A program made the translations under genes and the position numbers. Positions 1 to 64,000 of a stretch of DNA of 64,000 nt are shown here, in pieces (the stretch's first letter is position 1; each line of letters starts with the position of its first letter). This stretch comes from Leucosporidium creatinivorum (taxonomy: Eukaryota; Basidiomycota; Microbotryomycetes; Leucosporidiales; Leucosporidiaceae): the NCBI GenBank assembly GCA_001600635.1, contig BCKL01000007.1, positions 582,303 through 646,302 of the forward strand, written 5' to 3'. The notes beneath the pieces were generated by a model. The model saw nothing but the letters and a program-made list of their open reading frames with translations, did no database searches and was not told the DNA's origin.

Positions 1-1
1 A

Positions 2-480
2 CCCACGACAGGCGCCCGCCTCGACTGGTTCAAGCAAAAACTGCCCAACATCGCCGAGACGTTCGGAGTGCCCTTCCGCGTGCTCGCTGCGACGGAGAAG
101 GATCGTTATCGCAAACCGGAGGGAGGCATGTGGAAGAGGTTTTGCGAGGAATGGAATGGCGGTGTGGAGGTTGGTGAGTCTTGAGTTCTGAGTTTCGAGG
201 TCGAGGCCGAAGAGAGGGAGAAGGAGAGCTGACAGGGTCGGTGTGGAGCAGATCTGAAGCTCTCGTTCTACGTCGGAGATGCGGCGGGTCGTCCCTCCAT
301 TCCCGGCCGTCGTCGCCAGGATCATTCCAACTCGGATCTGAGTGAGTCGTCTGTCTTCTCTGGTCGAGCTCCCCTCCTCCGCACTTAGCAGAACGCTGAT
401 ACTCGACCCTGTCCATCAAAGAAGAGATGGCCCAATGCGTCAACCTCCCCTTCCACACCCCCGAGGACTTCTTCGTCTGA
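2..480 (+). CDS. DNA 3'-phosphatase of the PNKP/Tpp1 family (3' part only)
   Basis: The C-terminal part of a polynucleotide kinase 3'-phosphatase (HAD fold), which removes 3'-phosphates from DNA ends during single-strand break repair. Exons 2-173, 252-341 and 422-480 join in phase; the two introns (78 and 80 nt) have GTGAGT donors, and the second a CTGAT branch site. The translation contains the family hallmarks KDRYRKPEGGMW, SFYVGDAAGRP, DHSNSDL and, at the very end, PFHTPEDFFV. The start lies left of the window. In animal PNKP and fission yeast Pnk1 this last motif is followed by a linker and the 5'-kinase domain; here a stop follows at once, as in budding yeast Tpp1, so the protein seems to be phosphatase-only. 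Family assignment is firm; absence of the kinase rests on the stop at 478-480. Confidence 0.88.
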
Positions 481-1408
481 GCTCGAGCTCGTGCTCGTAC
501 TCGTACTCGCTTCCGTCGCTTGTTCTCCTTCTTCCCCCTCGCTTGACCCCCCTCGCTTGACCCCCCTCGCTTGACCCCCCTCGTAGCCACCCTGCGTCGC
601 GTTGCCGACCCGAATCGCTGTAGTGCTTCTACTCCTCTCCCTCGCTCACTCGCAATGCCATCCTACCCTTCGTCGTTCCCTCGTTTCCGCTCGGTTGATG
701 CTCGGCGAAGGGGAGATGTGAGCTTGGAGCTGCCAGAGAGGGTAGCAGCTCGGCGTACGAGGTTAGCTAAGCTACTCGAGTCATATTCGGCTTGCCCGCT
801 TCCTACCTCGCATGAAGGAAGGACCAGAGCGAGCTCATCTTCTTCGGCCGTTGCGAAGGGGGAGGCCTCTGGTCGCTGGCTTCTCGCCCGTCTGATGAGG
901 TCGCGGGAGGTGAGTTCGGGCCACCAGAGACTTCTGCGTCAAAGATCCGGCGCGATTTACTGGCTCGGCTCGTTCACACTGCATGAAGCGGGCCTGCTGC
1001 ACCTCAGCGAGCCCGCGAAAGCCATCGCCGAAGCCGAGCGGAGCGAGGTGCGAGAAGCTACTGCTTAAGTGTTGCGTTCAAGCATCCATCTTCGCCGATC
1101 TAGTACCATACACACCTCGCCTTCCATGTTTGACCGAATCGAGCCCAAGCTCAGCTCACACGCCAGCCTAATGAGGCAAGTCCACGCCGAGTCGCGCTGG
1201 GAGCGATCGCTCTTTCTTTCTTCTTCTCCCTATATCTACTCGTCTACATCACAGCAGCAGTCGTTCTCCCTCCCTCTTCTCTCTGGGTCACCTCAACGCC
1301 CCGACCCTCTTCTGCCCTCTAGCATCACCCCACCCACTCCAAGCTCGCTCCTCCGTCGAGCGCGTCCCTCTTGGCTCTCTCCTTCAACAGCTCTGGGAGC
1401 ATCCAACC
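481..1408. other. Intergenic region between phosphatase and Ser/Pro-rich gene
   Basis: About 0.93 kb with the 3' UTR of the phosphatase, the 14-bp tandem repeat, and presumably the promoter of the next gene. A TATATC stretch near 1230 lies about 180 bp before the next start codon and is followed by pyrimidine-rich DNA. The open frame at 571-1068 has no recognisable domain and I do not treat it as a gene. Confidence 0.5.
541..582. repeat. 14-bp tandem repeat, three exact copies
   Basis: Three head-to-tail copies of GCTTGACCCCCCTC just downstream of the phosphatase gene. The core GCTTGACCCCCC also occurs once in inverted orientation at 51811-51822. The function is unknown; it may be a simple slippage repeat. 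Confidence 0.8.
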
Positions 1409-3769
1409 ATGGCCCAACGGCTCTCCGTAGCCTCCACCTCCACCTCCACCTCATATTCATCCTCATCCTCAGCAAATCACGCAACCTACATCGTCCTCCA
1501 CCGCGAAGGGGAGCTGGGCGAGCTAGAAGATGCGCCTACCCCTTCGGGAGGGAAGGGCGCGCTCGGAGCTGGAGCTGCTACTGCAGGGGAGCAGGGACAG
1601 AATCGGAGAGCGCATTGGGTCAGGAAGGAGGTGGCTCTCAGGGTGGATATGAGGGATGCGGTTAAGGAGAGGGAGAGGAGGGCAGTTAGGAGCGAGGAGG
1701 AGCAGCGGCTGAGTGAGGAGCAGCTGCGAGAGCAGGAGGAGCAGAGGAGGAGCTATAAGGCTACAAAGGGACCGCCGACCGCGCCCACGACGACCAGCAA
1801 GGGCCACTCGAGGATTCGGTCCTTCTTCTCGGCCTCTTCTTCGAGCTCGAAACCTTCGCTCAAGGACAGCATCTCCGCTCCTCGTGCTGCATCACCTACC
1901 AACCTCTCTTCCTCTCGGCCCTCGTCACCAATCCACCGCCCCTCCCCTCCTCCCTCAGCACCCGAGCCCCGACCTCGGCCCTCCCATTCCCACTCCATTT
2001 CCTCTCCCCATGCTGTCCCTCCTCCGCCCAGCACTTCAGCTCCTCCAACAGTCAAATTTGCGCCCGCTCCCTCGCCGTCTAGCTCTCGCTCGCCGAGCCC
2101 GGTCCAGCCCAAGCCATTGTCGAGGAGACCAAGTTTACCGAACCTCGGCGCTCGGAGTCGGGATGACAGGGAGAGGGAGGATACAGCCGAGTCGACCAAG
2201 AGCGGAGCAGCAGGTGGAAAGATGGGCGGCTGGCTGAAACGGACACTGCGGAGCTCGCCCTCCTCCTCCCTCTCGCCCCCAACCTCAACTTCGCCAAGTC
2301 CGACCCTCGTCCAATCCCCTTCCTTCTCTTCCTCGTCCGCCTCCTCCCTCCTCTCCACTCCTCACGGATCTCCAACCCTCTCCATCCACCTTCCGCCTCC
2401 ATCTCGTCACCAAGGGCAGCCAGGGATCAAACGCCGCCCGTCCATACCCGAGACTGCATTCAAGGCTCTCTCTTCCTTCCTTTTGGCGCGGAGGGAGTCG
2501 ACCGAGGATGGCAAAGGGATGAAGAAGCGCCGGTCGTTTCTGAGGGACAAGGCAGAGGGAGGCGAGGCGCTGTCGGATGAGGAGTTGAGAAGCTGGAGGA
2601 AAAAGGGGGAGGGGGAGATGGAGGTGCTTGACAAGGAGGATGGGGAGGGAGAGCAGGGCGAGGAGACGGAGGAAGAGGTGAGGAGGTTGAGGAGAGGGCC
2701 GAGCGTGAGGAGGGATCAGGCGTTAGCGAACGATCGGGAAGGGAAGAGGAGCGGCTCGAGGGGAAGTCGGCGGTCGGTGAGTTGCTCTTTTCGCTCTCTC
2801 TGGTCCTCGCTAGCACTTGTTGACTTCAATGTTACACTACAGCGCTCCCCCGAACAATCAACCGACTCCCTCACTCCCCTCGCTACGCCAACCGACTCGA
2901 TTCCCCGCTTCCGCTTCCCCTTCGGTCTCTCCCTCGACTGTGCCCCTACGCCATCCACCACCGTCCCGCCATCCCCTACCACCATCTCCCTCCCCGACGA
3001 CATTGCCCTCTCCTTCCTCGCTGCTTCGGGGTACCTCGAGCTGACGGCGCGAGCAGCGGAAGCTACCAGTCCCGTCGCTCCTGCTGCTCGACCACGGTCG
3101 ACACCACCCCGCGAGGCAGTGGCAACAGCAGTCCCACTTGTTCCCGTCGCCCCGACTCGCCCGCCTCCTCGTCCGCGACGAACGACCTCGACTCGCCGAC
3201 CTTCTGCTGCCCCTTCGTCTTCCTCCTTCGACTCTCTCCCATCTCTCGCTTTCACCCCACCTCCTCCGCCACCAACACTAAACGGCGGCCTTCTCCCTCC
3301 ACCACGTCCCTCCCCCTCCGCCATCCGCATGCGCCGCGGCGACTCTGCCCCTTCGCTTTCCAACGCCGGTGGGCCGAACTTCTCGGCGACCTCTGCGCTC
3401 GGCTCGCAAGTCGATCCCGCGGCAGCAGAGATGAAGACGAGCACGAGTCCTGGTGGAGGAAGGAGGATCATCAGCTCGGAGGCGTGGGGGCAGGTGTCGT
3501 TGAGTGCGCAGACGGCGGGGCGAAGCAGGAGGGAGAGGAACAAGAGCGGTGCTGGAGAGTTGGGAAGGTGGGATGGTAAACAAGGGGGAGGAAGAGAGGA
3601 AGAGGAGCGGAAGAGGTTGGAGGCGGGGACTCTGGGGTCGAGCCAGCGGAGGAGTGGAAGGAAGGGCTCGGCGATGGGTGGGGAGGGGTGCATGTCGAGG
3701 GATGGGCGCGATAGAGACGAGAAGAGTAGGGGGATACTGCCTACTCCTCCGACGAGTCCGCTTGTCTGA
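1409..3769 (+). CDS. Ser/Pro-rich low-complexity protein, unknown function
   Basis: One long frame of 786 codons opened by an ATG in good context (CCAACCATGGCC). I recognise no family. The protein begins with a Ser/Thr run, then a charged helical stretch rich in Glu/Arg (about residues 80-110), then long Ser/Pro-rich disordered segments with basic patches and a repeated SIRSF/RIRSFF-like start of the disordered part. A likely intron lies at 2777-2842 (GTGAGT...TACACTACAG, 66 nt, phase 0); it is a multiple of three and stop-free, so both spliced (764 aa) and unspliced (786 aa) products are possible. Composition suggests a scaffold or cytoskeleton/bud-site type protein, but that is only a guess. 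It is convergent with the next gene. Confidence 0.7.
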   Translation: MAQRLSVASTSTSTSYSSSSSANHATYIVLHREGELGELEDAPTPSGGKGALGAGAATAGEQGQNRRAHWVRKEVALRVDMRDAVKERERRAVRSEEEQRLSEEQLREQEEQRRSYKATKGPPTAPTTTSKGHSRIRSFFSASSSSSKPSLKDSISAPRAASPTNLSSSRPSSPIHRPSPPPSAPEPRPRPSHSHSISSPHAVPPPPSTSAPPTVKFAPAPSPSSSRSPSPVQPKPLSRRPSLPNLGARSRDDREREDTAESTKSGAAGGKMGGWLKRTLRSSPSSSLSPPTSTSPSPTLVQSPSFSSSSASSLLSTPHGSPTLSIHLPPPSRHQGQPGIKRRPSIPETAFKALSSFLLARRESTEDGKGMKKRRSFLRDKAEGGEALSDEELRSWRKKGEGEMEVLDKEDGEGEQGEETEEEVRRLRRGPSVRRDQALANDREGKRSGSRGSRRSVSCSFRSLWSSLALVDFNVTLQRSPEQSTDSLTPLATPTDSIPRFRFPFGLSLDCAPTPSTTVPPSPTTISLPDDIALSFLAASGYLELTARAAEATSPVAPAARPRSTPPREAVATAVPLVPVAPTRPPPRPRRTTSTRRPSAAPSSSSFDSLPSLAFTPPPPPPTLNGGLLPPPRPSPSAIRMRRGDSAPSLSNAGGPNFSATSALGSQVDPAAAEMKTSTSPGGGRRIISSEAWGQVSLSAQTAGRSRRERNKSGAGELGRWDGKQGGGREEEERKRLEAGTLGSSQRRSGRKGSAMGGEGCMSRDGRDRDEKSRGILPTPPTSPLV

Positions 3770-4334
3770 TGAGGTGCAGGATCCTGACCTGGAAGAGGAG
3801 TGGATCAGAACGTGCGCCGAGCCGAGGGGCAAGGGGGAGGGGACGGGAGGGAGCAGGGTACACCTTTATCTACCGTCGTCTAATAGCAAGCAGGTCTCCC
3901 TGCTATTATTCCACCTTCTCCCTGCACCTCGTGTAACCGTTCGAACGCCATCGTGGACCTTAAGCCAGTGCCAAGCTGCCTGGACTTTCGCCCAAGCCAA
4001 CCGCCAATCTCGGAGTACGCCAGCGCAACCGCCGGCGGGCACGTTGATATCGTTCGTCGAGCGCTGCCTGTAGCGTACGGCCACGAGCTCGCGAAGTAGC
4101 TCAAGAGACGAGCCTCTGCAGCAGGCGGACAGCGAACCGGCTCGCTGAAGGGGAAGGGACGATCTGAGCGAGAAGCAAAGCTGGTAGTGTGTTGACAGAC
4201 GAAGAGACGACGAGATTGTATACTACACAACAAATGGAGGGGTAAAGTAGTCACAGCAAGCACAGAAAAGAGAGAGAAGTGTCCTTGAGCGCCCTGCCCA
4301 GCGCCGAGCCTCGCAGCTTCCCGTCCGAAGTCCA
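3770..4334. other. Convergent intergenic region
   Basis: About 565 bp between two genes that end towards each other. It should hold both 3' UTRs. An AT-rich patch near 4215-4240 (TATACTACACAACAAA) is the only compositional change. I see no gene in it. Confidence 0.5.
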
Positions 4335-5515
4335 TCAAGCACTCCTCACATCACTAGTAGGGTGCTCGGCCTCAACAGCAGCTCCCGCCTCGAACAGCAT
4401 CTTGAGCGAACCAGCGGCGCGTTCCTCCTCGGGCGAAGTCGAGCGCTTGGCCGAGGTCTCGGCGGCGGCGGGGACGATGGGAGTGGGAGCGGGACGAGGA
4501 GTGAAGAAGCCCGAGTGACGGAGGGGAGGGGAGCGCGAGGTCATACGACCGACGGTGGAGGTGGGAGGAGGAGGAGGCATGGTAGAGGCTTTGGTGGAAG
4601 TAGGAGGGGAAGGCGGGCGAGGGGCGAGAGGGCGCTTGGCATTGAGCGAAGGGGAGGGGATCGGCTTGTGCTGCTGCTGCTGGTATTGAGGAGGGACCGA
4701 AGACCATCCATGAGGTTGAGGAGCGGCCGCAGGCGCCGCCTGGCGCTGGTTGTGCTCGCACTTGTTGCGAAGAGCCGCCATGACCTCCTCGTGCGAAGCC
4801 TTGCCGTTGGACGTCCTCCTCGCCTTCTTGGCCGTGGGACCTCCCTCTTCCTCTGTCATGTTGCGCACCGACGAGGAGGCAACCGAGCCGGCCGACGAGG
4901 TGGAAACGCTGCTGGCAGCCCGAGCGCGCTTGGCCGTCTCGGCGTTGACTCCAGCTCCGAAAGCACCGGGAGGGGGCGAGTAGGAGGAGCCACGGCGGTC
5001 GGTGTAGGGTGGTTGACCGTTTACCGTGGGAGGGCAGGGGTGGAGGTGCGATTTGGTGTTGTAAGGGGAGGTCGGGCCCGACTCGGAGGGGGGAGAGGTC
5101 GGCGAGTAAGGGGCGTAGGAGGCGGCGTAGGCGGCTTGCTGCTGCACTTGAGCGTAGTAGACTTGCGAGAGTACCAGCGTGTGCTGCACCTTGAGCTGTT
5201 CGGCCTTGAGGATGGCGTCGGCGGCGAGTCGCTGCCAAGGCGGAAGACGCAAGCGAGAGGGTCAGTTTCGGCGATGGCGGCTCTCTGCACTCTCAACGCT
5301 TCTCGGCTCACCTCATCTTCCTTCTCCTTGGCCCTCAAGATGATCTTGAGCAGCTCGGTATCGTTGTTGCCGTCCTTCTGGAAGGCGGCGAGGATCGAAT
5401 TTAGCGACGGCGTGAAGCAAGCGGCGCTCGCAGCGGGTGGTGGTGAAGTCGGTTGAGGAGCGAGGGCTTGCTGAGGGATCTCGGTCGTCGTTGGCTGAGG
5501 GGCTATAGCGGTCAT
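4335..5515 (-). CDS. Pro/Ser-rich protein with short conserved-looking helix, possibly nuclear
   Basis: Two exons (5515-5312 and 5231-4335) joined over an 80-nt GTGAGC...GGCAG intron with a CTGAC branch site; 366 aa. The start MTAIAPQ is the first ATG of the frame close to the splice site; an upstream in-frame ATG-less extension exists but is low complexity. Residues about 35-95 form a helical block (SLNSILAAFQKDG, then ILRAKEKEDERLAADAIL) with a heptad-like EDERLAADAILKAEQ segment; such blocks occur near the N-terminus of some fungal transcription regulators, but I cannot name the family. The rest is disordered, with Gln runs, Pro runs and a basic cluster AKKARRTSNGK that could be a nuclear localisation signal. 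Function is not known. Confidence 0.65.
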
Positions 5516-8500
5516 CTTGCTGTAGCTTGTTGGAGCTGGGTAAGTGGGAATCTCGAGCTGGCTGGGCGAAAGCGTGCGGGGTTTGTCGACAGCAGGTGCG
5601 GAGGAGGGAGACCAAGTCCGAGCGAAGGGGGTATGTTGGTGAGCGGTCGTTGAGCAGGGGAGAGAAGCTGCTTGACTTGTAGGTCGGTATGGTAGGAGGC
5701 CAACCTGTGGCAGACTCTGCCAAGCTGCTGCAATCCACCGAAGCAAGCTGAGGGCTTGGCGTTCGAGCAGCCATTTCGAGCGACGATGAGCCGCCCGCCC
5801 CGGATTCGCTGGGCGCGGGGACTTGGAGAGCTTGGGCGTGGTGCATGAGGGTACGGGATGCATATAAGTACAGTCTCCGAGATTATCGGCGCTGTAGGAG
5901 AGTAGCAATCAAGTGCAAGCCAGCACCGACAAGTGAACTGGGGCGAAAGATTGAAATGGCATCAAGCTCAGGCGGAGGTGGCCTGCAGATGCAATTGGCT
6001 ACAGGCGCCCTCGGCTGCAAGATCTCGACCGCCGCTTCCCGAAATCTCGTCTCCCGAGCTGACCGGGTTTGTAGCTGAAGCTGTAGGAAGTCGCCAATGT
6101 GCTCAAGGTGCTACAGCGCTATAGTCAAGCTGCCCGAGGCTACCCTCGGCGCATCTCGTCGCTCTGGAGAGATGCTTGAGAGTGCTGGGCGGCCGAGCCG
6201 AAGTCGATCCCCCCCGCTTCAACTTCCTTCCCGTCGTCTCGAAGCTCGCCTTCGCAACCTTACTGCGGTACATGACGGAAATCTGACCTCTGCGGGCGCC
6301 TTGAGCCACCTTGGCAGCAGCCCGCGACCTCAGAAAAGCTGGAAACGGCTCGGTTGCGAAGCTCTCGCTTTCTTGGCTCTGCAGCTCGATACCCGCCTTG
6401 GAGTGTCTCGGGAAGGTGGATGAGCGTCGGGTAAACATTCTCTGCTTCGACGAGTGTAGCGAGGATAAGGTGCGATGGTCAGACTTGAGCGCTTGGTCGT
6501 TGCCGAGCGGCCGAGAGGGCGCGTGAGCTCAGCACTCGAGTGCAGTATTGGCTGTGCTACTCCAGCCATATGTGAACAGCTCTTGTTTTAGCTTGCTGTA
6601 GGAGCCGTCAGCTATGCATGGCTCAGGGCGCTTGGAATGGAAAGAGACAAGGAGCGGTCTTCATCTCGGTGATCGCTTCCTCGGTCCCGGGAAGCTGTTC
6701 TTGATCAGCCTGAGTGCTGTAAGAAGTTGTTCTACGCTTTTCAACATCTCTATGTAGCTCTCTTGTCCAGCTTGAGCTCGCTGTGAAAGCCAAGCCAAGG
6801 TGGTCCGAGCTGCAGCTCCGCTCGCTCAAAGTCAGCCGACTCGCCTCGCTCGCTTCTTTCTCTCCTACCGCATCCTCCTGGAGTGGTCGTTGCGTGTAGC
6901 ATCCACAAGCATGGTGCTCTCGCTCGTGTGAGTGCAGGCCTCTGTAATAGGCTCTGCCACTGGATCAAGGCCCGACTCTTCCTCGCGTGAAGCTGCTCGT
7001 CGACCTCTGACCTCTCTCAGCGAAGGATCGCAGAAGCAGTTGCTCCCGCTCTTGTAGCGCTTGGGAGCGATCTCACTCAAGATCCTGGGACGACCGCTTA
7101 AGCCTCCCAACAGCTCTCGCAGCCTGCTCCTCGTTGAGCAAGCTCGAACTGAGACTGAAGCGCCCGAGGAGCTCGCTGCCATCTGCTCCTCCTTAGCGAC
7201 GGGAACGCCGCTATAGCCTTCCCACCACATCCCAAGTCATCCTAGTGGTGCATATCTACAGGCTGCTGCTCACACAGCAGCCTTTCGCAACGAGGAGCCG
7301 CGAGCAAGTGCTCCTCAAGCGTCGACGGGAGGCGCGCCAAAAGTCCTCCCTCTCCTGCAGCTTGCGAGGCTGTGGGCTTCTCGGTACTCTCTAGGGGTGT
7401 AGTGAGGTCTAAAAGTGAGTCTTCACTGTTTCGGGCCTCTGTTCCAGTGCAGCAGAGCGCTGAAGGGGTGAGGAAGAGCCTAGAGGGATTGAAGGAGCGT
7501 TGGAACGGTGTAGGGTGCAGCAGAGACGCTGGGCGAGCAGGAGGAGCTGTACCTCAACAGCAAATATCTCAGGGATGATGTAGCTGACCCTCGCTCGACC
7601 TCGACTTCGTAGCGTCGTCGACTTCTCCCTTCCAACTCGGCGCTGCTTCACTCACGCAAGGCGAGTCTCTCTCTCTGCGCCCGCCGCTCCCTCCTGTCCA
7701 CCCCGAAGGTCGGAGCTTTCAAGTACAGCCGACTGTCGGGATGGGCTTCGAGAGCTATGGGGTTTGGGAAGGCGAGGGACGAGGCTTGCTTTCGCCGAGC
7801 CATGAGCGAGTGTTCGAATTGACGCTTCGCACGGCAAGGGGAGCACGCTGATGACTCCCGAGAGTCCCCTACCACGCCATCATAGCCTGTTGCCGCGTCG
7901 GGTCGCGCTCTACGCTTCGGCTGAGGGGATTGCGGAGGAGGGAAGCGGCGCGCCCTTCTCTCTTCGCCGAATAGCGATCGCTGACCTCTCACATTTGCTA
8001 TGCTGATCGCTACCACGCTGCTGAGGAGGCGCAGAGAAGCAAGCAGCATTGGAGGTGAGTCCGCTATCGTTCCTAGCAGTTCTGAGGAGGAGCACAGGGC
8101 GAGGCTGTTCGCCGAGCAAGGCTCTGCGTCGTCGCCCTGAAGGGGACGTGTAGCGTTGTATCGCCGCCCTGCGCGCCATTGAGACTGCCCAAAGATATGA
8201 GTGAGGTGGCTGAGATGGCTTGAGGCGTAAGGTGGGGAGAAAGGAAGCTTGAGGCTGCTCCGCTGTGCTCGGCTCGAGGGGCAAGACCCGTACAGTCGAG
8301 AGTAAAGCAGGGCCAAGAGAGCTCTGAAAGAGCTTTAGCTTGCTACAGAAGCTCTCAGTGTGCTTCTGTGAGCTGCCTGACTCGGAGACAGCAGGAGAAA
8401 GGTGCTCGGTTCAGGGCGGTCGGAGGCTCGGTCGAGTCGTCCATCGGGCTTGACTGCAGAGCCGAGGGGTGAGCTCATTCTGTAAGGATACAAAGACTCC

Positions 8501-9542
8501 TCTCCCTTGAACGCGCATGCAGCCGAGTAGGCAGGACCACAATTGCCCATTACTCTCGAGGACTAACTCGGCGCTTACTCGGTTCGTAATGCCTGCCTCT
8601 GAAAGCGCTCGACGTGTTCTGCGAGCTCTCTTTGCTTCCTCGTTCATCTCGCTCGACTCTTCGCTCTCGTCGACATTTCTCTCTTTTTCAAAAGAGTCCT
8701 TCTGCTTCGTTACAGGCTCTGCTCGGCTCACGCCCTCTCCAGCGGAGAGCTCAGAAGGAGCCTAGGGAAGCAGGAGCTCGAATCGCCTCCCTTCGATGTG
8801 AGCGACTCGTGTGTGATGCGGATGTGTAGTGCGGTATCTCTCAACGCTCCCCCAGATGATTCAGAGGGGAGGAGGGCGAGCTCTTTTCGCACAGGCCCCT
8901 ATCGCTCGCTCGGTGCAGCATCCGATCTCGGCGAGGCGTTTTGCCCGAGCAGGAGGGCGCTGAAGGAGGTCTGATGAGCCGAGCGAGACGTTACACGGAT
9001 TGCTGGATGCCCTCATGGTGGAGCGGCGCCAATCACCTCGGAGGAGGAGCGTCGTCCTCGTCGCCGAGGTCGTAGGAAGGGGCCTGCTGGCCGAAAAACT
9101 GGCAGATGGTCTCTTTTGATCTGCTCAAGTGGCCAGCCCATCCCCCTCCAGCATCCAGGGTCTGCTGTGAGAGAGCTGGCGAGGTGGGAGAGGACGCAGA
9201 GGAGGGGATTTCGCGGAGGAGGGGTCTCATTCGCAGGTCGCCAGGCCGCTTGGAGGTCTGCAGGGCTGCTGCTGTACCCCTATCAGCTGGTGCTATTCCT
9301 ATGGCCCAAGCTCAGCGACCAGCCACCTCTCAGCGGCTCTCAGAGGATACGACAGGGCTACAAATTGGAGCTCGGCCAGCTCGACCTGTCTTTCCTTCCT
9401 ACTTTTCACTGCTCTCTCGCTTCGGCTCTCGCTTATCTCTCAGCGCCACAGCCCTCGTTTACCGGACTACACATCCTCACCTCACTCTACCCCATCTAAC
9501 CTCACCACCCTCTCACCACCTCACAACTCGCCGTGCTCCAAG
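5516..9542. other. Four-kilobase gene-poor region between divergent genes
   Basis: By far the longest stretch without a credible gene. Short open frames exist on both strands (the longest 222 codons, 8316-7648 minus) but none carries a recognisable motif, good start context and splice pattern together. It must contain the promoters of the flanking divergent genes. A segment near 6018-6070 resembles one near 10893-10945 (17 identical bases then about 70 percent similarity). A 9-bp perfect hairpin lies at 7260-7283. It could hold long non-coding RNA or decayed repeat DNA; I cannot tell which. Confidence 0.55.
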
Positions 9543-10649
9543 ATGGCCTTCTCCAAGTCGCTCGCCGCTCTCTCGTCCAAGCTCCGCTCCAAGATCGCTC
9601 GCAAAGGAAAGGGCAAGATTGGCATCACTACTATCTCGGCACCCTACGACGTGGTCAGCTCCCTCTCGCCTCTGGGACAGCAGGTGAGCTTCCTCCGCTT
9701 CTCACATTCCTCGGGCGCAAAAATCTGACCTCGCCTCTCCATGGCTCGCTCGCGCAGATGTACTACGACCAGCTGTGCTTGATCGACATCTACACACCTA
9801 CCTCACCCTACTACGAGCCCAACTTCAGCAACAAGCACAAGGAGCAGCTACCGAGCGCCGACGCCGAGCAGCACCACCCCGCAGCTTCACTCTCGGCTCA
9901 GCAACAGCAGCTCGACTTCCCCACCTCCATCTCCGAGCTCTCTGACACCTCCAGTCACTCGGACGACGCTACTTCGGAGCACCACCACCACCACAAGGAC
10001 ATCATCCGCTGCAGCACTCCCTCGGAGCAACTCTTCTCGCCCTCGGCGCCCGTCTCGTCCAACTCCTCCCGCTCGACTCGTACGCCCTCCCACATCTTTG
10101 ACTCGGTCGACAGCTTCGACAGCGTTCACTCGACTACCCTCACAACCACCGTTAACAGCGACGACCGCTTCACCGAGCTCCCTCCTCGCATCTTCCCTCT
10201 CCGCCGCACCGCTCGCGTTCAGCGCAAGGTCGTCCCCTCCTCACTCGAGAAGCCTCCTACGGCCATCTCGGACCCCTTCGCTACCCTCTTCAGCGGCCCC
10301 TCCCCTTCGTCCTCCACCCACTCTCTCGCCAGCCTCGCCAGCTTCGGCGATCGCCTTCCTCTCGCCAGCCAAGGACATCGACTCGGGCCTCGCTCGCATC
10401 GGTTGCGTCAGCGCACACACTCTCAACACCAGCAACACCGGCCTCGATACCCTCTTCGCCGGTCCCTCGCCTTCAAACTCGGTCAGCTCGCTCGCCGCTC
10501 TCGCCTTCGCGGAACGCACTTCGCTGCAGGAGGACGTCAAGGTGGGAGTCGTGAGCCTGGGAGAGGTCAGCAGCTACAGCTCGAGAGCTCTTCCCGCTAC
10601 CCCCATCGCTGAACACGAGGGATGCTCTGCCATCATCGAGGAGTGGTGA
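9543..10649 (+). CDS. Ser-rich protein with internal repeat; suspected frame change near 10345
   Basis: Exon 1 (9543-9683, MAFSKSLAAL...) and exon 2 (from 9758) join in phase over a 74-nt GTGAGC...GCGCAG intron. The spliced frame stays open to 10612 (331 aa), with Gln, His and Ser runs. After about 10345 that frame becomes Arg/His-rich, whereas the neighbouring frame reads a sequence like the preceding part: TLFSGPSPSSSTHSLASL upstream is matched by TLFAGPSPSNSVSSLAAL in the other frame, which ends naturally at 10649 (SAIIEEW). This suggests one base too many (or two too few) at about 10341-10352, either a real mutation or a sequence error. No GT-AG intron fits there. Family not recognised; the start block KLRSKIARKGKGKIGITTISAPYDV looks conserved in style. 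Confidence 0.6.
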
Positions 10650-11502
10650 GGAGAAGGAGGATTCGGCGAGGAGTTCTGGAAGAAGCTTTGGTGGTGCATC
10701 AGTGTGATATCGGTATCTAATCAGCAGTAGAGTTGTAGTCTTGTCGCTGTAGTAGTGTCATTTCAACCTATCGTTATCGCCTCTCTCAAGGACGAGACTC
10801 GAGAGATGAAATGGCGAAAGGGGTCCACTGCGCCGAAACGGCGTGTCCTCACTCTATTGCAGAGCGTGTTCGGAGGGGGGTCTAATCCTCGCAAGATCTC
10901 GACCGCCTGCTTCCCCGAGATTCGTCGACCGAGCTGCCCGAATCTGCAGCTCAAGGCGAGGGCGGCGGGATGGATGCTCGACGGCGCTGGTCTCCTGCAG
11001 CCGGACACATGCTGGAAGACTCATGACCTCTGCGGTACACATCAAGAGCAGAGTAAGAATGCTGTATGTCCTTCTCGTCACCGTACGTCGTAGATAGCTT
11101 CGCCTACAAGGCGCTCTCGACTTTCGAGAGGATCGCCGAGGATGACAAGTCGCTCCCAAGTGGAAAGACACGTACGAGGGTGCTCGGTAGCTTCTGGAAT
11201 CGCTGTGTATGATGTAAGCTCCAGCATGCGTAGCTCCACAGAGAGCGGAGGGCGACGGAAGCCTGCCCCCCGGGATCTGCTCGGCGCCGAAGCTCAGGAG
11301 CGGGTCGAAAGTTAAAGCGTGCGAGACCCTCCTTTGCTGGCAACAGAGCTTCTGATTTCCCATAATCGCTCTCAACCCGTGCTAGACGACCTACTGTAGC
11401 CGACATCTTCTGGTGCAGACTCCAGCGCGAAGGGCGCCTGCGTCAGGGCTCTCCCTCCTACATTTCACCTCGTCTTACTTCGACTCGTTCACGCAGGCTT
11501 GG
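10650..11502. other. Intergenic region
   Basis: About 0.85 kb. It holds the 3' UTR of the preceding gene and the promoter/leader of the next. A possible 5' UTR acceptor (ACGCAG) ends at 11496, seven bases before the next ATG. The segment 10893-10945 is similar to one at 6018-6070. Nothing coding is supported. Confidence 0.45.
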
Positions 11503-13935
11503 ATGTCTCCGCCCGCCTCGTCTTCGGCCGTGGAGGCGCCGTCCCAGCTCGAGCTCGTCCCCTTGGACACCACGCTGGATGAGGTCGTTGCTCATCTCGC
11601 TGCGGCCAAATCGTCCTTCATCAAGCTGCGACGAGGGGGCGGGGCCAAGGAGATGGAGATACTGAGCACTTCGCTGTACCAGAGTGCCAAGGGAGAGGAT
11701 GAGAAAGTAGGCGATGACTTCTTCGACCTGGCGAGGGAGAGGCGGGGGATGGTGCGTCTCAAAATCGGCCAGGCGCAGGGGAAAGCTAGAGCTGCTGGGG
11801 CTACCATTAGGAGGATACGGAAAGGAGGGAAGCAAGCTACGGGCAAGGAAACGCCCATGGTCGTCGTACAGGAGGAGCAGGACTACGATGATGCGGAGGG
11901 CCAGGCGCCGGCGACGAGCAACCACCAGCCCATCTACTCGCCTCTGGCGCTCGTGGAATCGCCAGCAGGATCAACCGAATCATTCGAGTCGTCTACTGGT
12001 CTCTCCCGAACGACCAGCGCTGCCACACAGGACGACTCTTCGCGACCAGCAACCCCTGCCGCCTCGGAAGCCTTCCTCCGCCTGCCAGCCCTCACCAGCC
12101 TCTCCGAGCAACCTTCCAACTCCTCCGCAACCTCATCCACTTCCGACCTCGACAGCAGCAAGCCCATGCTGCACCAAACTCCCTCGCGTACCCTCACTCT
12201 CGACGAGAGCCACCCGAAACCTCGTCGCCGAGACTCTCGCTCCGACTTCACTCCTCGCCGCAACCTCACCCACCTTCGGCCCAAGGATTTGAACAAGGTC
12301 TTGGCGATGAGGCGGCGGAAGGTCGGTCGCGGAGAGGCCTCCCTCGCCGAAGTAGATGCTGCTCTCGAGGAGGCTTTGGCCAGCGCGGTCGGCGCAGAGG
12401 AAGAGAAGGAACGAACGGAGCTCGACGTGCTTTACGAGCATCAGAGAGGGTGAGGTGTTTGTCCTTCCAGTTCTGAAGGAGCCCGAAGCTAATACTCGCC
12501 CTCGCAGTCTCGTCGTCTTCGGCCTTCCCAAGTTCGCCTCGGCCGCTCTCACTCAGATCGACCCAGCACCGTGGACCGACGTTCACCTCGAGTAAGCGCT
12601 GTACTTCATCTCCCTCCCTGCTCCATCACCTCACCTGTAATGCTACGGTTCGAGCTCTCGCTAACTCTCGCTTCGCCTCCCGCAGAAACTCTCCCTTCAC
12701 TCGTCACGACCACCCCCTTCCCACCCCCTTCTGGCATTGGATCGACCGCGAGTGGATGGTCGACATGGATGGCGACACGGACGAGCAGGGCTGGCAGTAC
12801 GCCGCGCGCTTCGGCTCTCGGCATTGGCGAGGTCAACCGGAGACATGGCGCTCCTTCGTGCGCCGTCGACGGTGGTGCCGCGCCAGACTGTACCTCCCCA
12901 AGTCTCTTCCGGCTGTCGCCTCCGGGTCGAAGGAGCCGCAGCCTGTCGACTGGGAGGCTCTCCACAACTCCGAGTTCGCCGACCGCTCAACGCCCAGCGA
13001 CAACATCGGCGCTCCGCAACCGAACGCCCTCGGACTCAAAGCTGCGACCGCTCTCCTCCCTCTGTCGCCCGCAAGAAAGGACGACATCTTCGGCTGGGAG
13101 CAAGAGATTGACGCGCACCAGCCCTTCCTCGCCTGGACGTTTGTCAAGTACGAAGGCGAGCGAGCCCTCGCCCAACGCCGTCAACGCGATCTGCCGGGAT
13201 CGAGGAGTGACGAGGAGCTCTTCGGGATCTGGCGAGACGCCGTCGTCGAGATCAACTTTCGCAAGGTCGCTCGCGTGCTCAAGGGCTGTCGACTCGACCG
13301 CGAGAAGCTCGGGCTATGGAGATGGTGGCTGGGGCTACCGGTCGAGCCGTCGGAGGAAGCAGAGGAGGAGCATCTTCACGAGTGCGAGACCGCCAACACT
13401 TCGCGAGCGTCGAGTGTGAAGGCGCCGAATAGCCGACCGAGCTCGGGTGTCGACGCCAAGGCATGGTCGGAGGAGGATCCTCGGCCGATGCAGGACGATG
13501 TATGGGACTTGCTCGAAGGAAGGGTGAGCTCGGTATCTTCGTTCACCCGTCTCCCGAATGTTCGCTGACCTCCGACCTTTCTCGGCTTAGCTGGACCACG
13601 TCCTGCAGCTGTTCGAGTTCCAACTCTCTCGCCTCTCTCTCCTCCGTCTCGTCCTCTCACGCCATCCCGTCGCCCACGTCCATCATCGCTACCAATCCCA
13701 CGACCGTAGTCAGCCATTCGAGCCGGGCGTGCTCTCTCCCGAACGAGTCGGCAATCGCCTCGAGGCTCGCATAGACTTCTACCTGGACGTCAAGTCGCTC
13801 CTGAACTTCTACGAGGGCGAGATGGGGGATAGTCTGGCGGCTGCAGGCGTCATCAGTCCGACCGAGCAGAGGTTGAAGGGGACGAAGAAGGGGCGTGGTC
13901 AGCCGAAGAGGAAGGAGAGGGCGTTGGGTGTTTGA
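11503..13935 (+). CDS. Peroxin/ferlin (DysF) domain protein
   Basis: Four exons (11503-12449, 12508-12591, 12686-13523, 13591-13935) with introns of 58, 94 and 67 nt keep frame throughout; 737 aa. The frame is also open upstream to 11413, but without an ATG, so 11503 is chosen. After a disordered N-terminal half the protein shows LVVFGLPKF, then PFWHWIDREWMVDMDGDTDE-QGWQYAARFGSRHWRG and SFVRRRRWCRARLY (about residues 360-415): the paired Trp/Arg pattern of the DysF fold found in ferlins, Pex30-32 and Spo73. In fungi these proteins act at the ER, peroxisomes or prospore membrane. No transmembrane segment is evident, so a peripheral membrane role is more likely than a Pex30-like one. It ends 237 bp from the convergent SGF11 gene. 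Confidence 0.82.
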
Positions 13936-14172
13936 GGTGGTCGTCTGTCGTTTATCATTAGCTCGCATCGCATTTATCTTGTCGTCACATTCTCTAGGCC
14001 CCATCGTAATCGAGTCTTTCTTCTCGTTTTCGTTTCTCGGCGAACAAGGAGCTCTGAGCTCTAACCGGAGAGGTTCAGGAGAGGCGCCGCTCGATCAGGG
14101 GAAGCGATGATACGTACTGGAGTAAAATGCAGCGATACAAACGAGGGGCGAAGACTACGAGGAAGAACGAGC

Positions 14173-15672
14173 TCAATCCGAATCTGATCCCGAGCTGGCG
14201 TCTGACGCCGAGTCCGAGTCGCCTGCATGACCGACACCTGCGAGGAAAGATGTATGATGAGCTTCCAGCGTATGGGACGAACGTAGTCGGCCACCTCACC
14301 TCTTGCAAGAGGATGAGCCCTCCTACCGAACGGCATCGTCTTCTTCGGCGTCTTGTTAGCCATGCTCGTCCGTGGTGGCGGTGGCGGTCCCTTAGGCTTG
14401 TCGTCCTCGCTATCATCCTCCGACGAGTCCGAGTCGGGTCGATCGTTGGCGACTCCAGGCCTCGTCGAAGGAGCAGGAGCAGGGGCGGCGGACATGGGGC
14501 GTGGTGGAGGAGGTTGCGCCGAGACGGCACGGGGAGCCTTTTGAGGGGCATGACCGTGTGGTAGCGAGTTAAGAGCGACCATGGAGGCGGAGGAGGGTGG
14601 TTGATTCGGGTAAGGGTGCATGGGCCGAGGGATGGTGGGAGTCGAGGGCGCCGAGAGGGTCTTGGAGAGGGGATGAGAGCCGACATGAGCGACATGAGGT
14701 TGCTGAAGAAGCGGCGCCGTGTTTGCTGTATCCAAAGACGAGTTAGCCAGGGCTCACCTGCCTCTCTACAGAGCTACTCACCTGGTCGAGCCTTCTTGAG
14801 CTTGCTGGCCCCGTTCGCAGGCGAGCTGGCTGCTCGTTTTGCGCCATTGCCGGCCTTCAAGGCGTTTTCTGCAGGGTATCAGAGGGTCAGCGATAGCTAC
14901 TAACGAGGTTAAAAGCTACTTACTCCTCACTGTCTCCTCGTCAGAGGCATACGACGACGCGCGATCCGAACCTGGCCCAATTCTGTAGGACGCGAGCGTG
15001 ACCTTTAGCTGGGAGCTTTCGCAGAGGTGTAAAAAGAGCTCACGTAGCTACTCCGTTCACCGCTGGCTTGACCATGGGATTTGTGCTCGAACCGGCTGCT
15101 GCTCGTCGCTCGCCCCTGGCCCGACCTCCAGCACCTCCCAAACCCATGCAACCGCTCAAATGACTAGCGTAGCGAGGAGCAGCAATCTGTGGAAAGCTCT
15201 AGTCAGCTTCAGGGCTCCACCTGCGTCTTGAACCGAGCTGCATACCTGTCGCGAACAGTTGAGGCAGTCTAGCAAAGCGTCATCCTTCTCCCTCTTGGTC
15301 GGGCTGATGGATGGTCCAGGACTTGATGCACGAGAGGAAGAGACCGAGGCACGGTGCGAGGGTGGTCCCAGTAAGCCGTTGGAAGAAGCGCCTGAGAGGA
15401 CCGGCCGGGCGCTGCACGCAAATCGAGCTTTTGAGCTCGGTGATGGTCTGCATCGGACTAGAAGAGAACGTACGCGTTTATGCGAGATCTCCTGCGCCAT
15501 GCCAAACGGTGCTCCTCGATAGCGACATCGGTGATGAGCTCTCGGAAGAGGCCATTCGCGAGGAGGGTCGTCTGTTCAGCTCAGAAGTCAGCGAGAGCTT
15601 GTGTAGCCTTACTTGGGACTGCAGGATACTCACCAAAGTCTGCACACTCGGTTCTGGAAGCTGCGCCGCCAT
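14173..15672 (-). CDS. SGF11: SAGA-associated factor 11 (deubiquitinase module)
   Basis: Eight short exons (15672-15634, 15571-15474, 15411-15246, 15186-15044, 14982-14924, 14868-14782, 14725-14300, 14237-14173) with seven introns of 55-62 nt, all in phase; 360 aa. Residues 16-38 read LLANGLFRELITDVAIEEHR, matching the N-terminal helix by which Sgf11 clasps Sus1 and Ubp8. Residues 95-114 form the Sgf11 zinc finger: CLNC, then IAAPRYASHLSGC, i.e. C-x2-C-x11-H-x3-C. After it comes a basic GGRARGERRAA segment, a Pro/Ser-rich tail and an acidic SDSASDASSGSDSD end. Sgf11 activates Ubp8 to remove ubiquitin from histone H2B. The tail is longer than in budding yeast (99 aa). The large number of tiny exons explains why the gene is easily missed by ORF scanning. 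Confidence 0.88.
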
Positions 15673-15940
15673 GTCGAGAGATGTAGTCGATGAGGCGGGA
15701 AGGAGAAAGTCGCGGTTTGGCCTGCGCCGAGCTTCTGTCTTCGCTCATCTCCTGGGGTCTGGCTTGATCGACGGGCTCGACGCTTGTCAAATGGACCTAC
15801 AGAGCTCTTTACTGCTTTCCTGCAGCTTCATTCTCCAGACATGACCTCCTATTATTGCCGACCCCCGCCTCCCCTTTAATAGCGCCGGAGGTGGCAGTCA
15901 AGGGCTGCTCTGCGTTAAGTATCACGCGCCTTCGACAAAC
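15673..15940. promoter_or_regulatory. Divergent promoter region of SGF11 and the MFS remnant
   Basis: 268 bp separate the two start codons, so any promoter elements must be shared or overlapping. I see no clear TATA box; an ATTATT/TTTAATAG patch lies at about 15850-15885. Confidence 0.4.
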
Positions 15941-18436
15941 ATGGCAGTCCAGCAAAAGAAGAAGCAGGACGCGGAACAGTCGAGCACTGTTGAGCAGGAG
16001 CAGGACGGAGAGCCCATCGTCTGGACCGAGCAGGAGGAGACTGCCATTCGTAGGTCGACGGACCGGCACTTGATGCCCCTGCTATGGGCGCTGTTCATGT
16101 AGGTCAATCGCTCAGCCTCTATGGTCTCGGCTGACCCTCGACGTGCTGCAGGCTGTCCTTTCTCGACCGTTCAAGTGAGCTTGCCTTCTTCCCCTTTTCT
16201 ACCCCTTCGCGAGCTGACCCCGCATCCCCGGCAGATATTGGCAGTAAGCTGCCGACCGGCGGACCTGAAGCAGACTGCAGTCGACCGAATTGACCTTTCG
16301 TACATCACAACAGATGCGAATACTGCTGGCATGTCCGACGACCTCGGCCTGAGCTCTTCCCAGTACCAAATGCTTCAGACGGAGTGTAGACTTCTCTACC
16401 GAGATACGAGATGGCTGACCAATCTCTTCTTTCAGTGTATTCTCGAAGAGCGTGACTTCGAACGACAACCAAACCATCCTCTTCATCGCCTTGTCGTTCG
16501 GAATGTCCCTGGTGGTCGTAGCATGGGCGTTCTTCCGAATCTGTGGTTCTGCCTTCAACCCGGCGGTTACTTTCTCTCTCTACCTGGTCGGGAATCTTAC
16601 TCTTCGCCGAGCACTGGCTACAGCAGCTGCACAGTTGCTCGGAGGCATTGCAGCTGCTGGAGCTGCTAAAGGACTCACCATTGGCGCGCTCAGCGTGACC
16701 AACACCCTCTCAGAAGGCGTCTCTATCGGTGAGATTGGCGCAGAGGACGTTTGTAGACATGCTGACCTTCCTCGTACGTCCAGGCCAAGGATTGGGCATC
16801 GAAACGCTGTGCACCTCCTTGCGGGTGTGCTATCGCCGAGCCTGATCCTCTCGCTCCAACTCCTCGTCGAACAGCTACGATGCTACTATGGAAGCGCTTC
16901 CCACCGCACATCTTTGTTGCCTGCCTCACCCTCGGCTGGGGAGGTCTCGCTCTCCTTCAAGCCTCGGCTACCAACTTTGGAGGTCTCGTCGCCCTTCGCC
17001 TCTTGCTCGGCGTGTGCGAGACCGCTTTCGCCCCTGGAGTCACCTATTACCTGTCGTTTTTCTACCGGCGTCGTGAGTGCCTCTTTGTCCCCGCGAAGGC
17101 CTAGTTAGGACGTCGGCGCTGCTCGAGTTCGGATCTCGGCGATGGCTTTGCGCCGAGGTCTACTTTCACAACGCTGACTCTCCACTTCCGCGACAGATGA
17201 AATCGGATTCCGTCAAGGCTTGTACCTCGGCGCAGCTCCCTTCGCCACCGCTTACGCTGGAGCTCTCGCCTACGGCCTCACTCACGTCAAGAACGCCTCC
17301 ATCGCCAATTGGAAGCTCCTCATGGCCGTCGAAGGCGCGCCCGCCATCCTCATGGTCCCCATCGTCTACTTCTACCTCCCTGATCAAGCTTCGACCGCAC
17401 ACTTCCTCACGCCTCGGCAGAGGGAGATCGCAGTCGCCCCGACTCGCCCGCGCCGAGGCGGATGGGAACAACGGCCGAGAGGGAGGCTTCCGGCTGAAGG
17501 GAGTCTTGGAGGGGTTCAAGGACCCCAAGGCTTTCCTGCAGGCGCTTCTCTACTCCTCCCTCAACGTCTCCTACAGCTCTCTCCCCATCTTCCTTCCCGA
17601 CCATTCTCACCGAAATGGGCTTCACCTCCATTCGCGCGCAAGGACTCAGCGCACCTCCCTACCTCGCCTCCTTCATCGTCGTCGTCACCGTCTCTTACCT
17701 TTCCGACAAGGTCCGCGACCGGTCCATCTTCATCATCCCCCTCTCCCTCATTGGCTTCGCCGGCTACCTCATCCTCGCCCTCTGCCAGACCACCGCCGTC
17801 CGCTACTTTGCCATCTACCTCTGCGCCTGCTCCATATTCCCTTGCATTGGATTGATGCTGCCATGGACGGCTAACATGCACGAGTAAGTCGAGTAGTGAG
17901 GAGCTGCCTGAGTCGAGCTGATCGCCGAAACTCCTTGCTCTCACTCGCCTGCAGGAACGACTTGAAGCGAGGAGCTGGCTTCCTCATCCTCAACATCATT
18001 CGGCAGTGCTCGCCCTTCTTGGTGAGTCGCTTCAGATTGACCCTACTTGCACACAGGTCGCTCGAGCGAGGCCGAACGACCGCTAAACCGCGCTCGACTT
18101 ACCTAGGGAACTCGCCTCTTCCCGAAAGCCGACGGGCCGTACTACGTGAAGGGAATGTCGGTCTGCGCAGGGCTCTTGCTTTTTGTTGCCGCCCTCGCCA
18201 CCTGCCTGCGATTGTATGTGCTCTTTCCCGCGGGGCCGAGCAATCTTCGGCGCTAGCGTCTCCTGTGCCGACTAGCTTCTCGACAATCGCTAACTCCTAA
18301 CAAGATGCTACACAGCTTGCTCATATACGAGAACAAGCAGCGCGACATCAAGTATGGCAAGGTGGAGGATCTCGGCGAGACCCCGGGCAACGACGAGACG
18401 ACGGGCGGCTCGAAGGCGTTCAGGTTCCTCCTGTAG
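15941..18436 (+). pseudogene. MFS transporter of the anion:cation symporter (Dal5/Tna1-like) family, disrupted
   Basis: Exons read as a classic fungal ACS-family permease: HLMPLLWALFM-LSFLDRSN-IGNANTAGMSDDLGLSSSQYQM (15941-16383, including exons of only 23 nt at 16152-16174 and 9 nt at 16235-16243), then, from 16875, LLWKRFPPHIFVACLTLGWGG and LSFFYRRH-EIGFRQGLYLGAAP (exons 16875-17072 and 17197 on), and a normal C-terminal end (exons to 17883, 17955-18021, 18107-about 18207 and 18316-18436; RGAGFLILNIIRQCSPFLG-TRLFPKADGPYY). The part coding for membrane helix 2 is missing and an aquaporin fragment (about 16441-16850) lies in its place. Two further +1 frame changes occur, near 17438 and near 17600. 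A full transporter cannot be made. A short chimeric product (MFS helix 1 joined in frame to the aquaporin piece and stopping near 16840) is formally possible. These permeases import nicotinate, allantoate or similar anions. Confidence 0.85.
16441..16850 (+). repeat. Partial aquaporin gene copy inside the MFS gene
   Basis: This segment reads SVTSNDNQTILFIALSFG, SAFNPAVTFSLYL, ... GVSIG, a 55-nt intron-like gap (GTGAGA...GTCCAG) and GQGLGIETLCTSLRVCY, equivalent to exon 3 and the start of exon 4 of the intact aquaporin at 19033-20520. The core 16482-16686 is identical to 19493-19697 but for one base in 205, while exon flanks on both sides are only about 84-85 percent alike and the intron is unrelated. 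It is a fragment with a single NPA motif and cannot form a pore. Its exact borders are uncertain by some tens of bases. Confidence 0.88.
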
Positions 18437-19032
18437 GACATGAGTAGCTGATGGTGCAAGGAACATCACAAGCTACATGCTCGGCATCACGACGGCGCAG
18501 CTGTCACCGGAGACTGCGAAACTCGGACTTGAACGCCCGAGCTGAGCAGCGCGCTTTCTTTCGCTCTTCTCGACCTCCTCGTTTCGCCTCTTCGAGCTGT
18601 ACGCGCTGTCAGCTATTCAATTGCATCACAGTCATTCGAGAAGTTTCACCGCTAGTACTGCTTCGTCGCCGCTCTCAGCCCGTCTCGGCGCTCTTCTCTC
18701 GGTGGTCGGCTCTGCATGCTCTGCCTCGCCCTTCGACGACAGACCTCGTCTCGGGGCTACACCTTTAGATTCTGTTCATATGTAGGAGGCTGGCAACTTT
18801 CTATCAGCCTACAACTGATTTAGGCGACTATCTTGTCGAGGATTTCACGCGCGTCACCACCCAAGGGCGCGCGGGGGGGATCAACTTTGAGACACCGCTA
18901 CACAGGCGGCTCTGCTCCAGCACTGGTCATAGCCAAGTCTGCGTCGCGTCCACTGCAGCAGCACGCTCTTCCTCTTCTTCCACTTTTTCGTTTCGTGCAC
19001 GGCCCCCTTCGACTTCGCCGAGCAACTTCGCA
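18437..19032. other. Intergenic region upstream of the aquaporin
   Basis: About 0.6 kb carrying the end of the MFS remnant transcript unit and the promoter of the aquaporin gene. No coding potential is supported and no repeat is visible. Confidence 0.45.
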
Positions 19033-20520
19033 ATGCCCAACCAGTCTCGCCCAATCATCCGCTTCAGCAAGCCCGAGAGTCACGGACCAGGATGGGAGCC
19101 AACACCACCGCAGTCATATTATGAGCCGCGACGAAATTCGACTCTGCAGCCCGGCTCCTCGAGGCCTGCCTCGGTTCATGCTGCCCCTCGACCTCGCCCG
19201 AAGAAGGGTCTGGCTCGAGAAGTCATTCACGACATCCTGGCCAGCGTCGGCGAATTCTGCGGGACCGTGAGTAACCGCTGTTCAGCGAAAGCTCGGCGGA
19301 GATGAGAACTGACCGGCTTCCTTTTGCAGTTCATCTTCCTCCTCTTGGCTTTCCTCGGAGCGGCCAGTGCCGGATACAATCGTGGAGGAGACAACACTGT
19401 GAGTAGACCAGTCTTTGCCGACCGAATCTGAGCCTTTCGCCGACCGAGTCGTCTTCCAGAGCGTCACATCGACGGACAACCAGACGATCCTTTTCATCGC
19501 CTTGTCGTTCGGAATGTCCCTGGTGGTTGTAGCATGGGCGTTCTTCCGAATCTGTGGTTCTGCCTTCAACCCGGCGGTTACTTTCTCTCTCTACCTGGTC
19601 GGGAATCTTACTCTTCGCCGAGCACTGGCTACAGCAGCTGCACAGTTGCTCGGAGGCATTGCAGCTGCTGGAGCTGCTAAAGGACTCACCATTGGCGAGT
19701 TCAGCGTGACCAACACTCTCACAGATGGCGTCTCCATCGGTAAGATCAAATCTCGGCGCTCTTTCGGCGCAGAGGCTACGCTGAGTCTTCTCGAACTCTT
19801 TAGGGCAGGGACTTGGTATCGAGCTCTTCACAACCGCCTTGCTCACCTTCACTGTGTTGATGACCGCTGCTGAGAAGTCAAGGACCACCTTTTTAGCACC
19901 GGTGGCAATAGGGTTGAGTCTCCTGATCGGGCATCTTGCCAGTATTGGATGGACTGGTGCTGGTGAGTACTGAAAGATTGTATCTCGATGCGACGTGCGC
20001 AACGTGGCGAGGCTGACCCTTTGTCTCGTCGTGCAGGAATGAACCCAGCTCGTTCGCTCGGTCCTTCAGTGGTCATCGGCTCCTTCCCCAAATACGCCTG
20101 GCTGTACGTTTTAAGGCTCGTTTATGTCCTTCAAGTTCAAATCTGACCTCTCTGGTGTCCCACAGCTACTATGTAGGGCAGTTCTTGGGCTCGCTGGTCG
20201 CGACGCTGCTGTACATCCTTCTCAAGCACCTCGATTGTGAGCCGTCCTCAGAGACTACATGGTCAGAGGTTCCCCTGCCGGAAGACGATCACTGACCTTC
20301 ATTGCTTCACGCAGACGAGGAGGTTGTCGCCGACATCGACACCGACAACGCCGACGATTCGGCTGCAGGGATCCATAAAGCTCCAGCCGTCAACCTTATC
20401 AATGCCATACCCGGAATGCATGCTGGAGGAGGACTTGAGGATCCCGAGGTGCAGGCGGAGGAGCGGGAGGAGCAGCGCCAGTGGCAGAAGGAGGAGGATC
20501 GCGCGACTCGGCAAGTTTGA
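19033..20520 (+). CDS. Aquaporin / aquaglyceroporin (MIP family)
   Basis: Seven exons (19033-19266, 19330-19398, 19460-19739, 19804-19962, 20037-20103, 20166-20236, 20315-20520), introns 61-78 nt, all in phase; 361 aa. Both pore motifs are present: SAFNPAV (NPA at residues 138-140) and GMNPARS (NPA at 250-252), the second followed by the usual Arg of the selectivity filter. Hydrophobic segments fit six membrane helices (for example FIFLLLAFLGAASAG, ILFIALSFGMSLVVVAWAFF, FLGSLVATLLYILL). A cytosolic N-terminal tail of about 75 residues and an acidic/Gln-rich C-terminal tail flank them. The Arg after NPA2 and the small loop residues suit a water channel, but glycerol transport is not excluded. 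Exon 3 shares a 205-bp near-identical tract with the fragment in the upstream MFS gene. Confidence 0.9.
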
Positions 20521-20729
20521 GCTATTGTTGGGTGCGTTAGGACAGGCAGAGAAGTAGGTAGACTAAGTTATAATATGATACGCGTTGCCTGCTCACTCTC
20601 TCGGTACTACGGCTCGCGTTTCTCTCTGGCGAGCGTTTTCTCGACGTTCGGTTCGGCGACATACTAAGGATGGTTTACAGGCTACAAGCAATGAAATGGG
20701 GAGCTACGAGTGTCCAAAATGATAAGTGA

Positions 20730-22319
20730 CTACCTGTTCTTCCTCAGCGACGGCTTGGCCCAGAAGTAGCGAACAGGCTTTGAAGTGCGAGCGCCGCGAA
20801 CCCGCTTGACGAACGGCTCGAGCGCCTCGACTCGGGAGGCAGAGGGGCTGTAGAGGGCTCAGAGGTCAGCTTGGGTCTGGGAAAGCAGGAGGAGTAGCTT
20901 TACTCGGCGTCGGGGATGTAGAAGTAGACCGGCAGGAGAGGGTGACCACCGGCATCCTGCGAGGAAGCGAGGGTCAGCGAAAGCTATCGCGCTCTCAAAG
21001 ATCAGAAAGCTCACCTTGAGTCCAGCATTATCGATACAGCCGAAGAACGGCTCCTCGCGAAGCACACACTCGACAACGTCCCACCACTCCTCCACAGCAC
21101 TATCCTCGCGCTCCTCCGACTGATCGTCGCTACCCTTGCCATCGTCCAGCACATCCCACATGCCTCCGACCTCCCTCAATAGTCCCTTGATCACTTCCTC
21201 CACGCCCACAGTCGATCGTGGCGAGAAGACGATTTGACTGGCGACGAGTCCAGCGAGGTCGAGTCCGAGAGAGCCGAGGAGGGTTTCGGCGCGGCTCTCG
21301 GGCAGGGTGGCGGAGGGGTGAGCGGGTGAGGAGAGTTCGGAGAGGGCAGAGTGGTCGGAGAGGGTTGGTGAAGCGGGGAGGGCGCGGGCGGAAGAGGACA
21401 AAGAGGCGGCAGGGAGGAGGTCCTCGGGGAGGGAGAGGTCGCCCGAGTCGTCGCCGAGCGAGTTGTAAGTGCTCGAGGCGGGGCTGCTCATGCGGATGAC
21501 GGGTGCGCGGGCAGAGATGGTGCGTTCCCTCTTGTTCTTCTTGTCCGACTCGGCGACAATGACCTCGCTCGACCATCCCCAGAAATCCAGCGAGACCGAT
21601 GCGCCGGCCTCCATCGGCAGCACGGCGACGCTGCCTGCCCTCCACAGCTTGCCATCAATCTTCATGCCATTCTGTCCAATCACGCGAATCTCGACGACGA
21701 GTTTCGAGGTCGAAGGCTTGATCTTGACGGTGCAGTGGAGTCGCGAAGCGTTCTTGGCCGACTTGGGGAGGGCGATGGGAAGGGCGGTCTCCGGGCAGGG
21801 TACAGCGCGTTGCTTGGCTTTGCGACCGAATTGCATCATCGTTCCACGCTCGAGGCGAAGCACGAGAGGCTCATCATCGTCTTCGTCGTCCTCAACGGCT
21901 GGCTCTTCGGAGGCGACGGCCAGGTCGAGGCTACGAGCAAATGATGGTGAAGATGGTGGGAGCGAGGAGAAGGTGTTGGCTGCAGGGGAAGTCGAGAGCT
22001 TGGAGAAGGAGGGCGAAGTCGGCGCGTCGTAAGGAGCGAGGCGACTGTTTGTGAAGCCGAAGGGGGAGGAAGAGCGGCCAGCAGCGACGGGCGAAGAGGA
22101 GGAGCCTGTAGGAGTACAGTAGTGTTAGCTAGATGTCATATAGAGACTGCTTCAGCACTGCCACTCACCGAGACCGCGTTTGGCCTTGAGCTTGCTCGGG
22201 AGCAAATCGTCCTGGCCTTGCCACGGCCTCTTGTTGCCTGCTGCCTCGAGGGGGAGGGCACTGCCAGGCGAAGAAGGTACTGGTGCAGCCTGTGCTGAGT
22301 TGGAGATGTCGACGAGCAT
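20730..22319 (-). CDS. FHA-domain protein, Tos4/Plm2-like transcription or chromatin regulator
   Basis: Four exons (22319-22169, 22105-21015, 20956-20904, 20847-20730) with introns of 63, 58 and 56 nt, in phase; 470 aa. Residues about 130-235 form an FHA domain: LVLRLERGTMMQFGRK, SRLHC and NGMKIDG, i.e. the phosphothreonine-binding GRK...S-R-x-H...NG pattern. The C-terminal part (DNAGLK-DAGGHPLLPVYFYIPD, ASRVEALEPFVKRVRGAR, RYFWAKPS) is the conserved fungal tail found in FHA proteins of the Tos4/Plm2 kind, which act in the G1/S and DNA damage responses. A basic LPSKLKAKRG near residue 40 could be a nuclear signal. The assignment to Tos4/Plm2 rather than another FHA regulator is tentative. The start codon lies 178 bp from the stop of the next gene on the same strand. 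Confidence 0.78.
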
Positions 22320-22497
22320 GGCGACGAGCGAGCGAGACGGGCAAAGTGGAGGCGAGAAGGTGACGAACGAAAGCAAAGCGCAGCCTCTGTTGTGTCGAAG
22401 CTCGAGTCGCGCCGAAAGTCACGTGAGGAGCTGAGCTGAGCGCTGAGCTTCGCTTGCTTCAAGTTGCTCGAGAGCACGACGATTACATCTATTGACA

Positions 22498-25400
22498 TCA
22501 ACCCTTCCAGCCTGTAGAACGAGCTGCCTGTAGCACCCTCGCCCAATTCTGTACATGCGAACCCCTTCCAATCGGTCCCTCGGGCATCTCGAGCTTCCTA
22601 CCTCGCCAGAACGGTGCAGCTTCTTTGACTCTGTCTCCCACTCGGAAAGGATGCGCCTCAGTGGTCAAGACGTAGTCGTCGAGGGGGAGGAAGTCGGGCG
22701 CGGAGAAGAGGAGGAGGTAGTACTTGAGCCTGCGGCGAGAGATCGAGCAGGTCAGCGCTCGGTCGAGGCTTTGGAGCACAGTAAGGCAAGAATGCAGACG
22801 CCTCCGAGAGAGGAAGAACTCACGTCTCGCCGTAGACGAAGGACTCGACACCCGAGTCGTCGTGCTTCAACTGACTTCGGTTGACATCGAGGACGTGAGC
22901 AAACCCTCCTTCGACGATGGTAGCGGCGACCCAGTTGGTGAACATCATCCATCCCTTGTCCTAGTGGTATCGAGAACGGCGTCATCTTGCTGTCGCGAAG
23001 GCCGCTGAAAGTCGACCTCGGCGAGAGAGCTCACCTGCCATGAGCGATCGCGGGTGATGCGGTACATATACCAAACGCTCTCGATGGTCTCCGGTCGTTG
23101 GATGTGGTAGTTGTTGCCGCTGTGAACACCCATCGGGTCGCCCTTGACGGCGCGAGCCTTCGATCCGTCTGTCGGAGCAGGGCATCAGGTCGGCTTCGGC
23201 TTTGGGTTCGGTCGAGGAGAACTCACCGGCCATCTGTACCGTCTCCCATCGACGCGAGTCGGACTCGACCCAGAACTGCATGATTTCGGGTGCGAGACCT
23301 GACCGTGTAGCTTCATAGGCCCAAACGCACGTCGAGGTGAACTGTGAGGGCGCTGGAGTTAGCAGCCGGCGAGTCCGGAAGTGAGTGGAATTACGCTCAC
23401 ATTGATGGCCGTCTCCATGTCCTTCGGTCGATCGAGTAGCTTCGCGCCGAGACCTGAGCGGAGAGGAAGTCAGCTCGAGACGGTGTCGAAGGCCTGGGCA
23501 AGATCTCACCGAGCATCCCTCCAGCGAATGCCGTCAAATGGTCCAGCCTCATCGAGTACCAGCTCTTCAGCTCTCCATCATGTAGCTCGCGAAAGTGTAG
23601 GTCTCCCAACGTGATCATGCCCTCCTTGCCGGGAACGACGTTGATGGGGCGAATGAGGTGCTGGAAGGCCGAGTCGATGGCGTCGGTGTACATGCGAGGG
23701 TACTGTTGGCTAGCGCCTTGAAGGAGTTGGTGTTCCTGTACAAAACAAAAAATGGTGGAGAGATGAAACAAGGGAGGAGAAGGAAGCGAGGAGGAGAAGA
23801 TGTGAGCGACGGGAGCGAAGGAGACTGTCGCGGCGGCGCAACGAACTTTGATGAGGTACTCGTAGGCACTGTCGGCTTGTCCTCCAAACGAGTAGACACC
23901 AGGAAGGAAGCGTGGCTCGTCGGGATTGATCTGGGTCGGAAAGAGATGGGGTAGGCGCTCAGCCGCCCTCCAGTTGTCGAGCGTGTCGGTTGATCTCGAA
24001 ATCTAGGGGCGGAGATAAATTTAGTGGAGGCGAGCGAAAAGCCAGCCCTTTGATCTCACCGCTTCAAAGTAGATGGGATCGCCAGTGAGCTGGCTCAAGC
24101 GAGTGAACTCCAGCGAGACGGAAGCGACCTCGGCGAACGTGACTTGGCCGACGAGACCGCCGTTGGGGTTCAAACCGAGCTTGTAAGCCGGTACCAGTAG
24201 TCCGCTCCTGGTCGAAAGCGAAGGAAGGAGCCAGTCGCCGAGCTCGACTGCTCTTGCTAGCATGAGCGGGTCGGCGGAGAGGTCGAAAGCGGCGATGAGG
24301 GCTCCGAGGTAGCGAATGGTCGTCTCGAACGTCGGCACAGTTTGGGGAGAGATGAGCTCGCTCGGGAGAGAGGCCATGCGCGGTTCAGCGTTGAGAGGGA
24401 AGAGGGGAGGAAGAGCTTCGGCAGAGGGTGGGGGGTAGGCTCGAGGGTCTCTCGGCGTGAGATAGGAGAAGTCGACCTGCGCGACGTGCTTCCTAGCGAG
24501 CAAATACTCCTCCTCGAGACCCATGAGTAGCAAAGTGTCGCTGGGCAACGAAGAAGAAGTCAGCGGGCGGCCGACGCGAGGAGGAGAACGGCAACTCGTA
24601 CAGCGAGTCGAAGATGGTGGCCGACCAACCGTTGAAGTTGTCGGTGGCAGTCTTGCTGAGCGGGCGAAGCTCGTCATGACCCCAAGCCGCTTCCTTGTAG
24701 TCTGATGAGCGTTTCGGCAATCAGCTTCGGCGGAGCTGCTAGGCGGAAAGAACGAGGCGACTCACTCTCCCAAAGGTGCAGGAAGGCCTTGCGCACCCAT
24801 TCTCGGCGCTGGGAATCCAGAATCTTGTGCTCCTCCGTCCTCGTATCCTTCGACTCCTTCTGCACCTGAGGAAGCGCCCTCTTTGAGCCGAGCCGAGGTG
24901 ACTTCCATCCCGCCTTTCGTCCCGTGTACAGCGCATCCCTCGGCACCTGCAGCGGTCGTCCGTCCTCCCCGTAGCCTTCTCCCTGGCTCAGCTTCGATAC
25001 CTTCCACTGCTCTGCATCCCGCCCAAACAGCCTGTCGGCGTCTCGAAGCGACTCCTCCGGCACTTCGAACTGCCTACGCGGCGGCTTCGTCCCTAGACCG
25101 ACCAGGAGTCGTCGAGCTACATTCTCTGCCGAGTCTGCATCGACTCCGATGGCGTCCTCCGGTGGTGGTGAGCGCCAGCTCGACAGCAGCTGAGCGATGT
25201 CTGGTCGGCGAGGCCAAGGCTCGGGCCAGGAAGGTCGGAGTGGATGCTGGTACCGAGTGCCGTTGGGCAGCGCGAGGATTGGTAGTTGTGGTCCTTCCGG
25301 TGCTGCTTTCTCGTGGCCGTCCTGAGGCCCGCTCGAGGTGTAGCCGAGCTGTGCTGAGCCGCGCGAGTTGTTGTAGTACGCGAAAGCGAGGAAGAGGGTA

Positions 25401-25558
25401 ATGAGGAGGGCGAGGAGCAGGGCTCGATATCCTCGTAGGAAGCGAGTGCTCGACTGCAGGCGCGAGGCGAACCCTGACGACTGAGGAGGGGGTCGAGGAG
25501 GGTAGCCGCTGCTGGGGAGGAGTGTCCGTTCATCCTCTGAACTCGAGCTGTTGCGCAT
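22498..25558 (-). CDS. Class I alpha-1,2-mannosidase, glycoside hydrolase family 47
   Basis: Ten exons (25558-24766, 24701-24602, 24540-24060, 24002-23847, 23735-23510, 23453-23401, 23341-23227, 23168-23035, 22960-22824, 22729-22498), all in phase; 808 aa. A short cytosolic tail is followed by a signal anchor (about residues 46-62, ALLLALLITLFLAFAYY), giving a type II membrane protein of the ER or Golgi. GH47 landmarks are WGHDELRPLS, FNGWSATIFDSLDTLLLMG, GRVTF-like VGQVTFAEVASVSLEF, FGGQADSAYEYLIK, FAGGMLGLGAK, RPETIESVWYMYRITRD and the terminal LTTEAHP whose Thr binds calcium. It trims mannose from N-glycans. The donor of intron 4 is GTTCGT, less usual than the others. Whether it is the ER Mns1-type or a Golgi-type enzyme is not clear; the long stem region favours a Golgi/ER-exit paralogue. 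Confidence 0.9.
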
Positions 25559-25907
25559 TATGCTCGAGGTATCCTTGCGCTGTCGCAGGTGCTGAGCTGC
25601 ACTAGCAGCGGCATCGGTAGAAAGCAGGACTCCCTCTCGCCCCCTTGCAGAGGAGCCTGCGGCGCGGAGGGCAAGCGCTGCGAACGACTCTCGGCGCGGA
25701 GGGATCGACTGCACTTCCTCTCAGATCTCATAAGCTGCTGAGTTACATTCTAGAGATGAATCCTGCTATTGCTACATAGTCTCACGTTGAGGCGAGCGCT
25801 TCGTTCCTCATCGCCGACCGACCCTGCGCGAACGGTCGAGGGGTCAGCTACAGAGCAATGGACTCGGAATCCTCAGAGAGCTCACCTAATCATACATCCC
25901 ATACCTC
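25559..25907. other. Intergenic region between GH47 and ABZ1
   Basis: 349 bp: the promoter of the mannosidase gene and the 3' UTR of ABZ1, both read on the minus strand. No gene is seen. Confidence 0.4.
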
Positions 25908-28689
25908 TCATCGCTTGCCGTTGCCCAAGACGGCCTCGGTCTTGACGAGAACCTCCTCCCACTCCTTCGCAGCGTCCGAGAGGTGAGTGATGGCGCCTCC
26001 AGCTCCCAGTGTCAGCTCTGTGGGAGAGGAGAAGATGAATTAGAAGAAGGTAATGATCGCTGAGAGCGTAAGAGCTCACCATTGCCTTTGATGACGAGCG
26101 TGCGAATCACGACCGAGAAGTCGGTCGTCCCGTCGACGGCCACGAAGCCGAATACGCCTACAGAAAGGGGTCAGCGCTAGTAAAGGAGTTAAAACAGAGA
26201 TTGAGCTAACCTGAGTACACTCCACGAGGTCGGTGGCCCTCGAGGTCTTCGAGCAGCTTGAGCGATCGCAGCTTCGGCGCTCCGGTCATCGAGCCTGGTG
26301 GCGGAAGAGAGTGAGTTGATGTACGCGAGAAAGGAAGTGAGGAAACTCACCTGGAGGGAAAGCTCGGCCAACAGCCTCGAAGGGGTTGACGATGGGGGTG
26401 AGGGTGCCGACGACGCTGGTGACGAGCCTGTGAGAAGCGAGCAAGTCAGCAGGAGCTCGGACGAGTGAAGTCAGAGTGAAAGCTCACTGATGAACCGTCT
26501 GGTAGCTCTCCACAACCATTAACCTCGGCACTTGTACACTCTCCACCGAGCAAAAGCCGAGCAGGTCATTCCGAGAAAGGTCGACGATCATGAGGTTCTC
26601 GGCGCGCTCCTTCTCGTCGGCCTCGAGTGCCTCCTTCCTCCTCTGATCCTCCACTGGGTCATCCGAGCGTCTCACAGTACCCTTGATCGGCTTCATCTCG
26701 GCATGTCGGTCCTTGTCGATGCGGATGAAGCGCTCGGGCGAGGAGGAGAGGAGGGACACGTTGGAGCGTGGAAGGTGGAAGTAGTAGGAGTAAGGAGCTG
26801 GGTTGGCTGCGCGCAGTGAGAGGTAGAGAGGATAAGGGTCCTCGGCGACAGACGAGGGAATGGTGGTCCGGAACTGTGTAGTCATGCACAGCTCGTAGGC
26901 ATCGCCGGCGATGATGCTCTCGCGAGCGTTCTCGATGGCGGCCATGTACTCGTCGCGGTTGAGGTCAGGGACGAGCCCAGTGATCGCTACTGGTCCCGCT
27001 GGTGGCGGCGAAGGTTCGGCGGTCCGCTCGGCGTCCAGGAAGGAGCGCACCTTGGCCAACCAGGCTTCCCACTTCTCCTCCCCAACTCCGAGCGCCTCCA
27101 GCAGCTCCTCGCCTTTCTCAACACCGCCCTCGACCCTGACCAATCCCGTAGCGACCCAAGTCTCCTCCTCGTGCGAGTAAGTGAGCACGAGGGTCGCGAG
27201 CGCGAACTCTGAGTCGATCCTCTGTTCCTCCTTGGCAGCTGTCGGCGACTTGCAAAGCGGCATCGACACCTCCTTCATCTCGTATCCGAGGTAGCCGACG
27301 AAGCCGACGGGAACGGATGGGCGAGCGGGGTCGGCGATGCGAGTTCGGCGATGGAGAGTCGCTTGAGCGGTAGCCAAGGTGGTGTTGAAGGTGTGAGGGG
27401 GTTCGATGTAGCGAGTCGAGTTAGAAGGGGTGGAGTATATGGACGAGCGGATGGTGATAGTGTTGCCTGGCCGAGTGTGAGTCCAGGTCGCTTGCGGGTT
27501 GAGGAGATGAGTGAACTGAGGGGCGCCGGTGGGCTGCGACCGAGAGCTGGGGTCAGCTGAAGAGCTCGTACGACCAACGAGCACCGTCTTTACCCTTGCA
27601 GAATCCAGCCACACCTCTCCTAGCGGATTGGCGCCCTTCACGAAGCCCTCGAAGACCTCCCTCGGCGATCGTCCACGCCCCGCTCCCAGGTCGACGCTCC
27701 GCTGCTCCCATCGAAAGCTCGACGAGCCTTCGGGAACGTCGGGTATCGGATTTGGGTGCTCCCTTGTGTATGATGTGCTGTGGGAAAGGACGCTCGAGGG
27801 GAGAGGAAGGGAAAGGTCGAGCGGCCGAGGGGAGGTTTCGTAGTGGGAAAGGGCGAGCGAGAGGAAGTTGGAGAGAAGGGTGGCGCCGTGGGTTGAGGCG
27901 ATGGACTGGAGAAGCACCAAGACCTCAGCTACGGCTCGAAGGTGAGGATGTAGATCGAGTTCACCTCCGGATGGTACTGCACACCCCACAGCGGTTTCTC
28001 TCGATGCCTGAGGCCGAGAATCTCCTCCTTGCCCTTGTTGGTCGCCCATGCGATAGCGTCCAGCTCTTCTGGCAGCGACGAAGAATCGACGGTGAGACTG
28101 TTGTACTGCACGGCATCGTAGGGGCTGGGGATGCCAGCGAAAAGGGGATCTTGCGAGTGCCGAACTTGGGTGATCTGCCCGTGCCGAGGTGCAGCCGCCT
28201 TGACGACCTGTAGAAAGCAAGGCATTGAGCTGAGATAGCATTTCAAAGAGCCAGCTTGACGTGCCGAGGCTCCAAAGGTGGTAGCTAGCCCTTGATGGCC
28301 GAGGCAAAGACCGAAGATGGGTAGGCTGTCTCCGAACTCTTGGATAAGCCTCGCCGGCCAGGAGAAATCGCTCGTCTTATGCGGTGACCCAGGTCCTGGT
28401 CCCAAGATGACACAGGCGACGTGAGGGAGGATCTCGAGGACGAATTGATCCCTGGGAGTGGGGGTAAACAAGCTTTAGCTGTTGCTGTAGGCGATGCGGA
28501 GCGCGCGCAGGCTCACCAGGAGATGGTATCGACATTCACTATGACTACCCGCTGCTTCCAGCCTGTTGGATCCCATCGAGCGCCGCTTGGAGGCGATTCG
28601 ACGATTTGAGAGAAAGTCGCGAGGAGGTTTCTGGTGTAGGAATCGTGGTGCTCGAGGACTAGCGTCGTGGGAAGCGGTGTAAGCGCCAT
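25908..28689 (-). CDS. ABZ1: Aminodeoxychorismate synthase, fused PabA-PabB
   Basis: Nine exons (28689-28517, 28451-28265, 28207-27965, 27905-27594, 27533-26488, 26427-26351, 26294-26211, 26157-26080, 26017-25908) in phase; 769 aa. The N-terminal third is a glutamine amidotransferase: LEHHDSYTRN, GPGPGSP, GLCLGHQ (nucleophile Cys) and VQYHPE (His-Glu). The rest is the chorismate-binding part: VPVGFVGYLGYEMK, AYELCMTTQF, SSSPERFI, MKPIKGT, DLSRNDL, SMTGAPKLRS and GAGGAITHLSD. The enzyme makes 4-amino-4-deoxychorismate for p-aminobenzoate and folate. Intron 2 (28264-28208, 57 nt) has no in-phase GT; the best boundary is a GC donor. Intron 4 (27593-27534, 60 nt) is stop-free and a multiple of three. 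Confidence 0.92.
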
Positions 28690-28981
28690 GCTGGTGTCCA
28701 GTGAGAGTCGACCCGCTGCACGAGGGTCGGCGATGGCCAGCAAGGAGATGAGGATGGAGGCAAGCCGTGAACTCGGAGCTTCGGTCAGATGATGGGCAGC
28801 AAACTCGAAAATAGCCTCGAGCCGATTTGCAGAGCTACAGAACATCTTTAGCGCACGGCGAGGAGGAAGCAAGTCGAATCTGAAAGCTCGGTCTTGGCTT
28901 CGCAAGCTCTCACCTTGCTCGGCGCCGATACTCTCCACTCTCCGAAACTCCATCGGCTTCGTCAAGTCCACATCCCTATCA

Positions 28982-31743
28982 TTACTTCATGCAATAGAAC
29001 GACAACCCAGCCCTACACCTCTCGACCTCATCCACCAACTTCCGATCATCCTCCTCCATCCAGCGATCCTCTCTCGCAATCTCACTCTGCTTGACCGTCT
29101 TCCACAGCCGATCGAAGTTGGCCTTCTTGGCCGTCAGACGAGCCATCTCCCTAGGATCGCCATGGCCGGTGAAGAGGACCAAGGCGGTGAGAGGAGGGAG
29201 AGCGGCGTGGAGGGAAGTGAGGCGAGCGTTAAGGGAGGCGTGGGCGGCGAGAATGTCGGCGGGGGAGGGTGCGGCCGGGGTGGTGGATTCGGAGATGGAA
29301 GGAGTGAGAGCCCCGTCGGTGGCGAGGGGAGTAGAAGGGGTGGTGGCGGATGAGTTGATGCCGGGAAGGTTCGCCGAGTTCCTGCCGAGGACGGCGTTGC
29401 TCGGTGAGGACCCTGAGGATGAGATGAGAGGTCATTGACTGCAAATGCGAGACAATAGCGATGTGGCTCACAGCCCAGAGTGTGCGAGAGGTCCATGAAG
29501 CGGCCGATGGTGAAGTCGTGGCCGTCGAGCGAGCTCAGCATGCCTTGCAGAACCTGCGAGACGTCGATGAATATAGATATGTCAGCTCAGCGCGCACCGC
29601 ATCATCGACACTGAGCACCACTCACCTCCTCATCGTTCGTGCAGGCGATAGCCGTCTTGGCCTTGGCTCCATGCCACTGCCCCGGCGCGCCATGATCGAC
29701 AACAGCCGAGGTCTTGCCTTCCGGTCCTCGTGAGATACGCTCAAAGACGGTCTCCTGGTCATTGGTGAACTCGCCGAAGCCGGGTCCTGTACAAGTGAAA
29801 GGGCGGAGATCAGCTCGGCGAACAAGTTAACGGAGACGAGCCGAGGGCAGGACGGGCAGGCGAGACACGCACCCTTCTGCATCTTGAGATTCAACAGATC
29901 CACACACGTCCTCGCATCCTCCTCCGAATCATGGCCTCCGACCGAACCCTCGCTCACCACCGCGTTCTGAATATCTTTCTTCAGCCACTTCTGCGCCAGC
30001 CACTTGAGGGACGCCTTGAACGGTGGTCCTCGAGGATGTTGGTAGATGACTGAAGTGTCGATGACGTGCGAGTGGATGAGCTGTTGAGGACGAGGGGAGA
30101 CGAGGTCAGCTCGGCGTAGGCAAGGAGCAGAAACGAGAGGCTCACCTTGATGACGCGAAGATCGCACTCTAGTGAGTGACCGATGAGAATGGTGTTGTAG
30201 TCGATGAGAGCCGTCAATGCCTCCTGGATGTCGACCAGCTTGGTGGTGACGGGAGCGAGAGTCTCGGCGGTGAGTCCGGAGTAGCTGCAGAGGGCCAGAG
30301 TAGAGTCAGCTACAGGTCGGAAGGTTGACAGGCGTGAACAAAGCGACGCACCGAGTGAGGTAGTCCAAGATGGGCTTGTCGGGCTTGACGAGCGAATCGT
30401 AGATCCGTTTGCCCGTAGAGTCGACCACACTGACCCTCGTCAGCTCTGAACCGTCCTCGGTCAAGCACTACAGACAGAAGGAAACGTCAGCAAGCCGCAC
30501 CTTCATCAAGACCAAGCTCGAGTCCCTCACCATCTCGCAATCAATGCCCAGCACCTTCCGAATGCCCGGCGCCGCCTTCTTCCATGGCGCCTCGATCCAG
30601 CCATCTGGTCGCTTCCAGTCCTCGAATGTGAAGGCGTTCTTTGTTGGGAGAGGGGAAGGGATAGGTGATGGAACGGGGTATGCCTGCTCGGTCATCTGTT
30701 CGGGCGTGAGTAGGTAGACGGAGGGGTCGTTCGTCTTGTTCAGCTGCGCCCCTGTGTGGGAGAAGAGGACGAGTCAGTCAAAGTCTTCACTCGGCAGTAA
30801 CCTGCGGAGAATGATCTGCTCGAACTCACGCTCCTTCCTCGCCTTCTCCCTCCGATCCTTCTCTCCTCCGGTCAGAGGGCAGTTGGTGAAAGCCTGGTAG
30901 CAGCTGTGCATCTTGTTCTTCTCTCCCGGTGCCCTAGTGGGACAAGCATGCGAGAAGAGCGATTGGAAGACGGGAAGGAGGGAAGTAGGAGTCGTCGTCT
31001 CGCCCTCAGCGGAGGTGGAGGGAGCTGGGAGCGCGAGGCCGAAGGGGAGGTTGGCGGAGTAGGCGGGTTGAGGGATGCCGAGAGTGGGCGCGGTGATACC
31101 AGGAGCCATGACGACAACGACGCGGCGGACGTTGCGTTTGTTCTGGGAGGAGGGAGGTGAGCTGCGAAGGTCGAAGCGAACGCCGAGCGAACTCACGGCG
31201 ACGTAGAGCCATTGCTGGGCCTTCTCGTCCGACATGAGATGCAGCACGAAGTCGCGAACGTCCTGTAGAATTTGAGATGGCGCCAACTTCAATGTCCACT
31301 TCAGAAGAGCTCGGTGCGCGTGAGCTCACCTTGACCTGAATCATTCGCCCTCCCTTGAAGCCACGAGTGTCGAACGAGAAGGAGGGTGGGTTCTCCTGTA
31401 TGCTCAGAACACTGTCAGCTATTGCACGACCCAACCGCTGTTCTGCAGACGGCCCGAGAGCACTTACCAGCGCTCGCTGCTCCTCCTTTCGGCGCTTCTT
31501 TGCCTTGCCCTTCTCGGCCTTGCTAAGCTCCTTCTCTGCTGCTGTTCCCTCTGCTACATCCGCTCCCGAGTCTGCTGCATCCTCTGCGTTGGTGGTAGCC
31601 TCCTCCTCATCCTCTGCGAGTTTGCGCTTTTTCTGAGCGGGAGGGGAGGGAAGGGGTACAGAGTCGGAGATGGGGGCTGTAGCTTTGTTGAGCTTGTCCG
31701 ACTTTGCCTTCTTCTTGCGCGGTTCTCCAGGCGATTGGGTCAT
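28982..31743 (-). CDS. REX1: RNA exonuclease 1 (Rex1/Rnh70), DEDDh 3'-5' exonuclease
   Basis: Eleven exons (31743-31468, 31395-31330, 31262-31197, 31142-30830, 30751-30531, 30467-30352, 30284-30146, 30080-29873, 29786-29626, 29553-29472, 29412-28982) in phase; 692 aa. A basic Lys/Arg-rich N-terminus suits nucleolar location. The DEDDh motifs are GIDCEM (Exo I, cut by an intron just after EM, next exon CLTEDGSELTRV), IGHSLECDLRVIK (Exo II) and GGHDSEEDARTCVDL (Exo III, with catalytic His and Asp). The C-terminal GHGDPREMARLTAKK and CRAGLSFYCMK are typical of the Rex1 subfamily. In yeast Rex1 trims 5S rRNA, 25S rRNA and tRNA precursors. The start codon is 138 bp from that of the divergent MAPKKK gene. 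Confidence 0.9.
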
Positions 31744-31881
31744 TGTTGGACGGCTTTGGAGCTGCGAAAGTGAGGCGGGGGAGTCCAAGCAGCAAGACCT
31801 CTCTCCTTCACGCTTTACCCTCATTCTGGTGAATCTCGACTTTCGGACCTGGTCGTTTCAGTAGCATCTCAGCTCGCCGCG
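31744..31881. promoter_or_regulatory. Very short divergent promoter of REX1 and SSK2
   Basis: Only 138 bp lie between the two ATGs, which must include both 5' UTRs unless one transcript starts inside the other gene. No TATA box is apparent. Confidence 0.5.
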
Positions 31882-34800
31882 ATGCCCAACAGGGGACCGC
31901 CCACCGCTTCGGCTTCGGCTCTGGCTCGAGCCAACGCCAAACAGGCTTCACTCGACGCCTCGCTCGCCAACCAGTATCGCAGAGCGGGAGCACCAGGCAA
32001 TCGCTTCGTAGGAGTGCGAAGAGCAGGAGACGGCGGTCCAGTGTGAGTCTTGAGCTCTGCTACAGCTTGAGGCTGCTCCGTCTTACGAGCCCGCACCGCG
32101 TGAGAAGCGGCGTAAGCCGAAGGGATTCGCATCACTTCGGCAGAGCGTGCAGAGGTGCAGAATCGAACAGAAGCTGACCTCTGTACATTCCGCACTCAGC
32201 CATAATGGCATGTACGACACAGAGGACGACCCCGACCGACTCTACTACTCGCGCGGTCTGGGAGGACTCGACAGCGATGAGGACAGCGGAGACGACGATA
32301 GTGTAGGGATGGGAGATGGAGACGATGGATGGGGAGATGATGATGTGAGTGCTACTGGGCCAGAGTGCTCGCGCCAGCCGATCGCTGACCTCTCGACCCA
32401 TCGCAGAACAACCCTCTCGACAATGAGGACGACGACGACGATGCTCAGCCTGGACGACCAGCAACCCTCCGCACCACCTTCTACCAACCTCCCGCCGTCT
32501 CCTACGACCTCGCCCCACCAGGCTTCGTCGAGCCAATCGAGGACCCCACCTCCGGCAGCGAGGACGAAGGTCCCGAGGTCACCGACCGCTTCGAGTGGCA
32601 GCACATGCTGTCAAACGTACTCCAAGGAGACGTCCTCAAGAGCGAGAAGACCCGCCTCTCCACCGCCAGTCTCTCCACCACCACCAGCCTCACCAGCGGC
32701 TTCATCGGCGGCGGATTCGCTTCGGGCGGCACGAACAGCGGTCGGCGGCAACGAGCATACGCCATCTGGCTGCTCATTCGAGCCAAGATTCGCGGACGAA
32801 GCCCCGAGGAGGAGAGTCGTTACCTGGAGGAGGCCCGAGCCAAGGTCGACGAGGTGCTCGACGAGGTCCTCAAGTTCCAAGTCGTCGACCTGGTGCCACC
32901 AGAAGGCGCCCCACCCATCTCGGAGGAGATTTGCCAACGAAACGCAGCGGACCAGGTCGCGAGTCTACTACGGCGCGTTGACTGGTGCGAGAGCCTCTAC
33001 CCGTCGCGAAAGGCGCTCGCTCTCGAGAAGGACCGAGTTTCCAACCTCGAGATTGTGCAGCGGATCGACGCCCTTCGGTCATGGCAGCAGATTACTCGCC
33101 GGCTCAAGCTCCGAGTGGGCATCCTCAAGATTTGGACGGGAGACGAGTGGGAGATGCTCTCGGCGCCGATGTACAAGAAGTTCGATCCCGCCACCGCACC
33201 AGCAGGCGCAGAGCGAGGATTCGTCGCCAACATCGTCCGCGAGGACTCGCTGCAGGATACCTTCAAGAAGCGTCTACTTTCGGACGTCTACTCGCTCGTC
33301 CTCATCGTCAAGTCGGCCATCATCGACCTCTCCCCCGACTTCGCCGCCATGAACCTACCAGGCTTCGCCGCCGATCTCCACCGCCTCGCCATCTTCCCCT
33401 CGCGTCTCGCCCAAGAAGCCCTCCGCAATATCCTCGAATCCGTATCCAAGGTCGACGACCCATCCGTCGTCCTCATCGATCAGCTCACCGCCGACCTGCG
33501 CAAAGGCCTCGAATCCGCCTGCGAGGTCAAGAAGCAGTACCTCGAACTCGCCGACGCCGACCCCGTCTCGGACTGGACCCTGCCCGAACGAGTCGAGGAG
33601 TACGAGGAGACGATGCTCGCGACGCTGCGGTTCTTCTTCAAGCTCCTGCATTGGAAGCTTAAGAGTCCGAGCAAGGCCATTTACTTCAAGGAGACGGAGA
33701 TTGTCGAGAACGAGTGGAGCTTCCTCTCGGCCGTGACGGAGCAGATTGAGGAGGGAGACTTGCTCGTCGGGGAGCACTTTTGGTGAGTCGCTCGCTTTCG
33801 GTCTTCGTACTCAGCTGACTCTAATCCCCTTTCGCAGCACCCTCACCCATCGCCTTCTCGTCCGAGTCATGAGCTACTTCGAGACCCAACTGCAGGTCCT
33901 CGAGACTCGCGACATGACCGTCCAAGAGATGCTCCGGTGGTTCAGCCAAACGCTCGACAACGTCCGAGCACGGCATCGCAAGCTGCTTCGTTTCGGAAAG
34001 TGAGTGTTGCTGTAGCTTCTCGTCTCCGGTTCAGCGCGCTGACCTTAAACACCCGCGCTTTGCAGGAGCATGCTCACTCGCTTCGAGAACTCGGCAGAAT
34101 ACCACCTCGACAACATCGACCTCACCGCCTTCATTAACGCCCTCGTCGCCTCCGACCACTTCATGATCTACACCGGCACCTTCGAGCGCGAGGGCATCTA
34201 CATGATCGGCGACCCCTCCCTCCACGAACGCCCTCACCTGGTCCGCCATATCCTCGCTCGCTGCTTCAGCAACAACACCCAATCCGACCACGTCGTCGAC
34301 TACGAGGACAGCCTGCACTACGTCCTCATCCTCTCCCCTCGCGACCCCTTCATGTGGACCGGCCGCGTCATGAACCTCGAGCTGCCGAAACTCGAGCTCG
34401 ACCTTCGCGACAAGCGCGTTCGCCTCGTCGCCGATGGACCCTCCATTCGCCTCATGCGCTCCAAGCAGATGTTCGTCGACCTCTTCCCTCGCTTCCGCCA
34501 CAACATCATCATCGAGCAGAAGGCCCATCTCGCTCGCGTTAGTCGCGAGATCAAGAAGATCGGACGTGCCATCTTCCGTCTCGCCGAGACGATCCTCGGC
34601 TCGGTCGACCGAGTTCGCGCCGTATCGAGGAGGACGCCCGAGTCGGGTCAAGAGCTTGTCGGCAGCTACTTCTCCTTCGCCGCCGATCTCGGACAGCGCT
34701 CCATCAAGTACCTCGAGCCGGCCGTACGGAGTCGCTACGTCCTCATGCTCATGAAGTTCGCCATCTCCTGGATCGCCTTCATCTGCGACGACTGCGTTCC

Positions 34801-36600
34801 CACCGACCCGAGGACGTTCAAGTGGGCCGTCGCTGCCCTCGAATTCGCCATGGCCATCACTCGCGGCGACAACATCCTCAAGTTCTCCTCGGACGAGTTC
34901 GCCCTTCTTCGGACCAAGGTCGCCAGCTGCATGACGCTCCTCATCTCGCACTTCGACATTCTCGGCGCGAGGTCAAGCCAGGAGGCCAAGAAGGAGCAGG
35001 AGCGGATCGACGCTGCGCGAGTGCAGATGAAGGAGCAGCTGCAGAAGCGCTTCGCGGCGCTCAAGGGCGGAGTACGGCCATATGAGGCGTACCAGGAAGC
35101 AGGAGCGGACGACGACGAGTGGCGCGAAGGATGGGGGTTGGAGAGCGTCGGCTCGCTGCAGGATGCGTGGGAGCAGCGTGTTCTCGCGCTCGAGGATCTG
35201 GATCGCACCCGAACGGAGGTCGAGTCGAGCAACCGCATGGTCGGTCGAGTCCTCGACAAGGAGACCGCCGAGGACAACGCCCTCGCCTTCCTCGCCTCAT
35301 CGTCCTCCAACATCTCGATCCGCTGGCAGCAGGGCAAGTTCATCGGAGGAGGAACGTTCGGTACCGTCTACCTCGCCGTCAACCTCGACTCGGGAGAGGA
35401 GCTCGCCGTCAAGGAGATTCGGTTCCAAGCCCTCGCCTCGGCGCCGCACCTCATCAAGACTGTTCGCGACGAGATGAAGGTTATGGAGATGCTTCGCCAC
35501 GAGAACATCGTCCAGTACTACGGAATCGAGGTCCACCGCGACAAGGTGTACATCTTCGAGGAGTATTGCCCCGGTGGCAGTCTCGCCAACCTCCTCGAGC
35601 ACGGCGCCATCCAGGACGAGATCATCATCCAGATCTACGCCCTCCAGATGCTCTCGGGACTCGTTTACCTTCACTCGGAGAACGTTGTTCATCGCGACAT
35701 CAAGCCCGATAGTGAGTTGTCTCCGCTTCTCCGCTGATCGCCCTCGCTGACCTCTCGCCCCCCTCGCGCAGACATCCTCCTCGACGCCAGCGGCACCATC
35801 AAGTTCGTCGACTTCGGAGCCGCCAAGGTGCTCGCCAAGGGACAGAAGACTCTCGCCGGTCGAAGTCGCATGGGACCCTCACCAGTCCCCGCCGTCGACG
35901 CCGGAGGCCTGCCAGTTCCCGGCGCGGACCAGAACTCGCTCACGGGAACGCCCATGTATCTCAGTCCCGAAACGGTAAAGGGAGAGCGGAGGGGAAAGAA
36001 GGGTGCGATGGATGTATGGGCCGTCGGCTGTGTGATCCTCGAGTGCGCGACGGGACATCGACCATGGAGCAACCTCGACAACGAGTGGTGAGTGTCGGCT
36101 ACTTTCATACCGTTTCGAGCTTCTCGTTGACCTCTTTCGCACACAGGGCCATCATGTTCACCATCGGAATCGCCTCCCAGCACCCTCCACTCCCCAACTC
36201 AAGCCAGCTCTCCGAGCTCGGAATCGCTTTCCTTCGCGAGGCGCTCACCATCGACCCCGAGGACCGCCCTTCCGCCGCCGAGCTCATCAACCACCCCTGG
36301 ATCCAAGATGCTCGCGATCAGCTCACCGCCATGAACGAGGAGGAGGCCGACCCCAACGCCCGATCTTCAGCAACGTCGTCGTCCTCGTCGAGCCGGAGCA
36401 ACGCCGTCAGCTCGCTGGGCACCTCGTCGCTCGGCAGCATGGCCCCTGGGACGGTGCTCGAGGAAGAGGAGGAGCAGGAAGGAGATTACGAAGCTTATGA
36501 GGGAGAGTACGAGGAGGATGGGGTCGTGTACGAAGAAGGGGAGCAAGGGGAAGGGCAGGAGGGCATCGCCGAGGAGGAGGAGCCCGAAGAGGACGCTTGA
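31882..36600 (+). CDS. SSK2: SSK2/SSK22/Wis4-type MAP kinase kinase kinase
   Basis: Seven exons (31882-32042, 32200-32344, 32407-33782, 33838-33999, 34066-35711, 35772-36087, 36147-36600), in phase; 1419 aa. The N-terminal 1000 residues carry the long family-specific regulatory region (for example RRVDWCESLYPSRKALALEK, LLRFGK-SMLTRFENSAEYHLDN) that in yeast binds the response regulator Ssk1. The kinase domain starts near residue 1035: GGGTFGTVYLAVN, AVKEI (Lys), HRDIKPDN, FVDFGAAK, GTPMYLSPE and DVWAVGCVILE, and ends in HPWIQD. A Glu-rich acidic tail follows. It heads the HOG stress MAPK cascade. An insertion of about 25 residues lies between DFG and the activation-loop GTPMYLSPE, as in other fungal Ssk2 proteins. 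The first intron (157 nt) is longer than usual and could hide a small alternative exon. Confidence 0.93.
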
Positions 36601-36960
36601 TGCTAGACTTCGGTATTGTGTGGAGGACATTGACGATATACAAGGCGTCAGATGCCGTGTAACTAGGTAGTATCGTTCGTGCATATCAACTCGGTTGGCG
36701 ACGCTCTGACTCAAAGCTCGGCGCCGGAAGCTCACTCTCGCGTGCCCGGCCAGTGACTCCAAGTTCATGAGGCTTAACTCACAGCTTTCTCAGATTGTTC
36801 TTTGAGAGCTCTGTACTGCATCAGAGCCAGACGAGACTGGATGCGGTGCGGTTGAAGAGCGTCGAGTTTCGAGTTTGACCTTTGACTGCTCGCCCGCTTT
36901 CGCTGCTCGTCTCGACAACATCGCTGGAAGCTACTTTCGCGCTACAAGAACTTAATACAG

Positions 36961-37032
36961 GTGAGCCCCTCTGCTCTCCGTCGCCTACTGCCCTGCAACT
37001 GCTCAAGCTGACGCTTCTCCACGCGCTCACAG
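36961..37032 (+). other. Likely 5' UTR intron of the F-box-like gene at 37034
   Basis: TACAG|GTGAGC ... AAGCTGAC ... CTCACAG ends one base before the start codon at 37034. Donor, branch site and acceptor all match this genome's intron style. The rest of the 433 bp between the MAPKKK stop and this start holds nothing else I can identify. Confidence 0.6.
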
Positions 37033-37033
37033 C

Positions 37034-38519
37034 ATGTCGACCGTTCTCAGCTCGCCCGCCGCTTTAAAGCTCTCCGAGGAAGCTCAGGACCTCATCTGCT
37101 CTCATGTGGCCTCCTTCAAGAACACAGGTGAGCGGTCGCACTTGTGTAGCGAGTGGGGGGAGCACAGCTTGACGCCTCGCCTCGTCAGACGCGATGAACA
37201 CGCTCTACTCGCTCGCTCTCACCAGCAAAGCCTTCCTCAAGTCAGCTCAGCACGCCCTTTACAAAGCACCTCTCCGCGCCCTTCTCGCCCGTCCGACCTG
37301 GCCTCGCGCCGAGGCTCTCCTCCATACCCTCCAGACTCGCCCCGGCCTCGCGCTCCACATGCGAGAGCTTCCTACCCTCGACGAGGTAGCTACCAAGCTC
37401 AGCCTCCTTCCCCGCTCCAGTGCGACGAACGACCCCAGCAGGCTTGCTGGACCCGCAGTCCCCGCTCCCTCCGGATCCGAATCGAAGCAAGCGGCCTTCC
37501 AGTGGGCTTTCCGCCTCGCTCAGCTCGCCACCAGCACGATCAGCCTCTCGATTCCTGTCGGCTCGGAGGCCGACCTCCACAGCTCGGTCACAATCCTCAA
37601 ATCGCTGCCTCGCGTCACCACCCTTCGCCTGAGCGCCGAGCCGACCGCTGCGATGCGTTACGATGCCTTCGCTACGTGGGTAGCATCGTGGAGCGGAAGG
37701 AAGATGAAGAAGATTACCTTCTCCGGCCTCCAGTGGGTGGACACTCCGCCCAAAGGGACCAAGTTGGGACTTGCCATCTCGGCGCAAGAGCTTTCCGTCG
37801 AAATGTCTCGCCTCTCGGCTTTCCAGCTCCTCTTCTGCCTCCCGCGCAGCCTCAAGTCCCTGAAGAAGCTCAGCATTTCGTCTTACGCCGTGGGAAGGTC
37901 CGATCCGAAGGCTTCGGCCACCCTCGAAACCCTCTTCAAGCTCGTCGGTAAACGCCTTCGCAGCTTCTCCTTCAGCGCTCTCCAGCCCTACGAGCCGCAG
38001 GACGACCTCGACGACTATGGCTACTCTCACTACGGCCCAACCCTCGCGCTCGGCGCCTTTCAAGCCTTCCCCCTCGTCACCTCCCTCACTCTCCGCTACC
38101 TCCAAGGCATGACGCCCACCATCCTCGCCGAGATCGCTCGCTCGTCGCCCAAGATCAAGACGCTCGACCTCCAGTGGACGACCTGGACCGAACTCCAGCT
38201 CGATGGAGAGGAAGCCGCTCTCATCGCCGCGCTCGACAGCTTCGGTCGCCTCAAGAGCGTCGACCTCGGGTACATCCGAGTTGATGAGGACGATCCGTTC
38301 GAACTCGAATGCCTCGCGCGTTGGGCGCACGGCAAGCGGGTTGAACTCGGGTGGCAGGGCTGTTTGAGGGCCGAGGACGAGTTCGACGAGCACGATTGCG
38401 ACTGCTGCTGTGAAGAGCACGAATACGACGAGACTCGCTACGACTCGGGGGAAGGCCTCTGCTACGACCCGGAGTATGAGGGTGAATACGGGTACTCGCA
38501 CGACTGGGACTTTGAATGA
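37034..38519 (+). CDS. F-box/LRR-like protein
   Basis: Two exons (37034-37127, 37189-38519) over a 61-nt intron; 474 aa. The N-terminus (LSEEAQDLICSHV, TLYSLALTSKAFLKSAQHALYKAPL) has the spacing of a degenerate F-box: Leu/Pro-type start, Ile-x2-His, then SKxF. Further on are repeated leucine-rich segments, such as TTLRLSAEP, LKKLSISSYA, KTLDLQWTTW and KSVDLGYIRV. The C-terminus is acidic and Tyr/Cys-rich (DCDCCCEEHEYDE). Such proteins are plentiful in basidiomycetes and are presumed substrate receptors of SCF ubiquitin ligases; no partner is known. F-box membership is inferred from a weak pattern. Confidence 0.7.
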
Positions 38520-38787
38520 GTAGCCGAACGTGCTTGGCTTGGCTTGGATTGAGAGTCGCTGGAAACGTTTTGTGACATATACATGAGAGTATGAGAGCGT
38601 GCGAGAGGTGTACGACGAGCAGCGAAAGCAGGCAAGCTGACCGACCATGAAAGAAGCGGCTCGCGCGCCAGATCAAGCTCTCTTCGAGTCCCTCGGTTCA
38701 ACTCGCGTCAGTGGCAAGAAGTCGAGCCGTCGTTGCATTATAAAGATATCGTAGACTATTGAGGGTTGGCGAGGGGTGGTGAGGGGT

Positions 38788-40767
38788 TTAGTGACGTCCA
38801 GAGCCGCCTCGAGGAGGAGAGCGGCGGCCTTGATCGAAGCGAGGGGGTGGTGCTCGGTGATTGTCGTCGAAGCGGGGCGGAGGTCGATCTTCCAAACGGG
38901 GAGGAAGGCGGTCGTCGAAGCGAGGAGGGGCGCGATCCTCGAAGCGAGGTGGAGGACGATCCTCTCGACGGCGAGGGGGAGAAGGAGACCTGCGACGCCC
39001 GTCGGTGCTGGAGCGACTGGTGATGGAAGAAGGCGCTCTCCAGGGTCGTTTGGCGAAAGCTGTGGGCGAGGTCGTTAGTTAAAAGGATAAGAGAACATAT
39101 CGTCGTGAGAACTCACCAGCAGCTGCAGCCGGGTCGCGAAGTGTGCCGTGCTCGTCGATCCTCAGCTCCTCCGGGGCATGAGCGTGGTTACAGTTGCGAC
39201 CCCAACATGGTTTAATACCTCCGACGCGAGGCGGGAAGGCAGGGCAAAGCTCGCTGTGAGAAGCGACATGGTCAGCAACCATCGCCGAGGGCGCGGCGCT
39301 CTGAAACTCACCCTCGCCAAATGACTCCTCGACCTTTCTCCCACTTAGGCCTCACGCCCCTGAAGTCACTCGCCCACCTTCCCACGAAGCTCTCTTCTGC
39401 CCACACGTCGAGCTCCCTTTGAGTGGCTCCCTCGCGAGGAGGAGGAGGAGGCCGAGCACGGTCCCGGTCGGCTTCGTTGTAGGCGTAAATGCAGGAAGAG
39501 TGAGGAGCCCATATATTGCTGCTTGGTTGATTGCGGCCTGCTCGAGTCGGCGAGGGATCTCGGCGATGATTGTCCACAGCTCGGCGAGGAGACAAGCTGC
39601 GACGACGCTCGTTGAGGCTCTGACGGCGAGGAGGCGGGGAATTGCCGCGGTAAGGAGGACGAGGCGCCGACGCAGGGAAGGGTAGGCGAGGCGCCGAGGT
39701 CGGAAAGGATGCAGAGGAAGCCTCCACTTGCACGCGCATGCTGACGCCGTCAAGCTGCGAGCCGTGGAGCAGCTCTAGTTCCCGCACATCGACGGCTTTG
39801 GCGAGCACGACTCTGAAAGCTTTGGTTCCGCGCGCCGGTGGGGCAAGAGTGATGGCTTCCACAAGCCTGTCATCCTTGAAGAAGCGACCGAGGAAGCGGG
39901 CCAAGTCGGCAGAACTCGTGACGTGGGCGAGTCCTTCAAGCACGAATGTCTGCGGTCCAGGTTGGAAAGAAGGTGAAGGAGGGCGGTGATGAAAGTGGGG
40001 AGGCTCATGCGAAGTAGCGGGACGACCGCGGTCGGGCGCGAAAGGATCTTGGTAAGATGGGAAGGGCTGTTCGACAGATCTTGAGGGAGGGTAGGGCGGT
40101 CGAGCGTCTCCATATTGAGGGCGAGAAGGGTCGTAAGCGCCTGCGGACTGGCCTGGAGGCGTTGGATAGGCCATCACGTCGGGGCGATCTCTCCTTCCTT
40201 CGGCAGCGTTGTAGACCTCGGGCACATCCAATCCGTTCTTCCTCAGCCAGCGTTCAGCTTCCTCCAGTGGGATCTCGTACAGCAGCATCCTTGCGGGGGT
40301 AGCTGCGCAAGGTTCGAATTGATGAGGTCAGCTCCGCATCTCGACCACGCCCCCCGACAACTCTCACCTTCGTTCTCGGTTCCGCGCGCCCAGTGAGGCA
40401 GCGGACGACCATCTGAAGGACCTCGACCAAAGCCAGGACCATCGAGCCGCTCTGCAAGCGAAAGGTAGGCGCCGGAGAGGAGGAAAATCTGAAGGAGAAT
40501 GGCGCGCCGAGGACCATCTTGAGGGAGTGAAAGAGCAGCTTGCAGCGGAGAGAGTCTGTGCCGAGAGTCTGTATGAATCGCGCGGTCAGCTGGGCTACAC
40601 GAGTACTCAGAGTGCGCGAGCAAGGTGACGAGCGACTCACCGACTTGATTGATGCGCGAAGGCTCGAGCTCTTTGAGGTGATAGAGCACGAACAAGATAT
40701 CCCGCTTGAGGATGCTCTGTACTAGAGCATCGACCACGCCCTGCTGGTGTGGCGGGCCCGAGCTCAT
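38788..40767 (-). CDS. RNA-binding protein with RRM-like domain, CCCH finger and RPPPRFDD repeat tail
   Basis: Five exons (40767-40641, 40568-40368, 40302-39312, 39253-39117, 39059-38788), in phase; 575 aa. I do not recognise a named orthologue. After a helical N-terminus (VVDALVQSILKRDILFVLYHL) and a Pro/Tyr-rich stretch comes an RRM-like domain (QTFVLEGLAHVTSSADLARF ... AFRVVLAKAVDVRELELL ... VSMRVQVE). Exon 4 encodes a CCCH zinc finger: C-x12-C-x4-C-x3-H (LCPAF ... KPCWGRNCNHAHAPEEL). The last exon encodes a tail with four nine-residue repeats of the form D-R-x-P-P-R-F/L-E/D-D plus RS/RG dipeptides, as seen in splicing and mRNA-export factors. The expected role is in mRNA processing, which is an inference. 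It is divergent from the F-box-like gene at 41214. Confidence 0.75.
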
Positions 40768-41213
40768 CGTGACGTTCGATGGGGAAAGCGCGCAAGGGCA
40801 GGCGTGTGTTGCTAAGGAGGGTTGTAGCAAGGTGTAAGGCAGCAGCTTCGAGTTCCGCCAATGGTTCTGTTGTCCTGCAGACGGCTGGCTGATGAGCGAA
40901 GCGAGACGACGAGTTGGTAGGAAGGCAACCTTTGCCGCCGACGCTTCTCTCCCTTTCGCCTCTTTGTGCTCGGTCTTCGTCGCTGCTCAGCTCGTCTCGG
41001 AGTCGCTGGGAGACGAAATATATCAGGTAGTACTCGTACAGCGTCTCTGCTCTTTCCGAACTAACTTGGTGCTGTCGACAGCTCTCGATCGAAGCGGTCA
41101 CTCGCTCTCGCTGGACTGCTGGACTCGCTCTCGCGCTCTCACATAAGCTACAAGGTGCGTTGCTCGATTGCAGTACTGTCGGATCCCCTGCTCACCCATC
41201 TCCTTCACGATAG
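40768..41213. promoter_or_regulatory. Divergent promoter region with a 5' UTR intron on the plus side
   Basis: 446 bp between the RRM-CCCH gene and the F-box-like gene. On the plus strand CAAG|GTGCGT (41155) to CACGATAG|ATG (41213) forms a 59-nt intron ending directly at the start codon. No TATA box is clear. Confidence 0.5.
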
Positions 41214-42789
41214 ATGCCTGCCACCCTGCCCACCGAGCTCATCAAGCACGTCCTCGAGCTCGTCTACGACAGCGTGCGCGGAGTGGAAGCTTTGAATGCG
41301 CTCGACTCCCTCCCTAATCACCTCGACGGCGAGCACGTACCTCACCTCTTCCATCCCTTCCTCTTCGTCAGCAAGAATTTCCACGCCCTCGCCCTTCCCT
41401 TCCTCGTCCGACACCTCTTCGCTCGGCCTCACGATGCCGTCAAGGGAGATGAGCTGGCCTTGCGGAGGGCAGCCGCTTCGATTGTTTATCGACAGAGTCT
41501 TGGACCCGCCGTCAAGTCCATGGCGCTACCCTCGACCTTGAGCGACACTGAGCAGGTCGAGCTGCTCGGCGCTTGCTCGGCGCTCGAAGTGCTCTCCCTC
41601 ACACCCCCCTTCGCGTCCGCGTCTCTCGTCGGCCTGCCCAGTACGCTCACCTCACTCAAGATTGACGGAAACGGCCTCGTGCTCGGCTACCATGACCTGA
41701 TTACTCTGCAGGCCAGCACGCCTCTGTTGAAGTCGCTGGCCTTCGGTGTGCAGTGGGGGTGCGTACGACTCGTACTCACGGCGGATCAGGAGGACGAATA
41801 CGAGAACTTTGATGCTCCTTGGAGGCTGGAAAAGCTCGATCTAAGCAGCCTCGGAGGGTCGGCGATTCCCGTCTTGGGCTGGCTTCGCAACTCGGCCTCG
41901 ACCCTGCACTCACTTTCAACGCACGCCCTCGCTCTGCGCGACCGCGGCGGAGACGGTTCTGCTCTCATAGATTACCTGCTGGAGGAGCTACCGCACCCGC
42001 TGCCCGCCCTCGTCGCCATCTCTCACTACTGGCCGATGGACCGCCGCGACAGGCTCAAACCCTTCACCGCCACCAAACTGCCGCAGCTCTCCACCCTCGA
42101 GCTTCGCATTGCAGAAGCAGCTTTATCAGGTCTGCAGGACTGCTGCACCTCCCTCCGTCGAGTCCAGCTTACCCTCATCGAGCTGGATAACGTCCCCTTC
42201 GACGAGGCTCTCGCAGTCCGAGACCTCAGCGCGTTCATCAAGAGTCATCCCGCCCTCGAGCTCCTTGTACTGGACTGCGCTGAACACATCGAGTACATCG
42301 ACGAGTATAGAGCAGCAGCCGGATTGGGCGTTTGGAGCGAGCCTCTCGCAGCACTCTGCGCCGAGCAGGGCATCGTCTTTGCCTGCAACGACCACACTCT
42401 CAAGATGGAGGGTGGCGAGGACGCGTACGAGCTGAGCGAGCATGGGAGCTCCGAAGACGAGTCGAGCATGGGATCGAGCGGGATCGACGAGGAGATGGAC
42501 TTTGACGCCGAGGAGGATGAGATCTGGGCGAGCGAGTGGAGTGAGGAGAAGAGAGTGGCGATGGGCGTGGGTGAGTCGAGCTCTTCTGTTTTGCTCAGCT
42601 TCTGATGCTGACTCCTTTCTCGCCTTGCAGCTGAGTTTGACGACGAGGAGTTGGTCGGAGACGAGGCTGAGGCGGCAGTCGAGCAAGCCGATAAAGGTGA
42701 GTGCAGATCCCTTTAGCTCGCGCGACTACAGCTGATCACTCACTCCTTATGCAGATCCCAACCGAGCTGCTAACGATACTCAGGCGTGA
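41214..42789 (+). CDS. F-box-like/LRR-like protein
   Basis: Three exons (41214-42570, 42631-42696, 42755-42789), introns of 60 and 58 nt, in phase; 485 aa. It starts MPATLPTELIKHVLELVYDS, which fits an F-box, then FHPFLFVSKNFHALALPFLVRHLF. The middle has irregular leucine-rich repeats (EVLSLTPPF, TSLKIDGNG, EKLDLSSLG, STLELRIAE, RRVQLTLIE, ELLVLDCAE). The C-terminus is strongly acidic (EEMDFDAEEDEIWASEW ... EFDDEELVGDEAEAAVEQ). It is similar in plan, though not closely in sequence, to the protein at 37034. It is likely a substrate-recognition protein; the target is unknown. An unspliced transcript would end 33 bases into intron 1 with the same acidic character. Confidence 0.7.
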
Positions 42790-43081
42790 GAGCTCGGCGT
42801 TTCGTCGCTCTTCGCCTCCGACACAAGGCCGCCATCTCTTTCGATAGCCCTGATCAAGAACCAGGCGCTCGGCAATTGTAGCTTTGCCTCTTCGTAGTAC
42901 AGTGCTCAGACAAAACTACCACGCCATGGGCGAGGAGATCGAGAAGCTTCTGTTCGGCGATGTGTTTGTGGCGGCTCGCTTCGCTGCAACGGGAGCGTGA
43001 GAATCGAAGGAATGCGGTATATGATACTTTTGGTAAGACGCTAATGCTACAGCTCGTCGATCTAAGTTATCGTGACCTCGA

Positions 43082-45584
43082 CTAGATTCGCTCGCGGACC
43101 CATCCCTCGAGTCCACCGGCTGCGGGAGCGGAGGAGCGAGAGGAAGGAGGAGATAAGCGAGAGGGAGAGCAAAGCCAGGCGAAGAGAAATAAGCGGAAAG
43201 GAGGGGGAGGAGAGAAGAGTATCAGCGAACCAAACTCGACCGCTTCGCCGAAAGGAAGGAGAAGGCTCACCCAACCACAGCTCCTGCACACTGGTACCGA
43301 CCTTGCCGACCTTGTACTCCTTGATGATCTCGCCTCCCTCCTCCGTCCTGACGGTGACCTTGCCATCCCCACTCCCGACCTCGACCCAGTAGCCCGTCTG
43401 CACCGTTCCCTTCCCATCCTTTCCTCCAGCATTCCGCTTGCCCTCCTTGCCAAAGTCCTTGGTCAGATCCTCGATCAGCTCGGGGCACTCGACGCAGATG
43501 AGGGCGTTGTTGATCGAGTTGCGCTTGAAGATGTCGCCGAAGGAGCCGCAGAGGACGAGGGGCACTCCCGAGGAGAGGAGAGCGGTGGCGGCCTGCTCGC
43601 GCGAAGAGCCGGTTCCGAAGTTGTAGCCCGAGGCGAGGAGGACTCCCTTGCCGTTCCTGTCGGTCGACGAGGACTTGAGGGAAGCCATGAGAGGAGCGAA
43701 CGCGGTGTCGTAGTTCTCCATCACGACCTCGGCTTGACGGGCGAGGGTGATGTCGTCCTGGTAGGTGTACTTGCCGGGGTAGATGCCGTCGGTGTTGAGG
43801 TTGTCCTGAGGAGCGAAGAGGAGAGGTCCAGCAAAGATGGGAGGGAAGGAAGGGAGGAGAGCCTCGGCGGCGGGTGCTGCTGAGTCGGCAACGGCGGGGG
43901 CAGGGGAGGAAGTGGCAGTGTGGTCGACGATGGAGATGGTAGGGTTGGAGGCGGAGGGAGTGGCGCCCTCGACCTTGGGTCCGCAGATGTGGCCGGCGAT
44001 GGCACTGGCAGCGACGACCTCGGGAGAAGCGAGGTAGGCGAGAGCGTTAGGAGATCCCATGCGACCCTTGTAGTTCCTGTTAGTAGCCGAGATTCCGACC
44101 TCTCCATCCTCGAGCAATCCGACTCCGAGACCGATGCAAGGTCCACATCCTGCCGGCAGGACCTTGGCTCCCGCCGAGACGAGAGTCGCCCAGTCTCCAG
44201 CCGCCTCGGACTCCTTCTGCACGACCGAGGAGGCGGCAGCGATGTAGAACTCGACTCCGGGGGCGAGCTTCTTGCCCTTCATGACGTCGGCGGCGGCCTT
44301 GAGGTCGGAGGCGCGCGAGTTGGTGCACGAGACGAGGTAGGCCTTGTTAATCTTGACCTTCTGCTCCTCGAGGGCGGGTAGGGGAGTGGCGACCTTGACC
44401 GAGTTGGGTCCAGCGACGGAGGGAGAGAGGGAAGGAAGGTTGAGAGTGAGGGTCTTGGAGTAGGTGGCTCCCTCGTCGGCGAGAATGGGGTTGACGAAGA
44501 CGGACTTGAGGCGCTCGGTGGTGAGCCGGGGGTGAGGGGTGTCGGGGAGGGAGGAAGAGGCGCCGGCGAACTGGAAGCGACGGAGCTCGAGCTTCTTGAG
44601 CTGGGAAGCGTACCACTCCTCGAGGACCTTGTCGACGGGGAAGACACCGACGAGAGCTCCCCACTCGGTGGTCATGTTGGCGATGGCGAGGCGCTCGTCG
44701 ACGCTGAGCTGGGCCACTCCATCGCCGCCGAACTCGATAGCGTGGTTTAGAACCTCATCCTTGTTGAAAGAGCCGCAGAGAGCGATGATGATATCCTTGC
44801 CCGTTACGCCCTTCGGCAGGTCGCCCTCGAGATTGACCCGAACGATGGGCGGGACCTGCCACCAAGTGCGCTGAGTAGCCCACAGAGCGGCGGCGTCGGT
44901 CCTGTGAGATGTTGGATAGTCAGCGAGAGCTTCTCCTGCACCTCCAAGCTCTCTCCACTCACCTGACGATAGCCGTTCCGACACATCCGACTCCACCGTA
45001 CATGTTGGAATGGCTGTCCGAGGCGACCGTCATGACGCCAGGGAAAGCGTAACCCTCCTCAATCATGATTTGGTGACCGATCCCACGTCCAGCGGGGTAG
45101 AAGTCGACCTCATGCTCGCCTGCGAAGGCCTCAATACGAGCGTACTTGGCCAAGTTGGCCTTAGAGCGGTTCTGCACGTCGTGGTCGAGGGTGAAGACGG
45201 TTTGACGCGGGTTCGAGATCGTGGTAGCTCCGATGGACTTGAACCTGTTGCAAGAGGGTCAGCTAAAGCGAGCAGCGGCGAAAGCAGCGAGAGGAACGCA
45301 CTTGGAGATGACGGGTCCCGTGTTGTCCTACAGCGGGCTGAGCATCAAATCTGATTCTATCTACAGTGCTACAGCGAACTACTCACGTGAGTCATGACAT
45401 GCTGAGGCTTGATCATAACGTAGTCTCCCGCCTTGACAATCGCTCCCTCAGGCAATCCTACTGCATGGCGTTGCACAACCTTCTCGACGTAGGTCTGTGG
45501 TAGTGCGGTAGGTGTAGCGAGGTAGCGGCGTAATGAAGGGGCGGCCAAGCGCGAGGTGAGGGCTCGCGAGCGGAGAGAGAGCAT
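43082..45584 (-). CDS. LYS4: Homoaconitase, mitochondrial (lysine biosynthesis)
   Basis: Five exons (45584-45387, 45327-45302, 45244-44963, 44901-43271, 43119-43082) in phase; 724 aa. The second exon is only 26 nt. An Arg/Ser/Ala-rich N-terminus without acids ([20 protein letters not shown]) is a good mitochondrial presequence. Family features: [73 protein letters not shown], and the [4Fe-4S] cysteines in VSCTNSR and PAGCGPCIG. The swivel part has [13 protein letters not shown]. It converts homocitrate/homoaconitate to homoisocitrate in the alpha-aminoadipate pathway. The final intron (151 nt) is long and the last exon adds only [12 protein letters not shown]; if it were retained, a longer unrelated tail would be read. 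Confidence 0.92.
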
Positions 45585-45843
45585 GTCGGCCGACGTTGAC
45601 TCGACGGCTTGCTAAGGGTGAAGAGGGTTGAGATAGAAGGGAGAGAAGCGCTCGAGCTCTTGCTGTACTATCCTAGCGACTGTCGAGACGAGAGAACGAG
45701 AGATGATGCGGAGGAGGCAAGATTCGAAGTTCGCGAGGCCAATCAGGCGAATCTCAAAAGTCGATAGCGAAGGGGGCAGGATGACTGTAGAGTGGATAGC
45801 ATGACAGCAAGCATATCGTGAGAGCTTACAGGCCAGCTCAATC

Positions 45844-48595
45844 TCAATCCGACAGCACCATCTCCTCGATCTGCCTCCTCGCCTTCCCCTTGCCGCTCGG
45901 CGCCGAGCCCGCGGCTGCTCTCTGCTTCCCTTTGCCCCTCCTACCAGCCTCGCCGCTACTGTTACGCACTATTATATCTTCTCCCCTCCTCTTGAGCACC
46001 TCGTCGAGCGGGAGGAGCCCCTCCTCATCGTCTTCCTCCTCAGCCGACGAGCCGACCGAGATGGCCCTCGTCTGGCGGGTCGAGTGGCTCCCGTTTAGGC
46101 TCTTGCTGCTGCTACGGGCGCCGAAGAGCTGATCCACGGCGTTTTGGGTGGAGGAGGAGGGCGAGAGGTCGATGGGAGGTGCGAGTCGAGAAGAAGCCGG
46201 GCTCCTTCCACTGGCGGTCGAAATGGCCGAGATCTCGAGCGGCTGCTTGCTGAGAGTGGTGTGCGACGGCGAAGGAGGAGATCTGAGGATCTGGCTGCGT
46301 CGGGGGTGTGTGCTCGCGATAGGAGGGGAAGGGGAAGTCGGGTCGAGACGGCGGCGATGGCTCGGCGAAGGCGTGGGCAGCTGATGCTCCTCCTCCTCGT
46401 CCGAAGAGATCTTCAGGTAGTGTGCTGGACGCTCGGGCGCTCTCCTCTTGTTGGCGTGAGATTGGCGAGGAGTCTCGATGGGTGACTGTTGTCGCTTCTG
46501 CCTCCTCGGCGAAGTCGCGGAAGATGAAGCGCGTTCTCCGTCGCTGGAGAAGGCGCCGTCGAAGCTTGAGGTGGATCGGGGACGGTGGCTAGATGAAGTA
46601 GAAGGCGCATGGACCTGGCTTCTGCTCGTGGCGGGTGGAGGGGCGGGAGGTGGAGTCGAGCTCGGCCGACCATTCTCCTCCTCCTCGCTGCTGCTGAGGG
46701 TCGCCTCGCGATCCACCCCCTTCTCCTTGCCTTTCCTCGAAGCCACACTCGCTCTTCCACCGCTACTCGACCCCGTCTCACCTTCGCTCGCCCCTCGGCC
46801 AACCAGCGCGCGCTCCTTCCTCCTCTCCGACGCCAACCTCCTTCGTTCCTTATCCTCCTGCTTCTTCTCCCAAGCGCTCGCAAGTTTCTTCCCCACCTCA
46901 TCCATCTCGACCAACGCTTTCGGCAGCCAGTGCCTCCAATCTGCTGCTCCTTCCTTCTTCCCCGAACCCGAGCTCGGTGGGCCAGCGACGGAAAGGTGAG
47001 GGCCGACCAAGGCCTTGAAGTGGTCGGCGGAGAGCTGTACGCGGTAGCAGGGGACGTTGCCGGTGGCGGGTGAGGCTTTGAGGTCGTGGATGGAGTCAAA
47101 GAAGGAAGTGGAGGGAGCGCCGGCGGCGAGGGGGCGAGGCCGAGGGATGTTCGAGTCGAAGAGGAGGGCCGACTAGCGTAGCTCTTGGATAGCTAGAACG
47201 GGGTAGAGATGCTTGAGGCAGTAGGACTCGAGCTCGGCGCGACGCCAGTCGAAGGTGGTGGTGAGGTAGGGGATGAGCTCGGCGAGGTCGATTTCGGCGG
47301 TCCAGGATGGAGGAGGCAAGTTGGCTGAGACGATGGGATGGGTGTAGTAGTCGAGAGCCTGGAGGTTGGGCAAGGTGGAATTTGCCTCGAGTTCTGTGGC
47401 GAGGCGAGGGTTCTTGCGGCTGAGCTTGCCTCGGGAGTTGGTCCTCAGCTCCTCGGCGACTCGACTCTTCCACTCCCGCAGAAAGAGTTCCGTTGCCCTC
47501 TTATCGCCCTTATGACTTTCCACCCCTTCCATCAAGTCCGCGCCGAACCCTCCTCCGAGACCATCGCCGTACAAAGCGAGGCCGGCCGCAATCGCCAGGC
47601 CGGCGTCCTTGAGGCCCTCAGCATGCTCGCTGCCCGACAGCAAAGCGATGAAGATGAGGTGTGACACCTCGAGACCGGCGTTTGCGAATACGAGGTCGGC
47701 GTCATAGGCGAGGTACAGCTCGGGGTTGCTTTTGGAGGGCGAGGTTGGAGATGGCGAAGGCGCTGGAGCCGAGGAGGAGGAGGGTTCGATGGCGGGGGAC
47801 GATTTGGAGGTGTGGTGCTTGATTTTGATGACCTACAGAGAAGAGAGAGGGAAGCCAGCGTGGGCAGAGAAGGTCAGCGGGCCATCTCGGCGATAGCCTT
47901 CGGTCGGCTTGAACGCGGAAAGCTCACCAGAGGGGCGCCAAAGAGAAGTGCATCAACGTCGTGCTGTAGTATCCATCCAGTCAGTCTACGTCCGAAGCTA
48001 GTGGCCCACCTAGAAGCCAGCAATCACCGACAGAACGGCATCAATCTCCCCCTTCTTCGCACATTCCGCCAACTCAGCCAGCGCCGACCCCGGCGCGACC
48101 CTCCACGGGATGGCCAGTACATTCAATAGCTTCTTGAGCTTCTGCTGCCTCCCTTCTCCCACTCCGGACTGCTTGGACAGCGCCGAGGGGAAGGCGAAGA
48201 AAGGGAGGACAGGGCCTGCTCGGAGGAGTTTGAGAAGGTAGGAGAGAAGGTCTTGAAGCTCGGATGGACGTTTGCTGTATCTATGAGTGTACGAAGGGTC
48301 AGCTCGAGCTTGCAATGCCCCCACTGGGAGAGACGCACGCTCGGTAGCCTGAGGCGTGGTCTCCTCGCCCGCGGCGCGCTACAGAGTCCTACAAGCAGCA
48401 AGAATATGTCAGCTATCTAGAGGAGTCGCTACCGAGAGCCCGACTCACCTCCAGCCAAGCCACGGCATCGCAACCCACTCTCAACCCCCGCACGTCCCTC
48501 CGTTTCTCAAACTGCTCCATCGCAAATGCTCGAAGGGTGTTGCACTCGACAGCATCGGCATTATCGAGGTGCTCCCATAGTCCTTTGACGCCCAT
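45844..48595 (-). pseudogene. PIN/XPG nuclease-like gene, catalytic residues lost and one internal amber codon
   Basis: Exons 48595-48449, 48388-48339, 48274-48028, 47963-47928 and 47832-45844 mirror the neighbouring gene at 48984-51727 in number and intron phase. It opens MGVKGLWEHLDN as in Rad2/XPG proteins. Compared with the neighbour, the acidic residues are gone: FVFDG has become FAFPS, GEAEAELA has become GSALAELA, TDDVD has become SHDVD, and GGDY has become GSEH. A TAG at 47173-47175 stands where the neighbour has Lys; beyond it the frame stays open in the same phase for about 440 codons and ends in a tail like the neighbour's (EEMVLSD versus EELVLSD). A truncated 379-residue product is possible. 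It is either a young pseudogene, a pseudo-enzyme with stop read-through, or an allele or sequence error at one base. Confidence 0.75.
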
Positions 48596-48983
48596 GCTGC
48601 TGCTCTGTCGAAGCGTGAGGTGAGGAGGAGACGATGAACGAGATGAGATGAGGCGGGAGCGAAGGAGGCGGGCGCCCAGTGAGCGGGGATGATGAAAGGG
48701 AGTGGAAGAGGAGTCGTCTAGCGGCGTACAATTGCTGCAGAACATCTCTGGCCTCACTCGGAACTATCCAATACACCTTGTCAGCAGCTCCCTGCTGGTC
48801 AAACCCTTCGCCGAAGCGAGCTCGGGGCAGCGCTCCCACTTTGCTCTCTCCTCGGCCTTCACCTCTCCTCGATGGTGTACTGCAGCACGGCGCGTATAGT
48901 ATGACAACAGGCAAGCACGTACGTATCCTCCTCCTCCTCTTCCGTCCTTCCTCCCAGTCCCTCCTCCCTCCTCTCCAAGCAAC

Positions 48984-51727
48984 TCAATCCGAGTCCGACA
49001 GCACAAGCTCCTCGACCCTTCCCTTCCCCGTGCTCTTCGGCAAAGCCGCACCTTCACTCCCCGCCTTCCCCTTCTGCATCCCTCCCCCCGCCTTCGCCGA
49101 CTCGCGAGCCTCCCGACCCTTCTTCAACGCCTGATCCAGCGACAGCAACAGCTCCTCCTCCTCCGACGAGTCGATAGAGATGGACCTCGACTTGGCGCTG
49201 GTGCTGGTGCTGCTCTTGGCGAGTGAAGAAGAGGTGCGAGCGAGCTTCGAGGTCGAGGGTTTGGTCGAGGAGAAGCCGAGGCGGCCGGCGGTCGAAGGGG
49301 CGAGGAGGGAGGGGGGTTTGGGGATGCGAGCGGCGGAGGAGGAGGAGGTGCGCGACGGAGCGGGAGTGGGAAGTGCGGCGGCGGCGGTCGAGGCGGAAGC
49401 GGGAGGGAAGACGAGCCTGCCGAGCTTGTTCGGCGAAGGTAGGTCTTCCTCATCGGAGGAGATCTCGAGATATGTCGTCTGCTGGGCTGTGACGGCGACG
49501 GTACTCTTCTTCTTCTTGGTGGTTTTGAGGGGCGAGGCTTGCGCCTTACTCTTCCTGGGCGATTTGGGCGGAGGGGGAGCGCGGGAGTCGTCGTCGGTGT
49601 CGGTCGCAGAGGCGGCGGAAGTGGAAGCGGTGGAGAGTGGTCGACGACGAGGTGCGGTGGGCTTGGGCTTGGTCTTGGATGGTCGAACGATGGGTGCTGG
49701 TACCTCCTCCTCGGTGCTCGTCACTGTCGCATCGCTATCCACCTGCTTCCCTTGGCCCTTCCCCTCCCTCGCCACACCAGCCTTACTGCTCCCCGCCCAC
49801 CCACTCACCACCGCCCTCACCTTCCCACCCTTCTTCCCCCTCCTCTCCTCCTTTTTCTCCCTCTCCCCCTCCCACTCCCCCACCAGCTCCTTCCCCCTCC
49901 CATCCGCTTCCACCAACTCCCTCGGGATCCACCACCGCCAAGCCCCCACACCCTTCGCTTCCTCCACCTTCTTCACGCGGCGACCTACGACCTGCATCTC
50001 CGAGTCCGAAGGGATGGGGAACGGGTCGGGCGAAGGGAGGTGCGAGGTGATGAGCTGGTGAAAGTGGGTGGTGGAGAGTTGGACGCGGTAAGAGGCGAGA
50101 TGTCTAGTCGAGGTCGAGGTCTTCAGGTCCGAGATGGAGTCGAGGAAGGGCGCTGCCGAGGAGGGGGGGAGCGGACGAGGGATGGAGCTGCTGTCGAGGA
50201 GGAGGAGGGCCGATTTCCGGAGAGCCGACATGGCGAGGCCAGGGTAGAGGAGGTTCCTCCCATACATTTCAATCTCGGCGTTGCTCCACTCGAACGTCTC
50301 GGAGAGGTAGGCCATCAACTCGGGCACCCGGGGCTCGGCGTCCCAACTCGGCGGCTCGAGGTGGTGGTTGGAAACGGCGGGATGAGTGTAATAGTTGACG
50401 ATCCTCAAATCGGGGAACTCGGTGTCCGCCTCGAGTTCCTGCGCGAGCTTATGCTTCTTGGTCGCCAGCTTGCCCCTCGAGTTGGTCCTCAACTCTTCGA
50501 CGACGTCCTTTCTCCATCCCTTGATGAACCTCCTCAACTCCTCTGCATCCCCCTTATGTTCCTCCACACCCTCCACCAATCTTGCTCCAAACCCGCACAA
50601 ACTCAAAGCCACAGCCGTCTTGATGCCCACATTCTTCATGCCCGTGGCGTAATCCCCGCCCGACAGCAAGGCGCAGAAGATGAGGTCCGCGACGGCGAGC
50701 CCGGGCCCCGCTTCGATGGCGTCGAGGTAGAAGAGTTTGTGGGCGTCCGGGTGGATCGGGTGGTGGGCCGGTTGCGAGGATTGGGATGAGGGGGGCAGTT
50801 GAGAGGAGGAGGAGGGTTTGGTCGGCGAGCGAGGAGGTTGTTGGGAGGTGGAGGGAACGGCGGAGGAGGATGAAGCGGAGTGGAGAGTGTTGCGGACGAC
50901 CTGGTGAGAGGAGAAAGAGGGGAGTGTAGAGCGTGAGTAGGCGAGCTCGGCGATGAGCTCTCGGTTCGGCTCGGCGCTCGCTCGCTCACCAAAGGCGCGC
51001 CAAAGAGGAGGGTATCGACGTCGTCCTGTAGGTGAGCCATCCATCAGCTCGAGTAAGTAAACTCTGTCACTGGACCGCACTATACTCACCGTAAGCACCC
51101 CATCAATCTCGCCCCTCCTCGCACACGCCGCCAACTCGGCCTCCGCCTCGCCCTTCGCCGTCCTCCAGGGCATGCCCATCAAATCGAGCAGCTCCTTGAA
51201 CGGTTTATCTTTACCATTCTTCCACCCTCCCCCTCCGCCTACATGCTTCCCTCGCTTCCAAGCGGGCTTGTCGGCGCCATCAAAGACGAAGAAGGGGAGG
51301 ACGTTGGAGCGGAGGAGGGTGAAGAGGCGGAAGAGGAGGACGCGGAGGTCGGCGTTGCTGTTTGTGGTTAGTATGAGAGGTCAGTTATGCTGTAGACTGG
51401 GAGCTCAACAGCCCGCCCTGCAGCTGAGCAGAGCTCAGAGCTTCAGTCAACCCCCGCCTCTCTGAACAGGCGACTTACATGCCTACTTGCTCGCCCGGTG
51501 TTTCGAGCTTGCGGGCGTGCTGTAGCAGAGGGGATGTTAGGTCTCTCTCCCTCTCCCTGCTCATTACAAGCGAGTCAGCAACTCACAAACAACCAAATGG
51601 AAGCGTCGCAACCCAAGCGAACTGCACGCACAGTCGGTTGTGTATGGAAGGCTTCCATCGAGAGGCCTAAGAGGGTGTTGTACTGTGCTGCATCGTTCAA
51701 CTCTCCCCACAGCAAGGGTACTCCCAT
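48984..51727 (-). CDS. PIN/XPG (Rad2/GEN1-like) structure-specific nuclease
   Basis: Exons 51727-51587, 51519-51479, 51357-51090, 51025-50990 and 50900-48984, in phase; 800 aa. N-terminal block: MGVPLLWGELND, GCDASIWLF, FFVFDGADKPAWKRGK. Internal block: GEAEAELAACARRGEIDGVL-TDDVDTLLFGA, then LLSGGDYATGMKNVGIKTA. These are the metal-binding acids and the helix-hairpin-helix start of the Rad2/XPG family; the overall plan (MGVxxLW, RVGCDASIW, and a long disordered C-terminal tail with SSDEE motifs) fits the basidiomycete group often annotated as PIN domain-like, near GEN1/Yen1. Yen1/GEN1 cut Holliday junctions; whether this protein does is unproven. The tail is rich in Ser/Pro/Lys and has possible phospho-motifs (TYLEISSDEED). 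It has a degenerate tandem copy downstream. Confidence 0.85.
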
Positions 51728-51984
51728 AGCTGAGACGAGACGAGGTGTCGTTCACGAGAGAGACGAAGTGAGCGGTTGAAGGGAGAGAGACACGCTCGAG
51801 CGAATCGAGCGGGGGGTCAAGCGGGGGGCTGTAGCTCTTTAGATCTCTCGGTAGAGCAGTACTGAATAGTTGATAGATCTATATACTGGTATCGCCTGCT
51901 CCTCTACCCTGCTGTACAACTGCCACTTTCCCCCCTTCGCAGGCGCCTCCCCTCCTCACTCCTTGGCTGTAACCCCTCAACACC

Positions 51985-52475
51985 CTACTCGTTACACTTG
52001 TCCAAGAATTCCTGAATCTGAGTAGGGTTCAACCCTCCTACAAACTTGGAGACTGGCTTGCCCGCCCTCACGGCCAACACGGTAGGGAGCGCGGCGATTT
52101 TGAAGCTCGCTGCGAGCTCTTGTTGGGCGTCCGTGTCGATGATTAGGAGGTCGGTGGTGGTCGAATCTTCGGGGACCGCTTTCTTGAGCACTGCGGAGCG
52201 GGGAGTAGTGTTAGTTAAAGCGATTCGACACCGAATAACGGGCGGAAACGAGCTGTAGAGCGGTACTTACGAGGGCCGAGCACTTTGCAAGGACCGCACC
52301 ATGAGGCGGTGAACTGGACGAGGGTCAAGCGCTGGTTGTCGGGTAGTAGGGCTGCTCGAAGGTCCTCGGGGCCAGCTTCGAGGATGTGTTGCGAAGCGGA
52401 GGGAGTCGAGGAGAAGGCGCGGGTGGGAGGGATGGTAGCAGAGCGTGCTAGGCGAGTGAAAGGTGTACGGAGCAT
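51985..52475 (-). CDS. Thioredoxin, probably mitochondrial
   Basis: Two exons (52475-52271, 52190-51985) over an 80-nt intron; 136 aa. The N-terminus (MLRTPFTRLARSATIPPTRAF) lacks acidic residues and is Arg-rich, as expected for a mitochondrial presequence. The active site is ASWCGPCKVLGP; the intron falls just after it. ALPTVLAVRAGKPV contains the cis-Pro of the thioredoxin fold, and GGLNPTQIQEFL is the last helix. It resembles yeast Trx3. It reduces protein disulfides, probably with a mitochondrial thioredoxin reductase. Confidence 0.9.
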
Positions 52476-52594
52476 TCCTGTAGTCGATTAGTGGCTAAGT
52501 AAGGCCAAGTTGTGGGGAGAGCGAGACCTTCGACTTGGCTGACTTTCGCTAGTCGCTCCTTAGCCGCTCACTTGCTTCTGCACCTCGGTATACC

Positions 52595-52921
52595 ATGGAG
52601 AAGCACCATCTACCACTTAACTCACCCTTAATATCCCCCGGCAAGCGCCCCTCCCCTTTGCACTACATCCTCCCCTTCCTCGCCCTCCTCGCCCTCGGCT
52701 TCCAACTCGTCGCGCAATTCCCTCCTCATCTCTCCTCTTTCTCTCGCCGTACACAGCACAAGAGCAACCGACACCCTTCACTGGACTCCCTGCGGCGAAA
52801 ATCTGCAATGTTCCAAGCTCAGCGTGCCCCTCAATTTCTCCTCCCTCAACGCCGAGCGAGGGCCTCTCCGACCCCGGACGCCGTCTTCAGCGTAGAGGTG
52901 AGGGGAGGGGAGGCGCCGTAG
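52595..52921 (+). CDS. Small putative membrane-anchored protein, doubtful
   Basis: A 108-codon frame with ATG in a good context (TACCATGGAG), divergent from the thioredoxin gene by 119 bp. It has a Pro-rich start, one hydrophobic stretch (HYILPFLALLALGFQLVAQF, about residues 23-42) and a basic Ser/Arg-rich remainder, which would give a single-span protein. I recognise no family and no intron confirms it. It could equally be a chance frame in a promoter region. Confidence 0.35.
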   Translation: MEKHHLPLNSPLISPGKRPSPLHYILPFLALLALGFQLVAQFPPHLSSFSRRTQHKSNRHPSLDSLRRKSAMFQAQRAPQFLLPQRRARASPTPDAVFSVEVRGGEAP

Positions 52922-53725
52922 CCTGCAGACTTATAAAGAAAAGTTGCTCCACTCGACCTCGACTGCCTCTCGCTAGCTTCAGCCTTTCAAAGCGCCTGAT
53001 TCGGATCTCGGCGCTCGTTGATCCTCTCGTGTGCGCCTTCGCAACAGCTCTACGATGCTCTCCAGCAGCTCGAGCGGATCCTGAGAAATGGAGGCAGCAT
53101 AGTTTCATCGTCCTGCACCTCAAAGCTCCCTCCTTCACCACCAGAAAAGCTTCCGCTCGCCTCAAGCTCTGCGTGCTTCAAGTTCTCCCTCCTCAGCAGC
53201 TCATCCTGCGTCTCGTAACAAATGTAGGCGATCCGTCCATCCCATGCACCATCATTCAGCACACAAGACAAACACCCCGAATCGTCTTTACTCCCCGCCT
53301 ATAAACCAAGCTCAGTCCACTCGAAAGCACAGTCGTCCTTTTTGCAAGGAATCGTCGGCCGATGTATGAAGGAGCTAAAGTGAGCCTCTCTCTGTATGCC
53401 CTCTATTGCTGTGTGGGTGTAGCGAGGGGAAGCAAAGAAGTGAGAGGCTCGAAGGCGTTGGTGGGAAAGAGCAAGTGCGAAAGAGCGGAGGTTGAGTGCT
53501 GGGAGAGAGAGGGGTCGTCGGCTTCGGTGTGCTGTAGTGGAGGGTATTGTCGAGTCAAGTAATGCTCTGCTGCTCTACTAAGCGCTGCTCTGCTATCCTA
53601 CAGCTCCCTGGTCAAAAGTCGGTGATGCGCTCATACCGTCGACCGCTTCCCTGCTTCTTTCTCTCCGTCCTCTACCTCGTTCTGCTCTTCAGTCGCAACA
53701 CAGCCGGCGTTTCTGCTCGACTATA
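52922..53725. other. Intergenic region upstream of the alpha/beta hydrolase
   Basis: About 0.8 kb with no supported gene. It contains the promoter and 5' UTR of the next gene, whose start is preceded by CTATA only a few bases upstream, too close to act as a TATA box. Confidence 0.4.
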
Positions 53726-56327
53726 ATGCCCACCGAGCTGCTACCAAAAGCAGCCCACCGCTCACCACAGCATGCAGCTTTCCACTTCTCCAACCTCGCC
53801 GCGTGAGTCGCCTGCGTTGGGGGTCTTGGCTGTGAGGGAAAGAGAGGGTTGGAAGCGCGCTGGGAGCAGGCGAGGGCAGTGAGAGGGTTTCAAACTACTC
53901 CCTACTGCTGTCTTGTACTTTGGTACAGCCTGACAGACGAGATGACCCACTTGGCGCGCCAACGACGAGCGAGCACTGACCTCCTTCCTTCCCTCCCTCC
54001 TTCTGTAGCTGGTTCGCCATCGCCTTCATTTGGGTCATCACCCCCTTATCCTACCTCTACGTCCTCTGGACCCTCCTCACCTTGATCCCCGCCCTCCACC
54101 CAGGCCGGCCCGCACCTTCGCACCTCTCGTTCCTCATCCTCCACTACATCACCCTCGCCTACTGTATCCTCGAGATCCCCTTCTCCATCTACTATCGCAT
54201 CCTCGCCATTCGCGCGAATGCGAGGAGGAGCACACCGCAATATACGAGGAGGTTTCTGAGGAGTGTGTTCAAGAGGTCACTCGAGAACGGTCTCACGCCC
54301 GAGGAGGCGGAGGATGAGGCGATGGAGGAGTTGGGGATGGGGGAGAAGAGTAGGGGGAGGAGTGCGAGGGAAGGAGGAGGAGCTGCGACCGAGGAGAGCC
54401 ACCACCCTATGAGGCAGAGGCGAGGGCAGGTCGGCGATGGCTCGGCGACGCCAGAGTTGGGCAGCTCGCGGCCTTTGGAGCCTGTGCTGGCGAGGACGAC
54501 GTCCCAGCGAGGAGGAGGAGGAGACGACGACGAAGGCTACGGCGAGAGCATCACTTCGGCCAACAGCGCTGGAGCAGCTCGACCCACCAAGGCAGGCTAC
54601 GCCCCTTCCTTCATCTCGCCCGCTCTCACCCCCTCCGACCCTCGCGCCGCCGACTTTCGCAACTTTATCCGCCTTTGGTTCAACGGATGCGACTACGAGG
54701 AGATTCGCCGCCTTAACATGGCCGATTGGCTCGCGTGGAGTCTGTACGGCCAACCGCTGCATGAGCTCGAGGAGGAGCGCAAGGCGTGGGATGCGGCGGG
54801 GAGGCCACCGCTGCATGTTGATGGAGAGGTGGATGCTGATGATGATGGACTGGAGATTGATCAGGATAAGCTGGGATTAGTGGGTGAGTGTTGGGCCGAG
54901 CTCGCCGGGTCGCCGAACGAGAGCTGATCATCTCTCTTCAAACATCGATAGAGCACTGCGTTGAGCTTGTCGAAGCTCGCGCCGCCATGCCCTTCAAGGA
55001 CGGCCGCAATCCCAAAGTCAAAGTTATCCGCCTGACGCTCGACCCCGTCCGAGTCTTCCAACGTCCGCTCATCCTCTACACGTTCGTCTTCTCCGTCCAA
55101 CGCCTTCTCACCTTCAAAGCCAACCTCAACGGCTTCCGCGAGATCAAGGACCACGACACTCGCTACCTCATCCGCATTCCCCCCGGCTGGACGCCATCTC
55201 CCACCTCCCCCGAAGCCAACAAACCCCTCCTCTTCATCCATGGGCTCGGCATGGGTCTACCGCAGTATGCTACCCTCCTCGGCTACCTACAGAAGGCCAA
55301 GACGCTCCAGAATCGTCCTATCGTCGTTCTCGTGCAGCCTCATATCTCGATGAGCTTCTTCGCCAAGAACTACCTCAACCCGCCGAATGAGCAGACTTGT
55401 ACCGCTGGGCTCAAGAGGATGGCAGAGAGGTGGGGGTTCGATAAGAGTGGGATGACGGTGTTGAGTCATTCGAATGGAACGGTGAGCCTTTCTTCCGAGA
55501 CCGCCGAGACCGCCGAGCTTGAGCTGATGTCGGGCACTTCTCGCGCGCGCAGATCGTCCACGGATGGCTACTCAAGAACCATCCCGAGCTCGTCACTCGC
55601 TCGTGCTTTGTGGATCCAGTGTGCTTCTGTCTCTGGGAGCCTTGGGTTTGCTACAACGTGAGGTCGTTCTCCTGTTTCATCGCCGAACACTCGCTGACGG
55701 CTTCGCCCGCTCTTCTCCAGTTCCTCTACTCAAAGGCCAAGACTCCCATCGAGTATCTCATGCGCTACTTTGTCTCCCGCGAGCTCGGCGTTGCTCTTAT
55801 GCTGCAACGAACTTTCGACTGGTGCGCCCTCTTCCCCTCCTTGTCTCCCTCCCTCCCTCGCCCCGACTCCCCACTAACACCTCCCACATCTATACAGGTC
55901 CTCCAACCTCCTCTTCCCCACCGAGATCCCCTCCCTTCACTCCCCCCACCGCGCCGCCTTCTTCCTCGCCGGCCGCGATTCCATCCTCAACGCCGAGCGA
56001 GTGCGTCGCTACCTTCGTCAACATGGCGTTCGCGAGGTCGAGCGGGGACAGAATGTTGGCCCGGGGAGAGGAGGGTTGAAGGTCCATGCGGGGAAGAAGC
56101 ATGGGGAGTCGATGTGAGTTTGCCTGGTATGCGAGCGAGGGTGGAGCTTGGGCGATGAGGATGAGTCGCTGACAAGACCTTTTGTCCCTCTCTCTTCTCT
56201 TCTCTGCACACGATACAGGATCGGCTCTGGTCTTGCTTTCAATCAGATTATGAGCTGGGTTAGCTCGGAGGAGAGCGAAGAGCCGATGGTAGAGGGAGAG
56301 TCGAGCGCGACCGAATCGTGCGCGTGA
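53726..56327 (+). CDS. Alpha/beta hydrolase with N-terminal membrane segments
   Basis: Seven exons (53726-53802, 54009-54883, 54952-55481, 55553-55657, 55721-55821, 55898-56113, 56219-56327), in phase; 670 aa. Two hydrophobic stretches follow the first intron (WFAIAFIWVITPLSYLYVLW and FLILHYITLAYCILEIPFSI), then a charged, disordered segment, then WFNGCDYEEIRRLNMADWL. The hydrolase fold follows: LLFIHGLGMGLPQY (oxyanion strand) and TVLSHSNGT, the nucleophile elbow S-H-S-N-G in place of G-x-S-x-G. LAGRDSILNAERVRRYL probably bears the acid and VHAGKKHGES the His. It is a fungal membrane-bound esterase/lipase-like family of unknown substrate. The first intron (206 nt) is unusually long. Confidence 0.8.
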
Positions 56328-56721
56328 GCAGGCAGCGGCGCCCTATAGAGTTAGACAGAGCGTCGGATGTAGAGATTAGACTGGGTGTACACTTGTCTTG
56401 CAGTGCATAGATTTGCAGTATCTGAGTGGACAGAGCAGACGAGAGAGCGCCGAGAAAGGCTCGGCGAAGTCTGCGAGACGAGAGAGCGAAACGCCCCGTG
56501 TTGTGCGAGAGAGAGAGAAGCCGGTCCGCTGCTCTTATCTTGATCGCCTCAATTAGAGCCCTCTTCGCCATCTCGCTCTCTCTCTTCTCTCTCTCGCTTC
56601 CTCCTCGCCCCCATACTTGGAGCCGGCGCGCTTGGACGATCCTCAGCTTGGCTCCGCCTTCATCGTTCAACTTGAGCCTCGTCTCTCTGGCTCCTACTCT
56701 ATCGACGCGTCAACGGCCAAG
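56328..56721. other. Intergenic region upstream of SMC6
   Basis: 394 bp holding the 3' UTR of the hydrolase gene and the promoter/5' UTR of SMC6, which is CT-rich (TCGCTCTCTCTCTTCTC near 56571). No gene is seen. Confidence 0.4.
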
Positions 56722-59700
56722 ATGAGCGCTCGCAAGCGGTCTCATCAGCCTACATCCTCAGATAACGAGCAGGATGAAGAGGAAGTCCAAGCGCTCCTTA
56801 CCTCGCAAGCTCCCGGTCGCAGTGCAGGCCGTCCCAGCTTGGTACGTGGCGCGTGAGAGCAGCAGCCGGTCGGATCTGATCCCGTTCGCCCTACAGACTT
56901 TGCGCCAATCGCCTGCACCTACTCATCGCTCCAAGCGAGCCAGGTCGACTTCATCAACAGCCACGAGCGCGACTCTCCAGCCGTCTCGAACCGCCAGCGA
57001 CTCGCCCCAGCAAGCCAAAGCAGTCCCAGCACGACCACGCTACGACCCTTACCACTCCTCCAACGCCAACGCCCTCGCTGGTCCAAGTGGACTCGCACGC
57101 GCCGCTCCTCGCTCTTCCGTCGCCTCGCAATGTCGTCAAACTAGCAGCCAGCTCACCAGCACGGCGCGAGGAACACCTCGACAGTCCAATGTATCTTCTC
57201 GAGCCTCCCGGGACGTGTCCGTCATCGTCATCTCCGATACTAGCGACGAGGAGGAGGGCGCGCCTGCTCCAGCTCCAGCTCCAGCTCCGAAGCAGCCCAA
57301 GAAGAAGACTCGACCCGTCTTGTACGGGGATTTGGATGTTGAAGAGGAGAAGGAAGGTCACCTCATGCACCAGAAGTTCATCAATCGAATGCTCAGAAAG
57401 GAGCGCGCCGCCGAGATCCGCCAGACGAATCGTGGGGCAGGGGAGGAGGAGCAGCAATACAATGGACGAGCAGCTCGAGAAGCCGAGAGTGTCATGAAGG
57501 CCGGCACCATCCTCGAAGTCACCCTGCAGAACTTCATGGTGAGTTTGACCGACTCGGCGCGCGAGCCGGCGCTGACCGTCGTTTTCGCAGTGCCACCGCT
57601 ACTTCACCTTGGCGCCGACGCCCGCTGTCAACTTTGTCACTGGTCCCAACGGCAGTACGTTAGGTCCTCACCCTGCGCGCAGCGCTGTTTGCTGACCTGG
57701 CCCCTTCGCAGGCGGCAAGTCAGCCGTCCTCGCTGCTCTCACTCTCTGCCTCGGCGGCAAAGCGGTCCTCACCGGTCGAGGATCCTCGCTCCCGGAACTC
57801 GTGGGAAGCAACGGCGACAGCGCTCAGGTCTTCATCGTCCTCAGCAACTCGGGTCCCCAGGCCTTCGAACCCAAGAAGCTCGGCGACAAGATCAAGATTC
57901 AGCGCACCATTCGCAAGGGAGGCAGCTCGGCCTTCAAGATTACGAGCGCTTCCGGAGAGACGGTCGGGACCACTGCGGCTTACGTCTCTCAGCTTACCGC
58001 CGCATGGGGCCTTCGAGTGAGGCTGCTTTCCCTCCTCGCTCCGTGTCCTCTTGCTGATCGCTCTTCGCTTCACCAGATCGAGTCGCCACTCACCCTCCTC
58101 AGTCAAGACCACTCGCGCCTCTTCCTCAAAGATACGACCCCCGCTCAACGCTTCGCCGTCTGGCTCCGCGCCTCGGGACTCGCCGACGTCGCCCAGAACC
58201 TCGACGTCATGGAGGGCAGCCTCGACCAGATGCTCGACACGCTGAGCAAGCAAAGGCCTTTCGTCAAGGAGCTGCGTGAGGAGGAGAAGAAGCGCAAGGA
58301 GTTGGTCAAGCAGGCGATGGGGATCGAGCGCGCCAGGGCCGACTTGGGAGAGGCTGAAGCTAAGCTGGCGTGCAAGAAGGTGCAGGATCAGGAAAAGGTA
58401 AGTATACACTATGCTCTTCCTTCTGCTCTTCGCTGACCCGCTGTTGTTTGCGCAGGTCGTCGGTCGATCCAACAAGAAGCTCGGCGAGTGCGAGAAGGAG
58501 CTGGCTACCTTCAACTCGAAGCTTCAGGACGCCCAGGTGCGTCAAAGAAGAGACTGCGTTTCACCACCGGAGCTGATCTGACTCGCTGTCCTGCTACAGA
58601 CTCAAGCTCAGCTCGCTTCCGACGCTCTTCAAGCCGCCGAGGCGAAGCGCGCCCAAGTCGAGCAATCCTCGCAGACGGCGACCCAAGAGCTCGGCGGAGC
58701 CACCACTTCCCGCGAGAAGAAGAAGAAGGAGAAGCGCGACATCCAGAACTCCATCCGCGACATCAACGCCGACATTGCTGGACACCAGCGCGACTCGCAG
58801 GAGGCGACGCAGCAGATCGAAGAGCTCAAGGCCAATGCCCCCGACCAGGACCGGATCCTCGCAGCGCAGAGCGAGTTGGACGCCATCGACGTGCAACAGG
58901 ACGAGCTCAAGGAGAAGATCTCGACCGCGGAGGATGCCATCGCCGACCTTCACGCCGAACCGAACGACGACGACCCTCACGCCGATGAGATCGTCCAGCG
59001 CGAGGACGCCCTCAGTCGGGCTCGCTCGGCCGTCATCACCGCTAGGAACTCCGTGCAGGATCCTCTGGCCGTCTTCGGTCGCGAAATGCGGCTGCTCTTG
59101 CAGGAGATCGACGAGGTCGACCGTCAACGAGGCTGGCGAGGACCCAAGCCCGATGGACCGTTCGGCCGATACATGACGGTCAATGAGCGACAGTACCAAG
59201 GAGCAATCGAGGTCGTCCTCGGCGGATACCTCTCGTCGTTCGTCGTGATGAATGAGGCGGATCAGAAGAAGCTCAGCGCAATGTGCCGTCGCATTGGAGG
59301 CAGCGTGTGAGTCGAGCCCGTTGTCTCTGCGGCTTGTGTGGCCTCCACTCACACTCCTTTCCTCACAGCAAGGGCATCTCGGTCATCAAGCGTCACTTCG
59401 ACAACTCGTGGCAGCTGCCGCAGAATCGACAGCCCGCTGCTCAGCACATGACCGTCCTTCGCGCCATCACTGTGAGTAGTCCGACTCCCGGGCCATCGAG
59501 GGACGGCGCTGACTCTTTCCTGCCTCTCCAGTTCCAACGACCAGGACACGAGGAAGCCTTCCGCGCCCTCATCGACAGCACGTCGCCCGAGTCGGTCGTC
59601 CTCGTTCCCGAGCGTCGCGATGGAGATGTCTTGATGCGCTGGAACAACCCTCAAGCGACTTTCATCAGACGCTGTATCTCGGCCAACGCCTTCGAGCTTG

Positions 59701-61477
59701 GCAACAGCACGTGAGCCCTCCCCTTCCCCTTCCCCGTCGCCGAGCCATCTCTGATCCTCGTCACTCTTCGCAGACCCGGCATGGATGGCAGCAAGGCGCT
59801 CCAAGTAATCCCGCCTTCCCGGTTCCGACTCTCCGTCACGGGCAGCAGTGCCAACGACGCCGAGCAGCGCGTTGGGTACGTTCGGCCTCTTCTGGGCGTC
59901 GAATAGGATGAGACACTAACGCTTCTGCGGCCGACAGACTGCTTCAAGCGGACGTCGCGACACTCCAAGATCAACTCCGAGCGGCTCAAGATCGGCGTCG
60001 CGTATGGGCTGATGGGCAACGTCAGCTGAACCTCGACCGCGAGCAGCGGGTTCGAGCCCTCCAGCAGGAGCGCAACGGCTGGCGCCGCGAGTCGGAGGAC
60101 CTCAGGAAGCAAACCCTCGCATTGCAAGCGGAGCTAGCAGAGACAACCGAAGCGCCCCTTGCACTGGATGGTCTGCAGATGGAACGCGAGGTGAGTCGAT
60201 TCGAGCCTCGCCGAGACTGTTCCTCGCTGACCATTCTCTTTCGTACAGACGGCCGAGGCTGCTCGCGAGGCCGCCTCTTCCCAGCTCGAGGCCTCGCAGA
60301 ACCGATTGCACGAGATCGACGACGAGCTGCTCGCCCTCGACAATCTGTTCAAGGATCGACAGCAACTCGTCAACGCGTGGACCGACAAGCTTCAGCGACT
60401 CGCGGCCAAGATGGACGAGCTCACCAAGTCGCAGGCTGTCTCTCAGGAGGCGGTGCGCGACTCGGTTCGTTCCTCGGCCAAGCTCCAGGCGAGGATCGCC
60501 GAGGCCAAGGCGAATGTCGACGGAGCACGAGCGGCGCTCGAGGAAGTCACTGCCACCGCCGAGCAAGTTGGAGTACGCCGAGTCGTTGAGGAAGGACTCG
60601 AGGCTCTGCAGAAGAACCTCGCCAAGCTCAAGGTTCAGGTCGAGAAGGCCCGTCATCTCCCCGCCTTCGACCTCGACGCCGCCGAGGACGCCTACTACAC
60701 GGCTCGAAAGGACGTGGACTCCGCCGTCACCGCACTGAACTCGCTTCGCTTCACCCACAAGGTACGTCGGCACTCGTCGACGCTCCTTTGACCTCGCTGA
60801 CCGCCTCCCAACTACAGCTCCTCGTGCTCGCCCTGCACGACCGCCGCAAGCGCTGGTTCGAAATGCGCTCCCTCGTCATGTCGTCTGCCCGCTCCAACTT
60901 CACCAATCTCATGCTCGAGAAGACGGGCAAGGTTGCCAGCCTCAAGTTCCGCGACCGCGAGGACCCCGCCGAGCTGCACATCAACGTGAGTCGACTTCGA
61001 TCATACGAGCGCCGAGCTCACTCGTTGCCTTCTCCAGGTCGACTTTGGCGACAACGGCAAGAAGAAGGGCAACAAGATCGAGCTCGCCAACAGGAGTGGT
61101 GGAGAGCGTAGCATGACTCAACTCTACTTTATGATGTCGCTTTGGCACGACGCCGAGTCGGTGAGTCGCTGACTTGGCTCTCCTTCGAGCGGACGGCAGC
61201 TGACCGACACACGCCTCGCTTCTCAGCCTTTCCGTGCGCTCGACGAAGCCAACGTGTTTCTCGACGACGCCAACAACGCTCGTGCTCTCGAGGCTTTGGT
61301 GAGCACAGCTCGGTCCGAACCGACTTCGAGGGCCTTCGCTGACCGCCATACCGACCACAGGTCAAGCACGGCCTCGAAGACGACTGCCAGTACATTTTCC
61401 TCACTCCTCTATCAATCACTCTCCCTCCACACCTTAGCAAGCGCATCAACATTGTGCGCCTCAACGCGCCTTCCTAA
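56722..61477 (+). CDS. SMC6: Structural maintenance of chromosomes protein 6
   Basis: Sixteen exons (56722-56841, 56897-57538, 57591-57654, 57712-58016, 58077-58397, 58456-58536, 58600-59306, 59369-59471, 59532-59710, 59774-59875, 59938-60190, 60249-60761, 60818-60985, 61038-61160, 61227-61298, 61361-61477), all in phase; 1289 aa. A disordered N-terminus (about 200 residues) precedes the ATPase head: LEVTLQNFM-CHRYF and Walker A GPNGSGKSAVLAALTL (an intron splits the Ser codon). Long coiled coils flank a hinge (GPFGRYMTVNERQYQGAIEV). The C-terminal head has the ABC signature NRSGGERSMTQLYF and Walker B PFRALDEANVFLD. Smc6 with Smc5 and Nse proteins works in recombination repair and replication. 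The SMC6-specific LTVxNFMCH-type start and RALDExxVFLD fit Smc6 rather than Smc5. Confidence 0.93.
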
Positions 61478-61571
61478 GTCTTGGATTAGCTTCTCTCTGC
61501 CTTTCTCCTCGCTTGTTGATGTAGAATGAACAGTGCACTGATTACGTAAGATCTCGTCACAAAGTGTACTG

Positions 61572-64000
61572 CTAGATGAGAGAAGAGGTGGAGCCGTCGC
61601 TGTGCAGGTAGAGAGCACGAGCTTCGGCGAAGTCCGACAGGCTCATTGACTTGCGAAGGGAGGACCGGTCTCCCGTGCCGCTAGGCTTGGCGAGAGAGTT
61701 GTGGCGAGTGATGAGAGCTGTGCGAAGAGCGAAGTCAGCTCTGCCAAGAAGGGAGACTACAGTGCCGAACTTACCCTGCTCGCCCTTAAGCCAGCTCCTC
61801 ACTCCCGACCCGATCTCTTCCTTCGCGCACCATGTTCCGACCGCAGCACCCATCGCCTTCTCACTTGCCCATTCCTCCAATCCAGGATCCTCTCCATCAC
61901 CCAACGCCACCTCAACTCGGCGATACACTCCCTCGGCCCATCCCTCCCTCCTCGTCCTCGCGCGAAATCGCTCTCCACTGCTCCTCGAAGCCGTCCCCAG
62001 CTGACGAACGAGAATAAGCGACCGTGTCTTGCCTTTTGACGGGAGGCGGAGAGAAGGAGGAGGAGCGCCGACGCCGATAGACAGGAAGTGGGTGATGGGC
62101 TCGGCGCCGAAGAGACGGTGCGCTTCGTCGAGAGTCGCATCGGCGGGGTTGAGGGAGGTGGAGGGCGATTGGCTGAAGGTGTTGTCCGGAGAGGTCGCTT
62201 GGTACGGCTGGAAGAAGGGGGAGGAGGCCATAGACGCGCGAAGAGCTTGGCAGAGGGTGACAGGTCCTTCGGCGGCCGAGGTCGAGTCCTCCTCGTAGCT
62301 TCGGAACCAGCATGGCAAGGCGCCTCCTCGTCCCTGTTGATGGTAGGCGAGGACTGCTGTCTTGCAGAGCGAATCGTCGTTGTCGGCGAGAAGACGAGAG
62401 TCGACCATCTCAGTCGACTCGGAGGGGAGGAAGGTCGAGCAGGCTTGCTCGAGTGCTTGATCGCGCACGCCGGTGCTGGTGGTGGACGAGCCTCCACCGC
62501 CAAAAAGCTTGGACCAGCGACTCCGAGTCGACGGCTCCTTAGCAATGAAGGCGCGCCGAGCGATGGAATTGTAGAGCTCAATGCTCGAGGCGACGTCGAG
62601 GCGAAGGCGACCGAGAAGGATCGCGACGAGTGCTCCACTACCGACGCCGGTGATGAGATCGAATTGCTCGCACGGAGGAGCGGTAGGCAGGATCGACTTG
62701 AGCGTGAGGAGGAGGGAGAGACCACGAATGCCGCCGCCGTCGAGGGCGAGGATCCGGAGGCCCTTCTGTGGAGGGGAGGGAGGACGACTGGTAGGTGTTG
62801 CTGGTCGAAGGGTGAGGGTAGGGACACCGAGAGGTGAGCGAGGAGCGGGATCTTCGAGGATGGTGGGAAGCGGTGAGGAAGGCAGCGGCGTCGCTTCGGC
62901 CGGCGTGTCGACGGCGAGTGGGGGGACGTCCGTAGCACGCGAGTGCGCTGAGAGATCGAAAGGAGCTTTCAGTTGTAGAGGCGTCTCGATGGCTGAGTGC
63001 GCTGCCTCGATGGCCGAGGAAGGGGCTTCGTCGATGGGCGCCGTGGACGCCTTGACGACCAAGTGTGGAGCGGGTGGACAGCTGGGGAGAGTGTCAAATA
63101 GGATGGGAGTGGGAGCGGGGGTGTTCGAAGAGGTCGACACGGTGGGGGAGGGTGATGTGGCTGCGATGGGCGTAGGTTCGGCTTCAGCCTCGGCGGCGGG
63201 TGTCTGCTCGAAGAAGGGTCAGCGCTGCTTCGCTGCGAGTCAGCGAGACAGAAAGCTCACGAGTATTGACTTCTGCTCGCTTTGAGCCTCCGACTCCTCC
63301 ACCTCGGCCGGCCCTTCTGGATCTCGGTCCTTCTCGACAGCGGCAGTCTTCTCCTCGACGACAGCGGCAACGCTGATTTTCTCCGCAACCGCTGCCTGAG
63401 CTGAAGACAGCACTCGAGAGTCGACCGAAGAGCTAGGCGACATCTCGGTCGATGTGAACGAAGGATCGTCGCTCGGTCGTCGACCTTGCCGAGAAATGCC
63501 TTCCATCAGCTCCTCGTCCTCGATCGCCTCCTGAGTAGTCGACTCGCTGGGAGGAACAGTCGGGAGAGGCGTATGATCCGAGATGATGGGAGGGGGTGAT
63601 GAAGCGGAGGCGGTCTCGGGTGCAGACGCCCGCCTCAGCATCTCGGATCCGCCTGGTGCTAGGCCGACTCCAAGCGCGCTCGTGGTCGACGAAGAGGCGG
63701 AGGCTGTCCTCCGCATATCCGCCGATGGTACGTCTGTAACTCCCTCGCTAGCCCTCCGACGCTGCAGCACGCCTGGCGACGAAGGCGAAGCGGCCAAACC
63801 TCGGCGATGGGCTTCCAGGTCGAGCGAAGGCGACGGAGGACCGAGTCCAGGCGAAGGGGGTGCCGTCCATTTGCGCCGAGGGGAGAGAGGACTCTCGGGA
63901 TCTGGTCGAAGGAGCGGTTGCTGCTCGAAGCACCACTCGATGAACTCGTCTCGGCGCTTTGAGGTGTCGCCGGCGGGAGGTGGCCGAGCTTTGACGAAGG
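61572..64000 (-). CDS. Patatin-like protein, nucleophile serine apparently missing (5' part beyond window)
   Basis: Exons 64000(or beyond)-63261, 63203-61775 and 61717-61572 join in phase; the N-terminus lies past the right edge. A long Ser/Pro/Ala-rich region leads to a patatin domain: LRILALDGGGIRGLSLLLTL supplies the glycine-rich oxyanion loop. The elbow, normally G-T-S-T-G after FDxIxG, here reads FDLITGVGSGALVA, so Gly sits where the catalytic Ser is expected and a Ser comes one place later. No clear DGG/DGA catalytic Asp motif is seen. It may be a pseudo-lipase or may use the shifted Ser. The upstream exon carries DEFIEWCFEQQPLLRPD. The intron at 61718-61774 is 57 nt and stop-free. It is convergent with SMC6, 94 bp apart. 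Confidence 0.72.

Follow-up and report, generated by a model that had tools for sequence, protein, structure and literature searches.

In intron-mediated exon shuffling, the joints lie in introns and the exons are compatible in phase. For Saccharomyces eubayanus, a working chimeric MFS transporter is reported to have arisen from two transporter genes by ectopic recombination (PMC6448821). For Caenorhabditis, a review states that surviving conversion tracts tend towards 50–200 nt; it mentions one study in which conversion falls with distance over 1–8 kb and cites a human study in which closeness was without effect on conversion (PMC3966223). In the literature on gene conversion, exon shuffling or replacement and aquaporin/MFS chimeras, no case such as the one described here was found among the matches listed, as judged by titles and the beginnings of abstracts. 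The processes themselves (ectopic recombination, interlocus gene conversion and pseudogenisation) are known, and the locus is a new instance and a good case of them, not a new kind.

The 64 kb stretch of DNA analyzed here, referred to as the window (C7:582303-646302; genome of 27.7 Mb in 63 contigs), harbors a DAL5-like MFS transporter gene at 15941-18436 on the plus strand, from which helix 2 is missing. As in S. eubayanus, a fungal transporter gene appears to have been altered by ectopic recombination inside its coding region; unlike that case, in which both parents were transporters and the product works, the insert here is derived from a family of channels unrelated to the host, which appears to be broken. 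As in intron-mediated exon shuffling, the host joints lie at or near introns, and the missing MFS exon would be of phase 1-1; unlike in such shuffling, the phase of the inserted piece does not match the host on the right-hand side, and there is no readable full-length product. As in interlocus conversion in Caenorhabditis, a short near-identical tract is found on one chromosome, in the same orientation and a few kb from its partner. Unlike in the paralogue cases described there, one of the two copies consists of a gene fragment that sits within a gene unrelated to it, and the organism appears to be a fungus.

Taken as a whole, the following account is judged fairly probable. A piece of a diverged third aquaporin gene (exon 3, an intron, the start of exon 4 and the adjoining intron) would have taken the place of a short exon for helix 2 in the MFS gene and would be joined to the host at or close to introns. 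The intact aquaporin gene lies 3 kb downstream, and recent interlocus gene conversion would have homogenised a tract of about 205 nt with it. The insertion would bar a full-length transporter, as the splice from the fragment into the MFS gene is out of frame and is followed by two +1 frameshifts, and would have left a young pseudogene. The locus is a compact example of exon movement between unrelated genes, with little decay of the host, joints at or near introns and a source gene of which no copy turned up in the assembly.

Anatomy of the Transporter Locus

The following features were recognised.

15941-16385, plus strand: 5' part of the MFS gene with helix 1; open reading, GT..AG introns, no lesion seen
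about 15941-16098, 16152-16174, 16235-16243 and 16314-16383 or 16385, plus strand: 5' exons of the MFS gene; open reading, GT..AG introns
16384-16435, plus strand: intron before the insert with a CTGACC site; donor at 16384 (phase 2) or 16386 (phase 1)
16449-16728, plus strand: homologue of aquaporin exon 3; open, with the first NPA box (Pfam MIP, 1.1e-14, and alignment)
16482-16686, plus strand: putative gene-conversion patch; over its 205 nt, it differs at 1 position from 19493-19697 in the intact aquaporin
16729-16783, plus strand: intron at the same site as intron 3 of the neighbouring aquaporin; GTGAGA..CTGACC..CAG
16784-16824, plus strand: homologue of the start of aquaporin exon 4; GQGLGIETLCTSLR versus GQGLGIELFTTALL, 9/14 residues; 17/42 nt differ
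16825-16874, plus strand: intron-like stretch, GTGTGC..CCTGATC..AACAG; MFS coding sequence resumes directly after the AG
16875-18436, plus strand: remainder of the MFS gene; its frame is shifted by +1 near 17440 and again near 17600
about 16875-17072, 17197-17883, 17955-18021, 18107-18217 and 18316-18436, plus strand: 3' exons of the MFS gene
19033-20520, plus strand: intact neighbouring aquaporin gene; 7 exons, 361 aa (Pfam MIP, 7.3e-44)

By its motif layout, the host gene is a candidate member of the DAL5 family. This family comprises fungal anion:cation symporters (PMC2329640). When four pieces of the host were scanned separately, two matched MFS_1 (PF07690) with 19.7 and 18.9 bits (E-values of 4.4e-4, for the exon after the insert, and 7.8e-4), both below the curated cut-off of 33.4 bits. 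The transporter locus contains 10 introns or intron-like stretches of 50–124 nt, and in 8 of these CTGAY or CTAAY lies 19–37 nt before the end. The gene structure gives the impression of a fungus, perhaps a basidiomycete; a search for 5.8S rRNA gave no match.

The MFS reading continues through ...GLSSSQYQMLQT until 16383 or 16385, with SSSQYQMLQT preceding the insert, and is taken up again with MLLWKRFPPHIF... from 16880. The preliminary description had the MFS gene reading normally on either side; this holds for the sequence next to the insert, but further downstream the open frame shifts by a single-base +1 near 17440 and again near 17600 (both positions approximate). Exactly where the MFS exon resumes, an 8-nt near-tandem repeat is found (16875-16890, CTACGATG CTACTATG), which is possibly a repair scar.

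The fragment is part of a 289 nt repeat (16447-16735 and 19458-19746; 95% identity, offset 3011), and no other match was listed when the window was compared with itself by BLAST at E ≤ 1e-10. In a DNA search of the 27.7 Mb, the repeated sequence was present at 2 places only, both on C7. The fragment thus lies on the same strand as the intact aquaporin and 3,011 nt away, in agreement with the orientation and the distance of about 3 kb given before. Its match to MIP (PF00230), called at 16449-16727, reached 55.2 bits against a cut-off of 25 and covers profile positions 37-125 of 222 only. Automatic annotation could easily call the locus an aquaporin or a chimeric transporter.

Right of exon 3, the likeness to the neighbour is lower. 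The intron 16729-16783 could not be aligned significantly with the introns of the neighbour (p = 0.126). For the exon-4 piece, a comparison at the nucleotide level only gave p = 0.01 (500 shuffles), or 0.056 with more flank. The stretch 16825-16874 has a weak donor (GTGTGC), and its branch-like site lies 33 nt from the end, farther than in most introns of this locus. Further aquaporin sequence was sought on both sides and rejected: left of 16449, local alignments were weak or similar to shuffles (p = 0.044 and 0.778), and right of 16824 they were similar to shuffles (p = 0.29 and 0.35). The joints fall within 16384-16448 and 16825-16874, ranges to which the breakpoints are located. Since intron-like sequence lies at or beside both joints, the term exon replacement fits the anatomy.

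The Missing Helix 2

The MFS exon after the insert has relatives at 9 other places in the genome (33–43% identity). Six of these were read by eye, and helix 2 was present in all six. Together with the repeat and the Pfam MIP match (1.1e-14), this bears out the earlier claim that an aquaporin piece sits where helix 2 of the transporter belongs. In three relatives (L017, L018 and L020), as judged by eye, a phase-1 intron sits approximately where the host has its intron before the insert; donor 16386 thus fits their intron position. Very short exons within helix 2 were seen by eye in two relatives (L022 and L019). Splicing from donor 16386 to 16875 preserves the MFS frame, which fits a lost phase 1-1 exon; from the relatives, its length is estimated at about twelve codons.

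A helix-2 pattern made by the authors did not match any of the three plus-strand frames of 16384-16880. A hidden helix-2 exon inside the insert was also considered and rejected, as none of 9 phase-preserving candidates of 18–75 nt resembled helix 2. The best candidate by eye (16757-16777) lies inside the aquaporin intron, which MAFFT paired with the neighbour's intron; the local alignment of this pair is not significant (p = 0.126).

Uneven Divergence from the Intact Aquaporin

The inserted piece had been described as equal to the aquaporin. This was not confirmed: near identity is confined to 205 nt, whereas the flanks, the intron and exon 4 are much diverged. Within exon 3, 1/205 positions mismatched in the core and 13/75 elsewhere (Fisher p = 1.8e-7, with the core limits 16482-16686 chosen by eye). 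The longest mismatch-free run was 169 nt, which was equalled in 6 of 200,000 permutations; when only third positions were considered, the run was equalled in 18 of 200,000. At shared residues, third bases of fragment and neighbour were equal at 67/69 positions in the core block and at 17/28 in the flanks.

A core that is inherently conserved was ruled out by means of other aquaporins of the genome. Third bases of the neighbour equalled those of the aquaporins on C19 and C17 at 24/68 positions in the core region and at 14/30 in the right flank; thus, the core is not frozen by itself. An over-long tract of identity is flanked on both sides by diverged homologous sequence. Uneven divergence of this kind is the usual mark of interlocus gene conversion; in the simplest case, the intact aquaporin would be the donor. 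A conversion tract of this kind would mislead any dating of the event by overall identity.

The same figures bear on the reading that the neighbour's exon 3 to exon 4 was recently copied, in a single event, into the MFS gene. Such a copy would account for the common strand, the distance of 3 kb, the near identity over 205 nt and the intron site at 16729, which is common with the neighbour and absent from C19 and C17. Even divergence would be expected of it, however, and the exon-3 flanks (13/75) and exon 4 (17/42) depart far more from the neighbour than the core (1/205), so that this reading is considered very unlikely.

An assembly or polishing artefact, in which a wrong join was made or the core falsely homogenised, was weighed as well. 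The core is of short-read length, as an artefact of this kind could produce. Against this, neither of the joints, which are found at two different places, falls within the near-identical core, and the order and strand of the MFS parts are preserved. Moreover, 22 codons are changed outside the core, 12 of them silently and 10 not, and this silent share is above the expectation for random error. Nine regions inspected elsewhere in the genome were free of frame errors (see below). An artefact is hence regarded as highly improbable, and the account of replacement and conversion is retained.

Source of the Fragment

At least 14 stretches of the genome matched the MIP family: two genes or fragments on C7, and others on C19, C17, C6, C15, C23 and C1. 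The aquaporin paralogues of this one genome (C19, C17 and the neighbour at 19033-20520) differ in their intron positions. An intron directly after ...TALL is present in 2 of the 4 other aquaporins read (C19, L005; C17, L006) and is absent in those on C1 and C6 and in the neighbour. The intron-like stretch 16825-16874 of the fragment begins within 1 nt of this post-TALL intron. A set of GT, branch site and AG within 1 nt was found at 0.8% of window positions, with limits that were fixed after 16825-16874 had been seen. Conversely, the intron at 16729 (after VSIG) is common to the fragment and the neighbour and occurs in none of C19, C17, C1 and C6.

Because of the uneven divergence and the intron-like stretch common with C19 and C17 and absent in the neighbour, we infer a third aquaporin as the source. 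In the simplest account, this would have been a sister gene of the neighbour that carried both introns and is now gone or missing from the assembly. The argument draws on one intron-like stretch with a weak donor and, beyond the core, on 116 nt of exon sequence. The same two observations speak against a direct exchange between the two neighbouring genes as previously proposed, of which the replacement itself still agrees with the anatomy.

In one query each, the aquaporin fragment gave 69 pattern matches in viral_contigs and the MFS piece 137 in genome_contigs, none of which was confirmed.

Reading Frames and Loss of Function

How the fragment is read depends on the donor used. Donor 16384 puts the aquaporin piece in frame with MFS helix 1, as had been predicted before; with donor 16386, the prediction fails, and the frame ends after 93 residues. 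Starting from donor 16384, the frame ends after 204 residues if the last intron remains unspliced; if this intron is removed, the reading enters the following MFS exon out of frame. Hence, the right splice is out of the MFS frame, and the insertion is not open and phase-compatible as in exon shuffling.

The reliability of the two downstream frameshifts was examined in conserved genes. From 30 and 33 matched stretches of an HSP70 and actin-family search, 9 regions were picked (three HSP70 genes and one actin-family gene), and every break in frame was an intron; one actin-family and one HSP70 joint that resembled frame errors turned out to be introns. As only introns were encountered, the frameshifts near 17440 and near 17600 are probably real, although they could be assembly errors. 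With helix 2 missing, an out-of-frame splice and two +1 frameshifts, the MFS gene is, as far as can be judged from sequence, most likely a young pseudogene.

In this context, a functional chimera or splice variant was considered, i.e., a product of about 200 aa combining helix 1 with aquaporin helices, or removal of the insert as a 489-nt intron. The left junction can be read in frame and without a stop for 204 residues, and skipping of the insert preserves the MFS frame into the next exon. However, once the fragment has been passed, what is left of the MFS gene is in the wrong frame and carries two more frameshifts; the chimeric product would be only part of either fold. A functional product is accordingly judged extremely unlikely, and the locus more probably represents what gene shuffling left behind than a new protein that works. 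Also improbable is a fuller version of the replacement itself: two unrelated families of membrane proteins would have exchanged an exon, both joints would lie in introns, and the missing exon would be a phase 1-1 micro-exon. The locus would then have been caught soon after the event, would still be exchanging sequence with the intact aquaporin by conversion and might still be transcribed into a short hybrid that combines MFS helix 1 with half of an aquaporin.

Age of the Disruption

Five MFS stretches (342 codons, without the small 5' exons and those that start at or after 17955) contained 0 stop codons. In 2,000 simulated runs of neutral drift, 342 codons remained free of stops in 72% of runs at 1% divergence and in 17% at 5%, and this value fell to 3.7% at 10% and 0.25% at 20%. 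In comparison, third bases at shared residues differed at 11/28 positions between the fragment flanks and the neighbour. The stop-free stretches thus make the disruption look younger than the split of the fragment flanks from the neighbour, within wide limits. This order of events, in turn, supports a source gene that had diverged before the insertion.

The simulation also bears on an old copy of the neighbour's ancestor, where the neighbour later lost the post-TALL intron and one patch was recently converted. Patchy identity and intron pattern would both be explained in this way without a third gene. More decay should be visible in an old copy, however, given the low stop-free fractions at 10% and 20% divergence and the 11/28 differing third bases in the flanks against little decay of the MFS gene. 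An old copy is consequently held to be unlikely, and insertion of a fragment from an already diverged third aquaporin is preferred.

Other Features of the Window

Over exons 2–4 of the intact aquaporin, an antisense open frame of 244 codons was found (19331-20065, minus strand), which is probably a by-product of G+C-rich coding. Two long open frames, 1175-3766 (plus strand, 864 codons) and 48987-51380 (minus strand, 798 codons), had no Pfam match at E ≤ 0.001. The other genes noted in the window are ordinary: an anthranilate synthase component I-like gene (26487-28376, minus strand), a protein kinase (34049-35734, plus strand), an aconitase-family enzyme (43065-45029, minus strand) and a patatin-like phospholipase (61575-63218, minus strand).
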